From Lunularia cruciata (lineage: Eukaryota > Streptophyta > Marchantiopsida > Lunulariales > Lunulariaceae), in assembly GCA_948567375.1 (NCBI GenBank), contig OX419757.1:13654974-13718973 (forward strand): DNA of 64,000 nt, in the 5' to 3' direction. This document shows positions 1 to 64,000 of this stretch, one piece after another. The notes beneath the pieces were generated by a model. The model had not been told where the DNA came from. It worked only from the letters and a program-made list of their open reading frames with translations, and did not search any database. Every line of letters starts with the position of its first letter. Position 1 is the stretch's first letter. Both the position numbers and the translations under genes were made by a program.

Positions 1-2290
1 GGACAAAGCATCTCATATTTTTTGCATTAGTACTTGGAGATTAAAGGATCTTTCCTCTACTATACTCACAAAGCTCTGTAGGATAAATCAACAAGTAACA
101 AAAAACAAGAGCAAAGAAAAGGTCCAAAAAATACATAACTACTCAAAAATTAAATAATGCTATCTCATTTTTGATTAATAAACCTATTCATCCACACAAA
201 AGGGAAAGAAATTGATCAACCAACCAAATTATCTATGTTAAATTCAAAAGTTGTTTATCACATAATTTCATCAAAGATGCTGCACATCTCTATATCATAG
301 GCTCTCAAATATACAAAGGGATAATTGTGCAAATTGGATAGGCTTGTTGATTAGAGGTATTGGGAAACAGTTGATCAAAAGCCACTCATAGACCCTTGAT
401 AGAGGAAAGTTATCTGAATGTAGGATATCCTTTACAAGAACTAAATCTAAGAAGCATCAAACAAAATCTTAAATTCTTACAAGTACTTTTAGTATGCACA
501 GGCTATCAAAAGATATAATATACCCCTCTAAAAACTCAAGTTTAAAAGAGAAGATGAAATGAAATATACTCTATACTTTGCACCTTGATTATTACAACCC
601 TAATATTTCACTTGCATAAAAAATAAAGGTTGGAATCTTCAAATTGGATCACATATCTCAAGGGAAATTTAAAACATTAGTCTTTATATGTTTGGTGAAA
701 TGTTTCATAGAATACAATGGCATTTGCTATGATCCTTGCATGATTAGAAACCTTAATAAAGGAAGTTAGAAAAACCAAGAGATTTTTAAGTACTTCATTA
801 ATTAGTGTGATTTGTTTAAAACCAATTTTTCAAAGGGAAAAACCTCATGTTGAGGGGCAAAGCCTCACATTTGGAAGTGTATTTCTTAGAATACACTTAA
901 AATTAGCTAGATCCTGAAAATCTTTCACTAAGATGTTGCAAAAAGACCAATATCAATGCAAGGGTAAAATATCACAAGAATTATATGAATTGATGCCTAT
1001 ACTTAATATTAGTGTCTCAAACTAGGACTTGAATTACTAAATAATGAGACAAACATGTGTTTAGAACATATTTAGAGCAATGGTTTTCAAATTTAGCACT
1101 CATTATAGTAATGGAAAAGCACTTGATAAGGTCTTTTAAGAAGACCAAGTAAAAGGAACTAAAAGGTTTACTATTTTAGTTAGAGTAACATTTTTCAAGA
1201 TCAGAAAAGGAAGGGGTTCCAAGGAGTCCAATATGCATAAGTTGTCTCTAAGGGTCTCTAAGGTTGGCTTGGAGGCCAAACTTGACCTTGGCAACTTTGA
1301 AAGTTGATACAAGAATATGTAGGTGATTCTAAGGTTAGCATTAGTGATTATGTACAAATCTAAGACATAACAGGTATCTTTGGAGTTATACATTGACCTT
1401 GACATTAGCCTTGGATCTTAAGCTATGGTGCAAATTGACTTACTTATGCGCGATCTTGAGCTAAGAAATATGAGTCATAGCAAAACATAAGCTAGACCAA
1501 ATTAAGCTTGATAGATAGTTAGCCAATAGATTAGTAGACATCATAAAACAACTCTCACTTACAAAGAAATTTTATTTAAGTCTTGATTAAATTGCTCATA
1601 TTGAGCAAGCTATTGAGTCCTATTACTAAAGAGCCCATGACTATAAAACTAAGTGCCAATTGAGCAATTTTCACTTTTTCTAGAACTTATAGAGAAAATT
1701 TTCCAACAATCACTTGAGCAGACTTAGTTCCTTTGTAGTTGATAGTTCTGAATAGTTGTTGTGCCCTTGATAGAAAGATTTTCAGAGCAAAGAAAGTTAT
1801 GAGGAAGATCCTTGAGGTGATCCTTTGATTCCCAAGAATTGACAAATGTGCTATGAGAACTAGGAGTGATTTACTCTAGAGAAAACACTTGATGTTATGA
1901 TTTTTGGGAATCTGGAGTTAGGTTCACCTACCATCATTCAAGAGATATAGAGGAGAATTAAGAGAGCAATTGGGGATTTCAAGGTAATCCTTACAATTGG
2001 GAAGAAGAACATTGGTGAATTTTACTGGGAGGAGATATAAGTCCCTTAAAAGCAATGACCTTAGATACTAAATTTAGGTACATGGGCAAAGAGTTCAACT
2101 CCTTTGTATAGAAGAGATCTATGAGTAATGGTTAAAAAGTGCATACTTACAAGGATTTTGCTTGTAGGTATATTTTTCAATCTATCATGAAATTGCTTTT
2201 CTTAAAAAAAATTACCTACTTAACAATAAACTACGCACTTTTCTTTTAGCAATTATATAGAGTAGAACGTATCAAGTTTGGCCTACATGT
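1..2290. other. AT-rich intergenic DNA, no gene seen
   Basis: All six frames are closed at short intervals. I find no recognisable domain, LTR boundary or RNA gene here. The composition matches the decayed repeat DNA seen elsewhere in the window, so this is probably very old transposon debris, but nothing identifies a family. Confidence 0.5.
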
Positions 2291-2310
2291 TCTATTGGTA
2301 GGCTTACACC

Positions 2311-3900
2311 ATGATCAAGGAACAAAACTCAATGAGGATGGAGGAGCCATCTATCTTGCTATGTTTGGAATTCACTTTTATGGGGTTGAATTTCTTGAGT
2401 GAAGATGAGAAGAGACAATTTGCCAATCATTTTATTTTGGAGGCATATTTTGCAACTCAATACAAAGTCCCCTCCAAAATCAAGAATCACAAGGATGTGG
2501 ATGCTAAATTTGATCAATTTTAGAAATTTGTGGAGGTGAAAGAAGTTGTAATGAAGTCACTCCAAAGAATAATAAGCACCCTTCAACAAGAAATACTCTA
2601 GAGAGTGCACCAAAGAGAGCAAGGAGAAATCCTCAAGTTGTTGATCTATTTTTGGATGAAGAAGAAGGAGAAGCAAAAGAATAAACCAAGGAAAAAGAGG
2701 AAAAAGATGAGCTCACTTTGCATGGAATAGTGTTAAGTTCAAGAAAAGATGCAGACTAGTATGTAGATGTGGAGTAAGCTCCATAAGAAGAAGTTCAAAC
2801 CAAAGAGAAAGAAGTCAAGGCCAATGAATATAAAGATCAAGAAGATCTTTGGCCCAAAGAACATGCATGTGTGACTCAAGTAAAGCCGAGTACTAAAGTT
2901 TAGGAAGAAGTGGACATTGAAGGTAAGATTGGAAAAGCATAAACCTAGCCTCACCAAGAAAGGAAAGGAATCCTTAAGGAGGTTTAAACACCATTGGTAG
3001 TAGATGTGCGGACTTAATTGTCAATTGGCTTGGACCTACATTAAGATTCATGTAAATGATCCTTCCTCAATATAAAGAAGTATGGCATGATGTGGTTGAC
3101 TACAATTTGCTGGTGAAGCATACACACAAATAAATATGTAGCAAAGGTGAAGATAATCAAGGGTAAGGAACTTGTACAAAGACGAGTGTAGGAAGATGGA
3201 TGATCTTATACAAGAGAATCATGGGAACAAGATGCATAATACCTCACTAGTTAAGGTATTCTATGCAGTTATTGGAGAACAACTACAAAGAGATGTCCAA
3301 AGACTATAGGGAGATTTGATGGCTCTTCAGATCAAAGGGATACATATACAGTAAGAGTATGAAGAAGTGCTACAAAAGAAGAAGGATATGGAAAAAGCAT
3401 ACATCTAGGGTAAGTGGGAGAGTGAGAAGGTTACAATAGTCCCTCTAGAGTTGCAAATAGCTAAGTACAAAAGAGAAGTAGGAATTCAGATCAAGGTCCT
3501 ATACAAAGAACTTATTTGTGAGGAGGAAAGACAAGCAGCAAAATGCAAAGGATTTTGAAAGGCGTAATTGCCAAAGTCTTTGATCTAGGCCTTTGATTTC
3601 AAGGCAAATGACTAGAAGGTGTTAAAATATCTTTAAGAACTTAGGAGTCAAGTGATAGAGCTTAAAGAAGAAGCAGCCATAGGTCAAATAACAAAGGCCA
3701 AGATTCATGATTTGAAGTTATAAGCACCAAATCTTAGTGCATAGGTCTACAATGGCCCACAGTTAAGAAGGTTGTCCTTGAAACTAAGGGAACATACAAA
3801 TAGGAAATTTCAAGAAATTTGTGATCATGTAGCCTTAAAAATCACTGATTATAGGGAGAGAATTGAAAGTCTCATTAGAAAGGCTAGATGCAAAGGTATT
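2311..3900 (+). pseudogene. Decayed coding remnant, unrecognised, Lys/Glu-rich and coiled-coil-like
   Basis: A 70-codon open stretch (2311-2523) begins with an ATG. Beyond it the same region reads as an interrupted, highly charged, lysine- and glutamate-rich protein with many TAG and TGA stops to about 3.9 kb. The 3' part (about 3400-3900) gives long heptad-like, helix-prone stretches. I recognise no family. It may be a Gag-like or accessory frame of an old retroelement, because no introns or host-gene motifs are visible. The stop density shows it is not functional. Confidence 0.3.
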
Positions 3901-6900
3901 TATTTTTGCTAGAAAGAAACCTTTATTGAATCTAGATTCTTTGTAGTTGTAAATATATTTGTAATTGTATGAGCTTTGGAGTAGAAGTCCAAAGAAGACA
4001 AAGTAAGTTTTTTTAAGAAAGAATCAAAACACTTTTCCAAGACACATGTTAGTAATTTAGCAAATGTATAGATAAAAAATGTAGGAAATTGTAGGACAAA
4101 AGAATCCTGATTGTGCAATCTAGATGCAAGAAGTGCAGTTTTTATAGATCATTTACTTCTTCAACCATTGGATTTCTTTGGTTAGTAGTAGGAGAAGTTT
4201 CTTAAGGCTTTTTTTCATTATAAATATTCATTCAGTCTATGCAAGTTGAATAAATTGAAAGAGCCAAAAGCTCTTTGTCTCTTTACCTAGTTCCAACTAT
4301 TGGATGTATGGCTTTGATGAGTAGGCAAAAGCACAAGTAGCTTAGTGTGTGTGATCACTAGTGCTTGAGGCTCGGGTTGGGGATACTTGGTATTTTTGAA
4401 GGAGTAGAGCAATTCCTTTACGAGTCTTAAGTGTTTGTAGTATCAAAAGCACCACAAAATTGAAAAGAAAATATTTGAGAACAATGCAAAGCACCTTTGG
4501 AGTTCTACCTTGGGGGAAGGGTAAAAAATATTCTTTGGAGCTATATTCTTCATAGTAGAAGTAGCTTCTCTGGAATGACTGAATCATAACTTTCAAGGAG
4601 TAGTTGGAATGTAACTTATGTAAAAGTGATTTTGCAAGTTTCATAGTATGCCATAGTTGGTGACACTATCCTCTTCTAGGAGTGGTTCCTACCCAAGCGG
4701 TGAAATAGGAAACAATAAAGAACTACAATAATGACTCTTTTCTTCAATACTATCCATTTCAGACCCATATCTCAATATGAACAATAAGTTTCTTGTTGTT
4801 ATACTAGAAAGTGTATGACATGGGGTTTTCACACAAAGCCTCCAAAATAACACCAAGGAGAGACCTCACCAATTTCAACATAAAAGGTACTTCTCTCATA
4901 CTCACAAAAGGTCTTCTAAAATTAGAGGTTCCTCTAAGATCAACACATAGTAATGATACTCCCAAATAGAAAATCCCACTCTTTACTTAGCAAATATAGG
5001 TAATATTCATAAAGACCCATTCCCTTCATTCAATCTATACTCCAAGCTCACTAAGGAATAGATCCTCTCACTACTTATGCTGCTCCTTATATACTCACCA
5101 AAGTCTATATACAAACAATAAGTTTGTTTGTAACTTGGTTATCCCTAATTTACCCAATTTACCCTAGGTAAGGAATCTTTGATCAATGGGATTTTATGTA
5201 GGATTTTGGACTCACATGTCTCTTTATAGAAGTTTTTAACATATTCAATAAGAATCTAGGATCTTGTCTTTTATAAACATTATAATATATTCCAAGATCA
5301 AGTCAAATTTCCTTGACTTGACTTACCACCATTAATAAAAGTCATCCACTTGGTCAAGCCAATAATAGTATGATACTTCCTATATAGAAAATTGATTTGA
5401 CTATTCAAAGTCATAAATGGAGTTTTCACTCCATATAATCTAATATAAAAGTCCACTAAAAACTCTCAATCTAATATAAAATTCTCTTTAGTGATTCCAC
5501 TCTTATATAATCTACTTATTTATTTCATTAAGGAGCCATTTTTTATAATTAGGTATTGGATCTCTTGTCTTATTTAGCTAAATTGACTTTGTTGGAGATT
5601 ATAAATAACTTTATAATCACTAAAATTAGCTATTTGTTATTATATCAAAATTACCAAAATATCTCTTGTGACTATTGTGCATTTTAGGTGTTAAAATCCA
5701 TGATTGTGGGAAAATTGCATGACTAAAAATGTCATTAGAGGTATGGTTTTAATTGCATGACAAAGAATGTCACTAGATATATCTGTTGGATGAGAGCAAA
5801 GCTTAGATAACATTTTATTAGCGTTTTTGTTCCATTATTAGGACTTCTAGACGGATATGGACATATATTGAGTGTAATTCTACATTCACTAAAAGGAGGT
5901 TATATGGCATATATGTTAAGAAAGGACTACTTTGATATTGGAGAATGAGAAGCCATTGTTCTTCCTTGTATTCCACTATATATACAATATCTTGGAGTTG
6001 ATTATGTACATTTGAGAAAGAGTGTAAAGTCTCAAGTTGAGTAGATAATTTGCTAGATTGAGTGTATATCTATTTAATTTAAGAATTTCCATAATAGTAG
6101 AAGGAGAATAAGAAACCTATAGCAATAATATTTTAGAGAGATCATGTTGAAGTTGCAACATATGGGTTTTGGAAATTCATCATCTCAATAAGTAAAAATT
6201 TGATTGAGTTATCAATGGAAAAGTGCTGATATATTTGGTTTTCTATATAAATTCTGCCATTTTCTGTTTATTCAACCATTTAACCTATAAATTTTGAGGA
6301 GCATATGGGCAAGATATGCTATTTGTGATTTAGAATGAGGTCAGGTTTCAGAAATGAGAAAATACTTTAAAAAGTGATGGGGTAATTTTTTCCAAAGTAT
6401 AAGTTGGATCAAGGGAGGATTTTGGTGATCTCTCCAGATTGAATTGATCAAATGAGCTAAAATATTGTGAAAATATATGTAGATGTTCAGAGATTAGCGC
6501 ACAAAATGTCAGAGTCCGAAGATAAAAGGATCGAGAGCTGAAAGTGTTGAAAGTTATTAGCATCACATATGGAGTTTTGAAAGAATTTTCTAAGTCTTTT
6601 ATAAAGATTACGATTCTTAGAAGTGATGAAAATGAATGAGGAGTGAACCATGACATTATGAAAATTTCTTCTTGGACTTGATGTTCTTATTTATTTTATT
6701 TATCAGAAAAGACAATTCAAAATAGAGATTGAGTACAGTTAAGCTAATTTCTTTGCTTTCACAAAAGTTTGTGCTCAAATGTTACAATTGTGGGTAGAGA
6801 GGCCACAAAGCTCAAGCTTACACATTCAAAGTTCAAGAATTCCCAAGATATCAGACATACACTTGATCATTGGTTGCATGTTGGACCAAGTAGAGTACAT

Positions 6901-7802
6901 AGAGAGGGAGTTGATCTTAAGTTCATTTTGAACTAGAAGAAGGTAAAAAAAGACATGAATGTAATGGAATGGTATCCATTCTTCAATCTTTGGTGGAAGT
7001 CTAAGTGCCACTATTGAGAAAGTTCCAACTTCTATTGGAAACTCTAGCAATTAGCCATGGAGATTTTCTTCATAATGTTGAAGAAAGAGAGTATTAGAAT
7101 TAGATTTATGGTCACCTTTTACCATGCTAGGTTGTATTTGCTTCACCTTTTACATCTTGTTTTTCTTTCATAAAATATTCAAGAATGAAACAATTTTTTT
7201 TGGCTCCATTCAAAGGATTTCTTCTTGATTAGCTTAAGATTTGAGAGAAAGCATTATTATCTTTTATCAAGAAAATCTTTGATCTTAGTGAAACCAGGTT
7301 TTAGGACCAAAATATTGCATCTATAAGGAGTACCTTGAGAGAAAGTAAATTTCTTCAATTTTGTTGAAAGCTCAAAAAACAAATGATCTTGGGAAAGAGA
7401 ACCATAAGAGAGGAAGAACCTTCATGGATATCATATCAAGGAAAAAATAATTTTTGGCATAATACAAAGTGTTAATTTGTAGTTAGTTGCTTGTTTTTTT
7501 ATAAGACTATGCTTTGGCACAATTAGTGCATAATACAACAAAAATCATTATGCTAGTAAAATATTTGGCATTCATACCTTCTCCTCTTGTCTATTTCTTT
7601 CATTTTTGATATGTATCTCTTACTTGTAACTCTAATTTCTCTCAAGTCTAGACAATGTGATTTCTCAACATCTTCTTAGAATCTTTGCTTTTATTACTTG
7701 AAAAAGGAGGTTGTGAAGTTGGTGCTCAAGTAGCTAGAAGTTCCTCAACATGAAGTGTTTGGTATCATTGAGTTTGTACCAAGATTTTAGGATCTTGATA
7801 AT
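3901..7802. other. AT-rich decayed DNA without recognisable gene
   Basis: Only short, closed frames are present. A stretch near 4.3-4.7 kb is less AT-rich and could be LTR debris, but I find no partner copy in the window. A short direct repeat lies at about 5724-5790. No RNA gene or promoter is supportable. Confidence 0.4.
5724..5790. repeat. Imperfect short direct repeat (two units of about 30 bp)
   Basis: Two adjacent units each read ATTGCATGAC, then an A-rich run, then ATGTCA(T/C)TAGA. They are separated by a few bases and differ at several positions. No function is evident. Confidence 0.5.
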
Positions 7803-8411
7803 TGTAATACCATAAGCTAGACATATTATCTAGAGGTAAAAATTGACTTGGTAATATTTGGAAGGATGTTTATATGATGGTCTAAGTAGATCAGATAGAG
7901 GTGTCACCAAAAGAAGATTTCCACTCATAGGGCAAAGGCCAAAAATATCTTGAAAACTTTGAGTCAATTTTGAGTTTCAACCCTAAACCTTGAGTCAATT
8001 TTGGAGGCTTAAACAAATGAATTAGACCTCAAAAAATGAAAGGTTCATTTCCTTTGAATAAAAATAGATTTGCCTTCTCTCTCCCTTTCATCTCATTGAG
8101 AGCTTTCCAATGGTACCTCATCCATGCTATTTTGAGCTTCCTACAAGATGATTCTACAAAGATTCCTCTAGTCAAACTTGTTTGACCAACTAGATAGGAC
8201 AAGGATCAACATGTCACCAATCCATACAACTAATATAAGGGTGGAGCTTGTTGATATGTCACCAATCCATATATCTAATCCAAGGTAGTTCCTTTTGAGT
8301 GGATCTTCTTTGCTATATAATAAAGACAAGGTGCTCCTTTGGGGCATCAAAGTATTGAGGAATGAAGCCTTGTTTTTCTCTTGGAGGTTCTTCTATTCTT
8401 AGAAAATTACA
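7803..8411 (+). repeat. Family B copy 1, 5' LTR
   Basis: The LTR starts TGTAATACC and ends ATTACA. The same start occurs at 25448 (mutated to CG), 41309 and 47180. A TATA-like TATATAATAAA lies near 8314-8324 and is conserved in the other LTRs. The primer site follows 1 bp after the end. Confidence 0.85.
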
Positions 8412-8412
8412 A

Positions 8413-8423
8413 TGGTATCAAAG
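8413..8423 (+). promoter_or_regulatory. Primer binding site of family B (initiator-Met tRNA-like)
   Basis: TGGTATCAAAG sits immediately inside the 5' LTR. It differs by one base from the usual plant initiator-Met primer site TGGTATCAGAG. The same sequence is at 41643 in copy 2. Confidence 0.8.
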
Positions 8424-9229
8424 TATATATTTTAATCCAAGAGAGTGGATCATCTCTCTTGGAGGAACATGGGCTATTGAGATTGAGTACTTTCAAGAGG
8501 AGAAAACATAATGCAATTGATAGATTGGGGATGTCTTAGAGAAAGGATGGGATGGATCCTCTTGGAAGACAATTTCATGGACCTTGCTTTATGTTCTTGA
8601 ATCCATTACATATCAAGATTATCTACATCTAATGTGAGCAAGTGAGAGTATATCTTGTTTTCCATTTTGGAGTAATGTTTATGGACATAGTGATGAATTC
8701 ACCAAACTTGTTCTATATCTATGGTGATATATGATATAGAGTGTGATTTGAAAATCAATTTTTTTTTATGATGCAATGGATTTGAATATACCAAATCCTC
8801 TCCCTCTCAACATTCAAGTAAAAATCAGTTTTGTAGTTTGACCAAAAGTGATGTTTAAGGATCTCATAGTCTGCAATTTTGGTGAGAAATGTTATCAACA
8901 CATGATAGCTTTTGAGATCCCAATGGTATTCCTAATGGTAGTCTCAATCATCTGTGCCTCCCTTGAGTGATCATATTAACCTCTCTATTGAAGTAGGAAC
9001 TAGCGATTGAGTATTTGTTGTGTGTATGAATCATGGAGCTATAGTTGTAGGATATGATGCAAGGAATGTAGGAGATGTTAAACAGGTTTCAAGAGATCAA
9101 GATGGAAATGGAGGTATTACAAAGTCAAGTACATTACTTCAAGTAATGAAAAAAGGGAGATCATTCCAAAACCTAATACCAACGGCCAAAGTACATGGAG
9201 AGTATACTAACTCCGGTCAATAGTGAAGC

Positions 9230-10330
9230 CACATCATTACTAGAGATGAAGAAGATGTGTAACATTGAGCCTTACAAGGAAAAGCATTCCATGGGAGTAA
9301 TAGAATCTAAATTTCAAGAATGAATCAATACTTTGGATCATTCATAATAAAGATCACAAATCATTCCATAGATGTGTTTGCATGTGAGTACTTGACCAAA
9401 AATTCCCTCACATGGTATGATAATTGGGAATGATTAGGGTTGTTAAAAAGAAGAGAAATCACTTGGATGATAATGCAAGAATGGCTATTGAAGAATTTCC
9501 AATCCGTGGATTCCATACAAATAGCTCAAACCAAATTATGGTGGTTGAAGCAAAAGAACATCATATAAGAGTACATAGAGGCATTTCTTGATCTGCAAGT
9601 CGCAATAACCCATAGGAGTCCAACAAAAGCTCTTGACAATTTCAAACACGGTTAAAAGAGTGGATTCACCAAAAGGTAATGGTACAAAATCCTTGCACTA
9701 TTTTTGAAGCCATTGCATGTGCTTAGAGAATAGCAACGGTGATTGGAGGAGGTGAAGGAGTAGTCTCCACTCAACATTATCATGCTAAAACAACACACTT
9801 TGATGGACCAATTTCTATGGAATTTGGCAACATTTAGTTCCAAGACCAAGGAGCACAACCACTCTAAGGAGAACATGGATAGATCAAAAAAAGGAGAGAT
9901 GGAGTCCCACAAGGAGAAGGGGCTCAAGTAGAACAAGGATGTTGTTACAAGTGTAGCCAAGTTGGGCACACAGCCATCAATCTTTGTTCTTGTTTTCCTA
10001 GAGGCCCTTGGGCCACATACATGCAACCTTTGAGTAACATGGAGAGACAAATTGAAGAGTAGTATGTTGAAATCACATTAGAAAACAAAGATCACTAGTA
10101 AATGTACCTCATGGCCTTATTGACTCAATAGAGAAGAATAAAAGTGGGGGGAAGAAGATGACAAGTGCACAAAGGTTGAGGAAGACAAACTCACAATGGA
10201 TTGTTGTAAATGGAATCCTAAAAGGAAACCAGGTGAGAATATTGATAGACCTTAGAGCAATAGATAATTTCTTGTCTTGCCCTATTGCCATGAGGGGTTG
10301 GGGATGGAACCAAATAAGGATGAGAACAAA
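9230..10330 (+). pseudogene. Family B copy 1 gag and protease remnant
   Basis: The frame can be followed by comparison with 42315-43560. It contains a Gag core (typical ...LTWYDNWE... block near 9400), a basic region with a zinc-knuckle-like CYKC..VGH motif near 9949-9985 whose last cysteine is displaced, and a protease active-site relic near 10235 reading LIDLRA where LIDSGA is usual. Stops occur throughout. The frame is cut at 10379 by the DNMT element and resumes at 20944. It is non-functional. Confidence 0.7.
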
Positions 10331-10379
10331 GAAATAGAGTTACATAATGGTCAAACAAAAAGGATTGAGTAGTTACCTT

Positions 10380-10485
10380 TGTCGTGCGTATATACATTGC
10401 TACACAACATACATCACTATCAACATCATACACTATAAAAGCACAACTCACACATAAGTCATACATAGACTCTAAAGTGCCACAA
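10380..10485 (-). repeat. Terminal repeat B2 of DNMT element copy 1
   Basis: This 106-bp repeat forms the 3' end of the element. It matches B1 (10938-11043) with about five differences and the B units of copy 2 and copy 3. It abuts the CCTT target duplication. Confidence 0.92.
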
Positions 10486-10935
10486 TAATCACATTGCTTA
10501 ACACTTTCAACTCAACTCAACTCAGATCAGTACTTGATCTGTCACTCTATAAACTGCCAACAACTGGGCACTGATTATAGTCAAGCCACACCCACTCAAG
10601 CATAGAGAATCCAGGTGACGCTCGCCAGCCTTTGTCCACCATAGCCAGGAACTCGAAGGCTCAACATCAGAGAAGTGAGCTCTTTGGAGCTCACTTCGAA
10701 ACTATACCCCCCTGGACTTGAGCTAGCACTAGAACCCTAACGGTCCTGCTGACGGCACACTCGATGGTGCGAACGGTGCAAAGTGACGGTGGGCCCCACC
10801 GTGAAGTCAGTACCCTGAACACCAAATCAGACTATTGGAAACTAGTCCCTGAGAAACTACTAGAATAACTCTAACTATTATCACTGGAACTCTAGTGTCC
10901 GAGCAACTAGATGCGGAACTACAAATGGCGTGACA
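10486..10935 (-). repeat. Repeat A2 of DNMT element copy 1
   Basis: This 450-bp unit is the counterpart of A1 (20495-20943, 449 bp). It starts TGTCACGCC and ends CTGATTA in element orientation. It lies between B1 and B2. Confidence 0.92.
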
Positions 10936-10937
10936 GC

Positions 10938-11043
10938 TGTTGTGCGTATATACATCGCTACACAACATACATCGCTATCAACATCATACACTATAGAAGC
11001 ACAACTCACACATAAGTCATACATAGACTCTAAAGTGCCACAA
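10938..11043 (-). repeat. Repeat B1 of DNMT element copy 1
   Basis: This 106-bp unit lies directly downstream of the polypurine-like tract and upstream of A2. Two bases (GC, 10936-10937) separate it from A2, so the junction reads ACA-GC-TGT, a perfect 8-bp palindrome. B1 is nearly identical to B2. Confidence 0.92.
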
Positions 11044-11211
11044 TTGCTCCCCTAGCTGGCGGTTAGGTCCCTCTAACTCCAGATAGCCATCTACTCTAAG
11101 TATATGGTATACCCTCTAATGGGCAAAGATCAGGAGGCCGGGTGCTATGGAGCCCCATCGTTAGTCGCCTGTCTGCAATCTATACCATATAAAGAATGAA
11201 CTAGCTATAGG
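11044..11211 (-). promoter_or_regulatory. 3' untranslated segment with polypurine-like tract
   Basis: This is the stretch between the PHD stop codon and B1. The bases next to B1 read AGGGGAGCAA in element orientation (AGGGGGGCGA in copy 2), at the position where a plus-strand primer tract would sit. This suggests plus-strand synthesis starts at B1, although integration ends lie at A1 and B2 (inference). Confidence 0.6.
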
Positions 11212-11511
11212 TCAAGTACATCTAGGACATAACCACTGTCCTTGAGGAACCACCGTGAGGGGAGGAGTCATACATGCCATATGCCATCCTCTCGAACAGC
11301 TATCACACACTAACATAGTAGCAGCTCCACCAGAAGAGCCACATAACATACACCTCAAGCCTGCACGTACAAGTGCCAAGCTTGGGTCCATAGTACCATC
11401 AATGTTTGGGAGGTGGCATGGCGCACAATTGCGCACATGATCCTTCCAAACAACACCATCACGTCCTTCTAACACAAGGACTCCAGATGGCAAAATCTCA
11501 CGCACCCTCAA
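11212..11511 (-). pseudogene. PHD finger at the C-terminus of the retrotransposon polyprotein (copy 1)
   Basis: The 99 open codons carry a perfect Cys4-His-Cys3 PHD finger: Cys54, Cys57, Cys69, Cys72, His77, Cys80, Cys95 and Cys98, with GWH around the histidine and a W before the last CPRC. PHD fingers are zinc-binding readers, typically of histone H3 tails. The segment just upstream (RVREILPSGVLVLEG) is the end of the integrase C-terminal barrel-like module. In copy 1 a short deletion and a CAG-to-TAG change separate this frame from the integrase core, while comparison with copy 2 shows they were one frame. The position matches that of the chromodomain in chromoviruses, so a role in choosing insertion chromatin is likely (inference). 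Strict PHD spacing makes the call firm; histone preference is unknown. Confidence 0.9.
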
Positions 11512-12458
11512 GATAGTGCGGCCTGTAGAAACATCAAGTGTCGTCGGTGCTGTTTGCTATAGATATACATAGTCGCCTGGATGAAATCGACGGGTCTATA
11601 ACTTCCTCCTCGAATGGTAGCATAGCGTAAAGTATCTCTATGCTGAGCAATCACCAAGTTCTCAAAGGCCATCGGCATCACTCTCCGAAAGATCTCTGCC
11701 TGTTGAGAACATGCGCTCATCCACACATCGGGGTCATCCAAGTCCAAAACTACAGTAGCATCTTGACGAATGGCTGCAGGTAAATCTGGATCTCGTCCAT
11801 AGAGTAGAAAGTATGGAGAGAAGGATGCTAAGGAGGCTTGCCGGCTGAACCGATAGCCCATGGCCAACCAAGGTAACTGGAGATCCCAATCTCCCAAGTG
11901 GCCTCTCTGCAAACCATACTTTTGCAATCTCTTCTTCACCGTCTGAACCACTCTGTCTGCTAAGCCATCTGCCTCAGGGTGATCTCGGGATGTAGTACAA
12001 TGATCAATCAAAGCCTTGTCACACAAGACCTGAAACTCCCCCAAGAACTCTGTACCTTGATCAGTCAAAACCTCAGCTGGTGCACCAAAATGAGTAAGAA
12101 CTCGATCCAAGAACAAGTAAGCCGTCACTTCACTAGACTTGTTAGGAAGTGCCACCCACTCAATCCACTTGGAGAAGTGCTCCACCATCACCAAAACGTA
12201 CCGATGATGTCTCACAGTCAGCGGTAAAGGTCCGGCGAAGTCCAAACTCCAACGGTAATCCAATCCCATGATAGGTAATGGATGTAACTGTGGCATAGGA
12301 GCATTGAATGATGCTCTAACTTGGTCACAAACCATACATCTGGCAACAAACTGCTGTACCTCGGTCTGCATACCGCGCCACCAATAATGACTCTGGAGTA
12401 AGCTATATGTACGCTTCACTCCAAAATGTCCTAGCTCCTCATGAGCATGATGGACCAA
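11508..12458 (-). pseudogene. DDE integrase (copy 1)
   Basis: The segment has an N-terminal zinc-binding module (HEELGH, then CMVC) followed by the retroviral-type core. The first Asp is in SLDFAGP and the second in LTDQGTEF. At the third acidic position copy 1 reads GLADR where copy 2 reads GLAER, so the catalytic Glu is Asp in this copy. It joins linear element DNA to the host, in line with the 4-bp target duplications seen here. The final 30 or so residues are out of frame because of a small deletion relative to copy 2 (near 11590). It is inactive as it stands, but the family is clearly DDE and not tyrosine recombinase. Confidence 0.9.
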
Positions 12459-12467
12459 CTGTGGTCT

Positions 12468-12782
12468 CTATGATGGAAGTGGTACTACTTGCACTCTACC
12501 ATCCTCCCATACACGCAAAAGGTGTCTACCCTCCAATCTGAACCGTCTGGCTCGCTGAAGAACACGGTCTCTCTCCTTGGCCCCAACTGTGCCACCCACA
12601 ACACCAGTGCAAAGATAGTCCATCACTAAGACATCATCATGAATGTCTTGCTGAACTGTACCAATATCTTCACTCTCTGGATCTGTGACCTCAATAACTC
12701 CTCCTCTATGCGTTGAGAGAGATACCACCAAAGCCTCTGCAAATATACACAGAAAGGCCGATGCATGCCAACCTGGCATCAT
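12468..12782 (-). pseudogene. RNase H-integrase linker segment (copy 1)
   Basis: This open stretch of 104 codons lies between RNase H and the integrase zinc module and continues the pol frame. It ends ...RVWEDGRVQVVPLPS, the usual short beta-rich lead-in to a Ty3/gypsy integrase. It is acidic and has no motif of its own. Copy 2 has the matching segment at 38796-39092. Confidence 0.7.
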
Positions 12783-12799
12783 CTCCTCATTTGTCTCAC

Positions 12800-14079
12800 C
12801 AACGTGCTCTGGTCTGATCCTGCTGGCTGGGACATGGGTTTCTACTCAACCCATCTGCATCACGGTTCACCACTCTAGGTCTGTGAACAACCGTGAAATC
12901 ATACTACTATAAAATCAGAGCCCATCATGCAAGCTTCCTTGAAAGCTTGTCAGACTCCATCAACCACTTCAGCGGCTGATGATCAGTGATGAGAGTGAAG
13001 GGGTTACCAAATAGGTAACATCGGAAATGTGCTATTGCCCAAACTGCTGCCAAGCACTCTCCCTCATATGAACTATACTTCGCCTCCGCTGAATTGTTGG
13101 AGCGACTAGCATAGGCCACCACAAACTCCTTCTCCTCATCATCATGCTGGGTGAGCACCGCTCCAAGCCCCAACATACTCCAATCAGTGTGAACCTGAAA
13201 TGGTCGTCCCTTGATCGGTCTCCTCAAAATAGGAGCAGATGTCAACCTCTCCTTGAGCTCTACAAAAGCTCTCTCCTGCTCATCTCCCCAACACCACTCA
13301 TGTGTAAGCTTAGTCAGCTTCATCAAGGCCTTGGCAATGGCACTAAATCCTCTAATATAGCAGCGATAGAAGTTTGCCAACCCAAGGAATGCTTGCACTC
13401 TGCTCACATCCGTAGGCCGAGGAATACGTGCAATAGCCTCCACCTTGGTCTGCTGAACACCAAGTCCTCCGGGGTAGATAGTGTGACCCAAATACTCAAC
13501 CTGCTTGTGGAAGAACCTACACTTCCCAGGATGTAGTTTGAGTCCATGAGATCTCAACCTCTCAAACACCTCCAACAACTGTCTCTCATGCTCCTCCACA
13601 GTAGTGCTATAGACCAAAATGTCATCAATATAACACCGAGGAAAATCCAATCCAGCTAGGATCCTATCCATGACCCTTTGGAACTCAGCAAGAGCGTTCT
13701 TCAACCCAAATGGTAAGAACCTCCATTGATATAACACATCCTTACCGTGAGGATCAATAGCCCAAAATGCTATCTTGGACTTATCTTCCTCCCTGATCGG
13801 CAACTGATGATATCCTGCTCGAAGATCCAAAGTACTGAAGACCTTTGCATGCCCAATCGCATCAAAAATCTCCTCCGGTGTAGGCATGGCATACCGATCA
13901 GCCCTGGTCTGTTGGTTGATAGGACGGTAATCTCCACACATCTGCCTATCTGTATAGTTGCCATGCATATCCTTCTGGGCTGGCATCACTGTCGCTGATG
14001 CATACTCTCTATGTGAAATCTCCACCAAACCAGCCTCAAAAAGGTCACTACTCCGGCTCTGAATCAATATCCTCTCCAT
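12800..14079 (-). pseudogene. Reverse transcriptase and RNase H (copy 1)
   Basis: This is a well-preserved Ty3/gypsy RT. The fingers block CGDYRPIN is followed by FSTLDLRAGYHQ, the FLPFGLKNA block and the catalytic YIDDILVYS (two Asp), then the thumb with YLGHTI and the connection. RNase H follows: an Asp in QVHTDWS, Glu in SSYEGECLA, and ITDHQPLKW. It copies element RNA into DNA. The frame stays open for 384 codons and then meets TAG near 12911, where copy 2 still reads CAA. The upstream part (about 14080-14310) carries the typical RT lead-in in another frame. It sits directly after the methyltransferase and its linker. Confidence 0.92.
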
Positions 14080-14442
14080 ATCACTATATCAATAAGGATG
14101 TCGGAAAACAGGTGTGTCGCTAGTCAGCTCAATCCGTATACCAAGTCCCTTCAGAGCACCCAAATCCTTCATACTGAAGGCAAAACAACTCGTGTGACTC
14201 CTCAAGAACCTCCAAACCCTCCGTCTTTCCTCTCCAGTAAGCTTGGGTCCAAGATCTGGCTCCCAAGTATCCTCTGTAACTGTAGTAGGAGTGGAAGATG
14301 TACTGATTGGCTGCTACACTGGGCCCTTGGGAGCAATAGTGTCATGCTCCCGACCACTAGAGGTCCCAACCTTTGTGTGAAAAACTCCCTCCACTCTGGC
14401 TGCAAGCTCCACACGTCCTCTAGCTGGATCCCATGTGGACCA

Positions 14443-14532
14443 AGGGTGTAATCCAAGTAGCCCACGCTCACCTGGATGGACTCCAAGTAGACCACTCTCC
14501 CTAGTAGCTACTGGATGTGTCCCAAGAATACC
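14443..14532 (-). repeat. Three GxLGxHP peptide repeats in the DNMT-RT linker (copy 1)
   Basis: In the linker between the methyltransferase and RT the translated frame reads GILGTHP, GLLGVHP and GLLGLHP within 30 residues. All three occur in copy 2 at 37042-37131, so they predate both insertions. The function is unknown; possibly a spacer or protease-processing region. Confidence 0.7.
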
Positions 14533-14646
14533 ATGTCCACTCGGTCCATCGCCCCCAGCATGTGCCTGAATCGTCTCGATAGGCACAGGGCTCACAAGTG
14601 TCAGAGTGGTGATGCCTATCAAGCGCATCCTATGCTGCTCTGCCAA

Positions 14647-15599
14647 ACCAAGGCTCACAATCCAGGTCAAACAGTTTAGGTCCATAGCTTGACCTAACAC
14701 CTGACGCCTGGATGCCTCTGACACTATTGGAACAACGGTAATACCGGTGCGAAAACCCATCACCCACTCTCTCTCATCAGCATTGGGCTCCACCAACTGC
14801 TGTAACTGTGAGTCCCAAACAGTCCAGGTCCTCCCTCTCAAAAAGCATGAGAGCCTGGGAAACTCATGAGTGTAGGAAATGCAGCTCTAGGCTGTCCAAC
14901 TAGGTTCACCACTGCCATAGGTGACCTATCAGCCACTACCATTGTCTGAGACTAACACCCAACATCCAAGATATCATCAACAAGAATGTGGTCTAGTCGC
15001 TGAATCCCATCATAACTACGCTGTAGAACCTCTCTGGGTAAAAAGTTTGTCCACCAAAGACAAAGACGATGAGCCCGTGATCCCACTCTGGCTGCATCTA
15101 ACAATACAGCAGGTCCCATCCATGAATGGACTTGATGTGTACTCGCCACCACTCTAGTGCAAGAATCACCCACCAATGGAACATTCTCCAAAAGGTAAGC
15201 TGGAGAAACAGACTGATGAACCTGGAGATGTCGTAGTATCCGTAACATCTCCCAAAACACACCAAAATGAGGATCTTGAAGACCCAAACCACGGCCCGCA
15301 CGTGTATGTCCCTGACATGGCCATCCAGAAATCACCAAGTGAATAGGCCCATGTCTCTCTAGGTCATGCACCCCCAATAAGGAAATGTCTCCTGGTAAGG
15401 CCTTCTGGTAACCTCTGACTAATGACATCGGTAATAACTCCGGATACCGATAGGCCAAGTGTGCTACATGATGTAGAGAGACTCACCTAGCAGTCTCATC
15501 TCTCTCTACATACAAGTACCTCTGTACTCGGATACCCGCCTGTAACACCGCAGCTAGTCCGGTGCCGATCCCACCAAACAACTCCAATAGGCATATCCC
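14647..15599 (-). pseudogene. DNMT3-like DNA cytosine-5 methyltransferase domain inside pol (copy 1)
   Basis: The domain spans about 317 residues between protease and RT. Motifs occur in the standard linear order. Motif I (LLELFGGIGTGL) binds S-adenosylmethionine. Motif II follows as YLYVERDE, then motif IV with the catalytic cysteine (ISGWPCQGH), motif VI (YLLENVP) and motif VIII (RAHRLCLWWTN, compare the RARYFWGN block of DNMT3). The C-terminal block MGFRTGITVVP...RRQVLGQAMDL corresponds to motifs IX-X. These spellings, GDISLL after motif III and the final block resemble DNMT3 more than DNMT1/CMT, and the motif order is not the rearranged order of DRM. Stops are few: CGA-to-TGA near 15483 and one between 14952 and 14841, plus a frameshift there. 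There is no ADD or PWWP domain. Expected activity: methylating cytosines in element or host DNA (inference). Confidence 0.92.
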
Positions 15600-17180
15600 C
15601 TCTACTGGGTACTGCCAAGAAATGAGTGTGGTATCCAGAGGTGTCAAAGCAATCGCCTTTGGAGGCTCATCCTCACACTCATCCCCTGATGGTATGAAGG
15701 CTCCACTCCAAGCTTGCTGCACCAACTGATCTGCATGCTACTGCAATGCCTCCTCTGAACTCCACAATGGAACATCCAAGGTGGATGGAACAATCCCACT
15801 TGTACTCCAAAGTCGAGTGATTTCCTCTGGTACTAGATTATCCTTTGCATGGGCGTTCCCCTCCAACAAGTCACCAGGCCAAGTAACTGCACCGCTGAAA
15901 GCTAAAACTGATGCTGCCATGGTCCCGGACTGTAGTGAGCCAAGACTGCCACTACTGAAGCGTACTAGTAGGCGACATACCCGTCCCTCACCAGACTGCC
16001 AACCAGGTCTATAAGAGGCTGTCTCCTCCCAATAGTCAATGCTGAAACCCATAGGGTATAACACTGCTCCCCCAACTAGCACATCATATGACTCAGCTAT
16101 CATCGCAATAGCCTGAGCTCTCACCACCGAGCTATCAGTCGGATGACCAGGCTGAACCTGGACAACAAGCTCTCCACGTGTGATGTACTGTGTTGAACCA
16201 CCACCAAGAGATGTCTGGATCTGAAATGGACACCTCTCCACATCGGTCTTCCGTAACTCCAGGCCAACAACTTCAGCCTTCCCCAACATAAGGGGTTGCG
16301 CACCAAAGTCTAACAAGACTCTCTGTGGTGTATAGACCTTCCCTGAAGGTCCCACCAAACAAAAGATCCCCCTCTGGTTATCCAATAGGACAACACCAGG
16401 TGTAAACCGCGCTCTCTCAAAGGCCGGTCTAGCTGGCAACTCCTCCAGTCTAGCCGTTGCTGCCTGCCATAAACCACTAGTCGCTGAACGGATCCCATGC
16501 TCCTCAACCAAGTCAGATCCACTACCAACCACCTCTGCCCTAGTAGTAGGAACTGCACCATCCCTACTCTCACACAATGTGGCAGCCAACCGGAACACTG
16601 AGGCTGGGTCAACTCCCAATGTAAACATGTCACTGGCTGAAAACAAAGGATGCCACATAATCAGCTGAGCCGCCCCCAACATCATGCTAGACTCAGTCTG
16701 TGTAGTAGCAGGTGGCTGACTAGTAGGTACTCCATCACCACCTACCACACCTGCACTAGGACGTCTAGGAACCATGGATGTCGTCTGTAATGCCTCAGAT
16801 AGCATGAAAGATTGGGGAAGTCTGACTTGTCTCCCAACCTCTCCTCTCTGTGGGTCCAACTCCACTGATGCTCCTCTAGGCTCTGGAGCACGTACTGCAC
16901 TCCTAGTCACTGCTGCAGATGCATCCACCTGTGCTGCTCCGCACATGAAGTCCAAAGCATCTCTATCACCCGCATATGAGGTGGAAGCCTCAACACCCAA
17001 ATTTGATCTCCTTTGAGCAATAGCCATACTAGCCAATCTCTGCTCCAACTGCTCAATCCGAGTAGCCATAGCTGTGTCAGAAGTAAGGGCAGGTACTGCA
17101 CCCCTACTAGGTGTAGATCCTCTACCACCACCTCTACCACCTCGTCCTCCATGAACTGGAGCTCCTCTACTACCTGCCAT
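15600..17180 (-). pseudogene. Aspartic protease and flanking region (copy 1)
   Basis: A Gly/Arg-rich start and a coiled stretch (IEQLEQRLASM) precede the protease. The active-site block reads RVLLDFGAQPLMLG; copy 2 has LLDSGA, so Ser is Phe here. The second loop DVLVGGAVLYPMGFSIDYW corresponds to the flap/ILG block of Ty3/gypsy proteases. It would cut the Gag-Pol polyprotein. The 480-codon frame ends at TAG (15738-15740), one of two adjacent glutamine codons; in copy 2 the other of the pair is the stop. Beyond it the same frame continues into the methyltransferase, so protease and DNMT were fused. Confidence 0.85.
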
Positions 17181-17189
17181 AGCAGCCCT

Positions 17190-17356
17190 ACCACTCCGTA
17201 ACTCCGGGTGTAGGTCGAAACACCAAATATGTGGCAGTGCTCACACTGCCTCTGTGCTGGCTGTGATGCACCAGAGGTATCAGGTCCGCTGCCTTGAGTA
17301 CACTCTCTTCTATGGTGAGGTCCACCACAAGTCCAACAAGCAACACCACCACTCAC
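17190..17356 (-). pseudogene. Nucleocapsid zinc knuckles (copy 1)
   Basis: The first knuckle, CWTCGGPHHRREC, is intact. The second is destroyed by a 14-bp deletion; copy 2 preserves it as CEHCHRFGHTSDWC, a perfect CX2CX4HX4C. The segment lies in the gag frame, separated from the capsid part only by one TAG (17357-17359) where copy 2 has CAA. Two knuckles imply RNA binding during packaging. Confidence 0.85.
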
Positions 17357-17359
17357 TGG

Positions 17360-18480
17360 CTACTGCTGACCCAAAAATGAGGGTAAGGGTCTAACTCTAC
17401 TAGGCCCTCCACTCGCTCCATAGGATCTGGGCTGTCCACCCTGTCCTCGAAAACCAATTGGGCGTGGTGCACTCTGCTGCACTCTAGAAGAAGTCACAAC
17501 CGTGGATGAGGTCTCCCTACCAAATCCAGACGTCACCACTCTCTCCTCCACCATGTTGAGCTCAATACGCTCAGCCAAACCAAAGACTACTGCCAAAGTG
17601 GGCAAAGTAGCCTGCAACAACGTAGCATCACGAACTCTATGTCGCAACTCCCTGTCCAGTATCCCATACCAAAACTGGACTGCCTGGGCCTCAGTAACTC
17701 CCTGAGTGAAACTGATCAGCCTCCTCATGCAACTGTATGCCTTGCGTAGGCTCTTTCCAGCCTTCCGTTGGAAGTCCTGCAAGCTCCTCAGCTTGTCAGT
17801 CTGCACTCCCTGGTAGTTCTGCCTCAAACATAGGAAGAACTCCACCATGGGGTTAAACCCCGGTACCACACCACCTCCTGCAGCGGTACCTCCACTCATA
17901 GTAGCACTATCTCCAGCTAGTGCACCTCCACTAGCTCCACCAACACTACTCGAGCTAGAACTCGTGGGTACAGCTGATCTACTCCTGGCCACTGAGCCTG
18001 AAGTGATGGAGACATAGCGTGGAGACCAATACTGTCTCCATAACTCAATCTCCTCCAAATGAGCTCTCCTGAACTCATGGTAGTCATCCATCGGCGGACC
18101 CTCCAGATGCTGAAACAACCCCTTCCATGCCATGAAAGGTGTGAACAAAGTCGAGTTCTGCATCTGCTGCAGATCACACCAACTGTCAAACTCCTGGATG
18201 AAGTCATCCAACTCAATGGTACCCACTGTACCAAAGTGACACCTAGGGCCTTTGGAGGCCCCATAAATCTCGTCCATGTCCCACAACAACGGTGCGGACA
18301 CACCAAGTGCACTCTCAACTGAATCAGCTCCTGCGTCGAACTCCAACTCAAAGTGAATCCCCTCCCTCATTGGGACCTAAGATATAGGCTGATACCAAGC
18401 ACCACTCCGAGTAAACCCACTGCGTACTGCAAGGCTAACTCCTCTGGAATCTCCAAAGAACTCTGTCGTGACCAAGCAAC
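17360..18480 (-). pseudogene. Gag capsid region (copy 1)
   Basis: The 336-codon open frame (17360-18370) has a negatively charged start, a Ser/Gly/Thr-rich linker, and a capsid C-terminal-like block (FFLCLRQNYQG... followed by LRSLQDFQRKAGKSLRKAY and FWYGILDRELRHRV), typical of retrotransposon Gag. It is followed by zinc knuckles. Homology with copy 2 extends upstream to about 18480, where copy 2 has the ATG pair at 33063 but copy 1 has ACG. The original start is therefore lost in copy 1. Confidence 0.85.
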
Positions 18481-18650
18481 CACACCAACAAACCCGAACC
18501 ACCAACTGCAACCGCAAGTCACAACCGCAAGTGCCCCACCAAGTGCCAACACCAACTAGACACCACCCACTAATGTAACTCTAACCGAGATAACTACACT
18601 AAGGGAAGGGCAACCTGTAACCTGCCATCATAACATGCACTCTCACAGTC

Positions 18651-19327
18651 TGTGAGCCGGCCTGTCTCTCACTCAAGATGAACCTCTGATGGCTATTATG
18701 GTAGCGCACCATGGACTAAGAAGGCAAGGAACCCCAACTCCATCATACTCCTCCAAGGCTAACACTCCAAGACTCAAGACATTGCTCACTAGAGAACTCA
18801 ATGAGAGAGATAGTTGCAAATGAAAGGATGATGAGTACCTCCTCACCCCTTGTTTATATACTTGTGAAATAGTTACGTACCAAAGTTACTAATTACCGTA
18901 GTAACTCAAGTTACTAGAGTAAAAGTCAAGTAAAGTTAAAAATTAGAAAGGAATATCCATTCACATGGGCATATTCCCCTTATCTTGACCCAACCACTAA
19001 AGCAAGGATTCCTTCACATGGGCTATCCTTGGACTAAAGAAGAATCCAAAACAAAAAGGCTTGCGTGCCCAAGAGTTCTCAACTCTTTCCCCAAAGCCAA
19101 ACACCTAGGAATAATACCAAGTCAACACACCAAAATCCAAAATAGTGGTGCTCATCTTTTCTACTTCCTCTAAAGTAAGGTCCCATCTATCTTAGCTATG
19201 ACTAACTTTAGCTAACCATGACTAATATAGAACCATCCTTTATCTCTATATAAATAATATCTCTTAAGTACTTGTAATACCAAGCTAAATATCACAATAC
19301 CACACACATGCACAAATGGGTGTTACA
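18651..19327 (-). mobile_element. Solo LTR inserted in the leader of DNMT element copy 1
   Basis: This 677-bp insert is absent from copy 2. On the minus strand it begins TGTAACACCC, a common plant gypsy LTR start, and ends GGCTCACA. Flanking tetranucleotides are AGTC (18647-18650) and GGTC (19328-19331), one transition apart, and copy 2 has a single GGTC at the empty site. A minus-strand TATATAAAC lies near 18858-18866, followed by leader-like sequence. It belongs to neither family B nor the DNMT element and is the youngest layer of this nest. Confidence 0.85.
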
Positions 19328-20494
19328 GGTCTGCAGGTCATCACTTCCTGCCTCACCGGAGAGAAACAAAGGTAGTTTGACTGGTCATCACTCCAGCCTC
19401 ACCACCAAGAGCACACCAGAGCACCAACGCTCAAAAGTCAAGGCACCTCACAAAAACGTGGTGCACAAACAAGAAGCAGAGAATGGAGGGGATCCAATCA
19501 CAAGAAATCTAAACAAAACCCCTCCATCTCATAACACAACAAGGGATTGACTCTGCCACCATTTGACATTTGACATAAGAGCAATTCGTATCTAAGTCCT
19601 AAGTTACCAGGATCACCAAGAATGGGATCAAACTGCATCTCCTAGCCAAAGCTACATGTGTATAGATAATAGTGGCGTAGTCACTAGGACAACAAGTGAG
19701 GGTGGACCAGTTGGCTAGGGCACCAGTCTAGTAACAAGAGATCTAGGGGTCAAACCCTGTTGCGCACAATCTAGCAAGAAAAGCAGATTTTGCCAACCAA
19801 TGACCAAGATCTACTCTAAACTAGCTAGCCTCACGCCAGCAAGCTGGCTTGTTGGCCCTTTTGGCCCTTCTAGGCTTTTGTAGCCTCTCATAGCCCTATG
19901 CCTCAAAATGCCAAAATTCAGCCAAATGAGGCCTTTCTTGTTGTCACTTTGAACCTCCTCCAAAATTGGCGAAACTTTTCCAAATCTGCGAAACTCCTCC
20001 AAACTAGCGAAACTTCTCCAAATCTGGCCAAACAGCAAAACTCCTCCAATTCTGGCCCAAAATCTGACGTAAATCTGATGTAAAATTTGACGTAAACCCT
20101 AAAGATGGATGTCCGCCAAATCCCCCGCTAACTTTCCACTCGAGCCAAATTGACAAAACGGGTTTTTCCGAATCACAATTTCATGAGAAGAGCTTCCCAA
20201 CTCCACCTTCAATTTCACTTTCTGAGCCCAACTTGCAGCAAATTGGTCCTGCCTTCACCTCTTGAGCTCAAAATCACAACATTGCTCGAAAATTGCTCCT
20301 TCTTTGCTCAAAATTTGGCCAGCGCTTCCGCACACCATCCGCCTAATTGCCAAATCTGCATCAACTGAACGAGCTTCTGCACACTAGGGAAACACAGAAC
20401 TTGAATCGAGCTAGCACGATCCACCGAGCTTGGAGATACCACCAACACTCAATGTTCCTGCACCCAATTTCACCGTGACTTCACTTCTCTGATG
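19328..20494 (-). other. Long 5' leader of DNMT element copy 1
   Basis: This is the non-coding leader between A1 and gag (together with 18480-18650). The sequence next to A1 reads CATCAGAGAAGTG in element orientation and shares ATCAGAG with the plant initiator-Met primer site, but it lacks the leading TGG. It is therefore only a possible primer site. Short ORFs here are not conserved in copy 2. Confidence 0.6.
19960..20105 (-). repeat. Tandem short repeats in the element leader (copy 1)
   Basis: There are about five degenerate units of about 20 bp of the type GTTTCGC-N-(A/T)TTTGGAGGA in element orientation. Next to them are about three units containing TTACGTCAGATTTTGG. Both arrays recur in copy 2 at about 32150-32310. 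Confidence 0.75.
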
Positions 20495-20943
20495 TAATCA
20501 GATTGCTTAACACTTTCAACTCAACTCAACTTAGATCAGTACTTGATCTGTCACTCTATAAACTGCCAACAACTGGGCACTAATTACAGTCAAGCCACAC
20601 CCACTCAAGCATAGAGAATCCAGGTGATGCTTGCCGGCCTCTGTCCACCATAGCCAAGAACTCGAAGGCTCAACATCAGAGAAGTGAGCTCTCTGGAGCT
20701 CACTTTGAAACTATACCCCCTGGACTCGAGCTAGCACTGGAACCCTAACGGTCCCACTGACAGCACACTCAACGGTGCGAACGGTGCAAAGTGACGGTGG
20801 GCCCCACCGTGAAGTCAATACCCCAAACACCAAATCAGATTGTCGGAAAGTAGTCCTTGAGAAACTACTAGAATAACTCTAACTACTATCACTGGAACTC
20901 CAGTGTCCAAGCAACTAGATGCGGAACTACAAATGGCGTGACA
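20495..20943 (-). repeat. Terminal repeat A1 of DNMT element copy 1
   Basis: This 449-bp unit forms the 5' end of the element, starting TGTCACGCC. It ends CTGATTA and is followed directly by leader sequence, with no B unit after it. It contains the conserved AAGTGAGCTC inverted repeat. Confidence 0.92.
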
Positions 20944-21339
20944 CCTTGAAAGGTAACTCTCTCTACAAGAGAGTATCAAGGAGAGATTGAGTGGTGAGTG
21001 GTACAATTAGTTCATTATGATATGATCTTAAGCATGCAATGGATGGAGCACAATAGCCCCATAGTTGATTGGAGAAAGAAAGTAGTGAAAACTAGCCAAT
21101 GAAAGATCATTGGGGATATAGAAAGATTACAAAGGCAAGAACTTCCTCTCTATGTAATAAGGACAATAGTTATTGGTAGGACATATGGATGTTTCATGGG
21201 TCTAGTAAGAGAAGTCCAAAGTGCACAACTCAATAGACAAATTCTTGAGAATTTAAAAGATGTGGTCAATGAGTTTCAAGATGTCTTTCTTAATGATTTA
21301 CCCATAAGATTACCACCAAAAAGGAAAGTAAATAGCTAG
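20944..21339 (+). pseudogene. Family B copy 1 pol, segment between protease and RT
   Basis: Family B sequence resumes directly after the CCTT duplication and aligns with 43605-43985 of copy 2. It includes the segment ending TTACCACCAAAAAGG that precedes the RT. It has many stops. Confidence 0.75.
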
Positions 21340-22690
21340 TGTATAAAGCACTCCAATCAAGCACTTGGAGTATTCAACCACTCTATAAATTTGTGTTTGA
21401 TCCGTAGTGCATAGGAAGGCAGTTTGGTTGATTGGCTTAGACAAATGTTATATAACACTTCACACTTCAACAAGGTCAAACAAAAGTAATTGGTATAGCC
21501 CTCCAACTTGCCCCAAGTATACTCAAAAGCCACTTAGTGCTTATTGATCCATTTGTTTCCTACTTTAAGGAAGAGTGGAAAAGATAAACGAAGTTCTGTA
21601 ATGTGCAAGGATGGAGCACAAGAAGAAATACAAATAGGTTGAGCTTTGTAGCTTATCCCTTTTGAACCATGACTTCATAAAAAAAGAGCTATATTGACAC
21701 TTTGAGCAGATCACACATACCTTGCTTTACTCAACAATAGTGAGATAGCTCACTACACAATAGCTTCAAGTTTATATTGGGTTTAAATATCATATTTGAA
21801 AGCAACAATTTAGTTGGTTCAATCTTTCAACATAATTGGATTTTGTTCAAAATGTTACATACAAATTACCATCTTATTTATATGTCAACAAGAGTTGATA
21901 TAAATACCCATGACAAGTAACCACCAACGATAGTAGGAGAAAGCTCAAACAAAGCCTTGTTGTTCTGCTTGGACATCAAGAGTCATGAAGTAACATTTAC
22001 ATACATTTGATAGTACCATTTACTTCACTCTCTTTACTTTATTAGGACCATGTATGCTCCACTCGTTATCATATGAGTGGTGTAGATTATGGATAGCTCT
22101 ACATATAATCATAGGTAGATGTGGTGTCATGTTGTGGTTTGCATACCCAATGAAAAAGTAATTTAGTGTGGTTTAACTCCATATTATTGAAGTAGATTGT
22201 ATGACAAATCCCAAGGTTGAGCTATTACCATGTGAGCAATATGTGTACATTCAAGTGATTGGCCATGTGGATTATATTTATGTTCTCTTTGAGGGCTTTG
22301 ATGCATATAGATGGTGGAGATTTGATAGATAGGGTGTGTTTTACTTTTAGGAGTCTCAAACAAGAGAAGGATGCTAAGAGTGAGAGTGGTAATAGAGTGT
22401 GGGAGCTAGAGCATTAGAGGAAGAATTGAAACAAGAGATGTTTCATGCTCTTGGTCTATCACTTTTAAATCCTTTTCTCGTCAAACTTCAGATTTTGCAT
22501 TGTGATCACTTTTGAGCTTGGATGGTAGCATATTTTGGGCCTATATTTCTGGCATTGGTGATAGAAACCTCATGTCCTATTTCCTTCTTGTGCTTTTTTC
22601 TAGACAAGTCTAAGACTTGAAAAATTATCTGCTCTTGTAGAGGAAGAAGTACTTAATTTTGTTCAAGTGCTTCAAGGTGGAGGTGTGGGG
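21340..22690. mobile_element. Unidentified 1.35-kb insertion in family B copy 1
   Basis: Copy 2 runs straight from ACCACCAAAAAGG into the RT. Copy 1 has about 1.35 kb extra here, starting TGTATAAAGC. Near its two ends AAGCACTTG and its reverse complement CAAGTGCTT occur as a short inverted repeat. No coding frame, LTR pair or clean target duplication is visible. It could be a solo LTR or a non-autonomous DNA transposon; boundaries are accurate to about 15 bp. Confidence 0.6.
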
Positions 22691-25440
22691 TCCATAAAAT
22701 TGAGATACTTTCAAGGAAGACACCTCCTTGTAAGGTCCCATATCAACTATCATCTCATGAGTTGGAAGAGTATAAGGCTCAAAATCAAGGATATGCTACA
22801 AAAAAGGTTTATCTTACCCAAGGTATCACCATATGAGGCTCTTGTCTTGTTTGTGAAGAAGGAAGGTACAATGTGCATGTACATTGATTACTAATATCTA
22901 AATCAACAAATGGTGAAGAAAAAATACCCATTACCTTGCATGGATGACTTGTTCAATCAACTCAATAGGGAAAAACACTTCACCAACCTTGATTCGTGGA
23001 GTGCGTAGAACCAAATCAAGATCATGGAGGAAGATATACACAAAACTGCCCTTCAAATAAGGTATGGTCACTTTTAGTACCTAGTGATACCATTTGGCCT
23101 CACAAACACACCAACCACTTTCATGAGTTTGATGAATGATAGTTTGTCCATACTTGGATAAATTTTCTATCATTTTCCTTGATGATATCCTAGTCTACAA
23201 TAAGATGATGATGGAACACAAGCACACATCTACGAGAAGTCTTCCAAATCCTATGACAAAATCAATTGTATACCAAAATCTCAAAGTATGAGTTTGGCAA
23301 GTCTGAAATAGACTAATTGGGGCATAGAGTAAGTGCAAAAGATATCCAAATGTTAACAAATAAAATGGAGTTCATTTAGAAATGGAGTTCTCTAAAAGAT
23401 TAGACTCAACTCAAGAGTTTCTTGTTATTGATGGGGTTCTATTGTCAATGTGTCAAGGACTTCTCCAAGGTCACACAACCTCTTATGGAAGTATTGGGCA
23501 AGGGGAAGAAGTGGATGTGGGGAATTGCACAAGAATTGGCCTCTTAGAAATTGAAATATGCATTACTACATGCACCAATCTTGAAATGATATGAACCACA
23601 ATGTCCAATGAAGTTTGCTATAGATGCATCAAGCATTGTGATAGGAGCAATGCTACAACAAAAATTGAATGAAAAGTGGCATCTAATTGTATATTTTTCC
23701 TAAAATTTGATATTGACAAAATGCAGCTATCACATCACAAAACAAGAAGAGTTGACCATTGTCCTTGCAACCAAGCATTGGAAGCACTATCTTGGCATGA
23801 AGGCATTTGTAATGGAAATAGATCACAAACCTCTAGTCTACCTTGATACATAGAAAGATCTATCTTGTCAAAAAATTTGGGGAGCAAAGTGGAGACAATG
23901 GTTCAAAATGATGATCACATACGTGGAAGGCAACAAGTTGATGCATCACCTAAATGACAATGGCAAACAATTTGGTGGTAGAGGTCAAGATGAACCTAAA
24001 ATTCTGGCCAAGGTTCCTTATTACTACAAAGATTGACCTACAGATTGTAGGAGCTCAATCATCCAAAGGTGTAACCAATAATTAAGGACTTACATTTCAT
24101 GATGGTAATTTATGGATCCTATATGACCCAGACCTAAGAACCACCATCCTAGCAAAATGTCATGATTTTACCATTGTAGGTCACATTGAAGTGGATAAGA
24201 CCTTAAATGTAGTCAAATGCCATTACTAATGGCCCAAGATGAGCAAAGATGTGATGAAGTATGTCCAAAGCTGCCTACTCTATCAAAAAAGTAAAGCCTC
24301 TAATCAGGCTCCCGTATGACTCCTTAAACCCCTTCCTACTCCTACACAACATTGGGAATAGGTCAGCATGAATCTGGTTTGTGAATTGCCCAAGACCACC
24401 TTAGGGTTTGACTCCATTGTAGTCTTTGTCAATTGACTCAACAAAATGATTCATGTGTTTCATACAACAAGGGACGTGACTGCTCTACAATTAGCTCAAT
24501 TTTACTTACATGTAGTCTTTTCTCACCATGGCTTGTCTTGTGTAATCATCATCAATCAGGTCACTCAATTCATTATTTCATTTTGGAGAACAACTCTTTG
24601 GCATCTTCAAAACCAAATTGGCCATGTCCAAGGCTTTACTATCCACAAACCAATGGATGAACAAAGCAAGCATGATTGCATGATTGAGGACATGCTTTGG
24701 AGCTTCACCTTAGAGGAGCAAGAAAAGTAGGACACCTTACTTCCACTAGTGAAATTTTCCTTTAACAAGTTAGTGATTTTATAGATCATACCATTTTTCC
24801 TCATATATGGAGAGCACCCTTTCACACCTTCAAGCTTGGTAAAGATCCACCAAGTGGCTATAAAAGTTGAAGTTGTCAACACTTATGTTTCTTAAATCCA
24901 ACAAGGTGTGTAGAATGCCAAGCACACGTTGCAAACTGCCCAACATTGACAAAAACAATATGTAGATGCACATCATAGGCACATGAAGTTTAGTGTTGGG
25001 AATCAAGTGTGGCTATTCACAACCAACCTCGCATTATCTGGCCCTTGTAAGCTAAAACCTTGTTTTATTGGGCCATTTCCTATCCTCCATAGAATTGGCA
25101 TAGTAACCTTTAGCTATTGCCACACATGAAGATCCATCATATGTTCTATGTTTCCTTATTATGCAGGTATGTATCCTAACCTCCCCACTTTCCTTCCATA
25201 CAAGCAGTTAGACCTTGTTCAACATTCATTGATGGCACAGAGGAATATGAAGTTGAATGCATTCTCCAAAAATAGATCCATGGTACCCGCCATCCATGTG
25301 AGGAATATCTTATATACTGGAAAGGATACCCATTATATGAGGCAACATGGGAGCCAATAGCTAACTTGACCCATGCACCGATGTTAGTGTAATCTTTTGA
25401 GCAACAAATTTATAACCAGGGTGTTGCATCTTAAAAGGGG
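22690..25440 (+). pseudogene. Family B copy 1 RT, RNase H, integrase and chromodomain remnant
   Basis: The segment can be followed with many stops: RT (CMYIDY, PFGLTN near 23090), RNase H (near 23620-23840), integrase zinc region and core (24200-24880), and a C-terminal chromodomain relic near 25300-25380 reading YLIYWKGYPLYEATWEP. The chromodomain marks it as a chromovirus. No piece is intact. Confidence 0.8.
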
Positions 25441-25447
25441 GAAGGTT

Positions 25448-26052
25448 CGTAATACCATTAGCTAGATATATTATCTAGAGATGGAAATTGGTTTGGTAAT
25501 ATTTAGAAGGATGCTATATATGATGGTCTAAGTAGATCTGATAGAGGTGTCACCAAAAGAGTACTTCCATTAATAGTGCAAAGGTCAAAAACACCCAAAA
25601 AATTTTAGAGCCAATTTTGGAGGCCTAAATGGATGAATTAGGCCTCAAAAAATGTGAGAGTAGTTCCCTTCAAAAATATAGGTGTTTCTTTTTCCCCCTT
25701 TTTTTCTCATAGAGAGCTTTTCAATGGTACCTCAACCATGCTATTCTGAGCTTCCTACAAGAAGATTCTCCAAATATTCTCTCTAATCAAACTTATTTCA
25801 CCAACTAAATAGGAAAAATATCAACATGTCACCAATCCATGCAACTAATCTAAGGGTGGACCTTGTTGACATATCATCAATCCATGTATCTGATCTAAAG
25901 GTGGAGCTCCTTTTGAATGGATTTTCTTTGTTATATAATAAAGACAAGGTGCTCCTTTGGGCCATTAGAGTATTGAGGGATGAGGCCTTGTATTTTTCTT
26001 GTGTTCTTCTCTTGTGTTTCTCTTGGGGATTTCCTATCCTTGGAACATTAAA
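25448..26052 (+). repeat. Family B copy 1, 3' LTR
   Basis: It is homologous to the LTRs at 7803, 41309 and 47180. The first base is C instead of T. A purine-rich AAAAGGGGGAAGG lies just upstream as the polypurine tract. TATATAATAAAG is conserved. Confidence 0.8.
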
Positions 26053-28630
26053 ATAGTCAATATATTGAGGACATGGTGGTGGGAAGATTTAACACTATGG
26101 TAGAGCTCTGCATAAGGATGCATAAGAAGATGAGAATAGGGTGGGAAGATGATGATACCATAGCAAAGGATACCATACTAAAGCATACTAAGGAAATGAA
26201 TCAAATTTTTCTTCTAATGGGTGCATATATAGTCTATGAAATGATCTATTTTGGTGTTGTGAGTGATTTAAAGTATTCTTTTCTATGGAGTTTAAAATAA
26301 ATTTTAAACTAGTCATGGGTGGCTATAGTTATTCATAGTAAATAAAAGTGGTATAGTATTGAAGTCAATTTAGAGTTAGTAATAACCAAGATAGAGGTGG
26401 TACTATTTTAGAAGAGCATGCAAGAGTGAGTATTTGTTATTTGAATTGTAATGCATTGACTTGTATTCTGTAAATATCTGGCTTTGAAGAAAGAGTTGAG
26501 AACTCTTGGATTCATAAGTTTTTTTGATGTGGATTTCACTATAGTTCCATAGATAGCCAATGGAAAGGAATCTTAAGATGTTGATTAAAGATATGAGTAC
26601 GTACTTATAGCGATGGTTTATATGAGATTGGAAATTCTCTAAAAAATTGACTTTAGATGACTTTTGGCCTAATAACTTTATTTACTCTAATTACTTTGAT
26701 TGCAAGAATTTCACAAGAATTTTTATAAAAATGAGGAGATACTCATCCTCTTTTTGTTTTCAATTATCTTTTTCTCATTGAGTTCTCTAGTAAGCAGTGG
26801 CTTGAGTCTTTGAGTTGCCTTGGAGTTTAGTTTTGAAGGAGTGTCAATGATTTTGGCTTCCTATCTTCTTAATGGGATGCTACCTCACCAATTTTTAGAA
26901 GCTTAGCTTTAATAAGAGATAGGTTGACCTTGAAAAGTTGTCATAGAGCTTGGTTTCTAATCTTCTTAGTCCATTTTGTCTACCCTAATAGACACAAAAT
27001 GTTTATCTTGATTGAAAAAAGACTAGCTTAGATTTTTGGTTTTGTTATTGAGTACTCTTTAGAAGGCTAGAAGGTCTATATTTTACAAAGGAGACCAAGA
27101 GAGCTCTCTTAGAGATAAAATTATTATAGAGGAGAATTGAACTTATGCTAGCAAAACTATGGCCACTTTTGAACCTATAGTTCATTCAGATTTTTTGAGA
27201 TGATGTTATATATATTATCCACTTTGAGAAGACTTGGAGAGATTGTGTAGGATTGACATACAAGTTTTGGGGATCACCTTGAAATTAAAGTCAAAGTTAC
27301 TATACTCACTAAGCTAGAATTGATAGAAGTTGGCTGTGTAAATTGGCCCACAAAACTACAAACTCTCAATAATATTCATAGTATTCAATGTTTCTTTGAT
27401 TTTTTCTTTAAAGTGAAATGTTTAAAGAAAATTCAATTATAGATAGAATACCTTTGAACCTTAAAATACGAAAGATCATTTCTTTAGATAAAGTTATTGC
27501 TTTATGGTGTCAAGGGTATGACTTTTAAGACAAAATCTAAAAAAAGAGTGTTGAACAAAGAGGTGCCAATGTTAAATATTTTGGTGACAAAGAATAAAAT
27601 ATTGCTAATGTATAGACCTTACTATTGTGCTTATGTTTGCAAAACTTCAAAGAATGAGATTTACCATTTTGTGAGCATTGATTGACATTATGAAGAGGAT
27701 TCTATTTCTAAAGAGTTGGGTTTGCATGCATGAGGAATTTGAGAACAACAAGAATTATGTATGAGTGAGTAGATTCATCTTACAATATAGAGAAAATCAG
27801 TAGTAGAAGTTGAGGTAATGTAAATCTCCCTAAGATTTAGATGAAGGAGTTTAAAAAAGAATATAAAGATAGTTTTGAGGTGATTTAAAATCTTTTCTAA
27901 TTTGTGGATTGCCTAATTACACATGCTTTTTAGATGGAGAGAAAAGACACGTGGCCAACATATTTCTGTTGAGCTTTTTATGCAAGATTGATTGAAGATA
28001 GAAGCTTACTTTACTTGGAATTTCATATTGGACCTTCTTCACTAAGATTAAAAGAAATAAACAACCAAGGAGATATGTAAGATTTATGGATTAAAATAAC
28101 TTTGAGAAGGCCATAAGTTTAATGGAATAGTATTATTATTGGAGATCTTGGAGAGATTTTACATGCTGCCATGGAGAAACTACCTTCATCTAGTAACTTT
28201 CAAGCTTTTAGATTGATGATGAAAATGTCCATGATTGTCTAGTTAATATGCAATCTAGAATTTGACTAGGTAATAAAAATCATGGACTAACTTGAAACAT
28301 TATAGTACCTAGTGTTATAGTTTATTGAATTGTATTAGTCATATTTATACTCTCCTAGTTAGAAAGTGAAATAATAGAAAAGTAGAGAGAAGAAAGGTAG
28401 TTAGAGGCCAAGATGGAAGTTTTTTTAGTTTTCTTAGTAAGAATTAAAAATATGCAAAAGACTTTTTGAGAGAAATCAAAGGGTTACACTAGACAACAAT
28501 GAGAGCAAAAAGACTGAATGTGCTTTATTTTTACCTGATTTCTTTATGGACATAGTTCTTACATGCTATGAATCAGAATAATATACAAAAGAGATGATCC
28601 AAGAGAGTCTTGGACAAGCTTGACTATTGT
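26053..28630. other. AT-rich decayed DNA, nothing recognised
   Basis: Short open stretches (for example 26073-26300 and 27497-27685) have no recognisable motif and no homolog elsewhere in the window. I see no LTR, RNA gene or promoter. Confidence 0.4.
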
Positions 28631-28639
28631 ACTTGTTGA

Positions 28640-29760
28640 GAACTATAATTACTCCCTACTTTCTTGACTATGAAAAGTCCAGAGTACTTAGGAAAAAATT
28701 ATTTTTTCATCTTGAAATGAATATTACAACATGAACTAATCACATTCCTTGAAGGGATCTTTCCTTCTTCTTGCCTTATCTCTTATCTCCTCTTTTGCTT
28801 CCTTTGTGCTTGCTCTACTTAAGCCATGGAATTACTCTTACATACTCCAATTGTATGACTTTATCCTTATTGGACTTCTCTACATCATCTCATAATACCT
28901 TCTTTGATTTCCTATGAATGCTCTTTATGGTAGTAAGGTCAAAGTGAATGAGTGAACTAGATGCAATGCCATATACCAAATAACATGGAGAATATACGAA
29001 GGCCTTCATGGTTATCCCATAAAAAACACATATGAATTCTCTTGTCCTAGTAATGTTTAACTAACTTTATTTTTGCATCTTTGGATAATATCATACAAAT
29101 GGTTTAATAATTTCTCTTTGCTAAGCTATTTTAGTTTATCTCAATGATGTATAACACACTACATATATTTGGTCAATATCATACATAAGGTTTGATTGGT
29201 TTTTTGTGCTAAACTATCTGAGTTTGGCTTATAGGATGTAGTCACTCTATGTATGATAGAAAAATATCATAGTATGGTCATAGTCATGCTCCATAAAAAT
29301 CTCTTCTAGAAATAAAAAATCCTTATGGTAACCAAATCTTGTGATAATACATTCATGAAGAAATTTACAAACTTCATATTTTCTTATCTTTCAATGGTCA
29401 AGCTTCAACCTACTTGGTGAGGTAATTATTAACTACCAAGATATACCAATTAATCCTTGGAGTTTTATTGAGAGTGCACATAAAGTCAATTATCCATTTC
29501 TCAAATGGTCAATGCAATGGAGTTGATCTAAAAGGTGGACTTCTTGGAAAAAGGTTAATACATATCATAAGTTTTATTTAATCAAGAAAACAATTACTAG
29601 TATCTTTCCAATGGTGCCTTATATTAGAACTTCAAATCCTTTTACCTTTTATACAAATTCACCTCATATACAAAGCTGTAATAAAATTCCTTCATGATTT
29701 GGATAGACTACTCTTGAGCTATTGCTTTTTGAAGTAGACCATTTGACCTATAACACCTTA
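28640..29760 (-). pseudogene. Relic of a third Ty3/gypsy integrase
   Basis: On the minus strand the sequence reads as a mutated integrase. There is an opening EKWIIDFM (first Asp), then NWYILVVNNYLTK-WVEA, CIITRFGY near 29340, and a relic of the ...GQAESTNKTL block (TNKTL, KTNQTL) near 29100-29190. Stops interrupt it every few codons. The spelling resembles non-chromodomain plant gypsy integrases more than family B or the DNMT element. The rest of this element was not found. Confidence 0.6.
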
Positions 29761-31306
29761 AGATGCACATTATTTTTTTGGTAGTTTTGATTTAGTTACA
29801 ACTAGCTAAGTTTAGTAATAACTAATATAATATGGCTAGTAAAGAAAAAAAATCCAATATTTTATTATTGGATACTCAATAAGATTCCTAAAGGAATTTT
29901 AACTCAGATTATATATGAGTGATACCTCTTAACAAAATTTTAAATTAGAGTGTGACCTTGTAGGGAATTTTATATTAGATTATTTTGTAGTGAGATCTCC
30001 TTTGTTGACTTTTCATGGTCAAATTGACATGGTATAAAGTAGATGCAAAATTTTTATTATCTTGATTAAGTTTTGTGATCTGTGATAGTGGAGGTAGGAA
30101 TCTAGGAATTTCTCTTAATTAAAAAGTAATCAAACTAGATATTTAATTATGAGAATTTCCTAGATAGATAAAGGACCATTAATTCCAAAAGGTATGTGAG
30201 GCTAAAGACCATGTGAAAGCCTATTGAGAAAAGAGTCCTTATCTAAGGTAATTTAGGTAAATTATGGAATTTACTAAGCTACCAAGGCTTGTACTTATTG
30301 TGGTAACTTTGGTAAATATATAAGAGTGGCATAGAATTAGAAAGTCATCCATTCCTTCTTGATCTTGGAGCATAGGATGAGTCATGAGAACGAGGATTTA
30401 TATATACTCCCTATATATAGAAGGGAAAAACCAGATCCTCTCAACTTGAGATTACTATTATTATGGTTGTTGATGTTGAAGGAATCTCTAATTATAAAGG
30501 ATCCACTATTTGGATGTTTGTACAATCTTTTCTTTTAAGGCATTTTTAGGAGTTTTGACATAGTAAAGTGAATGCATGATATAAGGAATGAATGATAGAC
30601 TCTTTTTTTATTGTTATCCTTGATGGTGCTTGATACCAACTTTTCCTTCTCTTCTAGAACATGGTGCATATGAAAATTATCATTCAATATGCCTCGGTGA
30701 GAGGTATGATTAGCACATTTTCTTTTGATTGGCATGGTCTAGGATGTCCAACAAAAGATCTTAACAATGGGAGAAAAGGCAAACCCTAAACCCTAAACCT
30801 ACAAGCAAAGTCCACAAGAAGCTAAGAAGCAAAAGGAAGCAAAGTGGGTATATTAGACAATAGTGAAGAGTGTCTAAGAGGAAATGATAGTTCAAGTCCT
30901 CACATGCTTAGCCAAAAAGGACTTGATCTTGGATGGGACATGCAAGGAATACCATAAGGTTAACAATTCTTGTGCATTATATATATGATAAGATCCAAAT
31001 ACAAGTTGTTGTTGACAAGTGATTGGAAAGAGGCAATGAAGATGTACAATCTTCATTTCATTGAAAAAAAACTCTAAGAGCATTATATATTATTGCTTGT
31101 TTATGGTATCTACATTAATAAGCTTATGATTGTACTTTGCTTCAATAAATTATAAAATGTTTGCTTTATATTATGTTTGCCATTTTGTAGGAGGACAAAG
31201 ATGTACATGTCAAGAAGGAGGTAGTGGGCATAATGCCTTTTGCATGCAAGGAGAAGCTACAAGACAAAGCTTTGGTTGAAAAGGTGAAAAAATTGGCAAT
31301 AGAGCT
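29761..31306. other. Intergenic DNA with a telo-box and an open stretch split by insertion
   Basis: At 30781-30799 lies AAACCCTAAACCCTAAACC, a double telo-box of the kind common in plant promoters and 5' leaders. From 31193 a frame preceded by TTTTGTAG is open through 31306. After removal of DNMT copy 2 and one AGCT it continues into 41225 for a few more codons (about 45 in all), Lys/Glu-rich. It could be an exon of an unrecognised gene, but no other exon is evident. Confidence 0.35.
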
Positions 31307-31755
31307 TGTCACGCCATTTGTAGTGCCGCATCTAGATGCTCGGACACTGAAGTTCTAGTGATAGTAGTTAGAGTTATTTCAGCAATTTCTCAGCGACTAC
31401 TTTCCGACGGTTAGATTTTGTGTTTGGGGTACTAACTTCACGGTGGGGCCCATCGTCACTTTGCACCGTTTGCACCGTTGAGTGTGCCGTCAGCGGGACC
31501 GTTAGGGTTTCAGAGCTAGCTTGAGTCCAGGAGGTATAATTTCAAAGTGAGCTCCAGAGAGCTCACTTCTCTGATGTTGAGCCTTCGAGTCCTTGGCTAT
31601 GGTGGACAGAGGCTGGCGAGCGTCACTTGGATTCTCTATGCTTGAGTGGGTGTGGCTTGACTGTAATCAATGCCCAATTGTTGGCAGTTTATAGAGTGAC
31701 AGATCATGTACTGATCTGAGTTGAGTTGAGTTGAGAGTGGTAAGCAATCTGATTA
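31307..31755 (+). repeat. Terminal repeat A1 of DNMT element copy 2
   Basis: This 449-bp unit is exactly as long as A2 (40649-41097) and as A1 in copy 1. It is followed directly by CATCAGAGAAGTG (possible primer site). No B unit follows it. Confidence 0.93.
31545..31568 (+). promoter_or_regulatory. Perfect hairpin in repeat A
   Basis: Two 10-bp arms, AAGTGAGCTC and GAGCTCACTT, are separated by a 4-base CAGA loop. The hairpin is kept in A2 of copy 2 (near 40887) and in A1 of copy 1 (near 20684-20707). Conservation in the terminal repeat suggests an RNA signal (transcript end, dimerisation or packaging), which is inference. Confidence 0.6.
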
Positions 31756-33062
31756 CATCAGAGAAGTGAAGTCACGGGGAAATCGGGTGCAAGAACTATG
31801 AGTGTTGGTGGTATCTCCAAGCTCGATGGATCGTTGGTAGCTCGATTCAAGTTTAGTGTTTCCCTAGTGTGTAGAAGCTCAATTGATTGATGCAGATTTG
31901 GCAGTTAGTCGGACGGTGTGCGGAAGCGTTGGCCAAATTTTGAGCAAAGAAGGAGCAAATTTTGAGTAGTGTTGTGATTTTGAGCTCAGGAGGTGAAGGC
32001 ATGACCAATTTGCTACGAGTTGGGCTCAGAAAGTCAAATTGAAGGTGGAGTTGGGAAGCTCTTCTCATGAAATTGTGATTTGGAAAAACCTGTTTTGTCA
32101 ATTTGGCTCGAGTGGAAAGTTAGCGGGGGATTTGGCGGACAACCATCTTTAGGGTTTACGTCAGGATTTACGTCAGATTTTGGTTGGGATTTACGTTAGA
32201 TTTTGGCCAGAATTGGAGGATTTTTTGCTGTTTGGCCAGATTTGGAGGAGTTTTGCTAGTTTGGAGGACTTTTGTAGATTTGGAGAAGTTTCACCAATTT
32301 TGGAGGAGGTTCGAAGTGGCAACAAGAATGGCTGAATTTTAGCATTTAGAGGCTTTGAGGCATAGGGCTAGCTAGTTTAGAGTAGATCTTGGTCATTGGT
32401 TAGCAAAATCTGCCTTTCTTGCTAGATTGCGCGCAACAGGGTTTGACCTTTAGATCTCTTGTTCCTAGACTGGTGCCCTAGCCAACTGGTCCACCCTCAC
32501 TTGTTGTCCTAGTGACTGTGCCACTATTATCTATACACATGTAGCTTTGGCTAGGAGGGGCAGTTTGATCCCATTCTTGGTGATCCTGGTAGCTTAGGAC
32601 ATAGATACGAACTTCTCTTATGTCAAATACCAAATGGTGGCAGAGTCAATCTTGTGTTGTGTTATAAGATGGAGTGTTTTTGTTTAGATTTCTTGTGATT
32701 GGACCCCCTCCATTCTCTACTTCCTATCTGTGCACCATGTTTGTGTGAGGTGCCTTGACTTTTGAGCGTTGGTGCTCTGGTGTGCTCTCGGTGGTGAGGC
32801 TGGAGTGATGACCAGTCAGACTACCTTTGTTTCTCTCCGGTGAGGCAAGAAGTGATGACCTGCAGACCGTGAGAGTGCGTGTTATGATGGTAGGTTACAT
32901 CTTGCCCTTTCCCCTAGTGTAGTTATCTCGGTTAGAGTTACATTAATGGGTGGTGCTTAGTTGGTGTTGGCACGTGGTGGTGTTGGCACTTGGTGGGGTA
33001 CTTGCGGTTGCAACTTGCGGCTGCAATTGGTGGTTTGGGTTTGCTGTTGTGGTTACTTTGTC
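31756..33062 (+). other. 5' leader of DNMT element copy 2
   Basis: This is 1.3 kb of non-coding leader. It contains the same short tandem repeats as copy 1 (about 32150-32310) and lacks the solo LTR found in copy 1. The empty site for that LTR is the single GGTC before CTGCAGG's complement, near 32855-32870. Confidence 0.7.
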
Positions 33063-34099
33063 ATGATGGAGTTCTTTGGAGATTCCAGAGGAGTTAGCCC
33101 TACAGTACGCAATGGGTTTACTCGGAGTGGTGCTTGGTATCAGCCTGTATCTCAAGTCCTAGTGAGGGAGGAGATTGACTCTGAGTTGGAGTTCGACACA
33201 GGAGCTGATTCAGTTGAGAGTGCACTTGGTGTGTCCGTACCGTTGTTGTGTGACATGGACAAGATTTATGGGGCCTCCAAAGGCCCTAGGTGTTACTGTG
33301 GTACAGTGGGTACCATTGAGTTGGATGACTTCATCCAAGAGTTTGACAGTTGGTGTGATTTGTAGCAGATGCGGAACCCGACTTTGTTCACACCCTTCAT
33401 GGCATGGAAGGGGTTGTTTCAATATCTGGAGGGTCCACCGATGGATGACTACCATGAGTTCAGGAGAGCTCATTTGGAGGAGATTGAGTTATGGAGACAA
33501 TATTGGTCTCCACATTATGTCTCCATCACTTCAGGCTTGGTGGCTAAGAGTAGATTGACTGTACCTACGAGTTCTAGCTCGAGTAGTGGAGGTGGAGCTA
33601 GTGGAGGTGGAGCTAGTGGAGGTGCACTAGCTAGAGATAGTGCTACTATGAGTGGAGGTACCGTTGTAGGAGGTGGTGTGGTATCGGGGTTTAACCCATG
33701 GTGGAGTTCTTCCTATGTTTGAGGCAGAACTACCAGGGAGTGCGGATTGACAAGCTGAGGAGCTTGCAGGAGTTCCAGCGGAAGACTGGAGAGAGCCTAC
33801 GTGAGGCATACACTCGCATGAGGCGACTGATCGGTTTCACTCAGGGAGTTGCTGAGGCCCAAGCAGTCCAGTTTTGGTATGGGATATTGGACAGGGAGTT
33901 ACGTTGTAGAGTTCGTGATGCTACGTTGTTGCAGGCTACTTCGCTCACTTTGGCAGTAGTCTTTGGTTTGGTTGAGCGTATTGAGCTCAATATGGTGGAG
34001 GAGAGAGTGGTGACATCTGGATTTGATAGGGAGACCTCATCCACAGTTGTGACTTCTTCTAGAGTGCAGCAGAGTGCACCACGCCCAGTTGGTTTTTGA
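33063..34099 (+). pseudogene. Gag capsid region (copy 2)
   Basis: The likely start is the double ATG at 33063/33066 (MMEFFGDSRG). The acidic N-terminal part is interrupted by TAG at 33363-33365 (CAG in copy 1). A 1-base deletion near 33697 shifts the frame just before the capsid block FFLCLRQNYQG. The capsid block runs to TGA at 34097-34099 (CGA in copy 1). The content equals copy 1 Gag, including the Ser/Gly-rich linker, which has one extra GASGG unit here. Confidence 0.85.
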
Positions 34100-34381
34100 G
34101 GACAGGGTGGATAGCCCAAATCCTATGGAGCGAGTGGAGGGCCTAGTGGAGTTAGACCCTTACCCTCATTTTTGGGTCAGCAGCAACCAGTAAGTGGTGG
34201 TGTTGCTTGTTGGACTTGTGGTGGGCTTCACCATAGGAGAGAGTGTACTCAAGGCAACGGACTTGATACCTTTGGTGGATCACAGTTAGCATAGAGGCAG
34301 TGTGAGCATTGCCACAGATTTGGTCACACTAGTGACTGGTGTTTTGACCTACACCCGGAGTTACGGAGTGGTAGGGCTGCT
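34100..34381 (+). pseudogene. Nucleocapsid with two zinc knuckles (copy 2)
   Basis: Both knuckles survive: CWTCGGLHHRREC and CEHCHRFGHTSDWC. The second is a perfect CX2CX4HX4C. Two TAG codons replace glutamines. The frame runs on without a shift into the protease region, showing that gag and pol were one frame with no programmed frameshift. Confidence 0.85.
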
Positions 34382-35832
34382 ATGGCAGGTAGTAGAGGAG
34401 CTCCAGTTCATGGAGGACAAGGTGGTAGAGGTGGTGGTAGAGGATCTACACCTAGTAGGGGTGCAATACCTGCCCTTACTTCTGACACAGCTATGGCTAC
34501 TCGGATTGAGCAGTTGGAGCAGAGATTGGCTAGTATGGCTATTGCTCAAAGGAGATCAGATTCGGATGCTGAGGCTTCCACCTCATATGCTGGTGATAGA
34601 GATGCTTTGGACTTCATGTGCGGAGCAGCACAAGTGGATGCATCTGCAACAGTGACTAGGAGTGCAGTACGTGCTCCAGAGCCTAGAGGAGCATCAGTGG
34701 GTTGGACCCACAGAGAGGAGAGGTTGGGAGATAGGTCAGACTTCCCCAGTCTTTCACGCTATCTGAGGCATTGCAGACAACATCCATGGTTCCTAGACGT
34801 CCAAGTGCATGTGTGGTAGGTGGTGATGGAGTACATGATGGACTACTTGCTAGTCAGCCACCTGCTACTACAAAGACTGAGTCTAGCATGATGTTGGGGG
34901 CGGCTCAACTGATTATGCAGCGTCCTTTGTTTTCAGCTAGTGACATGTTTACATTGGGAGTTGACCCAATCCCAGTGTTCCAGTTGGCTGCCACGTTGTG
35001 TGAGAGTAGGGATGGTGCCGTTCCTACTACTAGAGAAGAGGTGGTTGGTAGTGGAGCTGACTTGGTTGAGGAGCATGGGATCCATTCAGCAACCAGTGGT
35101 TTATGGCAGGCAGCAGCGACTAGACTGGAGGAGTTGCCAACTAGACCGGCCTTTGAGAGAGCACGGTTTACACCTGGTGTTGTCCTATTGGATAACCAGA
35201 GGGGGATTTCTTTTTTGGTGGGACCTTCAAGGAAGGTCTATACACCATAGAGAGTCTTGTTAGACTCTGGTGCGTAGCTCCTTATGTTGGGGAAGGCTGC
35301 AGTTGTCGGTCTAGAGTTACGGAAGACCGATGTGGAGAGGTGTCCATTTCAAATCCGGACATCTCTAGGTGGTGGTTCAACACAATACATCACACGTGGG
35401 AAGCTTGTTGTCTAGTTTCAGCCTGGTCATCCGACTGATAGCTCGGTGGTGAGAGCTCAAGCTATTGCGACGATAGCTGAGTCATATGATGTGCTAGTTG
35501 GGGGAGCAGTGTTATACCCCATGGGTTTCAGCATTGACTATTGGGAGGAGATAAACTCTTATAGACCTGGTTGGCAGTCTGGTGAGGGATGGGTATGTTG
35601 CCTACCAATATGCTTCAGTAGTGGCAGTCTTGGCTCACTACAGTCCGAGACCATAACAACATCAGTTTTAGCTTTTAGTGGTGTAGTTACTTGGCTTGGT
35701 GACTTGTTGGAGGGGAACGCCCATGCAGAGGATACTCTAGTACCAGAGGAGATCACTCAGCTTTGGAGTACGAGTAGGATTGTTCCATCCACCTTGGATG
35801 TTTCATTGTGGAGTTCAGAGGAGGCATTGTAG
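34382..35832 (+). pseudogene. Aspartic protease region (copy 2)
   Basis: The active site is RVLLDSGA with the canonical Asp-Ser-Gly-Ala. The next residue is a TAG where copy 1 has CAG. The second loop DVLVGGAVLYPMGF matches copy 1. A small deletion near 34695 shifts the frame. The segment ends at TAG 35830-35832 and then continues in the same frame into the methyltransferase. Confidence 0.85.
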
Positions 35833-35973
35833 CAGCATGCAGATCAGTTGGTACAACAAGCTTGGAGTGGAGCCTTTGTACCATCAGGAGATGAGTGTGA
35901 GGATGAGCCTCCAGAGGCAATTGCTTTGACACCTCTAGATACCACACTCATTGCTTGGCAGTATCCAGTAGAG

Positions 35974-36928
35974 GGGATATGCCTATTGGAGTTGTTTGGT
36001 GGGATCAACACCGGACTAGCTGTGGTATTATAGGCGGGTATCCGAATACAGAGGTACTTGTATGTAGAGAGGGATGAGACTGCTAGGCGAGTCTCTCTAC
36101 ATCATGTGGCACACTTGGCCTATTGGTATCCAGAGTTATTACCGATATCAGCAGTCAGAGGTTACCAGAAGGCCGTACCAGGAGACATTTCCTTACTGGG
36201 AGCGCATGACCTAGAGAGACATGGGCCTATTCACTTGGTGATTTCTAGATAGCCATGTCAGGGACACACATGTGCAGGCCACGGTTTGGGTCTTTAGGAT
36301 CCTCGTTTTGGTGTGTTTTGGGAGATGTTACGGATACTACGACATCTCCAGGTTCATCAGTTTGTTTCTCCAGCTTACCTTCTGGAGAATGTTCCTTTGT
36401 TGGGTAATTCTTGCACCAAAGTGGTGGCGAGTACACATCAGGTCCATTCTTGGATGGGACCTGCTATATTGTTAGATGCAGCCAGAGTGGGATCACAGGC
36501 TCATCATCTTTGTCTTTGGTGGACGAACCTCTTACCTAGAGAGGTTCTACAGCGTGCTTATGATGGGATTCAACGACTGGACCACATTCTTGTTGATGAT
36601 ATCTTGGATGTTGGGCGTCAGTCTAAGACAGTGGTAGTGGCTGATAGGTCACCTATGGCAATGGTGAACCTAGTTGGACAGCTTAGAGCCGCATTTCCCA
36701 CACTCATGAGTTTCCCAAGCTCTCATGCTTTTCGAGAGGGAGGACCTAGACTTGTTTGGGACTCACAATTACAGTAGTTGGTGGAGCCCAATGCTGATGA
36801 GAGAGAGCGGGCGATGGGTTTTTGCACCGGTATTACCGTTGTTCCAGTAGTGTCAGAGGCATCCAGGCGTCAGGTGTTAGGTCAGGCTATGGACCTGAAT
36901 TGTTTGACCTGGATTGTGAGCCTTGGCT
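35974..36928 (+). pseudogene. DNMT3-like DNA cytosine-5 methyltransferase domain (copy 2)
   Basis: About 318 residues lie in one frame throughout, interrupted only by stops. Motif I is LLELFGGINTGL and motif II YLYVERDE. Motif IV keeps the catalytic cysteine (PCQGH), but the preceding Trp codon is TAG. Motif VI is YLLENVP, motif VIII AHHLCLWWTN, and the C-terminal block MGFCTGITVVP then RRQVLGQAMDL. Unlike copy 1 there is no frameshift inside the domain, so the two copies together define the ancestral layout. It lies between protease and RT. The motif-I change from GIG to GIN and loss of an Arg in motif VIII may reflect decay. Confidence 0.92.
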
Positions 36929-37041
36929 TGGCAGAGCAGCATAGGATGTGCTTGATACGCATCACCACTCGGACACTTGTGAGCCTTGTGCATATCGAGA
37001 CGATTCAGGCACATGTTGGGGGCGATCGACCAAGTGGACAT

Positions 37042-37131
37042 GGTATTCTTGGGACACATCTAGTAGCTACTAGGGAGAGTGGTCTACTTGGAGTCCATCC
37101 AGGTGAGCGTGGGCTACTTGGATTACACCCT
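37042..37131 (+). repeat. Three GxLGxHP peptide repeats in the DNMT-RT linker (copy 2)
   Basis: The repeats GILGTHL, GLLGVHP and GLLGLHP stand at the positions equivalent to copy 1. They lie in an open frame (36778-37260) that joins the end of the methyltransferase to the RT lead-in. Confidence 0.7.
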
Positions 37132-37260
37132 TGGTCCACATGGGATGCAGCTAGAGGACGTGTGGAGCTTGCAGCCAGAGTGGAGGGAGTTTTTCACACA
37201 GAGGTTGGGACCTCTAGTGGTCGGGAGCATGACACTATTGCTCCTAAGGGCCCAATATAA

Positions 37261-38760
37261 CAGTTAGTCAGTACGTCTTCCACTCCTACTACAGTTACAG
37301 AGGATACTTGGGAGCCAGATCTTGGACCCAAGCTTATTGGAGAGGAAAGACAGAGGGTTTGGAGGTTCTTGAGGAGTCACACGAGTTGTTTTGCCTTCCG
37401 TATGATGGATTTGGGTGCTCTAAAGGGACCTGGTATACGGATTGAGCTGACTAGCAATACACCAGTTTTCCGACGTCCTTATCAATATAGTGAGATGGAA
37501 AGGACATTGATTTAGAGCCAGAGTAGTGACCTTTTTGAGGCTGGTATGGTGGAGATTTCACATGGAGAGTATGCATCAGCGATAGTGATGCCAGCCAAGA
37601 AGGATATGCATGGTAACTATACAGATAGGCGGATGTGTGGAGATTATTGTCTTATTAACCAACAGACCAGGGCTGATCGGTATGCCATGCCTACACCAGA
37701 GGAGATTTTTGATGCGATTGGGCATGCAAAGGTCTTCAGTACTTTGGATCTTTGAGCGGGATATCATCAGTTGCCGATCAGAGAGGAGGATAAGTCCAAG
37801 ACAACATTTTGGGCTATTGATCCTCATGGCAAGGATGTGTTATATCAGTGGAGGTTCTTGCCATTTGGGTTAAAGAACGCTCCTGCTGAGTTCCAGAGGG
37901 TCATGGATAGGATCCTAGCTGGATTGGATTTTGCTCGGTGCTATATTGATGACATCTTGGTTTATAGCACTAATGTGGAGGAGCATGAGAGACAGTTGTT
38001 GGAGGTGTTTGAGAGGTTGAGATCTCATGGACTCAAATTACATCCTGGGAAGTGTAGGTTCTTCCATGAGCAGGTTGAGTATTTAGGTCACACTATCTAC
38101 CCCGGGGACTTGGTGTTCAGTAGACCAAGGTGGAGGCTATTGCACGTATTCCTTGGCCTACAGATGTGAGCAGAGTATGAGCATTCCTTGGGTTGGCAAA
38201 CTTTTATTGCCGCTATGTCAGAGGATTTAGTGCCATTGCCAAGGCCTTGACAAAGCTGACCAAGCTTACAAAGGAGTGGTGTTGGGGAGATGAGCAAGAG
38301 AGAGCTTTTGTAGAGCTCAAGGAGAGGTTGACATCTGCTCCTATTTTGAGGAGATTGATCAAGGGACGGCCATTTCAGGTTCACATTGATTGGAGTATGT
38401 TGGGGCTTGGAGCGGTGCTCACCCAACATGATGATGAGAGGAAGGAGTTTGTGGTGGCCTATGCTAGTCGCTCCAACAATTCAGCGGAGGCAAAGTATAG
38501 TTCATATGAGGGAGAGTGCTTGGCAGCAGAGTGGGCAGTAGCACATTTCTGATGTTACCTATTTGGTAACCCCTTCACTCTCATCATTGATCATCAGCTG
38601 CTGAAGTGGTTGATGGAGTCCCACAAGCTTTCAGGGAAGCTTGCACGATGGGCTCTGATTTTACAAGAGTATGATTTCACGGTTGTTCACAAACCTGGAG
38701 TGGTGAACCGTGATGCAGATGGGTTGAGTAGAAACCCATGTCCCAGCCTGTAGGATCAGA
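37261..38760 (+). pseudogene. Reverse transcriptase and RNase H (copy 2)
   Basis: The order is the same as in copy 1: CGDYCLIN, a broken LDLRAGYHQ block (CGA-to-TGA at 37753-37755), FLPFGLKNAP, catalytic YIDDILVYS and YLGHTIYPG. A 1-base deletion near 38105 shifts the frame. RNase H continues from 38193 with the Asp of VHIDWS, the Glu of SSYEGECLA and, after TGA near 38550, IIDHQLLKW. Both RT catalytic aspartates are intact in the sequence but the frame is not. Confidence 0.9.
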
Positions 38761-38795
38761 CTGGAGCACGTTGGCATGGTGAGATACATGAGGAG

Positions 38796-39092
38796 ATGGT
38801 GCCAAGTTGGCATACATCAGCCTTTTTGTGTATATTTGCAAAGGCTTTGGTGATATCTCTCTCTGAGCATACAAGAGGAGTTATTGAGGTCACAGATCCA
38901 GAGAGTGAAGATATCGTCACAGTTCAGCGAGACGTTCATGATGATGTCTTAGTGATGGACTATCTTTGCACTGGTGTTGTGGGTGGCACAATTGGGGCCA
39001 AGGAGAGAGACCATGTTCTTCAGCAAGCCAGGCGGTTCAGATTGGAGGGTAGACACCTTTGCGTGTATGGGAGGATGGTAGAGTGCGAGTAG
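38796..39092 (+). pseudogene. RNase H-integrase linker (copy 2)
   Basis: It matches 12468-12782 of copy 1. A small deletion near 39060 shifts the frame before the integrase. No motif of its own. Confidence 0.65.
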
Positions 39093-39118
39093 TACCACTT
39101 CTAGCACAGAGACCATAG

Positions 39119-40060
39119 TTGGTCCGTCATGCTCATGAGGAGCTAAGACATTTTGGAGTAAAGCATACATATAGCTTACTCCAAAGTCATTATTGGTGGC
39201 ACGGTATGCAGACCGAGGTACAACAATTTGTTGCTAGACGTATGGTTTGTGACCGAGTTAGTGCATCATTCAATGCTCCTACGCCACAGTTACACCCATT
39301 ACCTATCATGGGATTGGGTTACTGTTGGAGTTTGGACTTTGCCGGACCTTTACCGCTGACTATGAGACATCATCGGTATGTTTTGGTGATGGTGGAGCAC
39401 TTCTCCAAGTGGATTGAGTTGGTGGCACTGCTTGACAAGTCTAGTGAAGGGACAGTGTACTCGTTCTTGGATTGAGTTCTTAGTCATTTTGGTGCACCAG
39501 CTGAAGTTTTGACTGATCAGGGTACAGAGTTCTTGGAGGAGTTTCAGGTCTTATGTGACAAGGCTTTGATTGATCATCGTACTACATCTTGAGATCACCC
39601 TGAGGCAGATGGATTAGCAGAGAGAGTAGTTCAGATGGTGAAGAGAGGATTGCAAAAGTATGGTTTGCAGAGAGGCCACTTGGGAGATTGGGATCTCCAA
39701 TTACCTTGGTTGGCCATGGGCTATCGGTTCAGCCGGCAAGCCTCCTTAGCATCCTTCTCTCCATACTTTCTACTCTATGGACAAGATCCTGATTTATCTA
39801 CATCCATTCGTCGAGATGCTACTGTAGTTTTGGACTTGGATGACCCCGATGTATGGATAAGCGCATGTTCTTAACGGGCAGAGATCTTTTGGAGAGTGAT
39901 GCTGATGACCTTTGAGAACTTGGCAATTGCTCAGCATGGAGATACTTTACGCTATGCTACCATTCGAGGAGGAGGTTATAGACCCTCAATCCATCGATTT
40001 CATCTAGGCGACTATGTATATCTACAGTAGACAGCACCGATAACACTTGATGTTTCTACA
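39119..40060 (+). pseudogene. DDE integrase (copy 2)
   Basis: The zinc module has HEELRH and a second Cys pair in which the first Cys is Arg (RRMVCDR). The core has SLDFAGP, LTDQGTEF and GLAERVVQ, so all three acidic catalytic positions (Asp, Asp, Glu) are present. Two CGA-to-TGA stops (near 39474 and 39590) and others break the frame. The C-terminal part keeps HRFHLGDYVYL, the usual start of the barrel-like module, before passing to the PHD segment. Together with copy 1 this proves the family used a DDE integrase. Confidence 0.9.
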
Positions 40061-40072
40061 AGCCGCACTATC

Positions 40073-40372
40073 TTGAGAGTGCACGAGGTTTTGCCATCTG
40101 GAGTCCTTGTGTTAGAAGGACGTGATGGTGTTGTTTGGAAGGATCATGTGCGCAATTGTGCGCCATGCCACCTTCCAAACATTGATGGTACTATGGACCC
40201 AAGCTTGGCACTTGTACGTGTAGGCTTGAGGTGTATGTTATGTGGCTCTTCTGGTGGAGCTGCTATTATGTTAGTGTGTGATAGCTGTTCGAGAGGATGG
40301 CATATGGCATGTATGACTCCTCCTCTCACGGTGGTTCCTCATGGACAATGGTTATGTCCTAGATGTACTTGA
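40073..40372 (+). pseudogene. PHD finger at the polyprotein C-terminus (copy 2)
   Basis: This is 99 residues with the same eight zinc ligands as copy 1 at identical spacing (C-x2-C-x11-C-x2-C-x4-H-x2-C-x14-C-x2-C). Only a few residues differ between the copies. It is in frame with the integrase C-terminal module, separated by a single TAG in place of Gln. It ends with the natural TGA after CPRCT. Confidence 0.9.
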
Positions 40373-40529
40373 CTTATAGCTAGTTCATTCTTTATATGGT
40401 ATAGATTGCAGACAAGCGACTAACGATGGGGCTCCATAGCACCCGGCCTCCTGATCTTTGCCCATTAGAGCGTATACCATATACTTAGAGTAGATGGCTA
40501 TCTAGAGTTAGAGGGACTTAACTGCCAGC

Positions 40530-40540
40530 TAGGGGGGCGA
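40530..40540 (+). promoter_or_regulatory. Polypurine-like tract before B1 (copy 2)
   Basis: AGGGGGGCGA lies directly upstream of B1, the counterpart of AGGGGAGCAA in copy 1. Its place suggests a plus-strand priming site at the start of B1. Confidence 0.55.
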
Positions 40541-40648
40541 TTGTGGCACTTTAGAGTCTATGTATGACTTATGTGTGAGTTGTGTTTCTATAGTGTATGA
40601 TGTTGACAGCAATGTATGTTGTGCAGCAATGTATATACGCATGATAGT
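40541..40648 (+). repeat. Repeat B1 plus 2-bp spacer (copy 2)
   Basis: A 106-bp unit ending GCATGATA is followed by GT and then A2. It is homologous to B2, which has one extra unit of about 17 bp (a GATGTATATTGTGTAG-like repeat). Confidence 0.9.
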
Positions 40649-41097
40649 TGTCACGCCATTTGTAGTGCCGCATCTAGATGCTCGGACACTGGAGTTCCAG
40701 TGATAGTAGTTAGAGTTATTTCAGTAGTTTCTCAACGACTACTTTTTGACGGTTAGATTTTGTGTTTGGGGTACTGATTTCATGGTGGGGCCCACCATCA
40801 CTTTGCACCGTTTGCACCGTCAAGTGTGCCGTCAGCGGGACCGTTAGGGTTTCAGAGCTAGCTCAAGTCCAGGGGGTATAATTTCAAAGTGAGCTCCAGA
40901 GAGCTCACTTCTCTAATGTTGAGCCTTCGAGTTCCTGGCTATGGTGGACAGAGGCCGGCGAGCATCACCTGGATTCTCTATGCTTGAGTGGGTGTGGCTT
41001 GACTGTAATCAATGCCTAGTTGTTGGCAGTTTATAGAGTGATAGATCAAGTACTGATCTGAGTTGAGTTGAGTTGAGAGTGGTAAACAATCTGATTA
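40649..41097 (+). repeat. Repeat A2 (copy 2)
   Basis: This 449-bp unit starts TGTCACGCC and ends CTGATTA, and is followed directly by B2. Confidence 0.93.
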
Positions 41098-41220
41098 TTG
41101 TGGCACTTTAGAGTCTATGTATGACTTATGTGTGAGTTGTGTTTCTATAGTGTATGATGTTGACAACGATGTATATTGTGTAGCAATGTATGTTGTGTAG
41201 CGATGTATATATGCACAACA
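41098..41220 (+). repeat. Terminal repeat B2 (copy 2)
   Basis: This 123-bp unit starts TTGTGGCAC and ends GCACAACA, and abuts the AGCT target duplication. Confidence 0.92.
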
Positions 41221-41308
41221 AGCTCAATATGGCAAGTTTGTCTATTTAATTTTTCTTTTATTTCTTGGTATAAGAATACAAAATCTTGGAAGAAGTGAAT
41301 ATGGATGA

Positions 41309-41641
41309 TGTAATAACAATAGCTAGACATATTATATAGAGATAGAATTAGGGTTTAAGGTCTCATTGAGAACTTTCTAATAGTACCTCACCCATATGAT
41401 TTTGAGCATTCTATAGGAATATTCCATAAATATTTCCTCTATTCAAACTTGTTTGACCAACTAGATAGGACAAGGACCAACATGTCACCCATCCATGCAA
41501 CTAATCTAAGGGTGGAGCTTCCTTTGAGGGGATCTTCTTTGTTATATAATAAAGACAAGGTGCTCTTTTGAGGCATATGAGTACTCTATGATGAATCTTT
41601 GTGTTTCTCTTGAGGTTTCTCCTATTCTCAAAAAAATTACA
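41309..41641 (+). repeat. Family B copy 2, 5' LTR with internal deletion
   Basis: It starts TGTAATAACA and ends ATTACA. Compared with the 3' LTR, a block after the first 45 bases is missing. TATATAATAAAG is retained. Confidence 0.85.
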
Positions 41642-42239
41642 ATGGTATCAAAGTAGGTGTTTTAATCCAAGAGAGTGAAACCTCTTGGAGGAACACATGC
41701 TATTGAGATTGAGTAATTTTGAGAGGAGAAAACATAGTGCAATTGATAGACTAAAGGTGGTGTTTTAGAGAGAAGATGGGATAGAGGCACCTAGAAGACA
41801 ATTTACTACACCTCACTTTCCATTCTTGAATCCATTCCACATCAAGATTATGTACATATAGCATGAGCAAGTAAGAGTATATATTGTTTATCATTTTGGA
41901 ATAGAGTTCATGGACATAATAATGAATTCACCAAACCCAATGATTTTACCTATGGTGATATATAATAGAGAGTGGGATTTGACAATCTACATTCTATTAT
42001 GATGCAATGGATCTGAATATCCTTTCCCTTTCAACATGCAAGTAGACATCCATTATGTTGTTAGACCAAAAGTGATTTTTAGGGATTTTGTAGTCCACAA
42101 TTTTGGTGAGGAATATTATCAATGAGTTATAGCCTCTGAGGTCTCAATAGTAGTCCTAATTGTTGTTATCCCTTCTTGGAATGATCATATTAACCCTCTA
42201 TTGAAGGAGGAAATAGTGATTGAGTGTTTGATGTGTGTA

Positions 42240-43560
42240 CAAATCATGGAGCTATAGTTGTAGGATCTGATGCAAGGAATGCAGGGGATGTTGAACAAGT
42301 TTTGAGAGATCAAGATGACCATGAAGGCATTGAAAATTCAAGTATGTACCTTTAGGAACAATCAAGCAATGAAAGAAGGGGAACCATCCCAAAACTTGGT
42401 ACCAACGGCCAAAGTACTTAGAGAGTCAGTCATGCCAATGATACCAACCCTAGTCAACAATGAAGCCACATTGTCATTATGGATAAAGAAGATGTGCAAC
42501 ATCAAGCCTTATAAGGGACAATGTTCCATGAGAGCAATGGAAAATTGGATTTCAAGAATGAATCTATATTTTCAATTATTCACAACTGAGATCACCAACC
42601 ATTCCGCAAGCATGTTTGCATGTGGGTACTTGACCTATAAAGCCCTGATATGGTATGATGCTTGGGAAAAATCAATGTTAGCAAAAGGAAGAGAGATAAC
42701 ATGGATGGTAATGCAAGAAAGGCTACTAAAGAATTTTCAATCCATGGATTCTATGTAGATGCAGAATCCGACTATGGAGGTTGAAGCAAACAAATAGCAT
42801 ACAAGAGTATATGGATGCATTTCTTGATATATAGGTGGTGATAATTGATATGAGTCCAACAAAAGCTCTTGAAAATTTCAAATGGGGGTTAAAAGAGCAA
42901 ATTCATCTAGAGATAATGGTACAAAATCCTCATATTTTTTTGAAGCCATTGCCTACGCTCAAAGAATAGCATGGGTGCTTTAAGGAGGTGAAAGTGTAGT
43001 CTTGAGTCAACACTATCAAGCTCAAACACTGCACTTTGGTGGACTAGTTCCTATGGTATTGGGCAACATTCAGTTCTAAGATTGAGTAGCATGATTGCTC
43101 CAAGGAGAACAAGGGCGGGTCAAAGAAAGGAGAGATGGAGTCCCACAAGGAGAAGGGGCTTGAGCAAAAAAATAATGTTTCTACAATTATAGCTGAGTTG
43201 AGCACATTACCATAAATTTTCATACTTTTCTTCCTAGAGGTCCTTGGCCTCCATACAAGTAACCTTTGAACAACATGGAGAGACAAATTGAAGAGAATGA
43301 TATTGAAATTACATTGAAAAACAAAGATTGCCAATAAATGTACCTTATGTCCTTATATGCTCAATACAGAAGAGTAAAAGCAAGGAGAGGAAGAGAAAGA
43401 GTGTGCAAAGGTGGAGGAAAACAAATGCACAACTAATTGCCATAAATGGAGTCTTAAAAGACAATCATGTGAGAGTATTAATAGACCTTGGAGCAACAAA
43501 GAATTTTTCATCTTGTTTTGTTGCAATAAGGAGATGGAACTAGAGAAAGATAAAAATAAT
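42240..43560 (+). pseudogene. Family B copy 2 gag and protease remnant
   Basis: The longest open stretch (42315-42758) contains the Gag core: WIKKMCNI, AMENWISRMNLYF, LIWYDAWEKS and the ITWMVMQERLLKNF block. After a stop the basic region and a damaged zinc knuckle follow. The protease site at 43328-43543 reads VRVLIDLGATKNF, with Asp kept and Ser replaced by Leu. It is broken by stops but is the best guide to the interrupted copy 1. Confidence 0.8.
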
Positions 43561-43604
43561 ATGAAGTAGAGTTACTTAATGGTTAGACTGAGAGGATTGA
43601 ATCA

Positions 43605-45570
43605 TTACCTAGAAAGATAACACTCTTTATAAGAAATTATCAAGAAGCAATTGAGTGGCAAGTTATATGGTTAGCATGTTACAATGTGATCTTAGGCATG
43701 TTGTGGATGGAGACTTGACAGTCAAATGGAGAAAGAAAATAGTGAGAACTAGCCAATAGAAGATCTTTGGGGTTTTAAAGGAAGATCACAAAGGCAAGAA
43801 CTAATTCTCTATATCATAGGGATAACATCTATTGGTAAGACAAATAGATGTTTCATGGGTCTAATAAGAGAAGTCCAGAGTGCACAATTCAATGGATAAA
43901 TTCTTGAAATTGAAAGATGTGCTCAATGAGTTTCAAGATGTCTCTTTAGATGATTTACCTTTAGGATTACCACCAAAAAGGAGGGTAGATCATAAAATGA
44001 GATACTTATTGGGAAAACACCTCCTTATAAGGCCCCATATTGGTTATAATCCCATGAGTGGAAGGAGTGTAAGGCTCAAATCAAAGATATGCTATAGAAA
44101 AGGTTTATCTAACCCAACATATCATCATATAGGGCTCTTGTCTTATTTGTGAGAAGAAGAATGGGACAATACATATGTGCATTGATTATTGGAGACTAAA
44201 TCAACAAATGGTGAAGAACAAATACCCATTACCTTGCAAGGATGACTCATTTGATTAACTCAATAGGTCAAAACACTTCACCAAACTTGATCCATAGAGT
44301 GGTTATAACAAAATCAGGATTGTAGAGGAAGACATATACAAAATTGTCTTTCGACAAGGTATGGTCACTTTGACTACTAGGTGATGTCATTTGGCCTCAC
44401 CAACCACTTTCATGATTTTGATGAATGATATATTTTATCCATACTTGGATAAATCTTTATAACTTTCCTGAATGATATCTTAGTCTACAATAGGATGATG
44501 ATGGAGCACAAGCAACATTTGCAAGAAGTCTTCTAAATTCTATGAGAAAATCAATTGTATGCCAAAATCTTAAAGTGAAAGTTTGACAAGTCTGAATAGA
44601 TTAATTGGGGCATAGAGTAATCTTAAAGTGTAGAAGGTATCCAAGTGTTTACAAAAAAATAAAGGTCATTCAAAAATGGGATGATCTAGAAGATCAGACT
44701 CAACTCAAGAGTTTCTTTGGATTGATGGGGTTTTATCATCAATTTTTCAAGGATTTCTTCAAGGTCACAAAACCTCTAATACCTCTATTTGGCAAGGAGA
44801 AGAAATGGATGTGGGAATTCACACAAGAATTGGTCTTTCAAGAATTGAAAGATGGATTAGTACATACACCAATCTTGAAATGGTATGACCCAAAATTTCC
44901 AATCAAGTTGGCTATAGATGCATCAAACATTACAATAAGAGTAATCCTACAACAAGAATGACATGATGGATGGCACTAATTGCATATTTCTCTCAAAAGC
45001 TATTATCGGTAAAACATAACTATCATACCACCAAATGAGAAGATTTGGCCATTGTTCTTGCAACCAAGCATTGGAAGCATTAACTTAGCCAAACGACATT
45101 GATAGTGGAGACAAACCACAAGCCTCTAGTCTACCTTGAGACACAAAAAGATCTATATCATAGACAAATTTGGTGGGCAAAGTGGAGATGAGGATTCAAC
45201 ATGATGATCACATATGTAGAAGGCAAGAAGCAACTTGTAGATGCATTCACCTAGATGCCTAACAACAAACAATCTGGTGGTAAGGTCAAGATGAACCCAA
45301 AATTTTGGCCAGGGATTCTTACTTCTACAAAAATTGACCCACAGATTGTCAAAACTCAATCATCCAAAGGCATAACCAATACTCAAAGACTCACATTTTG
45401 AGATAACATGTTATGGATTCCATATGCCACAAATATAAGAACCACTATACTAGAAAAATATCATGATTCTACCATTGCAAGTCAAGTTGGAGTGGAAAAG
45501 ACCTTAGATGCAGTCAAATGCCATAATTATTGGCCCAAGATGAGCAATGATGTGATGGAGTATGTATGAA
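43605..45570 (+). pseudogene. Family B copy 2 RT and RNase H remnant
   Basis: RT is recognisable from CIDYWRLNQQMVKNKYPLP (near 44175) through HFTKLDP-SGYNKIRI to the MNDI-YPYLDK region; the catalytic IDD block near 44460 is damaged. The open stretch 44605-44961 holds the RT thumb (FFGLMGFYHQFFKDF) and the start of RNase H with the Asp of LAIDASN. RNase H relics continue to about 45280. Confidence 0.8.
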
Positions 45571-45586
45571 GTTGTATACTATAAAA

Positions 45587-45612
45587 GACCAAGACCAAGA
45601 CCAAGACCAAGG
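45587..45612. repeat. (GACCAA)n microsatellite
   Basis: About four tandem copies of AGACCA lie at the edge of the short insertion. On the minus strand they fall in the presumed transcribed leader downstream of the TATA box. Confidence 0.8.
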
Positions 45613-45695
45613 AGAGAAATAGGAGAATAGAAACTCACATTGGTACATTTGAATGAGGGAAAACTCCGAATGCCTAGCATGAGCTTTGGCTTTGG

Positions 45696-45932
45696 TATTT
45701 ATACGTAGCATACAAAGCCCTTGAGAAGCTTCTCAAGAAGCTTACTCGAGCTGCTTTCTTAGAGTGCAAGCCAAGTTAACTAGGAAGCTTCTCAAGAAGT
45801 TGCCTACTTGGCGTGCAAGGTAAGCTAGTTAGAAGCTTCTAGAAGCTTCCTTCTAGAAGCTACCTGCTTGGGGCACAAGTTAACTAGTTGGGAAGCTTCC
45901 TAAGAAGCTTCCTAGATACTTCTAGAATATTC
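45696..45932 (-). promoter_or_regulatory. TATA box with upstream cluster of canonical heat-shock elements
   Basis: The minus strand carries TATAAATA (45696-45703). Upstream of it, from about 45725 to 45932, lie repeated heat-shock elements. A perfect four-unit GAAgcTTCtaGAAgcTTC is at 45832-45849, with TTCtaGAA at 45851-45858. A perfect three-unit TTCtaGAAtaTTC is at 45920-45932. Gapped GAAGCTTC...GAAG elements are at 45725-45739, 45784-45799 and about 45892-45910. Alternating GAA/TTC with 2-base spacing is the binding site of trimeric heat-shock factors. The nearest element is about 22 bp from the TATA box, a typical promoter arrangement. Confidence 0.75.
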
Positions 45933-46005
45933 TAGGCTAATTGGGCTTATTCTCTACTTTGTTAGCCTTACTAACTATGTCGCTAAACTCCATATTGTTA
46001 CGCCT

Positions 46006-46760
46006 ACTCTATCAACAAAATAAACCTTCTATCAAGCTCCCGCATGACTCCTTTCAACCACTCCTTACTCCTGAACAACATCAAGAATATGCAAACATGG
46101 ATTTGGTTTGTGAACAACCCAAGACCACCTCAAGGTTTGACTCCATCATAGTCTTTGTTGACCAAATCAGCAAAATGATTCATGTGCATCCTACCACTAA
46201 GGACGTGACTGCTCCATAAGTAGCTCAATTGTATTTAACTCCAACCTTTTCTTACCATGGCTTGTCTTGAGTGCTCATCATCGATAGAAGCACTCAATTC
46301 ACTAGTTTTTTTTGGAGAACACTCTTTGGTATCTTCTAAACCAAATTGGCCATATCCACAACTCATCATCTACAAACCAATGGACAAATAGAGCAAGCTA
46401 ATCATACTATTGAGGACATGCTCCGGAGCTTCACCTTAGATGAGCAAGAGAGGTGGGACACCTTACTTCCATTGGCAAAATTTGCCTACAACAATTTAAT
46501 GAACGTATCCACAAAGGTCACACCATTCTTGGTCATGTATGGAGAGCATCCTTTCACACCTTTGATCTTGATGAAGATTTGTCCGGTGGCTACCAAGGTT
46601 GATGTTGTCAACACTTTTGTTTCTAGAATCTAACAAGGTGTAGAGAAGCACAAGTTGCATATTGCCCAAAATCAACAAAAGTAATATGCATATGCATATT
46701 GCCAGCACATGGAGTTCAATGTTGAGGATCAAGTCTAGCTATCCACAACCAACCCCACAT
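46006..46760 (+). pseudogene. Family B copy 2 integrase remnant
   Basis: The core is read from 46080 (NMDLVCEQPKTTS, where the first Asp lies) through FDSIIVFVDQISKMIH and LIIDRSTQFTSFFW (second Asp) to TNGQIEQANHTIEDML (third acidic residue) at about 46376-46420. Open stretches at 45941-46219 and 46346-46633 are joined by segments with stops. The zinc module upstream is split by the short insertion. Confidence 0.8.
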
Positions 46761-47028
46761 TAGTTGGCCCTTGTAAGCTTAGACCTTGTTTTATTGGACC
46801 TTTTCCCTCCTTCGTTGAATTGGCATAATGACTTATCACCTTGAGCTACCACCACACATGAAGATCCATCCAATGTTCTATATTTCCTTTCTATGCAAAT
46901 ATGCAGTCCGATCACCCCACTTTCCTTTCATACAAGAAGTTAGACTTTGTCCAACACTCATTGATGGCACATAGGAATATGAAGTCAAATGCATTTTCCA
47001 AAAATGCATCCATGGTACCTACCATCTA

Positions 47029-47115
47029 TGTGTGGAATATCTTGTACATTGGAAAGGATACCCATTGTATGAGGCAACATAGGAGCAAACAACCAACTTT
47101 ACCCATGCATCGATG
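47029..47115 (+). pseudogene. Family B copy 2 chromodomain remnant
   Basis: The frame reads EYLVHWKGYPLYEAT and then a TAG where copy 1 has TGG (EATWEP). This is the conserved core of a chromodomain at the C-terminus of a chromovirus integrase. It contrasts with the PHD finger of the DNMT element. Confidence 0.75.
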
Positions 47116-47179
47116 TTAGTGCAATCTTTTGAGCAACAAATTTGCAATGAGGATGTTGCATTTTAAAAGGGAGGAGGTT

Positions 47180-47768
47180 TGTAATACTAGTAGCTAGACA
47201 TATTACAAAGAGGTAGAAATTGGCTTGGTAACATTTGGAAGGTTGTTATATACCATGGACTAAGTAGATCAGATCAAGGTGTCACCAAAAGAGTACTTCC
47301 ACTATTAGTGTAGGAGTAGAAAATGCCTTAAAAACTTCAAAGCCAATTTTGGAGACCTAAATGGATGAATTAGGTCTAAAAAATAATTCGATCCCCTACC
47401 TTTTGGATCAAAAGGCTTGCCTCCCTCCCAAGTTCATCTTGTCAAGAGCTTTCCAATGATACCTCACCCATGCAATTTTGAGTGTCCTACAGGAAGATTC
47501 TCTAAAGATTCTTTCTAGTCAAACTTGTTTGACCAACCAGATAAGACAAGGACCAACATGTCACTCATCAATACAACTAATCTAACGGTAGAGCTTGCTA
47601 ACATATCACCAATCCATATATCTGCTCCAAGGGTGGAGCTTCCTTTGAGTGGATCCTCTTTGCTATATAATAAAGACAAGGTGCTCCTTTGGGGCATATG
47701 AGTATTGAGTATTGAGTGTTGAATCTTTGTGTTTCCCTTGGGGTTTCTCATATCCTTGGAATATTACA
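47180..47768 (+). repeat. Family B copy 2, 3' LTR
   Basis: This 589-bp LTR runs from TGTAATAC to ATTACA. A purine tract AAAAGGGAGGAGG lies directly upstream. TATATAATAAAG is conserved. Confidence 0.87.
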
Positions 47769-47772
47769 ATGA

Positions 47773-50700
47773 TCTCTTAGATAGAAGACTTTGCTAAAAG
47801 GAAATCCACCAATTTAGAGCCAAGACTAGGCAATAGACTACTTGCTTGTGACGAGGTTGGTTTATCACAAGCTCAAGGACTCCTTGATGCCTCATAAGTT
47901 CATCTTTGCTATAGCAGATGTTACTTATAATTACAACATAAAGGAGCATAAGTATAATGAAATGTGTTATTTCACAAAGGAGGATGTTTTGATATGGTGT
48001 CTAGTTTTAAGTAAGTCCAACAACCAATTGTTGGGCTATTGTCCCCTTACACTCCTCAATATTTTCTATTATGGAGAAGATGTTGAATTTTTTTTATCTT
48101 GGTGTAGACTCATTATTTGTTAATTATTTAATATATAATTTATTAAATACATTTCTTTTTTGTCTATTAATTTTGGTTCTTTTTAACATTTCTCAAGCAC
48201 TGCCTTCTACATAGGATGTTCAGATGGAGGACAGAGGAAGAAGCTACAGATGAAGGAGGAGAGCAAGAGAATATAGTTACTTAGATAGTGTAATTTGAAA
48301 GTATAAGTTTAAGAAAGTATAAGTATAAGTTTAAGAAAATGATTCACTCACAAAAGTTGTCCATGGATTATATGCAAGCAACCATTTTTGACAAGTTATT
48401 ACTTTATTAATATTATGCATTTTATTACAAGAGATTGTTAGGTTTCAATGTGTTGATGCTTTACTAAATATAATTTTAGATGTCTGAATGATAGTCATTA
48501 AGAGGATAGATTTATTCTATAACTTTTTTCATATTTAAATATATTGTCTATTTTGTGCATTCAAAATGAAAAAATGACTTCTTGATTAGACTTTTGAATT
48601 GTGCTAGCTCAATTAAGCACTTAACATCCAAACCTATTTTAAAAGGTTGGCTATTTATAAGAGATTACGACAAGGGTGGGCAAAGAGACTTCAAGGAGGC
48701 AAACTAATGCAATAGGGGGTTTCAGAAATTATGAAGTTCTGTATATTTTCATATAGGTTTTTACAAAGTGTTGACTAAATCAATATGTGTGCGGGTAGGG
48801 GGAAGAAAAGGACCCACTATGGATTTTTGGCCAAGTTCCTTATTATTAGCAAACTCCATAACTGATGGTTTGTAGGAAATAAGGGATATGGAGGTTTTAG
48901 TTGGCACACCATAAAGCATTAATTACAATTTAGAGTTAATAAAGTGCCTGGTTTAGGGTGAATCTGGTCAGGGCCGGTTGCCGCCTGGCGCAATGTGTTT
49001 ATTTAGGATTAAATGGGATTTTGCACATCGCCGCCTGTAGCTGCACATAGCTGCTCTATGGTGCCCGTTGGCACCCATAGCTGCTTGATGGCACCCGTTG
49101 GTTCTGCATCCAAAAGTCAGCCTGCACTGCATGTAGGTACTTGACCTCCCATTGCTAAATGTTTGTTGCACTTTTGGAGTAAAATTCCTCAACCTTCAAT
49201 CAATTTCTTGGTTGTTGTAGGGTGATGCGGATCATTTTCCATAACTCGTGCTATCTCCCTTTCCGCGCTTATCTTTGGAAATGAAACACCACACCAACAT
49301 GAAACTACAAAATTTTAGTTGACTGACCATAGCATTTGCACAGAGATGGTGAATTTGAATTTGAATAGTTGAGAATGGCATTTTGGATATACCAATTTTT
49401 TTCATAAATCACACTCTAAGAATCATCCACCAAAAAGTAGTGGCAATACTCTCAAGAAGCCACATCACCTCTTCTAACAATCATTTATTTCAATACTGCA
49501 ATCCTAAATATTTGTAATATAACACCTGATCTTTATAAATGAACGTAATTTGCACTAGATACACCATAACACAATTTATGGGGCGTTCATTTATTAGCAC
49601 CTCATTTCCTTCCAGATTTCACTAAAATAATTACAAAATGTGTTATTTATCCCGTAGACATCCATCATGAATCCCCCTAATATTCCAATAAATCCTAATT
49701 TTTTATGGTGCATTATGGAGCCAGCTTAATCGAGATTAGCGCGTCTCAAGGCTTAGTCGTTAGAAAGAAAGTAATGGGAGATTATCTAGAGCCTTATGTG
49801 GTTTGGCAATTGTCCAATACTAGGTCTAATAAACATGGGTAAGGAGAATTTGTGTACACTTGTAACTGTTTGTATTACAAAAAGAAAAGGACCATATTGG
49901 GAAGGGCATTCAGAAGCTATCACAACAAACTGCAACACCACTTTTCATTATGAATTTATCGCACCCGACTCTGACATTTCTTCCTCGGTTACCATCTTTG
50001 ACTGAAAATTCTCTATATCCATTATCGATAGCATCTTTATCTCAATGCACTAAAATATCCATCATCAAAATTACTATCCTCGTTTCCATAAGTCATAGAT
50101 AGAGCTAATTCAAATTCCCTCTTAGTGGTATCTGTTAAATCAAATGAAATTTCCATAAAAAGTGTACTCTGTGTTGTTCTCCTCCCAATTACTGACTGTT
50201 CTTCTCGATCTATCTATGCATCCAAGATGCAGTGAAGAATGCAAATATTTCCATTTTTACTTTATTAAATTGTGAATCATAAGAAAGATATTTTTTGAAT
50301 TGATCACCCTGCTTCTACCATTCAACCCTATTTGTAATCTTATGAATCGGAAATAATGGACTATATATTTAGGCTTTTATAGAAAAATATGAGAATATAT
50401 CAAATAACAGTACACTAAAGTTCAAGATATTTTCAAAACCAGAAGTAAGAAGCTCAATGATTTGAAGTTACTTTCTATAGATTTAAGTCGGAATTCAAAC
50501 CCTCTTGTGGATTATATTTTAACAAATTTTTTATATATTATATCATATTTATCCATACTAATCAGTTATAGAACCTAAACTTAAAACTAAAGTTGGAATG
50601 AACATCTGAAAATTGCGACTGAAATTATATATAACTGATCATTACTTCCTCATATGATGTGCGTGGGAATGGGTAACATATTAAGAAAGCATTGGTTAAA

Positions 50701-51640
50701 ACTAAGTATTACTCACCGTTTAGTTCGAATAGACCTGCATCACTGTATCCCCCAATGATGCTCACTCAGTTATGGCGGAGAAAGCTACCAATTACACATT
50801 CAGAACAAAGTACTCATGAACCGGTAGAAGACTCGTAAAGTTGATGCCAAAATTCAAGTACTCCAACGTGCACGACAAGTCTATAAAGTAAAGTAGGTAT
50901 ACTTGCAAGTGTCAACTCAGGCTAACTCGGGAAGAGATTCCACAACCGTATGGTAACAGTTCAGCTCAATTCTGGTCATCCTTTCACACAGCTTGTGTCT
51001 AAACACTGCTGTCGTGATCTCTGTGATTGAGAGGCACAAGGATAACGAGAACAGGTTAGTTATCCTCTTGCAGTACAGCTTGTGTGAAGTGAAGTACGCA
51101 CCCGGCAGTCGGTTGGTCGCCTGTATCTTTGAAATCCCGCAGGTGATATTTGCACGGCCTCGTTTCACCCCACGAATGTTCCAGTAGGGGCCGTATGATG
51201 GAAGGCCATCACGTAAGGTTCGGTGACACCTGCGGGCTAGTTATCCCAAACACAAGCTGGAGCGTATATGCTTACAATCCTACTATGTGATTTCCATTAC
51301 AATTGGAGTGCGACGTGACCTGTGTGGGATCGTCAGTCTATGGCGCTTCGTCGTCTCCTGCGATAGAACCAAGGATTAAGGGGTAATTGGACTTTTCCTA
51401 TCCCAAGTAGCAACACCGTAATCAATCTTATCAGAGTTTCTTCGGGGAAGTCCACCGAGATTCGTGTGCTAGCCCCCTACAGCGGTTTGACACTAAGCAC
51501 TAGGCCGTATCTGACCTTTTAAGCTGATGAAAGCTGATTTCTGTACTTGAGGAGGATAAGTAGAACGGAGCGTTACTCATATGCTGTGTATCAGAGTTCG
51601 TATGTGACGTGGAAAGCAGTTCTACGGAGAACAAGGTGAA
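47773..51640. other. Intergenic DNA, no recognised gene
   Basis: An open stretch at 47842-48123 (93 codons) has no recognisable motif. From about 49.2 kb the sequence changes from AT-rich decayed DNA to more balanced, apparently unique DNA leading to the GH3 gene. Short frames near 50917-51187 look like chance or UTR and have no family signature. Confidence 0.45.
49044..49100. repeat. Tandem duplication of a 28-bp unit
   Basis: Two copies of the pattern CCATAGCTGCTTGATGG(C/T)(A/G)CCCGTTGG lie end to end with few differences, in a locally GC-rich patch (48960-49110). No function is evident. Confidence 0.7.
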
Positions 51641-51651
51641 TGTGTATAAAT
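51605..51651 (+). promoter_or_regulatory. Putative GH3 promoter elements
   Basis: TATAAAT at 51645-51651 lies 174 bp before the GH3 ATG, a reasonable spacing for a TATA box and a leader of about 140 bases. TGACGTGG at 51605-51612 is a bZIP/TGA-type site directly upstream. I did not find a clear TGTCTC auxin response element in the near upstream DNA. Confidence 0.45.
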
Positions 51652-51824
51652 GAGTTCTAACAATTCCATCTTCAGAATCTGACTAACCTGATCGAATTGA
51701 TTCGTGTCGTCCTCTCACGACTGCAGTGTTCTTAAAATCTTAGCTTTGTCCACGGTTGTCATTGAGTTCTACTTCGTTGAGTAAAGGTCTACTTATACTT
51801 GCTTGCTTTGTAGAACTCGGCATA

Positions 51825-54661
51825 ATGCAACGCGTTCATGTGGCTACAAGGTCAGATTCTGAAGATATCGTCGAAAGAACCATAGGATTGTTAGAAAATG
51901 TGAGGCATGTGCAACGGTCAGTGCTCGAGAGATTGCTAGATAAGAACAGCAGTTGCCAATACTTGCAAAGGTACTGCACCGACGGAAATATAACTGTGGG
52001 ATCGTATAAGGACCTGGTACCACTGGTCAAGTACCTAGATGTCGAGCCAGATATTCGCCGCATTGCGCACGGCGAATCGAACATTCTCACCTGTGATGAA
52101 ATCACCCACTTCCACGAAAGGTGTGTGTCTGAAACTGATGGGGTCGAAGAAAAGTTACGCACTGGAGTTGCTTTAACCAAACACTTCTATTGCTAGTCTG
52201 CTGGTCGTGCTTTCACCTTCGTGCACTCTTCGGAGTCCCCTCCGATCTGCATCAGTTCTAACATGAGCCTTCATGACATCTGCAGTAGTGGTACCTCGGA
52301 CGGCAAGTTCAAGCAAATACCCGTATCTGCCACGGCCAGGGAAGCAAATGCCCTCTTCTCAAGGACTAAGGACGCTTGGATTCAGCAGTAAGTATATCGA
52401 CATTTACATCGTTGCAATTTGTAAATCTTCTAACGTTTGAAATCCCAGTCTGTAAGTTAGCTTCTAATTTCTTTACTTTCTAACTTTAATACTAGTGTGA
52501 AACCAGTGATGTCTGATTTAAGAACCCAGTATATTGCACAATATATGCACATTTCTTGTGAGAATCAGTTCTCGGCATTGATTCTTTTCTGAGAATCTCA
52601 CATAATGATAGATCAGGTAAAGTGAAGTATTCTGTATTCTAGACTTCATGACAATGGAGGTGACCAGAAACCCCAGTAGATTACTTGTGCGTTGTTCGAC
52701 GCTATTGACAGAAAGAAGCTCTCTGAATTTCCTGTCAAACTCTTGTAGCAGATGCAATTCGACAATCTCATATTGCAATATAGCTGAACTCTACTCTACA
52801 GGATACTAATGATAGTTTATGTCAGCAGGACTCCAATTTTTCAACATACCCTACTAGCTTTTCCAGATGGAGTGGATATGACATTTTTGTTTTACGGGCA
52901 TCACCTTACCACACCTGGTGGACATGAACTATCACTAGCCAGCTCTTTTTACGCGAGGAGCCCAGATTCGTGCTATAGAATGCGACCCACCATGTTTGCC
53001 TCCCCTATAGAAGTTATTTTATGCAGAGACTACAGGCAGTCCCTGTACTGTCAGCTGCTTTGCGGATTACTACAGTCATCCCGAGTGGTGAGCATGGCCA
53101 GTGTCATCATTACTGTACTGGCTATTGCGGTGGAATTTCTCAAAGAGAACTGGGAGGAACTCTGCAAAGATATTGAAACAGGTGTCCTTAATGAGAGAAT
53201 CACAAATGGCGAGGTCCGTCAAGCTCTCACTAAAATACTGGTGTCCTCCAACCCAGACCTTGCGAATCGAATAAGGGATGAGTGCCAAAAGAAATCATGG
53301 GCCGGTATCATCTTACGCCTTTGGCCGAATTTGAAATACATTTCTGCAATTTGTACGGGTGCATTATTGCACTACGTAGAGCATCTCGAGTTCCTTACTG
53401 ACAGCAACGTGAAGATTATGTCTATGTTGTATGGGTGCTCTGAAGGAGCCATCGCATTCAATCCACTTCCGGAAACTCATCCCAAGGAAGTAGCATACGT
53501 TTTCCATCCAGAGATGGGATATTTTGAGTTCCGACGACTGAAAGATTCTGCTGTGATCGACCTTGCTGATATGAAGGAAGGAGATGACGATTTTGAGGTG
53601 ATATTCACCACGTTATCAGGTAAGCAGCTCCTAATATATATCGTTTGAAATTGGTTCACATCATGGCTATAGTCATCACAAGTACGCTAATCGTGGTACC
53701 AAAAATAAGTTGAGACCTAGAGAAACTGAGATATGCCTACGTACACACAGTAACTGAACTGTGCCGAAGATTCCTAGCCAACTAGTTGGAAACATCCTGG
53801 TCATCTCTCACTAATACGTACAGAGTTGTCAGTAGACAGATTGAATCTGAGACACAAATCAAATCCAAAGACGCTCACAGTACAGAGCATTTGAGCTTGA
53901 TAACCCCTTTACCCTGGGATTCGATGAAACCATCAAGATGGGAATAAAATTTGAAGGCTCATGTAATCCGGATTATGAAGATATTGATTCACTTGTTTGA
54001 ATTCTCATCTCAGGGTATTCTTTACTTACGAATAAGATGTACGTACGTCTCATGTCTAGGCTTATGGAGGTACCGGATGGGAGATATTGTGAAGTGCGTT
54101 GGATACTACCACTCCTCGCCAACATTTAAATTTGTGGGACGCGACAGCTTACTCGTAAGCGTGTCCAATGAAATGATATGCGAGTACGAGATGACTCAAG
54201 CAGTGGAATCAGCTGCTACACTCTATCTCCCCCCAGGTAAAAGGCTCGTGAACTACACTACAACCGTGAATCTTAAACAAATTCCTGGTCACTATGTTGT
54301 ATTTTGGGAGGTGGAAAATACTGGTTCAATTTTAGAAGATATTAACGTTGATGACAATCGGACCAAAGAGGGAATGGAACAATGCTGTTTAGCTATCGAG
54401 AATGCCCTCACCGCCAAATACCGTCGCGACCGTCTTGTCGGTATAATTGGTCCTCTGGAGCTTATCTTAGTGAAGGAGGGTACTTTCAGCCTGCTAGATA
54501 CCCAAGCTCAGGTTGCTCACTTTTCGGATCAGAAAAAGCAACCACGGATTTACAGACCCGATCATCTTGCTTTATCACTCCTGTTCTCTGCTGCACAACA
54601 GCATTTCAGTACTCTCAAGCCTCTAAGAAGTTCCTTTGACCAATATCATTTAGACTCTTAA
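51825..54661 (+). CDS. GH3: GH3-family acyl-acid amido synthetase, four exons
   Basis: GH3 enzymes adenylate a carboxylic acid such as auxin or jasmonate and join it to an amino acid in the cytosol, controlling hormone level. My exon model is 51825-52120, 52286-52387, 52829-53619 and 54060-54661. All introns are GT-AG (165, 441 and 440 bp) and phases join cleanly to a 596-residue protein, the usual GH3 size. The three ATP/AMP-binding motifs are present. SSGTSDGKFK (from residue 99) is created exactly by the first splice. YGCSEG is at 334-339, with Cys where Ser is usual. LWRYRMGD is at 398-405. LWPN stands at 297-300. I chose the ATG at 51825 because the longer upstream frame lacks an ATG. 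There are no stops or shifts, so the gene looks functional. The substrate class cannot be told from motifs alone. Confidence 0.92.
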
Positions 54662-56770
54662 AGGAAAGTTAGAGTCAGTAATTACCAGTTTTAGGAAGTC
54701 GGTACCCAAACCTAGTAGCAGATAAAGCTTGGAGTTTTATCTATACAATGATTATATGCTGGATGTACAATGCACAGGCTGTAGATTGTGGAGATCAAGT
54801 GAGAACACAATAATCCTCTGTTCGATGTATTTGGTAGAATTGCTACGCCTTCTAATGCTCCACAGTGGAAGCACTTCCTCAACACAATGTGGCTGCTTTC
54901 GGCGATTGCTACGCTCAAGGATCATCAACATCCTTATCCTCATTCCAAAAAGGACGCACTTTTATTTGTCGGGGACGCGTGACTAACCACAAGTGGCCAC
55001 TCAATATGTCGCTGCTCGAGGCGACACGAGTTCTTCACTTTTGGACGAAGCTGGATGGGATGCCATATGTCACCTCTACGTCCCCAAGAGCAATATAATA
55101 GTAACACGAAAGAACATGGAAAGAAGTACAAGGCACCAACAAGTGAGCAAATGCAAAAGGGAAGAAAGAACGCCAAGGTTCACAGTCTCAAGTCGCCAAG
55201 AAAGATAAATAGAAAGAAGTTAAGGTGGATGAGTGCTCTTCACGTCACTTTCAGTGACTTGGTTGGAAAGAACGAAAATACACTACCAAGTACACTATAT
55301 TGCACTCTTCATTAGCACAATGGACTCGGAGGTATTGCTCACTGCATAGAATAACTGCCCATGCAATTTCTCGCTCATTTTCTTTTATATTTATTTTGTA
55401 TTTAAAATCATTATCATGATTATATGCCTGAGAATAGAAGTGTAATCCGAACAAATTGATAATGTGATAGTTTGAAAGAGTTACGAGTGTCTTGATTGCT
55501 GCCAGACCGAAGGAAGGGAAGCTTGAACTTTTGGTTCATTCTAGATTTAACCAGGGTGAAAAGTGCTGCATTTAAGACTCTCTTTACGAACACACGTCCC
55601 ACACCCAGCTCCCGTGTGGTGGTGTATCGACTACATCGCCGATAGAACTCTCTTACCTGGTTCCGAAGTAGATCCAGATCGGGCGAAGAGTCATAAGCTG
55701 CCCCTGCCGCTCATATAACCCAAATCACGCGTGGTTCATCCCTACGATTGACAATCTGAGGTCGTAGTTGTTCGTCAACACACTGCGGTAGTTATTGTTG
55801 ACCAACAACTGCGACAGTATGGCCTTAAGAGCAGGTCGTAGGGTCTGTGTTGCGGCACACGCACGATGCGGAGTAAAATAGTTAGTCACCATAACATACA
55901 GCATTCTAAATAGAATTCGCCCTCCTTCTTGTGTTACGTAAGAGATATCCTACAAATTTGGAACTGTAGCAACGTCTCTGCGCAAGGATGACATCCAGAC
56001 GTGTTGTCATTAGCTCCGGATACAAGTAGACTCTGAAAAACGTGTGGTTAGCAAATTTATTCAGTACGGATCTAACGTGAATGTGTTTTGACGGTCTACA
56101 ATCATGATGATGTTCAGGCTCAAGAATATGTCAGTTAATTGGCGCCGATATTGATCACACTAGTACTTCTCTCGTGAGTTCGTATTGGTGGATTGGCCAT
56201 CACTCACGCAAATGCATCTAACTCCCATGACTAAAGTTTACGAGAGGATGAATTTGATGGAGGAAATGCCGCCTGGTCAAACGGCCGCATGCTCAAATCA
56301 TGACCAGTTTAATATTGCAATTGTGACACAGGTCACCGAGCTGATCACGAGAATTAGGACATAGCGTACAGTGATTAGATCTCCCTTTCTTCCCTCCTGT
56401 TACTACTACATAAAGGACATTGTCAGGTTATTAACCTAACAATGTTCTTGCCTTGACAATCTCGCCAGCAAGAATGGGCGTCTTATAAGTTCTCCACATA
56501 AACTTCTCTGGTGGAGCTCGAACAAGATACCCAAACCATGTCCTGAACACCTCTCTACCTGCACTGGTTTAAGCGAACAGTCTGAGTTAGGGTCAGGGAA
56601 CACTTTAGTTTGTCAGGGAATCGAACGCAGGTATATTCATGACTCTACAACCTGGATATCGTGAGGAATCGTCCTCTTTAGCCAGCTTAGTAAGCTTCGT
56701 TTTTGCTAGACTTGCTTTCGTCGAGGTCAGAGACGCCTAACTTGTGCGACTTGGATGTGATTTGTAGCAA
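54662..56770. other. Intergenic DNA after GH3, no recognised gene
   Basis: This contains the GH3 3' UTR and unique-looking DNA. Overlapping short frames on both strands near 54.7-55.2 kb match no family and lack splice-supported continuation. A tRNA-Leu-like fragment near 56.27 kb was examined and rejected. Confidence 0.45.
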
Positions 56771-56778
56771 AAGGAACA

Positions 56779-57279
56779 ATGGCAGGTATACTCAACCTCA
56801 CCAGATTAAATCTCATAACAATTGCTCTTGTTGCAATCGGTTTGAGCTCCTCGTGCACGAAACATAAAGTACATGCACAGGGTCAGGCTCCTAGTCCTAC
56901 GACCTTCTTCGGACCTCCGTCGCCTCCTTCTTTAGCACCTTCTAATTTATTTCCTCCAGTGGCACCTCCACCTCAAATTGGTCAGCCCTTTCCGCCTTCT
57001 CCAGCGCCTTTCACGGCTCCACCTTCTTCTGTCCCACCAGCTCCTAGTCCAATTTTAGCTCCGCCCACAGTCCCACCTCCTTCCCCGCCTCTGTCACCTC
57101 CTCCACCTCTTCCAGCTCCACCAGTTCTTTCTCCAGTGCCTGCAACTTTCAGTCCTCCAGCACCGAAGAGTCCACCACTGACTCCGTTCACGTTTTTTGA
57201 TCAGGCACCAGCACCTGAGCCAGGAACAGACTGGATCAAGGTAAGTTTCATGAAAATGACCTTCATAAAATATCAGTGA
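56779..57279 (+). CDS. Secreted proline-rich, arabinogalactan/extensin-like protein
   Basis: The start has an excellent plant context (AACAATGGC). Residues 1-34 form a signal peptide: LNLITIALVAIGL hydrophobic core, with likely cleavage after VHAQ. The mature part, about residues 36-150, is almost entirely Pro, Ala, Ser and Thr with PPSPP, APAP, SPPPP and PAPPV runs, the substrate for proline hydroxylation and O-glycosylation in arabinogalactan or extensin-like cell-wall proteins. At 57240/57241 the sequence AAG|GTAAGT is a strong splice donor just after GTDWIK, so the true C-terminus, possibly with a GPI signal, is probably in a later exon I could not identify. Without splicing the frame ends after 166 residues. 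The GC-rich composition differs from neighbouring repeat DNA. Confidence 0.75.
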   Translation: MAGILNLTRLNLITIALVAIGLSSSCTKHKVHAQGQAPSPTTFFGPPSPPSLAPSNLFPPVAPPPQIGQPFPPSPAPFTAPPSSVPPAPSPILAPPTVPPPSPPLSPPPPLPAPPVLSPVPATFSPPAPKSPPLTPFTFFDQAPAPEPGTDWIKVSFMKMTFIKYQ

Positions 57280-58405
57280 CATGTATGAAATTTACCGTAT
57301 AATCAGATTTGAAGGTTGAGTTCAGGAATTCAAGTGGTCTATGCAACGGTAGTTTTTCATGAACTTGCAACTGGGATCTTGCAACCTAGTTTCAAATGCA
57401 CGAAAATATGGATTGTATGGGCTAGTAACAGTTTCTACGCCTCTGTGTGTGTTCCTGTGTTGGCCAGTCTGTGTGGGAAGTATCTGGTGCGCCTATCTCT
57501 GGACTCCATCTACCACAAATTATTGTTCTCGCTTTTGTCCTCATAACGACTGCGACTTTAGCTATGTAGACATCTGAAGAATTTCACTTCATGTTCATTG
57601 TCGTGTAGATCTGGATAACAAAGCTAAATTAAACTAACGGAAGATCTAGAGCAGATCCCTTCCACTCCATATATAGACTAGAGTAGTTTCTCAGGAATGT
57701 AGCTGTGATACATGCGATAGTGATTTCTATAACTTGCAACAGAAGAAGGGTTCTAGTCTGTCGAATCGGTCTAGAAGTACGTATCTCACATAGGGTCTGG
57801 CATGAACCTGATGAGGGTGAATAGGTGATATTAGTCACTGATTGGATTTAAACTTTAGCTTGAAATTGATGACTGAAGCAGAATAAGGTTGCAATTCTTG
57901 GTCTGGTGTACGTGACAAAGCACGTAAATCATGCAAATTTCAGTAAATACAAGTTGATCACTGCATTGAATGTCAAGAAGCCTGGATTTGCTGTGGTTAT
58001 CTCTTCGTATCTCTTTACGGAACTGCATGTAACTGCCGAAGCAGTGTTAAGTTCCAATTCCGTGAATCCATCTCGAGTTCACCAGTTCTTCCCTGGAATG
58101 CCATCAAATTGGAAGCGAGAAGATTTCTCCGCATTTTCGTCAGTAGGGTGGTGGAGCTAGCTATTCCTGGGACTAAAACATTTCAAATACCGGGAAAAAA
58201 TTCTCCAGCTTATTGCGAACTAGGAGTCAGGAGCGTGAACTAGTACATAAAACGAACAATAGTAACTGTCTCGCGATATCCAGGTTCTAGCAAAACATTA
58301 GTGAGAAGGATTCAAAGATGATGGGATGAAATCAAGTGCATTCAGAGACAAATTCAGCACCAGTTTCCTTAGAACCTGAGATGAGATTGTACATGTACTT
58401 TTGAA
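57280..58405. other. Region downstream of the proline-rich gene
   Basis: It probably includes the intron and 3' exon(s) of the proline-rich gene. The best coding-like stretch is 57906-58160, preceded by a possible acceptor TTTCAG at about 57943, but it shows no known domain and I cannot join it with confidence. Confidence 0.35.
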
Positions 58406-58880
58406 GGTTGAAGTTGCATTTCAGATGGTAGTACATGTGCTATATAGTAGTGGAGGTTGATATAGCTAATAGCGAATAGTAATAGAATAGAAGTTAAGGT
58501 TAGCACAAAGTACGAGGTGGTAGTGCTAGTCAAATTTAAATAAATAAATAAATAAATAACTAAATAAATAAATAAATAAATAAACATCCTTTAATGAGAA
58601 GAATTTTATCTAGATACTAGTGATATGGTCAAGAAGGGTATGAGAATATCAGTCAAGATAGGTAAGACCGGGTAGCGACTTCAAATGCTCCATTAGTTTA
58701 GAATTTATATCCTAGGATGCAACTTATCCATTCCTTATTTCCTATAACTAAATTTGTAATATGAAGAGGTATAGAGAAATGCTTCTAGTATATTTTAATG
58801 CTCCTTGTGTTTGTAATTGATGTGTAGATTTGAATCAATTATGTGAAAGTTTTCAATAGGTTATGGCACATGCTTCCGAG
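58406..58880 (+). repeat. Copia 5' LTR (end approximate)
   Basis: The start GGTTGAAGTTGC corresponds to TGTTGAAATTGC at 62177, and a shared CCATTAGTTTAG lies 283-284 bp in from both starts. It contains a tetranucleotide microsatellite that the 3' LTR lacks. Confidence 0.65.
58537..58584. repeat. (TAAA)n microsatellite inside the copia 5' LTR
   Basis: About eleven AAAT/TAAA units with one interruption (AACT). Absent from the 3' LTR, so it expanded after insertion. Confidence 0.9.
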
Positions 58881-59689
58881 AGTAATAGAAGACTATTTTT
58901 CTTGTGAAATTTAAGATAGATCAAGAGACTAGAAGAAATCTCAGATCTAGGAATAAATTGGGATACAATGGGGATGAGGAGCCATATGTGAGAGATATAG
59001 TATATTTTAATAGGTTTATTGGGGAGAATAACTAATTTAGAATTTTTAGATGATGATATTTTTCAAGTCAAAGAGACATATAGACAAAGACTATGGAATA
59101 AGACATAATAGATGAGGAAGTGACAACTTTGCAAAGAAAGTATAACATTGCAAAAATGAATAGATTTATGCAGCTACATAAAAGAAATATTTACAAGATT
59201 GATCAATTGTAAAATTGCAAACTAGATGTGGAGTAGAATGATTATGTTGTCCGAGCAACTTGGTTCCAATAGCAAGTGCATTCTTGGATAGAGATTCTTT
59301 CAGTTACAAATGAATCAAAAGAAAAGATAGCATGTTTTGTTAGCCAAGTAGAAATTCAGGCTAGTCAGTTAAGTAACCTTGGTATAAAAATAGATGATTC
59401 TTCCCCAAGATTATTTGTAGTATACTAATATTTTCCTATATAATAACAGCATGAGAAGACAAGGAAAGGAATTTAGGAGAGAAAGCCTTTCTAGTTATTA
59501 ATAGAAGAAATAATGGAGGTAGTTGTGATGGAAAGGCTCAAAAGAAGATAGACATTTCTTGAGTAAAGAAAAAAATGATATAACAAGTGCAAAAAAAGAT
59601 GTGCATTGTGCAAGAGAATGCAATAGTATAAAAATCTCCCAAGAAGAAAGTTATGTAATGTAACTGATCTTAGAAATCAAGCAAATACT

Positions 59690-62170
59690 CTAACAATGTA
59701 TGTTATTGCATTTTCTGCTAGTGCTAACTTTGCCACAAGTTTGGATGAACATCTAGACAAAGATGTTCCATATGCTAATGGAGGAGCTTTTGAGCACATG
59801 ACCAACAGACAAGAGTGGTTCCAAAATTTTAAGAAGATTGAAGGAGGGACCTGCAAATGTATGTTGTAGACAACCATAAATTTTGGGTTGTTAGAATGGA
59901 AGACATTCTGATTTCTTAAACGATTGGTGCAAGAAGACTAGGAGTTATCAGAGGAGTTCTCTATGTTCTTGGGTTAAAGCAAAACCTGTTCAACACTGGT
60001 CAAGCTGTGGACAAAAACATCCAAAACACTACATCAAAGAAGGCTACTACATAGAGAAAGATAGAGTGGTGGTAATGATGGGTGTGAATGATTCAAAGTT
60101 TTACAAACTTTAGATCAAAGTTACCAAGATAGGTAACATCTCCCAAACTAACTTTATTGTTGCAAGCAAGGGGAAGAGTTAGAAGCTAGAAAAGAGTGTC
60201 TAAATTATGCATTACAATCTGATATACACTAGGAATGTGAAGAGGGAAGGAGTAGAGGGTCTCAATTTGAAACTAAAAGAGCTTGATAGTTAAAAGTATT
60301 TCTATTGTGATGGATGTACTCTAGGAAAGCAATGTAGATTACCTTTGCAAAATTCATCAAAAAGAAGGACAAATAAAAGGTTGGAGATTTCTTTCATAAT
60401 TGGTTTTTTGTGGTCTTATGGGCATTAGCTTAATAGGAGGATTGAGATATTATCACCTTTTTGAGGATGATACTAGTGGTTCCAAATTTTTATTTTCTTG
60501 AAAAAAGTCATAAACTCTATCTACTTCCAAAGACTCCATAGAATGCAATGTAGAGTGAAGATCAAGAAACTATGATATGATAAAAGAGATGAATATATTA
60601 GGAAGGAATTTTTGGTCTTGTAAGGAGTGTTGGCTAGTCCTTGCACTCCAAAAAAAATGATATTTCACAGAGAGATCGTAGAATAGTGTTGAGGCAGCAA
60701 GAATCATATTTCTTTCTAACAAGTTGGCTAGAGAGTTGTAAGTAGACTTAATAAGAGCTATTACACATATTTTGAATAGAGTTGTCAATAGAGTTAGAGA
60801 GAAAACTCCCTAGGAACTTTGGTACGGAATAAAGCAAAAAATTCCACATTTGAGAACTTTTTATTGCTCTGTCATTTTGTAAACATCCAAGTGTGTGAAA
60901 CAAAAAATTGATCCAATGGAGGAGGCTACAAAAGAATCAGAAAATGAGACCAACATCTGTCCACTTCCAGAAAAAGAATGAAGACAATCAATATGTAGAA
61001 CCTAACTTGCAAATGAGCTCAACTTCAACAAGTAAATTGGAGAAAATTGCAAAAGTGGGAGAATGAGAGAAACAACACAAAGATTGAATGAATAGGATTA
61101 TGATAAGGTATCTCAAGATAGAAGGCTAGACTTGTAGCAAAGAGATATTCACAATTTTGAGGGAATCCACTGTGAAGAGACATTTACTCTATAATCAAGT
61201 TTGATGTCATTAGATCTATTTAGTTACTTGCAATGTAACGCATGTAGATAGCTTAATTTGAAATCAAGATGGCTTTTTCAATGAAGATTTAGATGAGGAG
61301 ATTTAACTGTAGTAGCCATAAGGATATAAAGAAGTTAGAAAGGAGAAAAGTGTTTGCATATTATTGAAGAGCCTTTATGGCTTGAAGCAAGCTTCAAGGA
61401 ACTAAAATATGAATTTTGATGACTTCTTAGTGAGATATGGGTTGCAACCATCAATTCTTGATCCTGGTGTGTATTGTGGATCTTGGATGATCCTCACTAT
61501 CTTTGTAGTCAATGAATTCATTTTTGGGAAAGATAAATCACACATTGCTACCATGCCAAATTACTTTAGTAGACAATTTGAAATTGCACATGCAGAAGCA
61601 AACTGCTATGTAGGACTTCAGATCTTTTGTAATAGAGAGAATCTAAGAATCAGATTGACTCAAGAAAAAAATGGTTCAATGTTGGAAATATATATTTGGT
61701 TATTACTCCTATAGATCCAAATGTAAAACTACAATTGGAAGAAAGAAAAAAATTAGAGTACCCTATCAAGAAGCAATAGTATGTTTCATGTATGCAATGA
61801 TAGGTACAAAACTTGACATAGCAGTTAGTGGTTTCATATCCATATAATGATGGACTACTAGCTTGGAGCAGCCAATGACAAAAATGCACTATTCCGTCTA
61901 GGTTACTCCAGAAATTACAATCTGGATAAGATGGTCGAACTATAATGTACAATGACAACCAAAGTGCTATCAAGCTAGTGTACAATCTAAAATTTCACAA
62001 AATAACCAAGCAGATAAAGATTTAATATAATTATGAGAGAGAGTAGCAAGAGAACAAAATATATATTTCAGCTACATCAACAAGAATGAAATTGCAGATA
62101 TTTTTTAATAAAGCTTTACCAATAGATAAGTTTAGAAGTTTAATCAGAGTACTCTTATTTCTTCAACAAG
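59690..62170 (+). pseudogene. Copia pol remnant (protease, integrase, RT, RNase H)
   Basis: The protease-side block reads GGAFEHMTNRQEWF (canonical DSGASxHMT mutated), followed by the GVLYVLGLKQNLFNTGQ block near 59960. The GAG-pre-integrase region near 60210-60380 has YTRNVKREGVEGLN, then CDGCTLGKQCRLP. The RT part is best seen at 61370-61670 with SLYGLKQASRN, an open stretch of 101 codons (61409-61714) holding FDDFLVRYGLQ and, where YVDD is expected, FVVNEFIFG. RNase H ends near 62100. Many stops occur throughout. Confidence 0.75.
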
Positions 62171-62176
62171 TGGGAG

Positions 62177-62650
62177 TGTTGAAATTGCATTTCAGATAGT
62201 AGTACATATTTTCAGATAATAGAATATATGACATATGATAGTTGAGTTGGTATAGCTACTATGTATAGTAATAGAAGTTAGAGTTTGCATAAATCACCAA
62301 TGGCAATGTGAGTTAAAATTAGAGCAACCATTTCTTATATGTAGGTCTTATCTTTCAATATGAAGATTTCTATTAATATGCTAACAATGTAGTCAAGAAA
62401 GCTTCAATAGCAAGAAAGTGAGAGAAACCATTGCAAGAGACAAGGCCATCTCTAGTGTTCCATTAGTTTAGCATATACATACTAGCTCATGTAGAATCTA
62501 TTCTTGCTTTCATGGGACTAGATTTGTAATAAGAAGTTCATCCAAACCCAATACTTATATATGAACACAATGCTGTTCATATTTGAGCTTACCAATAGTC
62601 TTTTTCCCCATAAGCTTGTATACCATGCTGTTATACATTATCCTACTTGA
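62177..62650 (+). repeat. Copia 3' LTR (end approximate)
   Basis: It starts TGTTGAAATTGC right after the purine tract. The distal boundary is uncertain. Confidence 0.65.
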
Positions 62651-63850
62651 CTCCTGAACTTATACATAAGTACCTACCATTATTTTGGCTTTTTATCACA
62701 TGGATTTTGATTGGTTTGTTTCTGGACACGTTGGGTGTTTGTTGATGAGCATGTGAGCGTACCTTTTCCCACACTTAATTTGAGGCTGATTTTGCCTCCT
62801 TGCTATACCCTTTCACGTTGCCCTAACTCTTTTCAGGTTTTCCTTGATTCTTTGTTCTTTCCTTCTTGCATTTCACCTTTGTTGTTCCTATTTAAGTTCA
62901 CTTGTCCTTCCCCGTGCAATGCTGATGTTTCTTGATCCCCACTCATAGAAGTAACAATCTCCACTTGATTATTTCTCATTAATGTGTCCTCAATTTTATC
63001 TTTTAATGTATGTTTGTGATTTTAGGGATTTATCAAGTATGCTTTAGTTCCTCCACTCCTCTTACTCATGTTGAGTCATTTCTTTCTTGCTTGATCCTCA
63101 TCTTTTGGCTGAGACTCCTGCATTTATTTATGTGCTTGCTCTTTATTTCCATACTTCCACTTCTGTTCTTTAGTTTTTCAACATTCCCACTACCTATAAG
63201 CTACACTTTAGAGGAGCAACAAAGTTTCCTTGGCACTCATGAGTTTTCAAGCAGAAACTTGGTATGAGGGGTACTGACAATTGATTAGTTACTTTGGTAC
63301 TGCATGAGGCAATGATGAAGTTGTAGGTCTTTTTGTGGAGGTTTACTATGGCCACCTTCTGCTTCCCTTTGCTGTTTAGTGTCTCAGGACTCAAGTGTCC
63401 ATAGCACTTGTTGTGATATACTTTATATCTTGTCCTCTTACATTTTGCTCTGGTTACCTTGGTACATTTCAACCCATTTCTGCAGCCACACCATCCAATA
63501 ACTCTTGTATTGTCCCACTCCTCCATCCCTCAACTAATTCCCTCACTAGTATTTCCTTTTCTCTTTGACTGATTAATTCATGGTTTGACCTCTCTCGTCT
63601 ATAGTGTTCCTACCCAATTGCAACCCACATTCTTCATCTTTATTGTTCACACAAGGCTTACCGGTAGGTTCTTACAAAACATTTCTTATTTCTTGTAATC
63701 ATTTGCATAGATGCTCGTGATTTCATGTTTTTTACTAATCCGTTGGCCATTTATGATTCTCAATTTGTTTCAATTATACCTTTGCTGCAGGTTATATTTG
63801 CTACAAGGTACATTTGATGCATTCTACCTTAGGGTTTTAACACTACTCTA
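62651..63850. other. Pyrimidine-rich DNA, no recognised gene
   Basis: The + strand is strikingly T/C-rich. A minus-strand frame 63194-63526 (110 codons) is Cys- and Lys-rich with a CGC...KC...KCKR...NKCYG pattern; I do not recognise it. No RNA gene is visible. Confidence 0.4.
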
Positions 63851-64000
63851 TGTTGTGCATATATACATCGCTACACAACATACATCGCTGTCAACATCAT
63901 ACACTATAGAAGCACAACTCACACATAAGTCATACATAGACTCTAAAGTGCCACAATAATCAGATTGTTTACCACTCTCAACTCAACTCAACTCAGATCA
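63851..64000 (-). mobile_element. DNMT element copy 3, 3' end only (cut by the window)
   Basis: On the minus strand this is B2 (63851-63956, 106 bp, ending GCACAACA) followed by the start of A2 (from 63957). The B2-A2 order at the outer edge is the same as in copies 1 and 2. The left host flank is CTCTA; the matching duplication lies outside the window. Confidence 0.9.

Follow-up and report, generated by a model that had tools for sequence, protein, structure and literature searches.

A Ty3/gypsy-type retrotransposon of Lunularia cruciata with split direct repeats and a probable route of integration through joined LTR ends

Repeat architecture and coding domains in the window

The window (the 64-kb stretch of Lunularia cruciata DNA analysed here) contains two full copies of the element, at 31307-41220 on the plus strand and 20943-10380 on the minus strand, and the end of a third, and all of them terminate in A2-B2. 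Split direct repeats in the order A1-internal-B1-A2-B2 had been predicted for the plus copy; we found the same order in the minus-strand copy, which the original prediction overlooked. The A and B repeats listed here were placed by reading the sequence and by repeat comparison.

31307-41220, plus strand: whole plus copy, in the order A1-internal-B1-A2-B2
31303..31306, no strand: target duplication AGCT, left of the plus copy (read directly)
31307..31754, plus strand: A1, 448 nt, from TGTCAC through CTGATT
31563..31577, plus strand: proposed self-primer segment within A1, the reverse complement of the primer site
31755..31769, plus strand: primer binding site ACATCAGAGAAGTGA, directly 3' of A1
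40528..40539, plus strand: purine-rich tract GCTAGGGGGGCG, directly 5' of B1 (read directly)
40540..40646, plus strand: B1
40647..40648, plus strand: 2-nt spacer GT between B1 and A2, centre of the proposed integrase site (read directly)
40649..41096, plus strand: A2, 448 nt like A1
41097..41220, plus strand: B2, 124 nt, ending in CACAACA
41221..41224, no strand: target duplication AGCT, right of the plus copy (read directly)
20496..20943, minus strand: A1, second copy
10938..11044, minus strand: B1, second copy
10936..10937, minus strand: spacer GC, second copy (read directly)
10487..10935, minus strand: A2, second copy
10380..10486, minus strand: B2, second copy
10376-10379 and 20944-20947: target duplication AAGG, second copy
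63851..64000, minus strand: third copy, A2 end and B2, cut by the window end

As predicted, A1 and A2 of the plus copy are equal in length; they are 93.8% identical, B1 and B2 are 95-96% identical, and the copy has the termini TGTCAC...CACAACA. Its B2 exceeds in length the 107-nt B of the second copy, which served as reference, and by eye contains a small duplication within it. An unfilled relative of the second copy's target site lies near 43607-43610.

The two copies contain the following coding pieces.

37756..38166, plus strand: reverse transcriptase (RT) piece, plus copy (Pfam RVT_1)
39119..39472, plus strand: integrase piece, plus copy (Pfam H2C2 above cut-off; in this piece rve falls below cut-off, E 0.0016)
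40031..40369, plus strand: PHD finger 3' of the integrase, plus copy (Pfam PHD)
14955..15482, minus strand: C5 cytosine methyltransferase piece, second copy (Pfam PF00145, E 4.6e-6)
12928..14088, minus strand: reverse transcriptase and RNase H, second copy (domain search)
11511..12467, minus strand: integrase, second copy (H2C2; rve E 1.5e-12)
11215..11556, minus strand: PHD finger, second copy (domain search)

The element codes for RT, RNase H, a DDE integrase, a PHD finger and a methyltransferase that we describe as Dnmt3-like on the basis of weak PDB matches, the nearest being DNMT3A (E 4e-4). RT and RNase H are followed by the DDE (rve) integrase, as in Ty3/gypsy LTR retrotransposons, and Pfam domains in both copies bear out the prediction of a DDE-type integrase with a Ty3/gypsy-type RT. 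The catalytic motif of DDE integrases is D, D, E; by eye, the plus copy has all three residues, and the second copy has D instead of E. We translated 20 pieces from the two copies, covering some of the frames, and detected no tyrosine recombinase domain in them; no chromodomain was detected in the translated pieces scanned.

End structure across the genome

We surveyed the 566-Mb genome and scored 40 matches to A1; six that end at or near the A end were left out of the fetched set, and 33 matches were fetched besides the window copies. The 3' end was B1-A2-B2 in 24 of these 33, the remaining nine having no 3' end in the stretch fetched, and the full listing of the 33 contains no other type of 3' end. 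Since our script accepted copies only where B flanks A2 on both sides, the split order in 26 of 26 copies (these 24 and the two window copies) holds partly by construction. True 5' ends were found at 31 of the 33 matches, the other two (L054 and L056) being 3' ends, and seven true A1 loci in the fetched set are without a 3' end. B preceded A1, giving a complete BA at the 5' end, in none of the 31 readable 5' ends and in neither of the two full window copies. A further set of 40 B|A junctions comprised 37 that read internal-B-A-B, one that has leader before B2 and two that have one extra A-B unit; these two A-B-A-B loci proved to be 3' ends carrying the extra unit, for which unequal crossing-over involving B1 and B2 is another possible origin. 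The B|A junction has 2,406 genome matches at up to three mismatches, as compared with none for a reversed control.

The predicted target duplications are real: an exact 4-bp duplication flanks 20 of the 26 copies by script and 22 of 26 by eye (24 genome and 2 window copies), against 3 of 650 in the null. Short target duplications and TG...CA ends agree with Ty3/gypsy elements. Identical complete LTRs at both ends, a further Ty3/gypsy feature, were absent among the copies fetched; had most intact copies carried them, the split form would have been a rare rearrangement. The anticipated PAT-like repeat order was seen in all copies with a readable 3' end. We conclude that A-internal-B1-A2-B2 is the real, usual form of the element in the L. 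cruciata genome. An ordinary A-B LTR that lost its 5' B was ruled out, as the readable copies showed no alternative 5' or 3' end.

A1 and A2 are closer within a copy than with shuffled partners (mean test on 26 copies; 0 of 5000 shuffles as close), and the same is true of B1 and B2 (0 of 5000; 23 of the 26 copies, three with short or broken B having been left out). This closeness resembles the pattern for LTRs that are remade in every cycle. The nearest A2 to an A1 is that of its own copy in only 6 of 26 cases because many copies are nearly alike; hence, it is the mean shuffle test that carries the point.

Priming, joints and a candidate integration route

The 15-nt primer site directly 3' of A1 is complementary to a segment inside A; among 5000 shuffles, none had a 14- or 15-nt match, one had a 13-nt match and five had a 12-nt match. 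Across 33 A1 loci the site is exact in 29, with one mismatch in three and six mismatches in one, and the self-primer match is exact in 23 of 26 A1 and 23 of 26 A2 repeats. Variability in the primer segment is lower than across most of A, if not exceptionally so (rank 46 of 435 windows). Tf1-like elements are recognized by a primer site complementary to their own 5' RNA region, and the 15-nt complement in A would provide this. We found no TGG-type site for a canonical tRNA primer at the A1 end by eye, and the self-complement fits better. The purine tract before B1 occurs in the same or near forms in other genome copies. Since the purine tract precedes B1 and the self-primer site follows A1, the reverse-transcribed LTR is predicted to be B-A, and the usual rules of reverse transcription should give BA-internal-BA, with a 557-bp LTR consisting of B, the 2-nt spacer and A.

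Of 70 sequence matches to the A2|B2 joint, six have insertions exactly there (A, A, C, G, T and ACATC), versus no insertion or length change at B1|A2 in 73; however, 40 of the B|A loci were preselected for an unbroken pattern, which leaves 3 of 26 versus 0 of 24 as the like-for-like comparison, small alone. ACATC is primer-site sequence, and the copy with it, L056, was picked up because of this insertion. The extra A occurs in two copies that resemble each other fairly closely (A2 rank 2 of 25, A1 rank 6 of 25) and hence may share one event. Four more copies have 89, 104, 119 and 432 nt between A2 and B2, wholly or mostly leader. At the other junction, the B1-A2 spacer of the 24 genome copies is GC in 19, AC in four and TC in one, and B-spacer-A forms a near-palindrome, GACAGCTGTC, the proposed integrase site, with CG on each side in 20 of 24 junction strings. 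A search for the mirror form, ABA-internal-B, by the exact B-A-primer-site pattern gave four matches; each proved to be a 3' end in which A2 is followed by primer-site or leader bases, and two of them lack a B2 further on. Exact patterns, with these four matches against 419 for B-A-B, see part of the copies only.

In our best model, A-internal-BA-B would derive from BA-internal-BA, whose two ends meet at A2|B2 and which is cut open at the near-palindrome where B meets A. It is probable, in our judgement, that this is a Ty3/gypsy-type retrotransposon integrating in rotated form via joined LTR ends, with the cut falling in the primer-side LTR; the two-repeat circle opened inside the repeat, as first suggested, is supported as the simplest path. 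The 5' segment of the RNA would fold onto the primer site and prime minus-strand DNA, as in Tf1, and reverse transcription would yield BA-internal-BA, whose A end the host would link to its B end by end joining. The element's DDE integrase would cut both strands at CA^GC^TG in the LTR adjoining the primer site, leaving 2-nt overhangs that amount to two processed ends at once, and would insert these at target positions staggered by 4 bp. The other B|A junction would remain internal and simply be copied on. According to the passages cited, foamy virus and HIV-1 integrases act on palindromic LTR-LTR junctions, cutting each strand behind CA, and cleavage by the foamy virus enzyme yields a 2-nt overhang (PMC1180852, PMC1905944), which supports the model because this is the geometry needed at CA^GC^TG. 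The B|A junction occurs twice, in identical form, on a two-LTR circle, and cutting without preference would make ABA-internal-B as frequent as A-internal-BAB. Since the exact-pattern search gave no ABA-internal-B, a circle alone does not suffice, and the model must be supplemented by a rule for polarity, at which we can only guess: the primer-side LTR may become double-stranded first, with the other LTR still single-stranded, so that cutting is confined to the primer-side junction. In the retroviruses that have been studied, the accepted precursor is linear DNA (PMC11054761), which counts against the circle route. We infer both the polarity and the order of joining and cutting; the model is drawn from genomic DNA, and its circles, transcripts and enzyme are predicted entities.

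Cutting might instead precede joining, with integrase acting on linear BA-internal-BA and cutting its primer-side LTR at the near-palindrome, the A end and a short B piece being inserted, and the host then joining the free A and B ends on the chromosome. This would give an identical final sequence and account for the joint insertions and leader run-ons with no need of a circle, but each insertion would leave an open chromosome break, and the choice of one LTR is equally unexplained; the data do not separate it from joining first, and we regard it as unlikely. We consider it quite improbable that reverse transcription itself produces A-internal-BA-B in a PAT-like manner, with the internal B-A as an end-rebuilding splint and a DDE integrase substituting for the tyrosine recombinase: the repeat order is shared with PAT and Ngaro (PMC4157794), but A2|B2 would then be copied, whereas some copies hold primer-site and leader bases there, and the positions of the purine tract, ahead of B1, and of the primer site, behind A1, suit ordinary LTR synthesis.

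Insertion in trans by another element's tyrosine recombinase is very hard to credit, since the repeat order is all that favours it, and against it stand the 4-bp target duplications, the element's own integrase domain and the lack of a recombinase domain in the 20 translated pieces, from some of the frames. PAT/Ngaro tyrosine-recombinase retroelements are not known to make target duplications. The probability that rearrangement or misassembly of an ordinary A-B LTR element produced the split form is negligible; A2-B2 by itself does resemble a TG...CA LTR, but one order recurs at many unrelated sites, each with its own duplication, and the junction has 2,406 matches.

A stronger version of integration through joined ends, which we hold only tentatively, is that of a natural Panganiban-Temin element: a DDE retroelement that would reach the chromosome solely through joined LTR ends, one of two identical sites being chosen. 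The Panganiban-Temin circle model has the palindromic joined-end junction as integrase substrate; such a precursor was argued in the 1980s, and for the viruses examined the question was decided in favour of linear DNA (PMC11054761, in the passages cited). Here joined ends would be the sole route because the integrase site is an inherited near-palindrome inside the LTR, not at the DNA ends. Bolder still, the element's cytosine methyltransferase might mark the site copy to be spared, like a restriction-modification pair. The inserted form is hard to make except through the A|B end joint, and with 2,406 junction matches in one genome the old question of a joined-end precursor becomes testable in a plant. 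A very common element exists in rotated form, its ends seemingly joined and then cut internally, a route not ascribed to its textbook relatives, and the split-repeat layout needs no tyrosine recombinase.

Comparison with known systems

Copy-out-paste-in insertion sequences use a DDE enzyme whose substrate is the junction of the two ends, a few bases apart, in circles; they are DNA transposons without reverse transcription, unlike the Lunularia element. For the two-LTR circles of foamy virus and HIV-1 cut in vitro, the integrase substrate is a palindromic junction flanked by CA/TG, as proposed here, and the foamy virus junction has 2 nt between, the same as B-spacer-A; however, the viral site arises by joining of LTR ends, whereas that of the Lunularia element lies inside the LTR and is inherited (PMC1180852, PMC1905944). 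Like the self-priming gypsy elements Tf1/sushi and Tcn1, the Lunularia element has a primer site that complements its own sequence and not a tRNA; unlike them, it has integrated LTRs that are rotated relative to the reverse-transcription LTR, and a PHD finger with no chromodomain in the pieces scanned (PMC6317226). It shares split direct repeats with PAT, Ngaro and other tyrosine-recombinase retroelements, and PAT too carries a putative methyltransferase, but the DDE integrase, 4-bp duplications and gypsy-type RT set it apart from PAT/Ngaro (PMC4157794).

The original prediction knew of no described DDE element with this structure; however, the Fig. 4 legend on KnitGypsy-Dnmt3 of Klebsormidium nitens, which reports a DIRS-retrotransposon repeat structure with domains typical of Gypsy, is one prior description (De Mendoza et al. 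2018, PMC5890265). The passages of that paper on KnitGypsy-Dnmt3 give no analysis of target duplication, primer, joint, integrase site or mechanism, and the terms 'phd' and 'target site' are absent from its main text. KnitGypsy-Dnmt3 copies are described there as fewer than in Symbiodinium, as compared with 2,406 junction matches for the Lunularia element. The RT piece is 49% identical to a K. nitens RT-domain protein, which is not assigned to KnitGypsy-Dnmt3. Methyltransferase-bearing Gypsy transposons were stated to be absent from land plants in the relevant passage of a 2019 paper (PMC6338049); contrary to this statement, the L. cruciata element places one in a land plant. Common to it and KnitGypsy-Dnmt3, as the latter is presented in the passages cited, are Gypsy domains, a Dnmt3-type methyltransferase in pol and DIRS-like repeats (PMC5890265).

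Repeat order in the window and across the genome

The original prediction, that a Ty3/gypsy-type retrotransposon at 31307-41220 carries split direct repeats in the order A1-internal-B1-A2-B2, was borne out by reading that copy (the plus copy), and self-comparison of the window identified two further copies.

31307-41220 (+): plus copy, A1-internal-B1-A2-B2
20943-10380 (-): second full copy, same A1-internal-B1-A2-B2 order
64000-63851 (-): end of a third copy

The plus and second copies both begin TGTCAC and finish CACAACA or CACGACA. AGCT flanks the plus copy on both sides; AAGG lies on both sides of the filled site of the second copy, which is inserted within a repeat, the unfilled counterpart of its site being at about 43607-43610. 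The flanking repeats (8256-10378 and 41482-43610) are ~77% alike, one being the target of the second copy, and pieces of a host GH3-family gene lie at 52809-54661 (+).

We used A1 as a query on the genome (565.8 Mb, 74 contigs) and scored 40 of 6,663 first-look candidates, a sample biased toward copies resembling those in the window. One match was the window's own, six that end at or near the end of A were left out, and 33 extend beyond A1; for these 33 loci both the 5' and 3' ends were retrieved. The 3' end is B1-A2-B2 in 24 of the 33, giving 26 copies with the two from the window. Since the script demanded B on both sides of A2, we also read the full listing of ends, which contained no other type of 3' end, the remaining nine loci having no 3' end in the stretch retrieved. 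Two of these nine (L054 and L056) are themselves 3' ends, which matched the A1 search because primer-site bases come after A2; at a third (L022), B-A-B located 17 kb on is a candidate 3' end, as after a later insertion. B preceded A1 in 0 of 31 true 5' ends. In a second sample, 40 loci chosen by an intact B/A junction pattern, 37 read internal-B-A-B, two internal-B-A-B-A-B and one internal-B-A-leader-B. The B/A junction has 2,406 genome matches at ≤3 mismatches, against 0 for the control. The split-repeat order is thus correct and general among the copies read.

Exact 4-bp target duplications were found by script in 20 of the 26 copies; visual reading raised this by two, the plus copy and L004; two of the remaining copies have a duplication with one mismatch and two have none. 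Mismatched end partners give a duplication in 3 of 650 cases.

Two pairs of loci (L079 with L113, L108 with L114) are 3' ends in which three Bs and two As stand in tandem (B-A-B-A-B). B-A-B is also present in an older, diverged copy (L035, 2190-3110), which makes this arrangement appear ancient in the lineage.

LTR bounds and the two repeat joints

The usual rules of reverse transcription set the bounds of an LTR from the purine tract and the primer site. Immediately before B1 is a purine-rich tract with the sequence GCTAGGGGGGCG or a near form of it, and the primer site, ACATCAGAGAAGTGA, directly follows A1; hence the LTR starts at B1 and extends through A2, comprising B, two bases and A. A segment within A, at its position 257, has the primer site as its reverse complement; among 5000 shuffles, a match of ≥14 nt arose in 0, 13 nt in one and 12 nt in five. 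The site is exact in 29 of 33 A1 loci and the self-primer segment in 23 of 26 A1 and 23 of 26 A2 copies, the segment varying less than most of A, at an unexceptional rank of 46 of 435. A primer with its 3' end paired to the first base of the site would start DNA at CTGATT, which marks the boundary from A2 to B2 in most of the copies read. From the sequence it follows that the integrated form is rotated relative to the LTR of reverse transcription.

The A2/B2 joint reads CTGATT/ATTGTGG in most copies. Of 70 sequence matches, six carry extra bases exactly at it: a single A twice, a C, a G, a T, and once ACATC, which is primer-site sequence. The other insertions in the 120-base stretch lie within the GAGTT microsatellite, apart from single-base insertions at two positions and a five-base insertion at a third. 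Four more copies have sequence between A2 and B2 that is wholly or mostly leader, only L085 coming from a sample not picked for that trait.

Leader run-ons between A2 and B2
L054: 104 nt
L070: 89 nt
L071: 119 nt
L085: 432 nt

Judging by these run-ons, synthesis of the right DNA end may at times continue beyond the primer site. At another locus (L069, 1945-2300), A2 is followed by primer-site bases and then, by eye, by apparently antisense internal element sequence, which would resemble self-insertion or a template jump.

At B1/A2 we detected substitutions and no length change in 73 matches; as 40 of these loci were chosen by the intact pattern, a fair comparison uses 24 and 26 copies and gives insertions in 0 of 24 at B1/A2 versus 3 of 26 at A2/B2, a difference small by itself. 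A perfect 10-base palindrome, GACAGCTGTC, stands at the B/A junction in 17 of 24 copies; the junction reads AACAGCTGTC in the second copy and GATAGTTGTC in the plus copy. In our reading, A2/B2 is made anew at each insertion and B1/A2 is copied on.

Within copies, the A1-A2 distance is 0.030 versus 0.044 for shuffled partners, and the B1-B2 distance 0.019 versus 0.026, each reached in 0 of 5000 shuffles. With so many near-identical copies, only six of the 26 A1 repeats have the A2 of their own copy as best match. We read these distances as those of repeats that are probably remade each cycle.

Proposed circle opening and the mirror form

That the LTR ends become joined is strongly indicated; the order (joining first, then cutting), the part played by a circle, integrase as the cutter and the reason for the choice of one site are inferred. 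A two-LTR circle would have two identical B/A sites, either of which could be opened, so A-internal-BAB and ABA-internal-B would be expected equally. The exact pattern B-A-primer site has four matches, each a 3' end whose A2 is followed by primer or leader bases, versus 419 exact matches for B-A-B. With the mirror form missing, either every copy seen was cut in the LTR beside the primer site, or some other coupling links cutting to joining. We regard this as the chief gap in the account.

Encoded domains and comparison with known systems

Pfam assigns pieces of the second copy to a DNA methylase, RT, RNase H, both the zinc-binding and the core domain of integrase, and a PHD finger. The plus copy agrees on RT, integrase and PHD; its methyltransferase pieces have no Pfam match.

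14955-15482 (-): Dnmt3-like methyltransferase in the Gypsy element, second copy
40031-40369 (+) and 11215-11556 (-): PHD finger, C-terminal side of integrase

Among solved structures the methyltransferase piece is closest, weakly, to DNMT3A; its named relatives, compared irrespective of element context, are from Sphagnum and Marchantia paleacea. The nearest named RT relatives are from liverworts, Calypogeia fissa (78%) and Riccia sorocarpa (84%, with one third of the query aligned), followed by Marchantia (57%) and a Klebsormidium protein (49%), a ranking that points to a probable liverwort host. Chromoviruses have a chromodomain at the position C-terminal to integrase; the PHD finger could aim integration at marked histones.

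In a limited literature search, the combination of split repeats and Gypsy domains was found described only in one figure legend of PMC5890265. Foamy virus and HIV-1 integrases cut palindromic LTR-LTR junctions (PMC1180852, PMC1905944), and PMC11054761 recounts the history of the circle model. A statement in a 2019 paper (PMC6338049) has land plants without methyltransferase-bearing transposons of such a kind, whereas the Gypsy element described here, with its Dnmt3-like methyltransferase, is from a probable liverwort.
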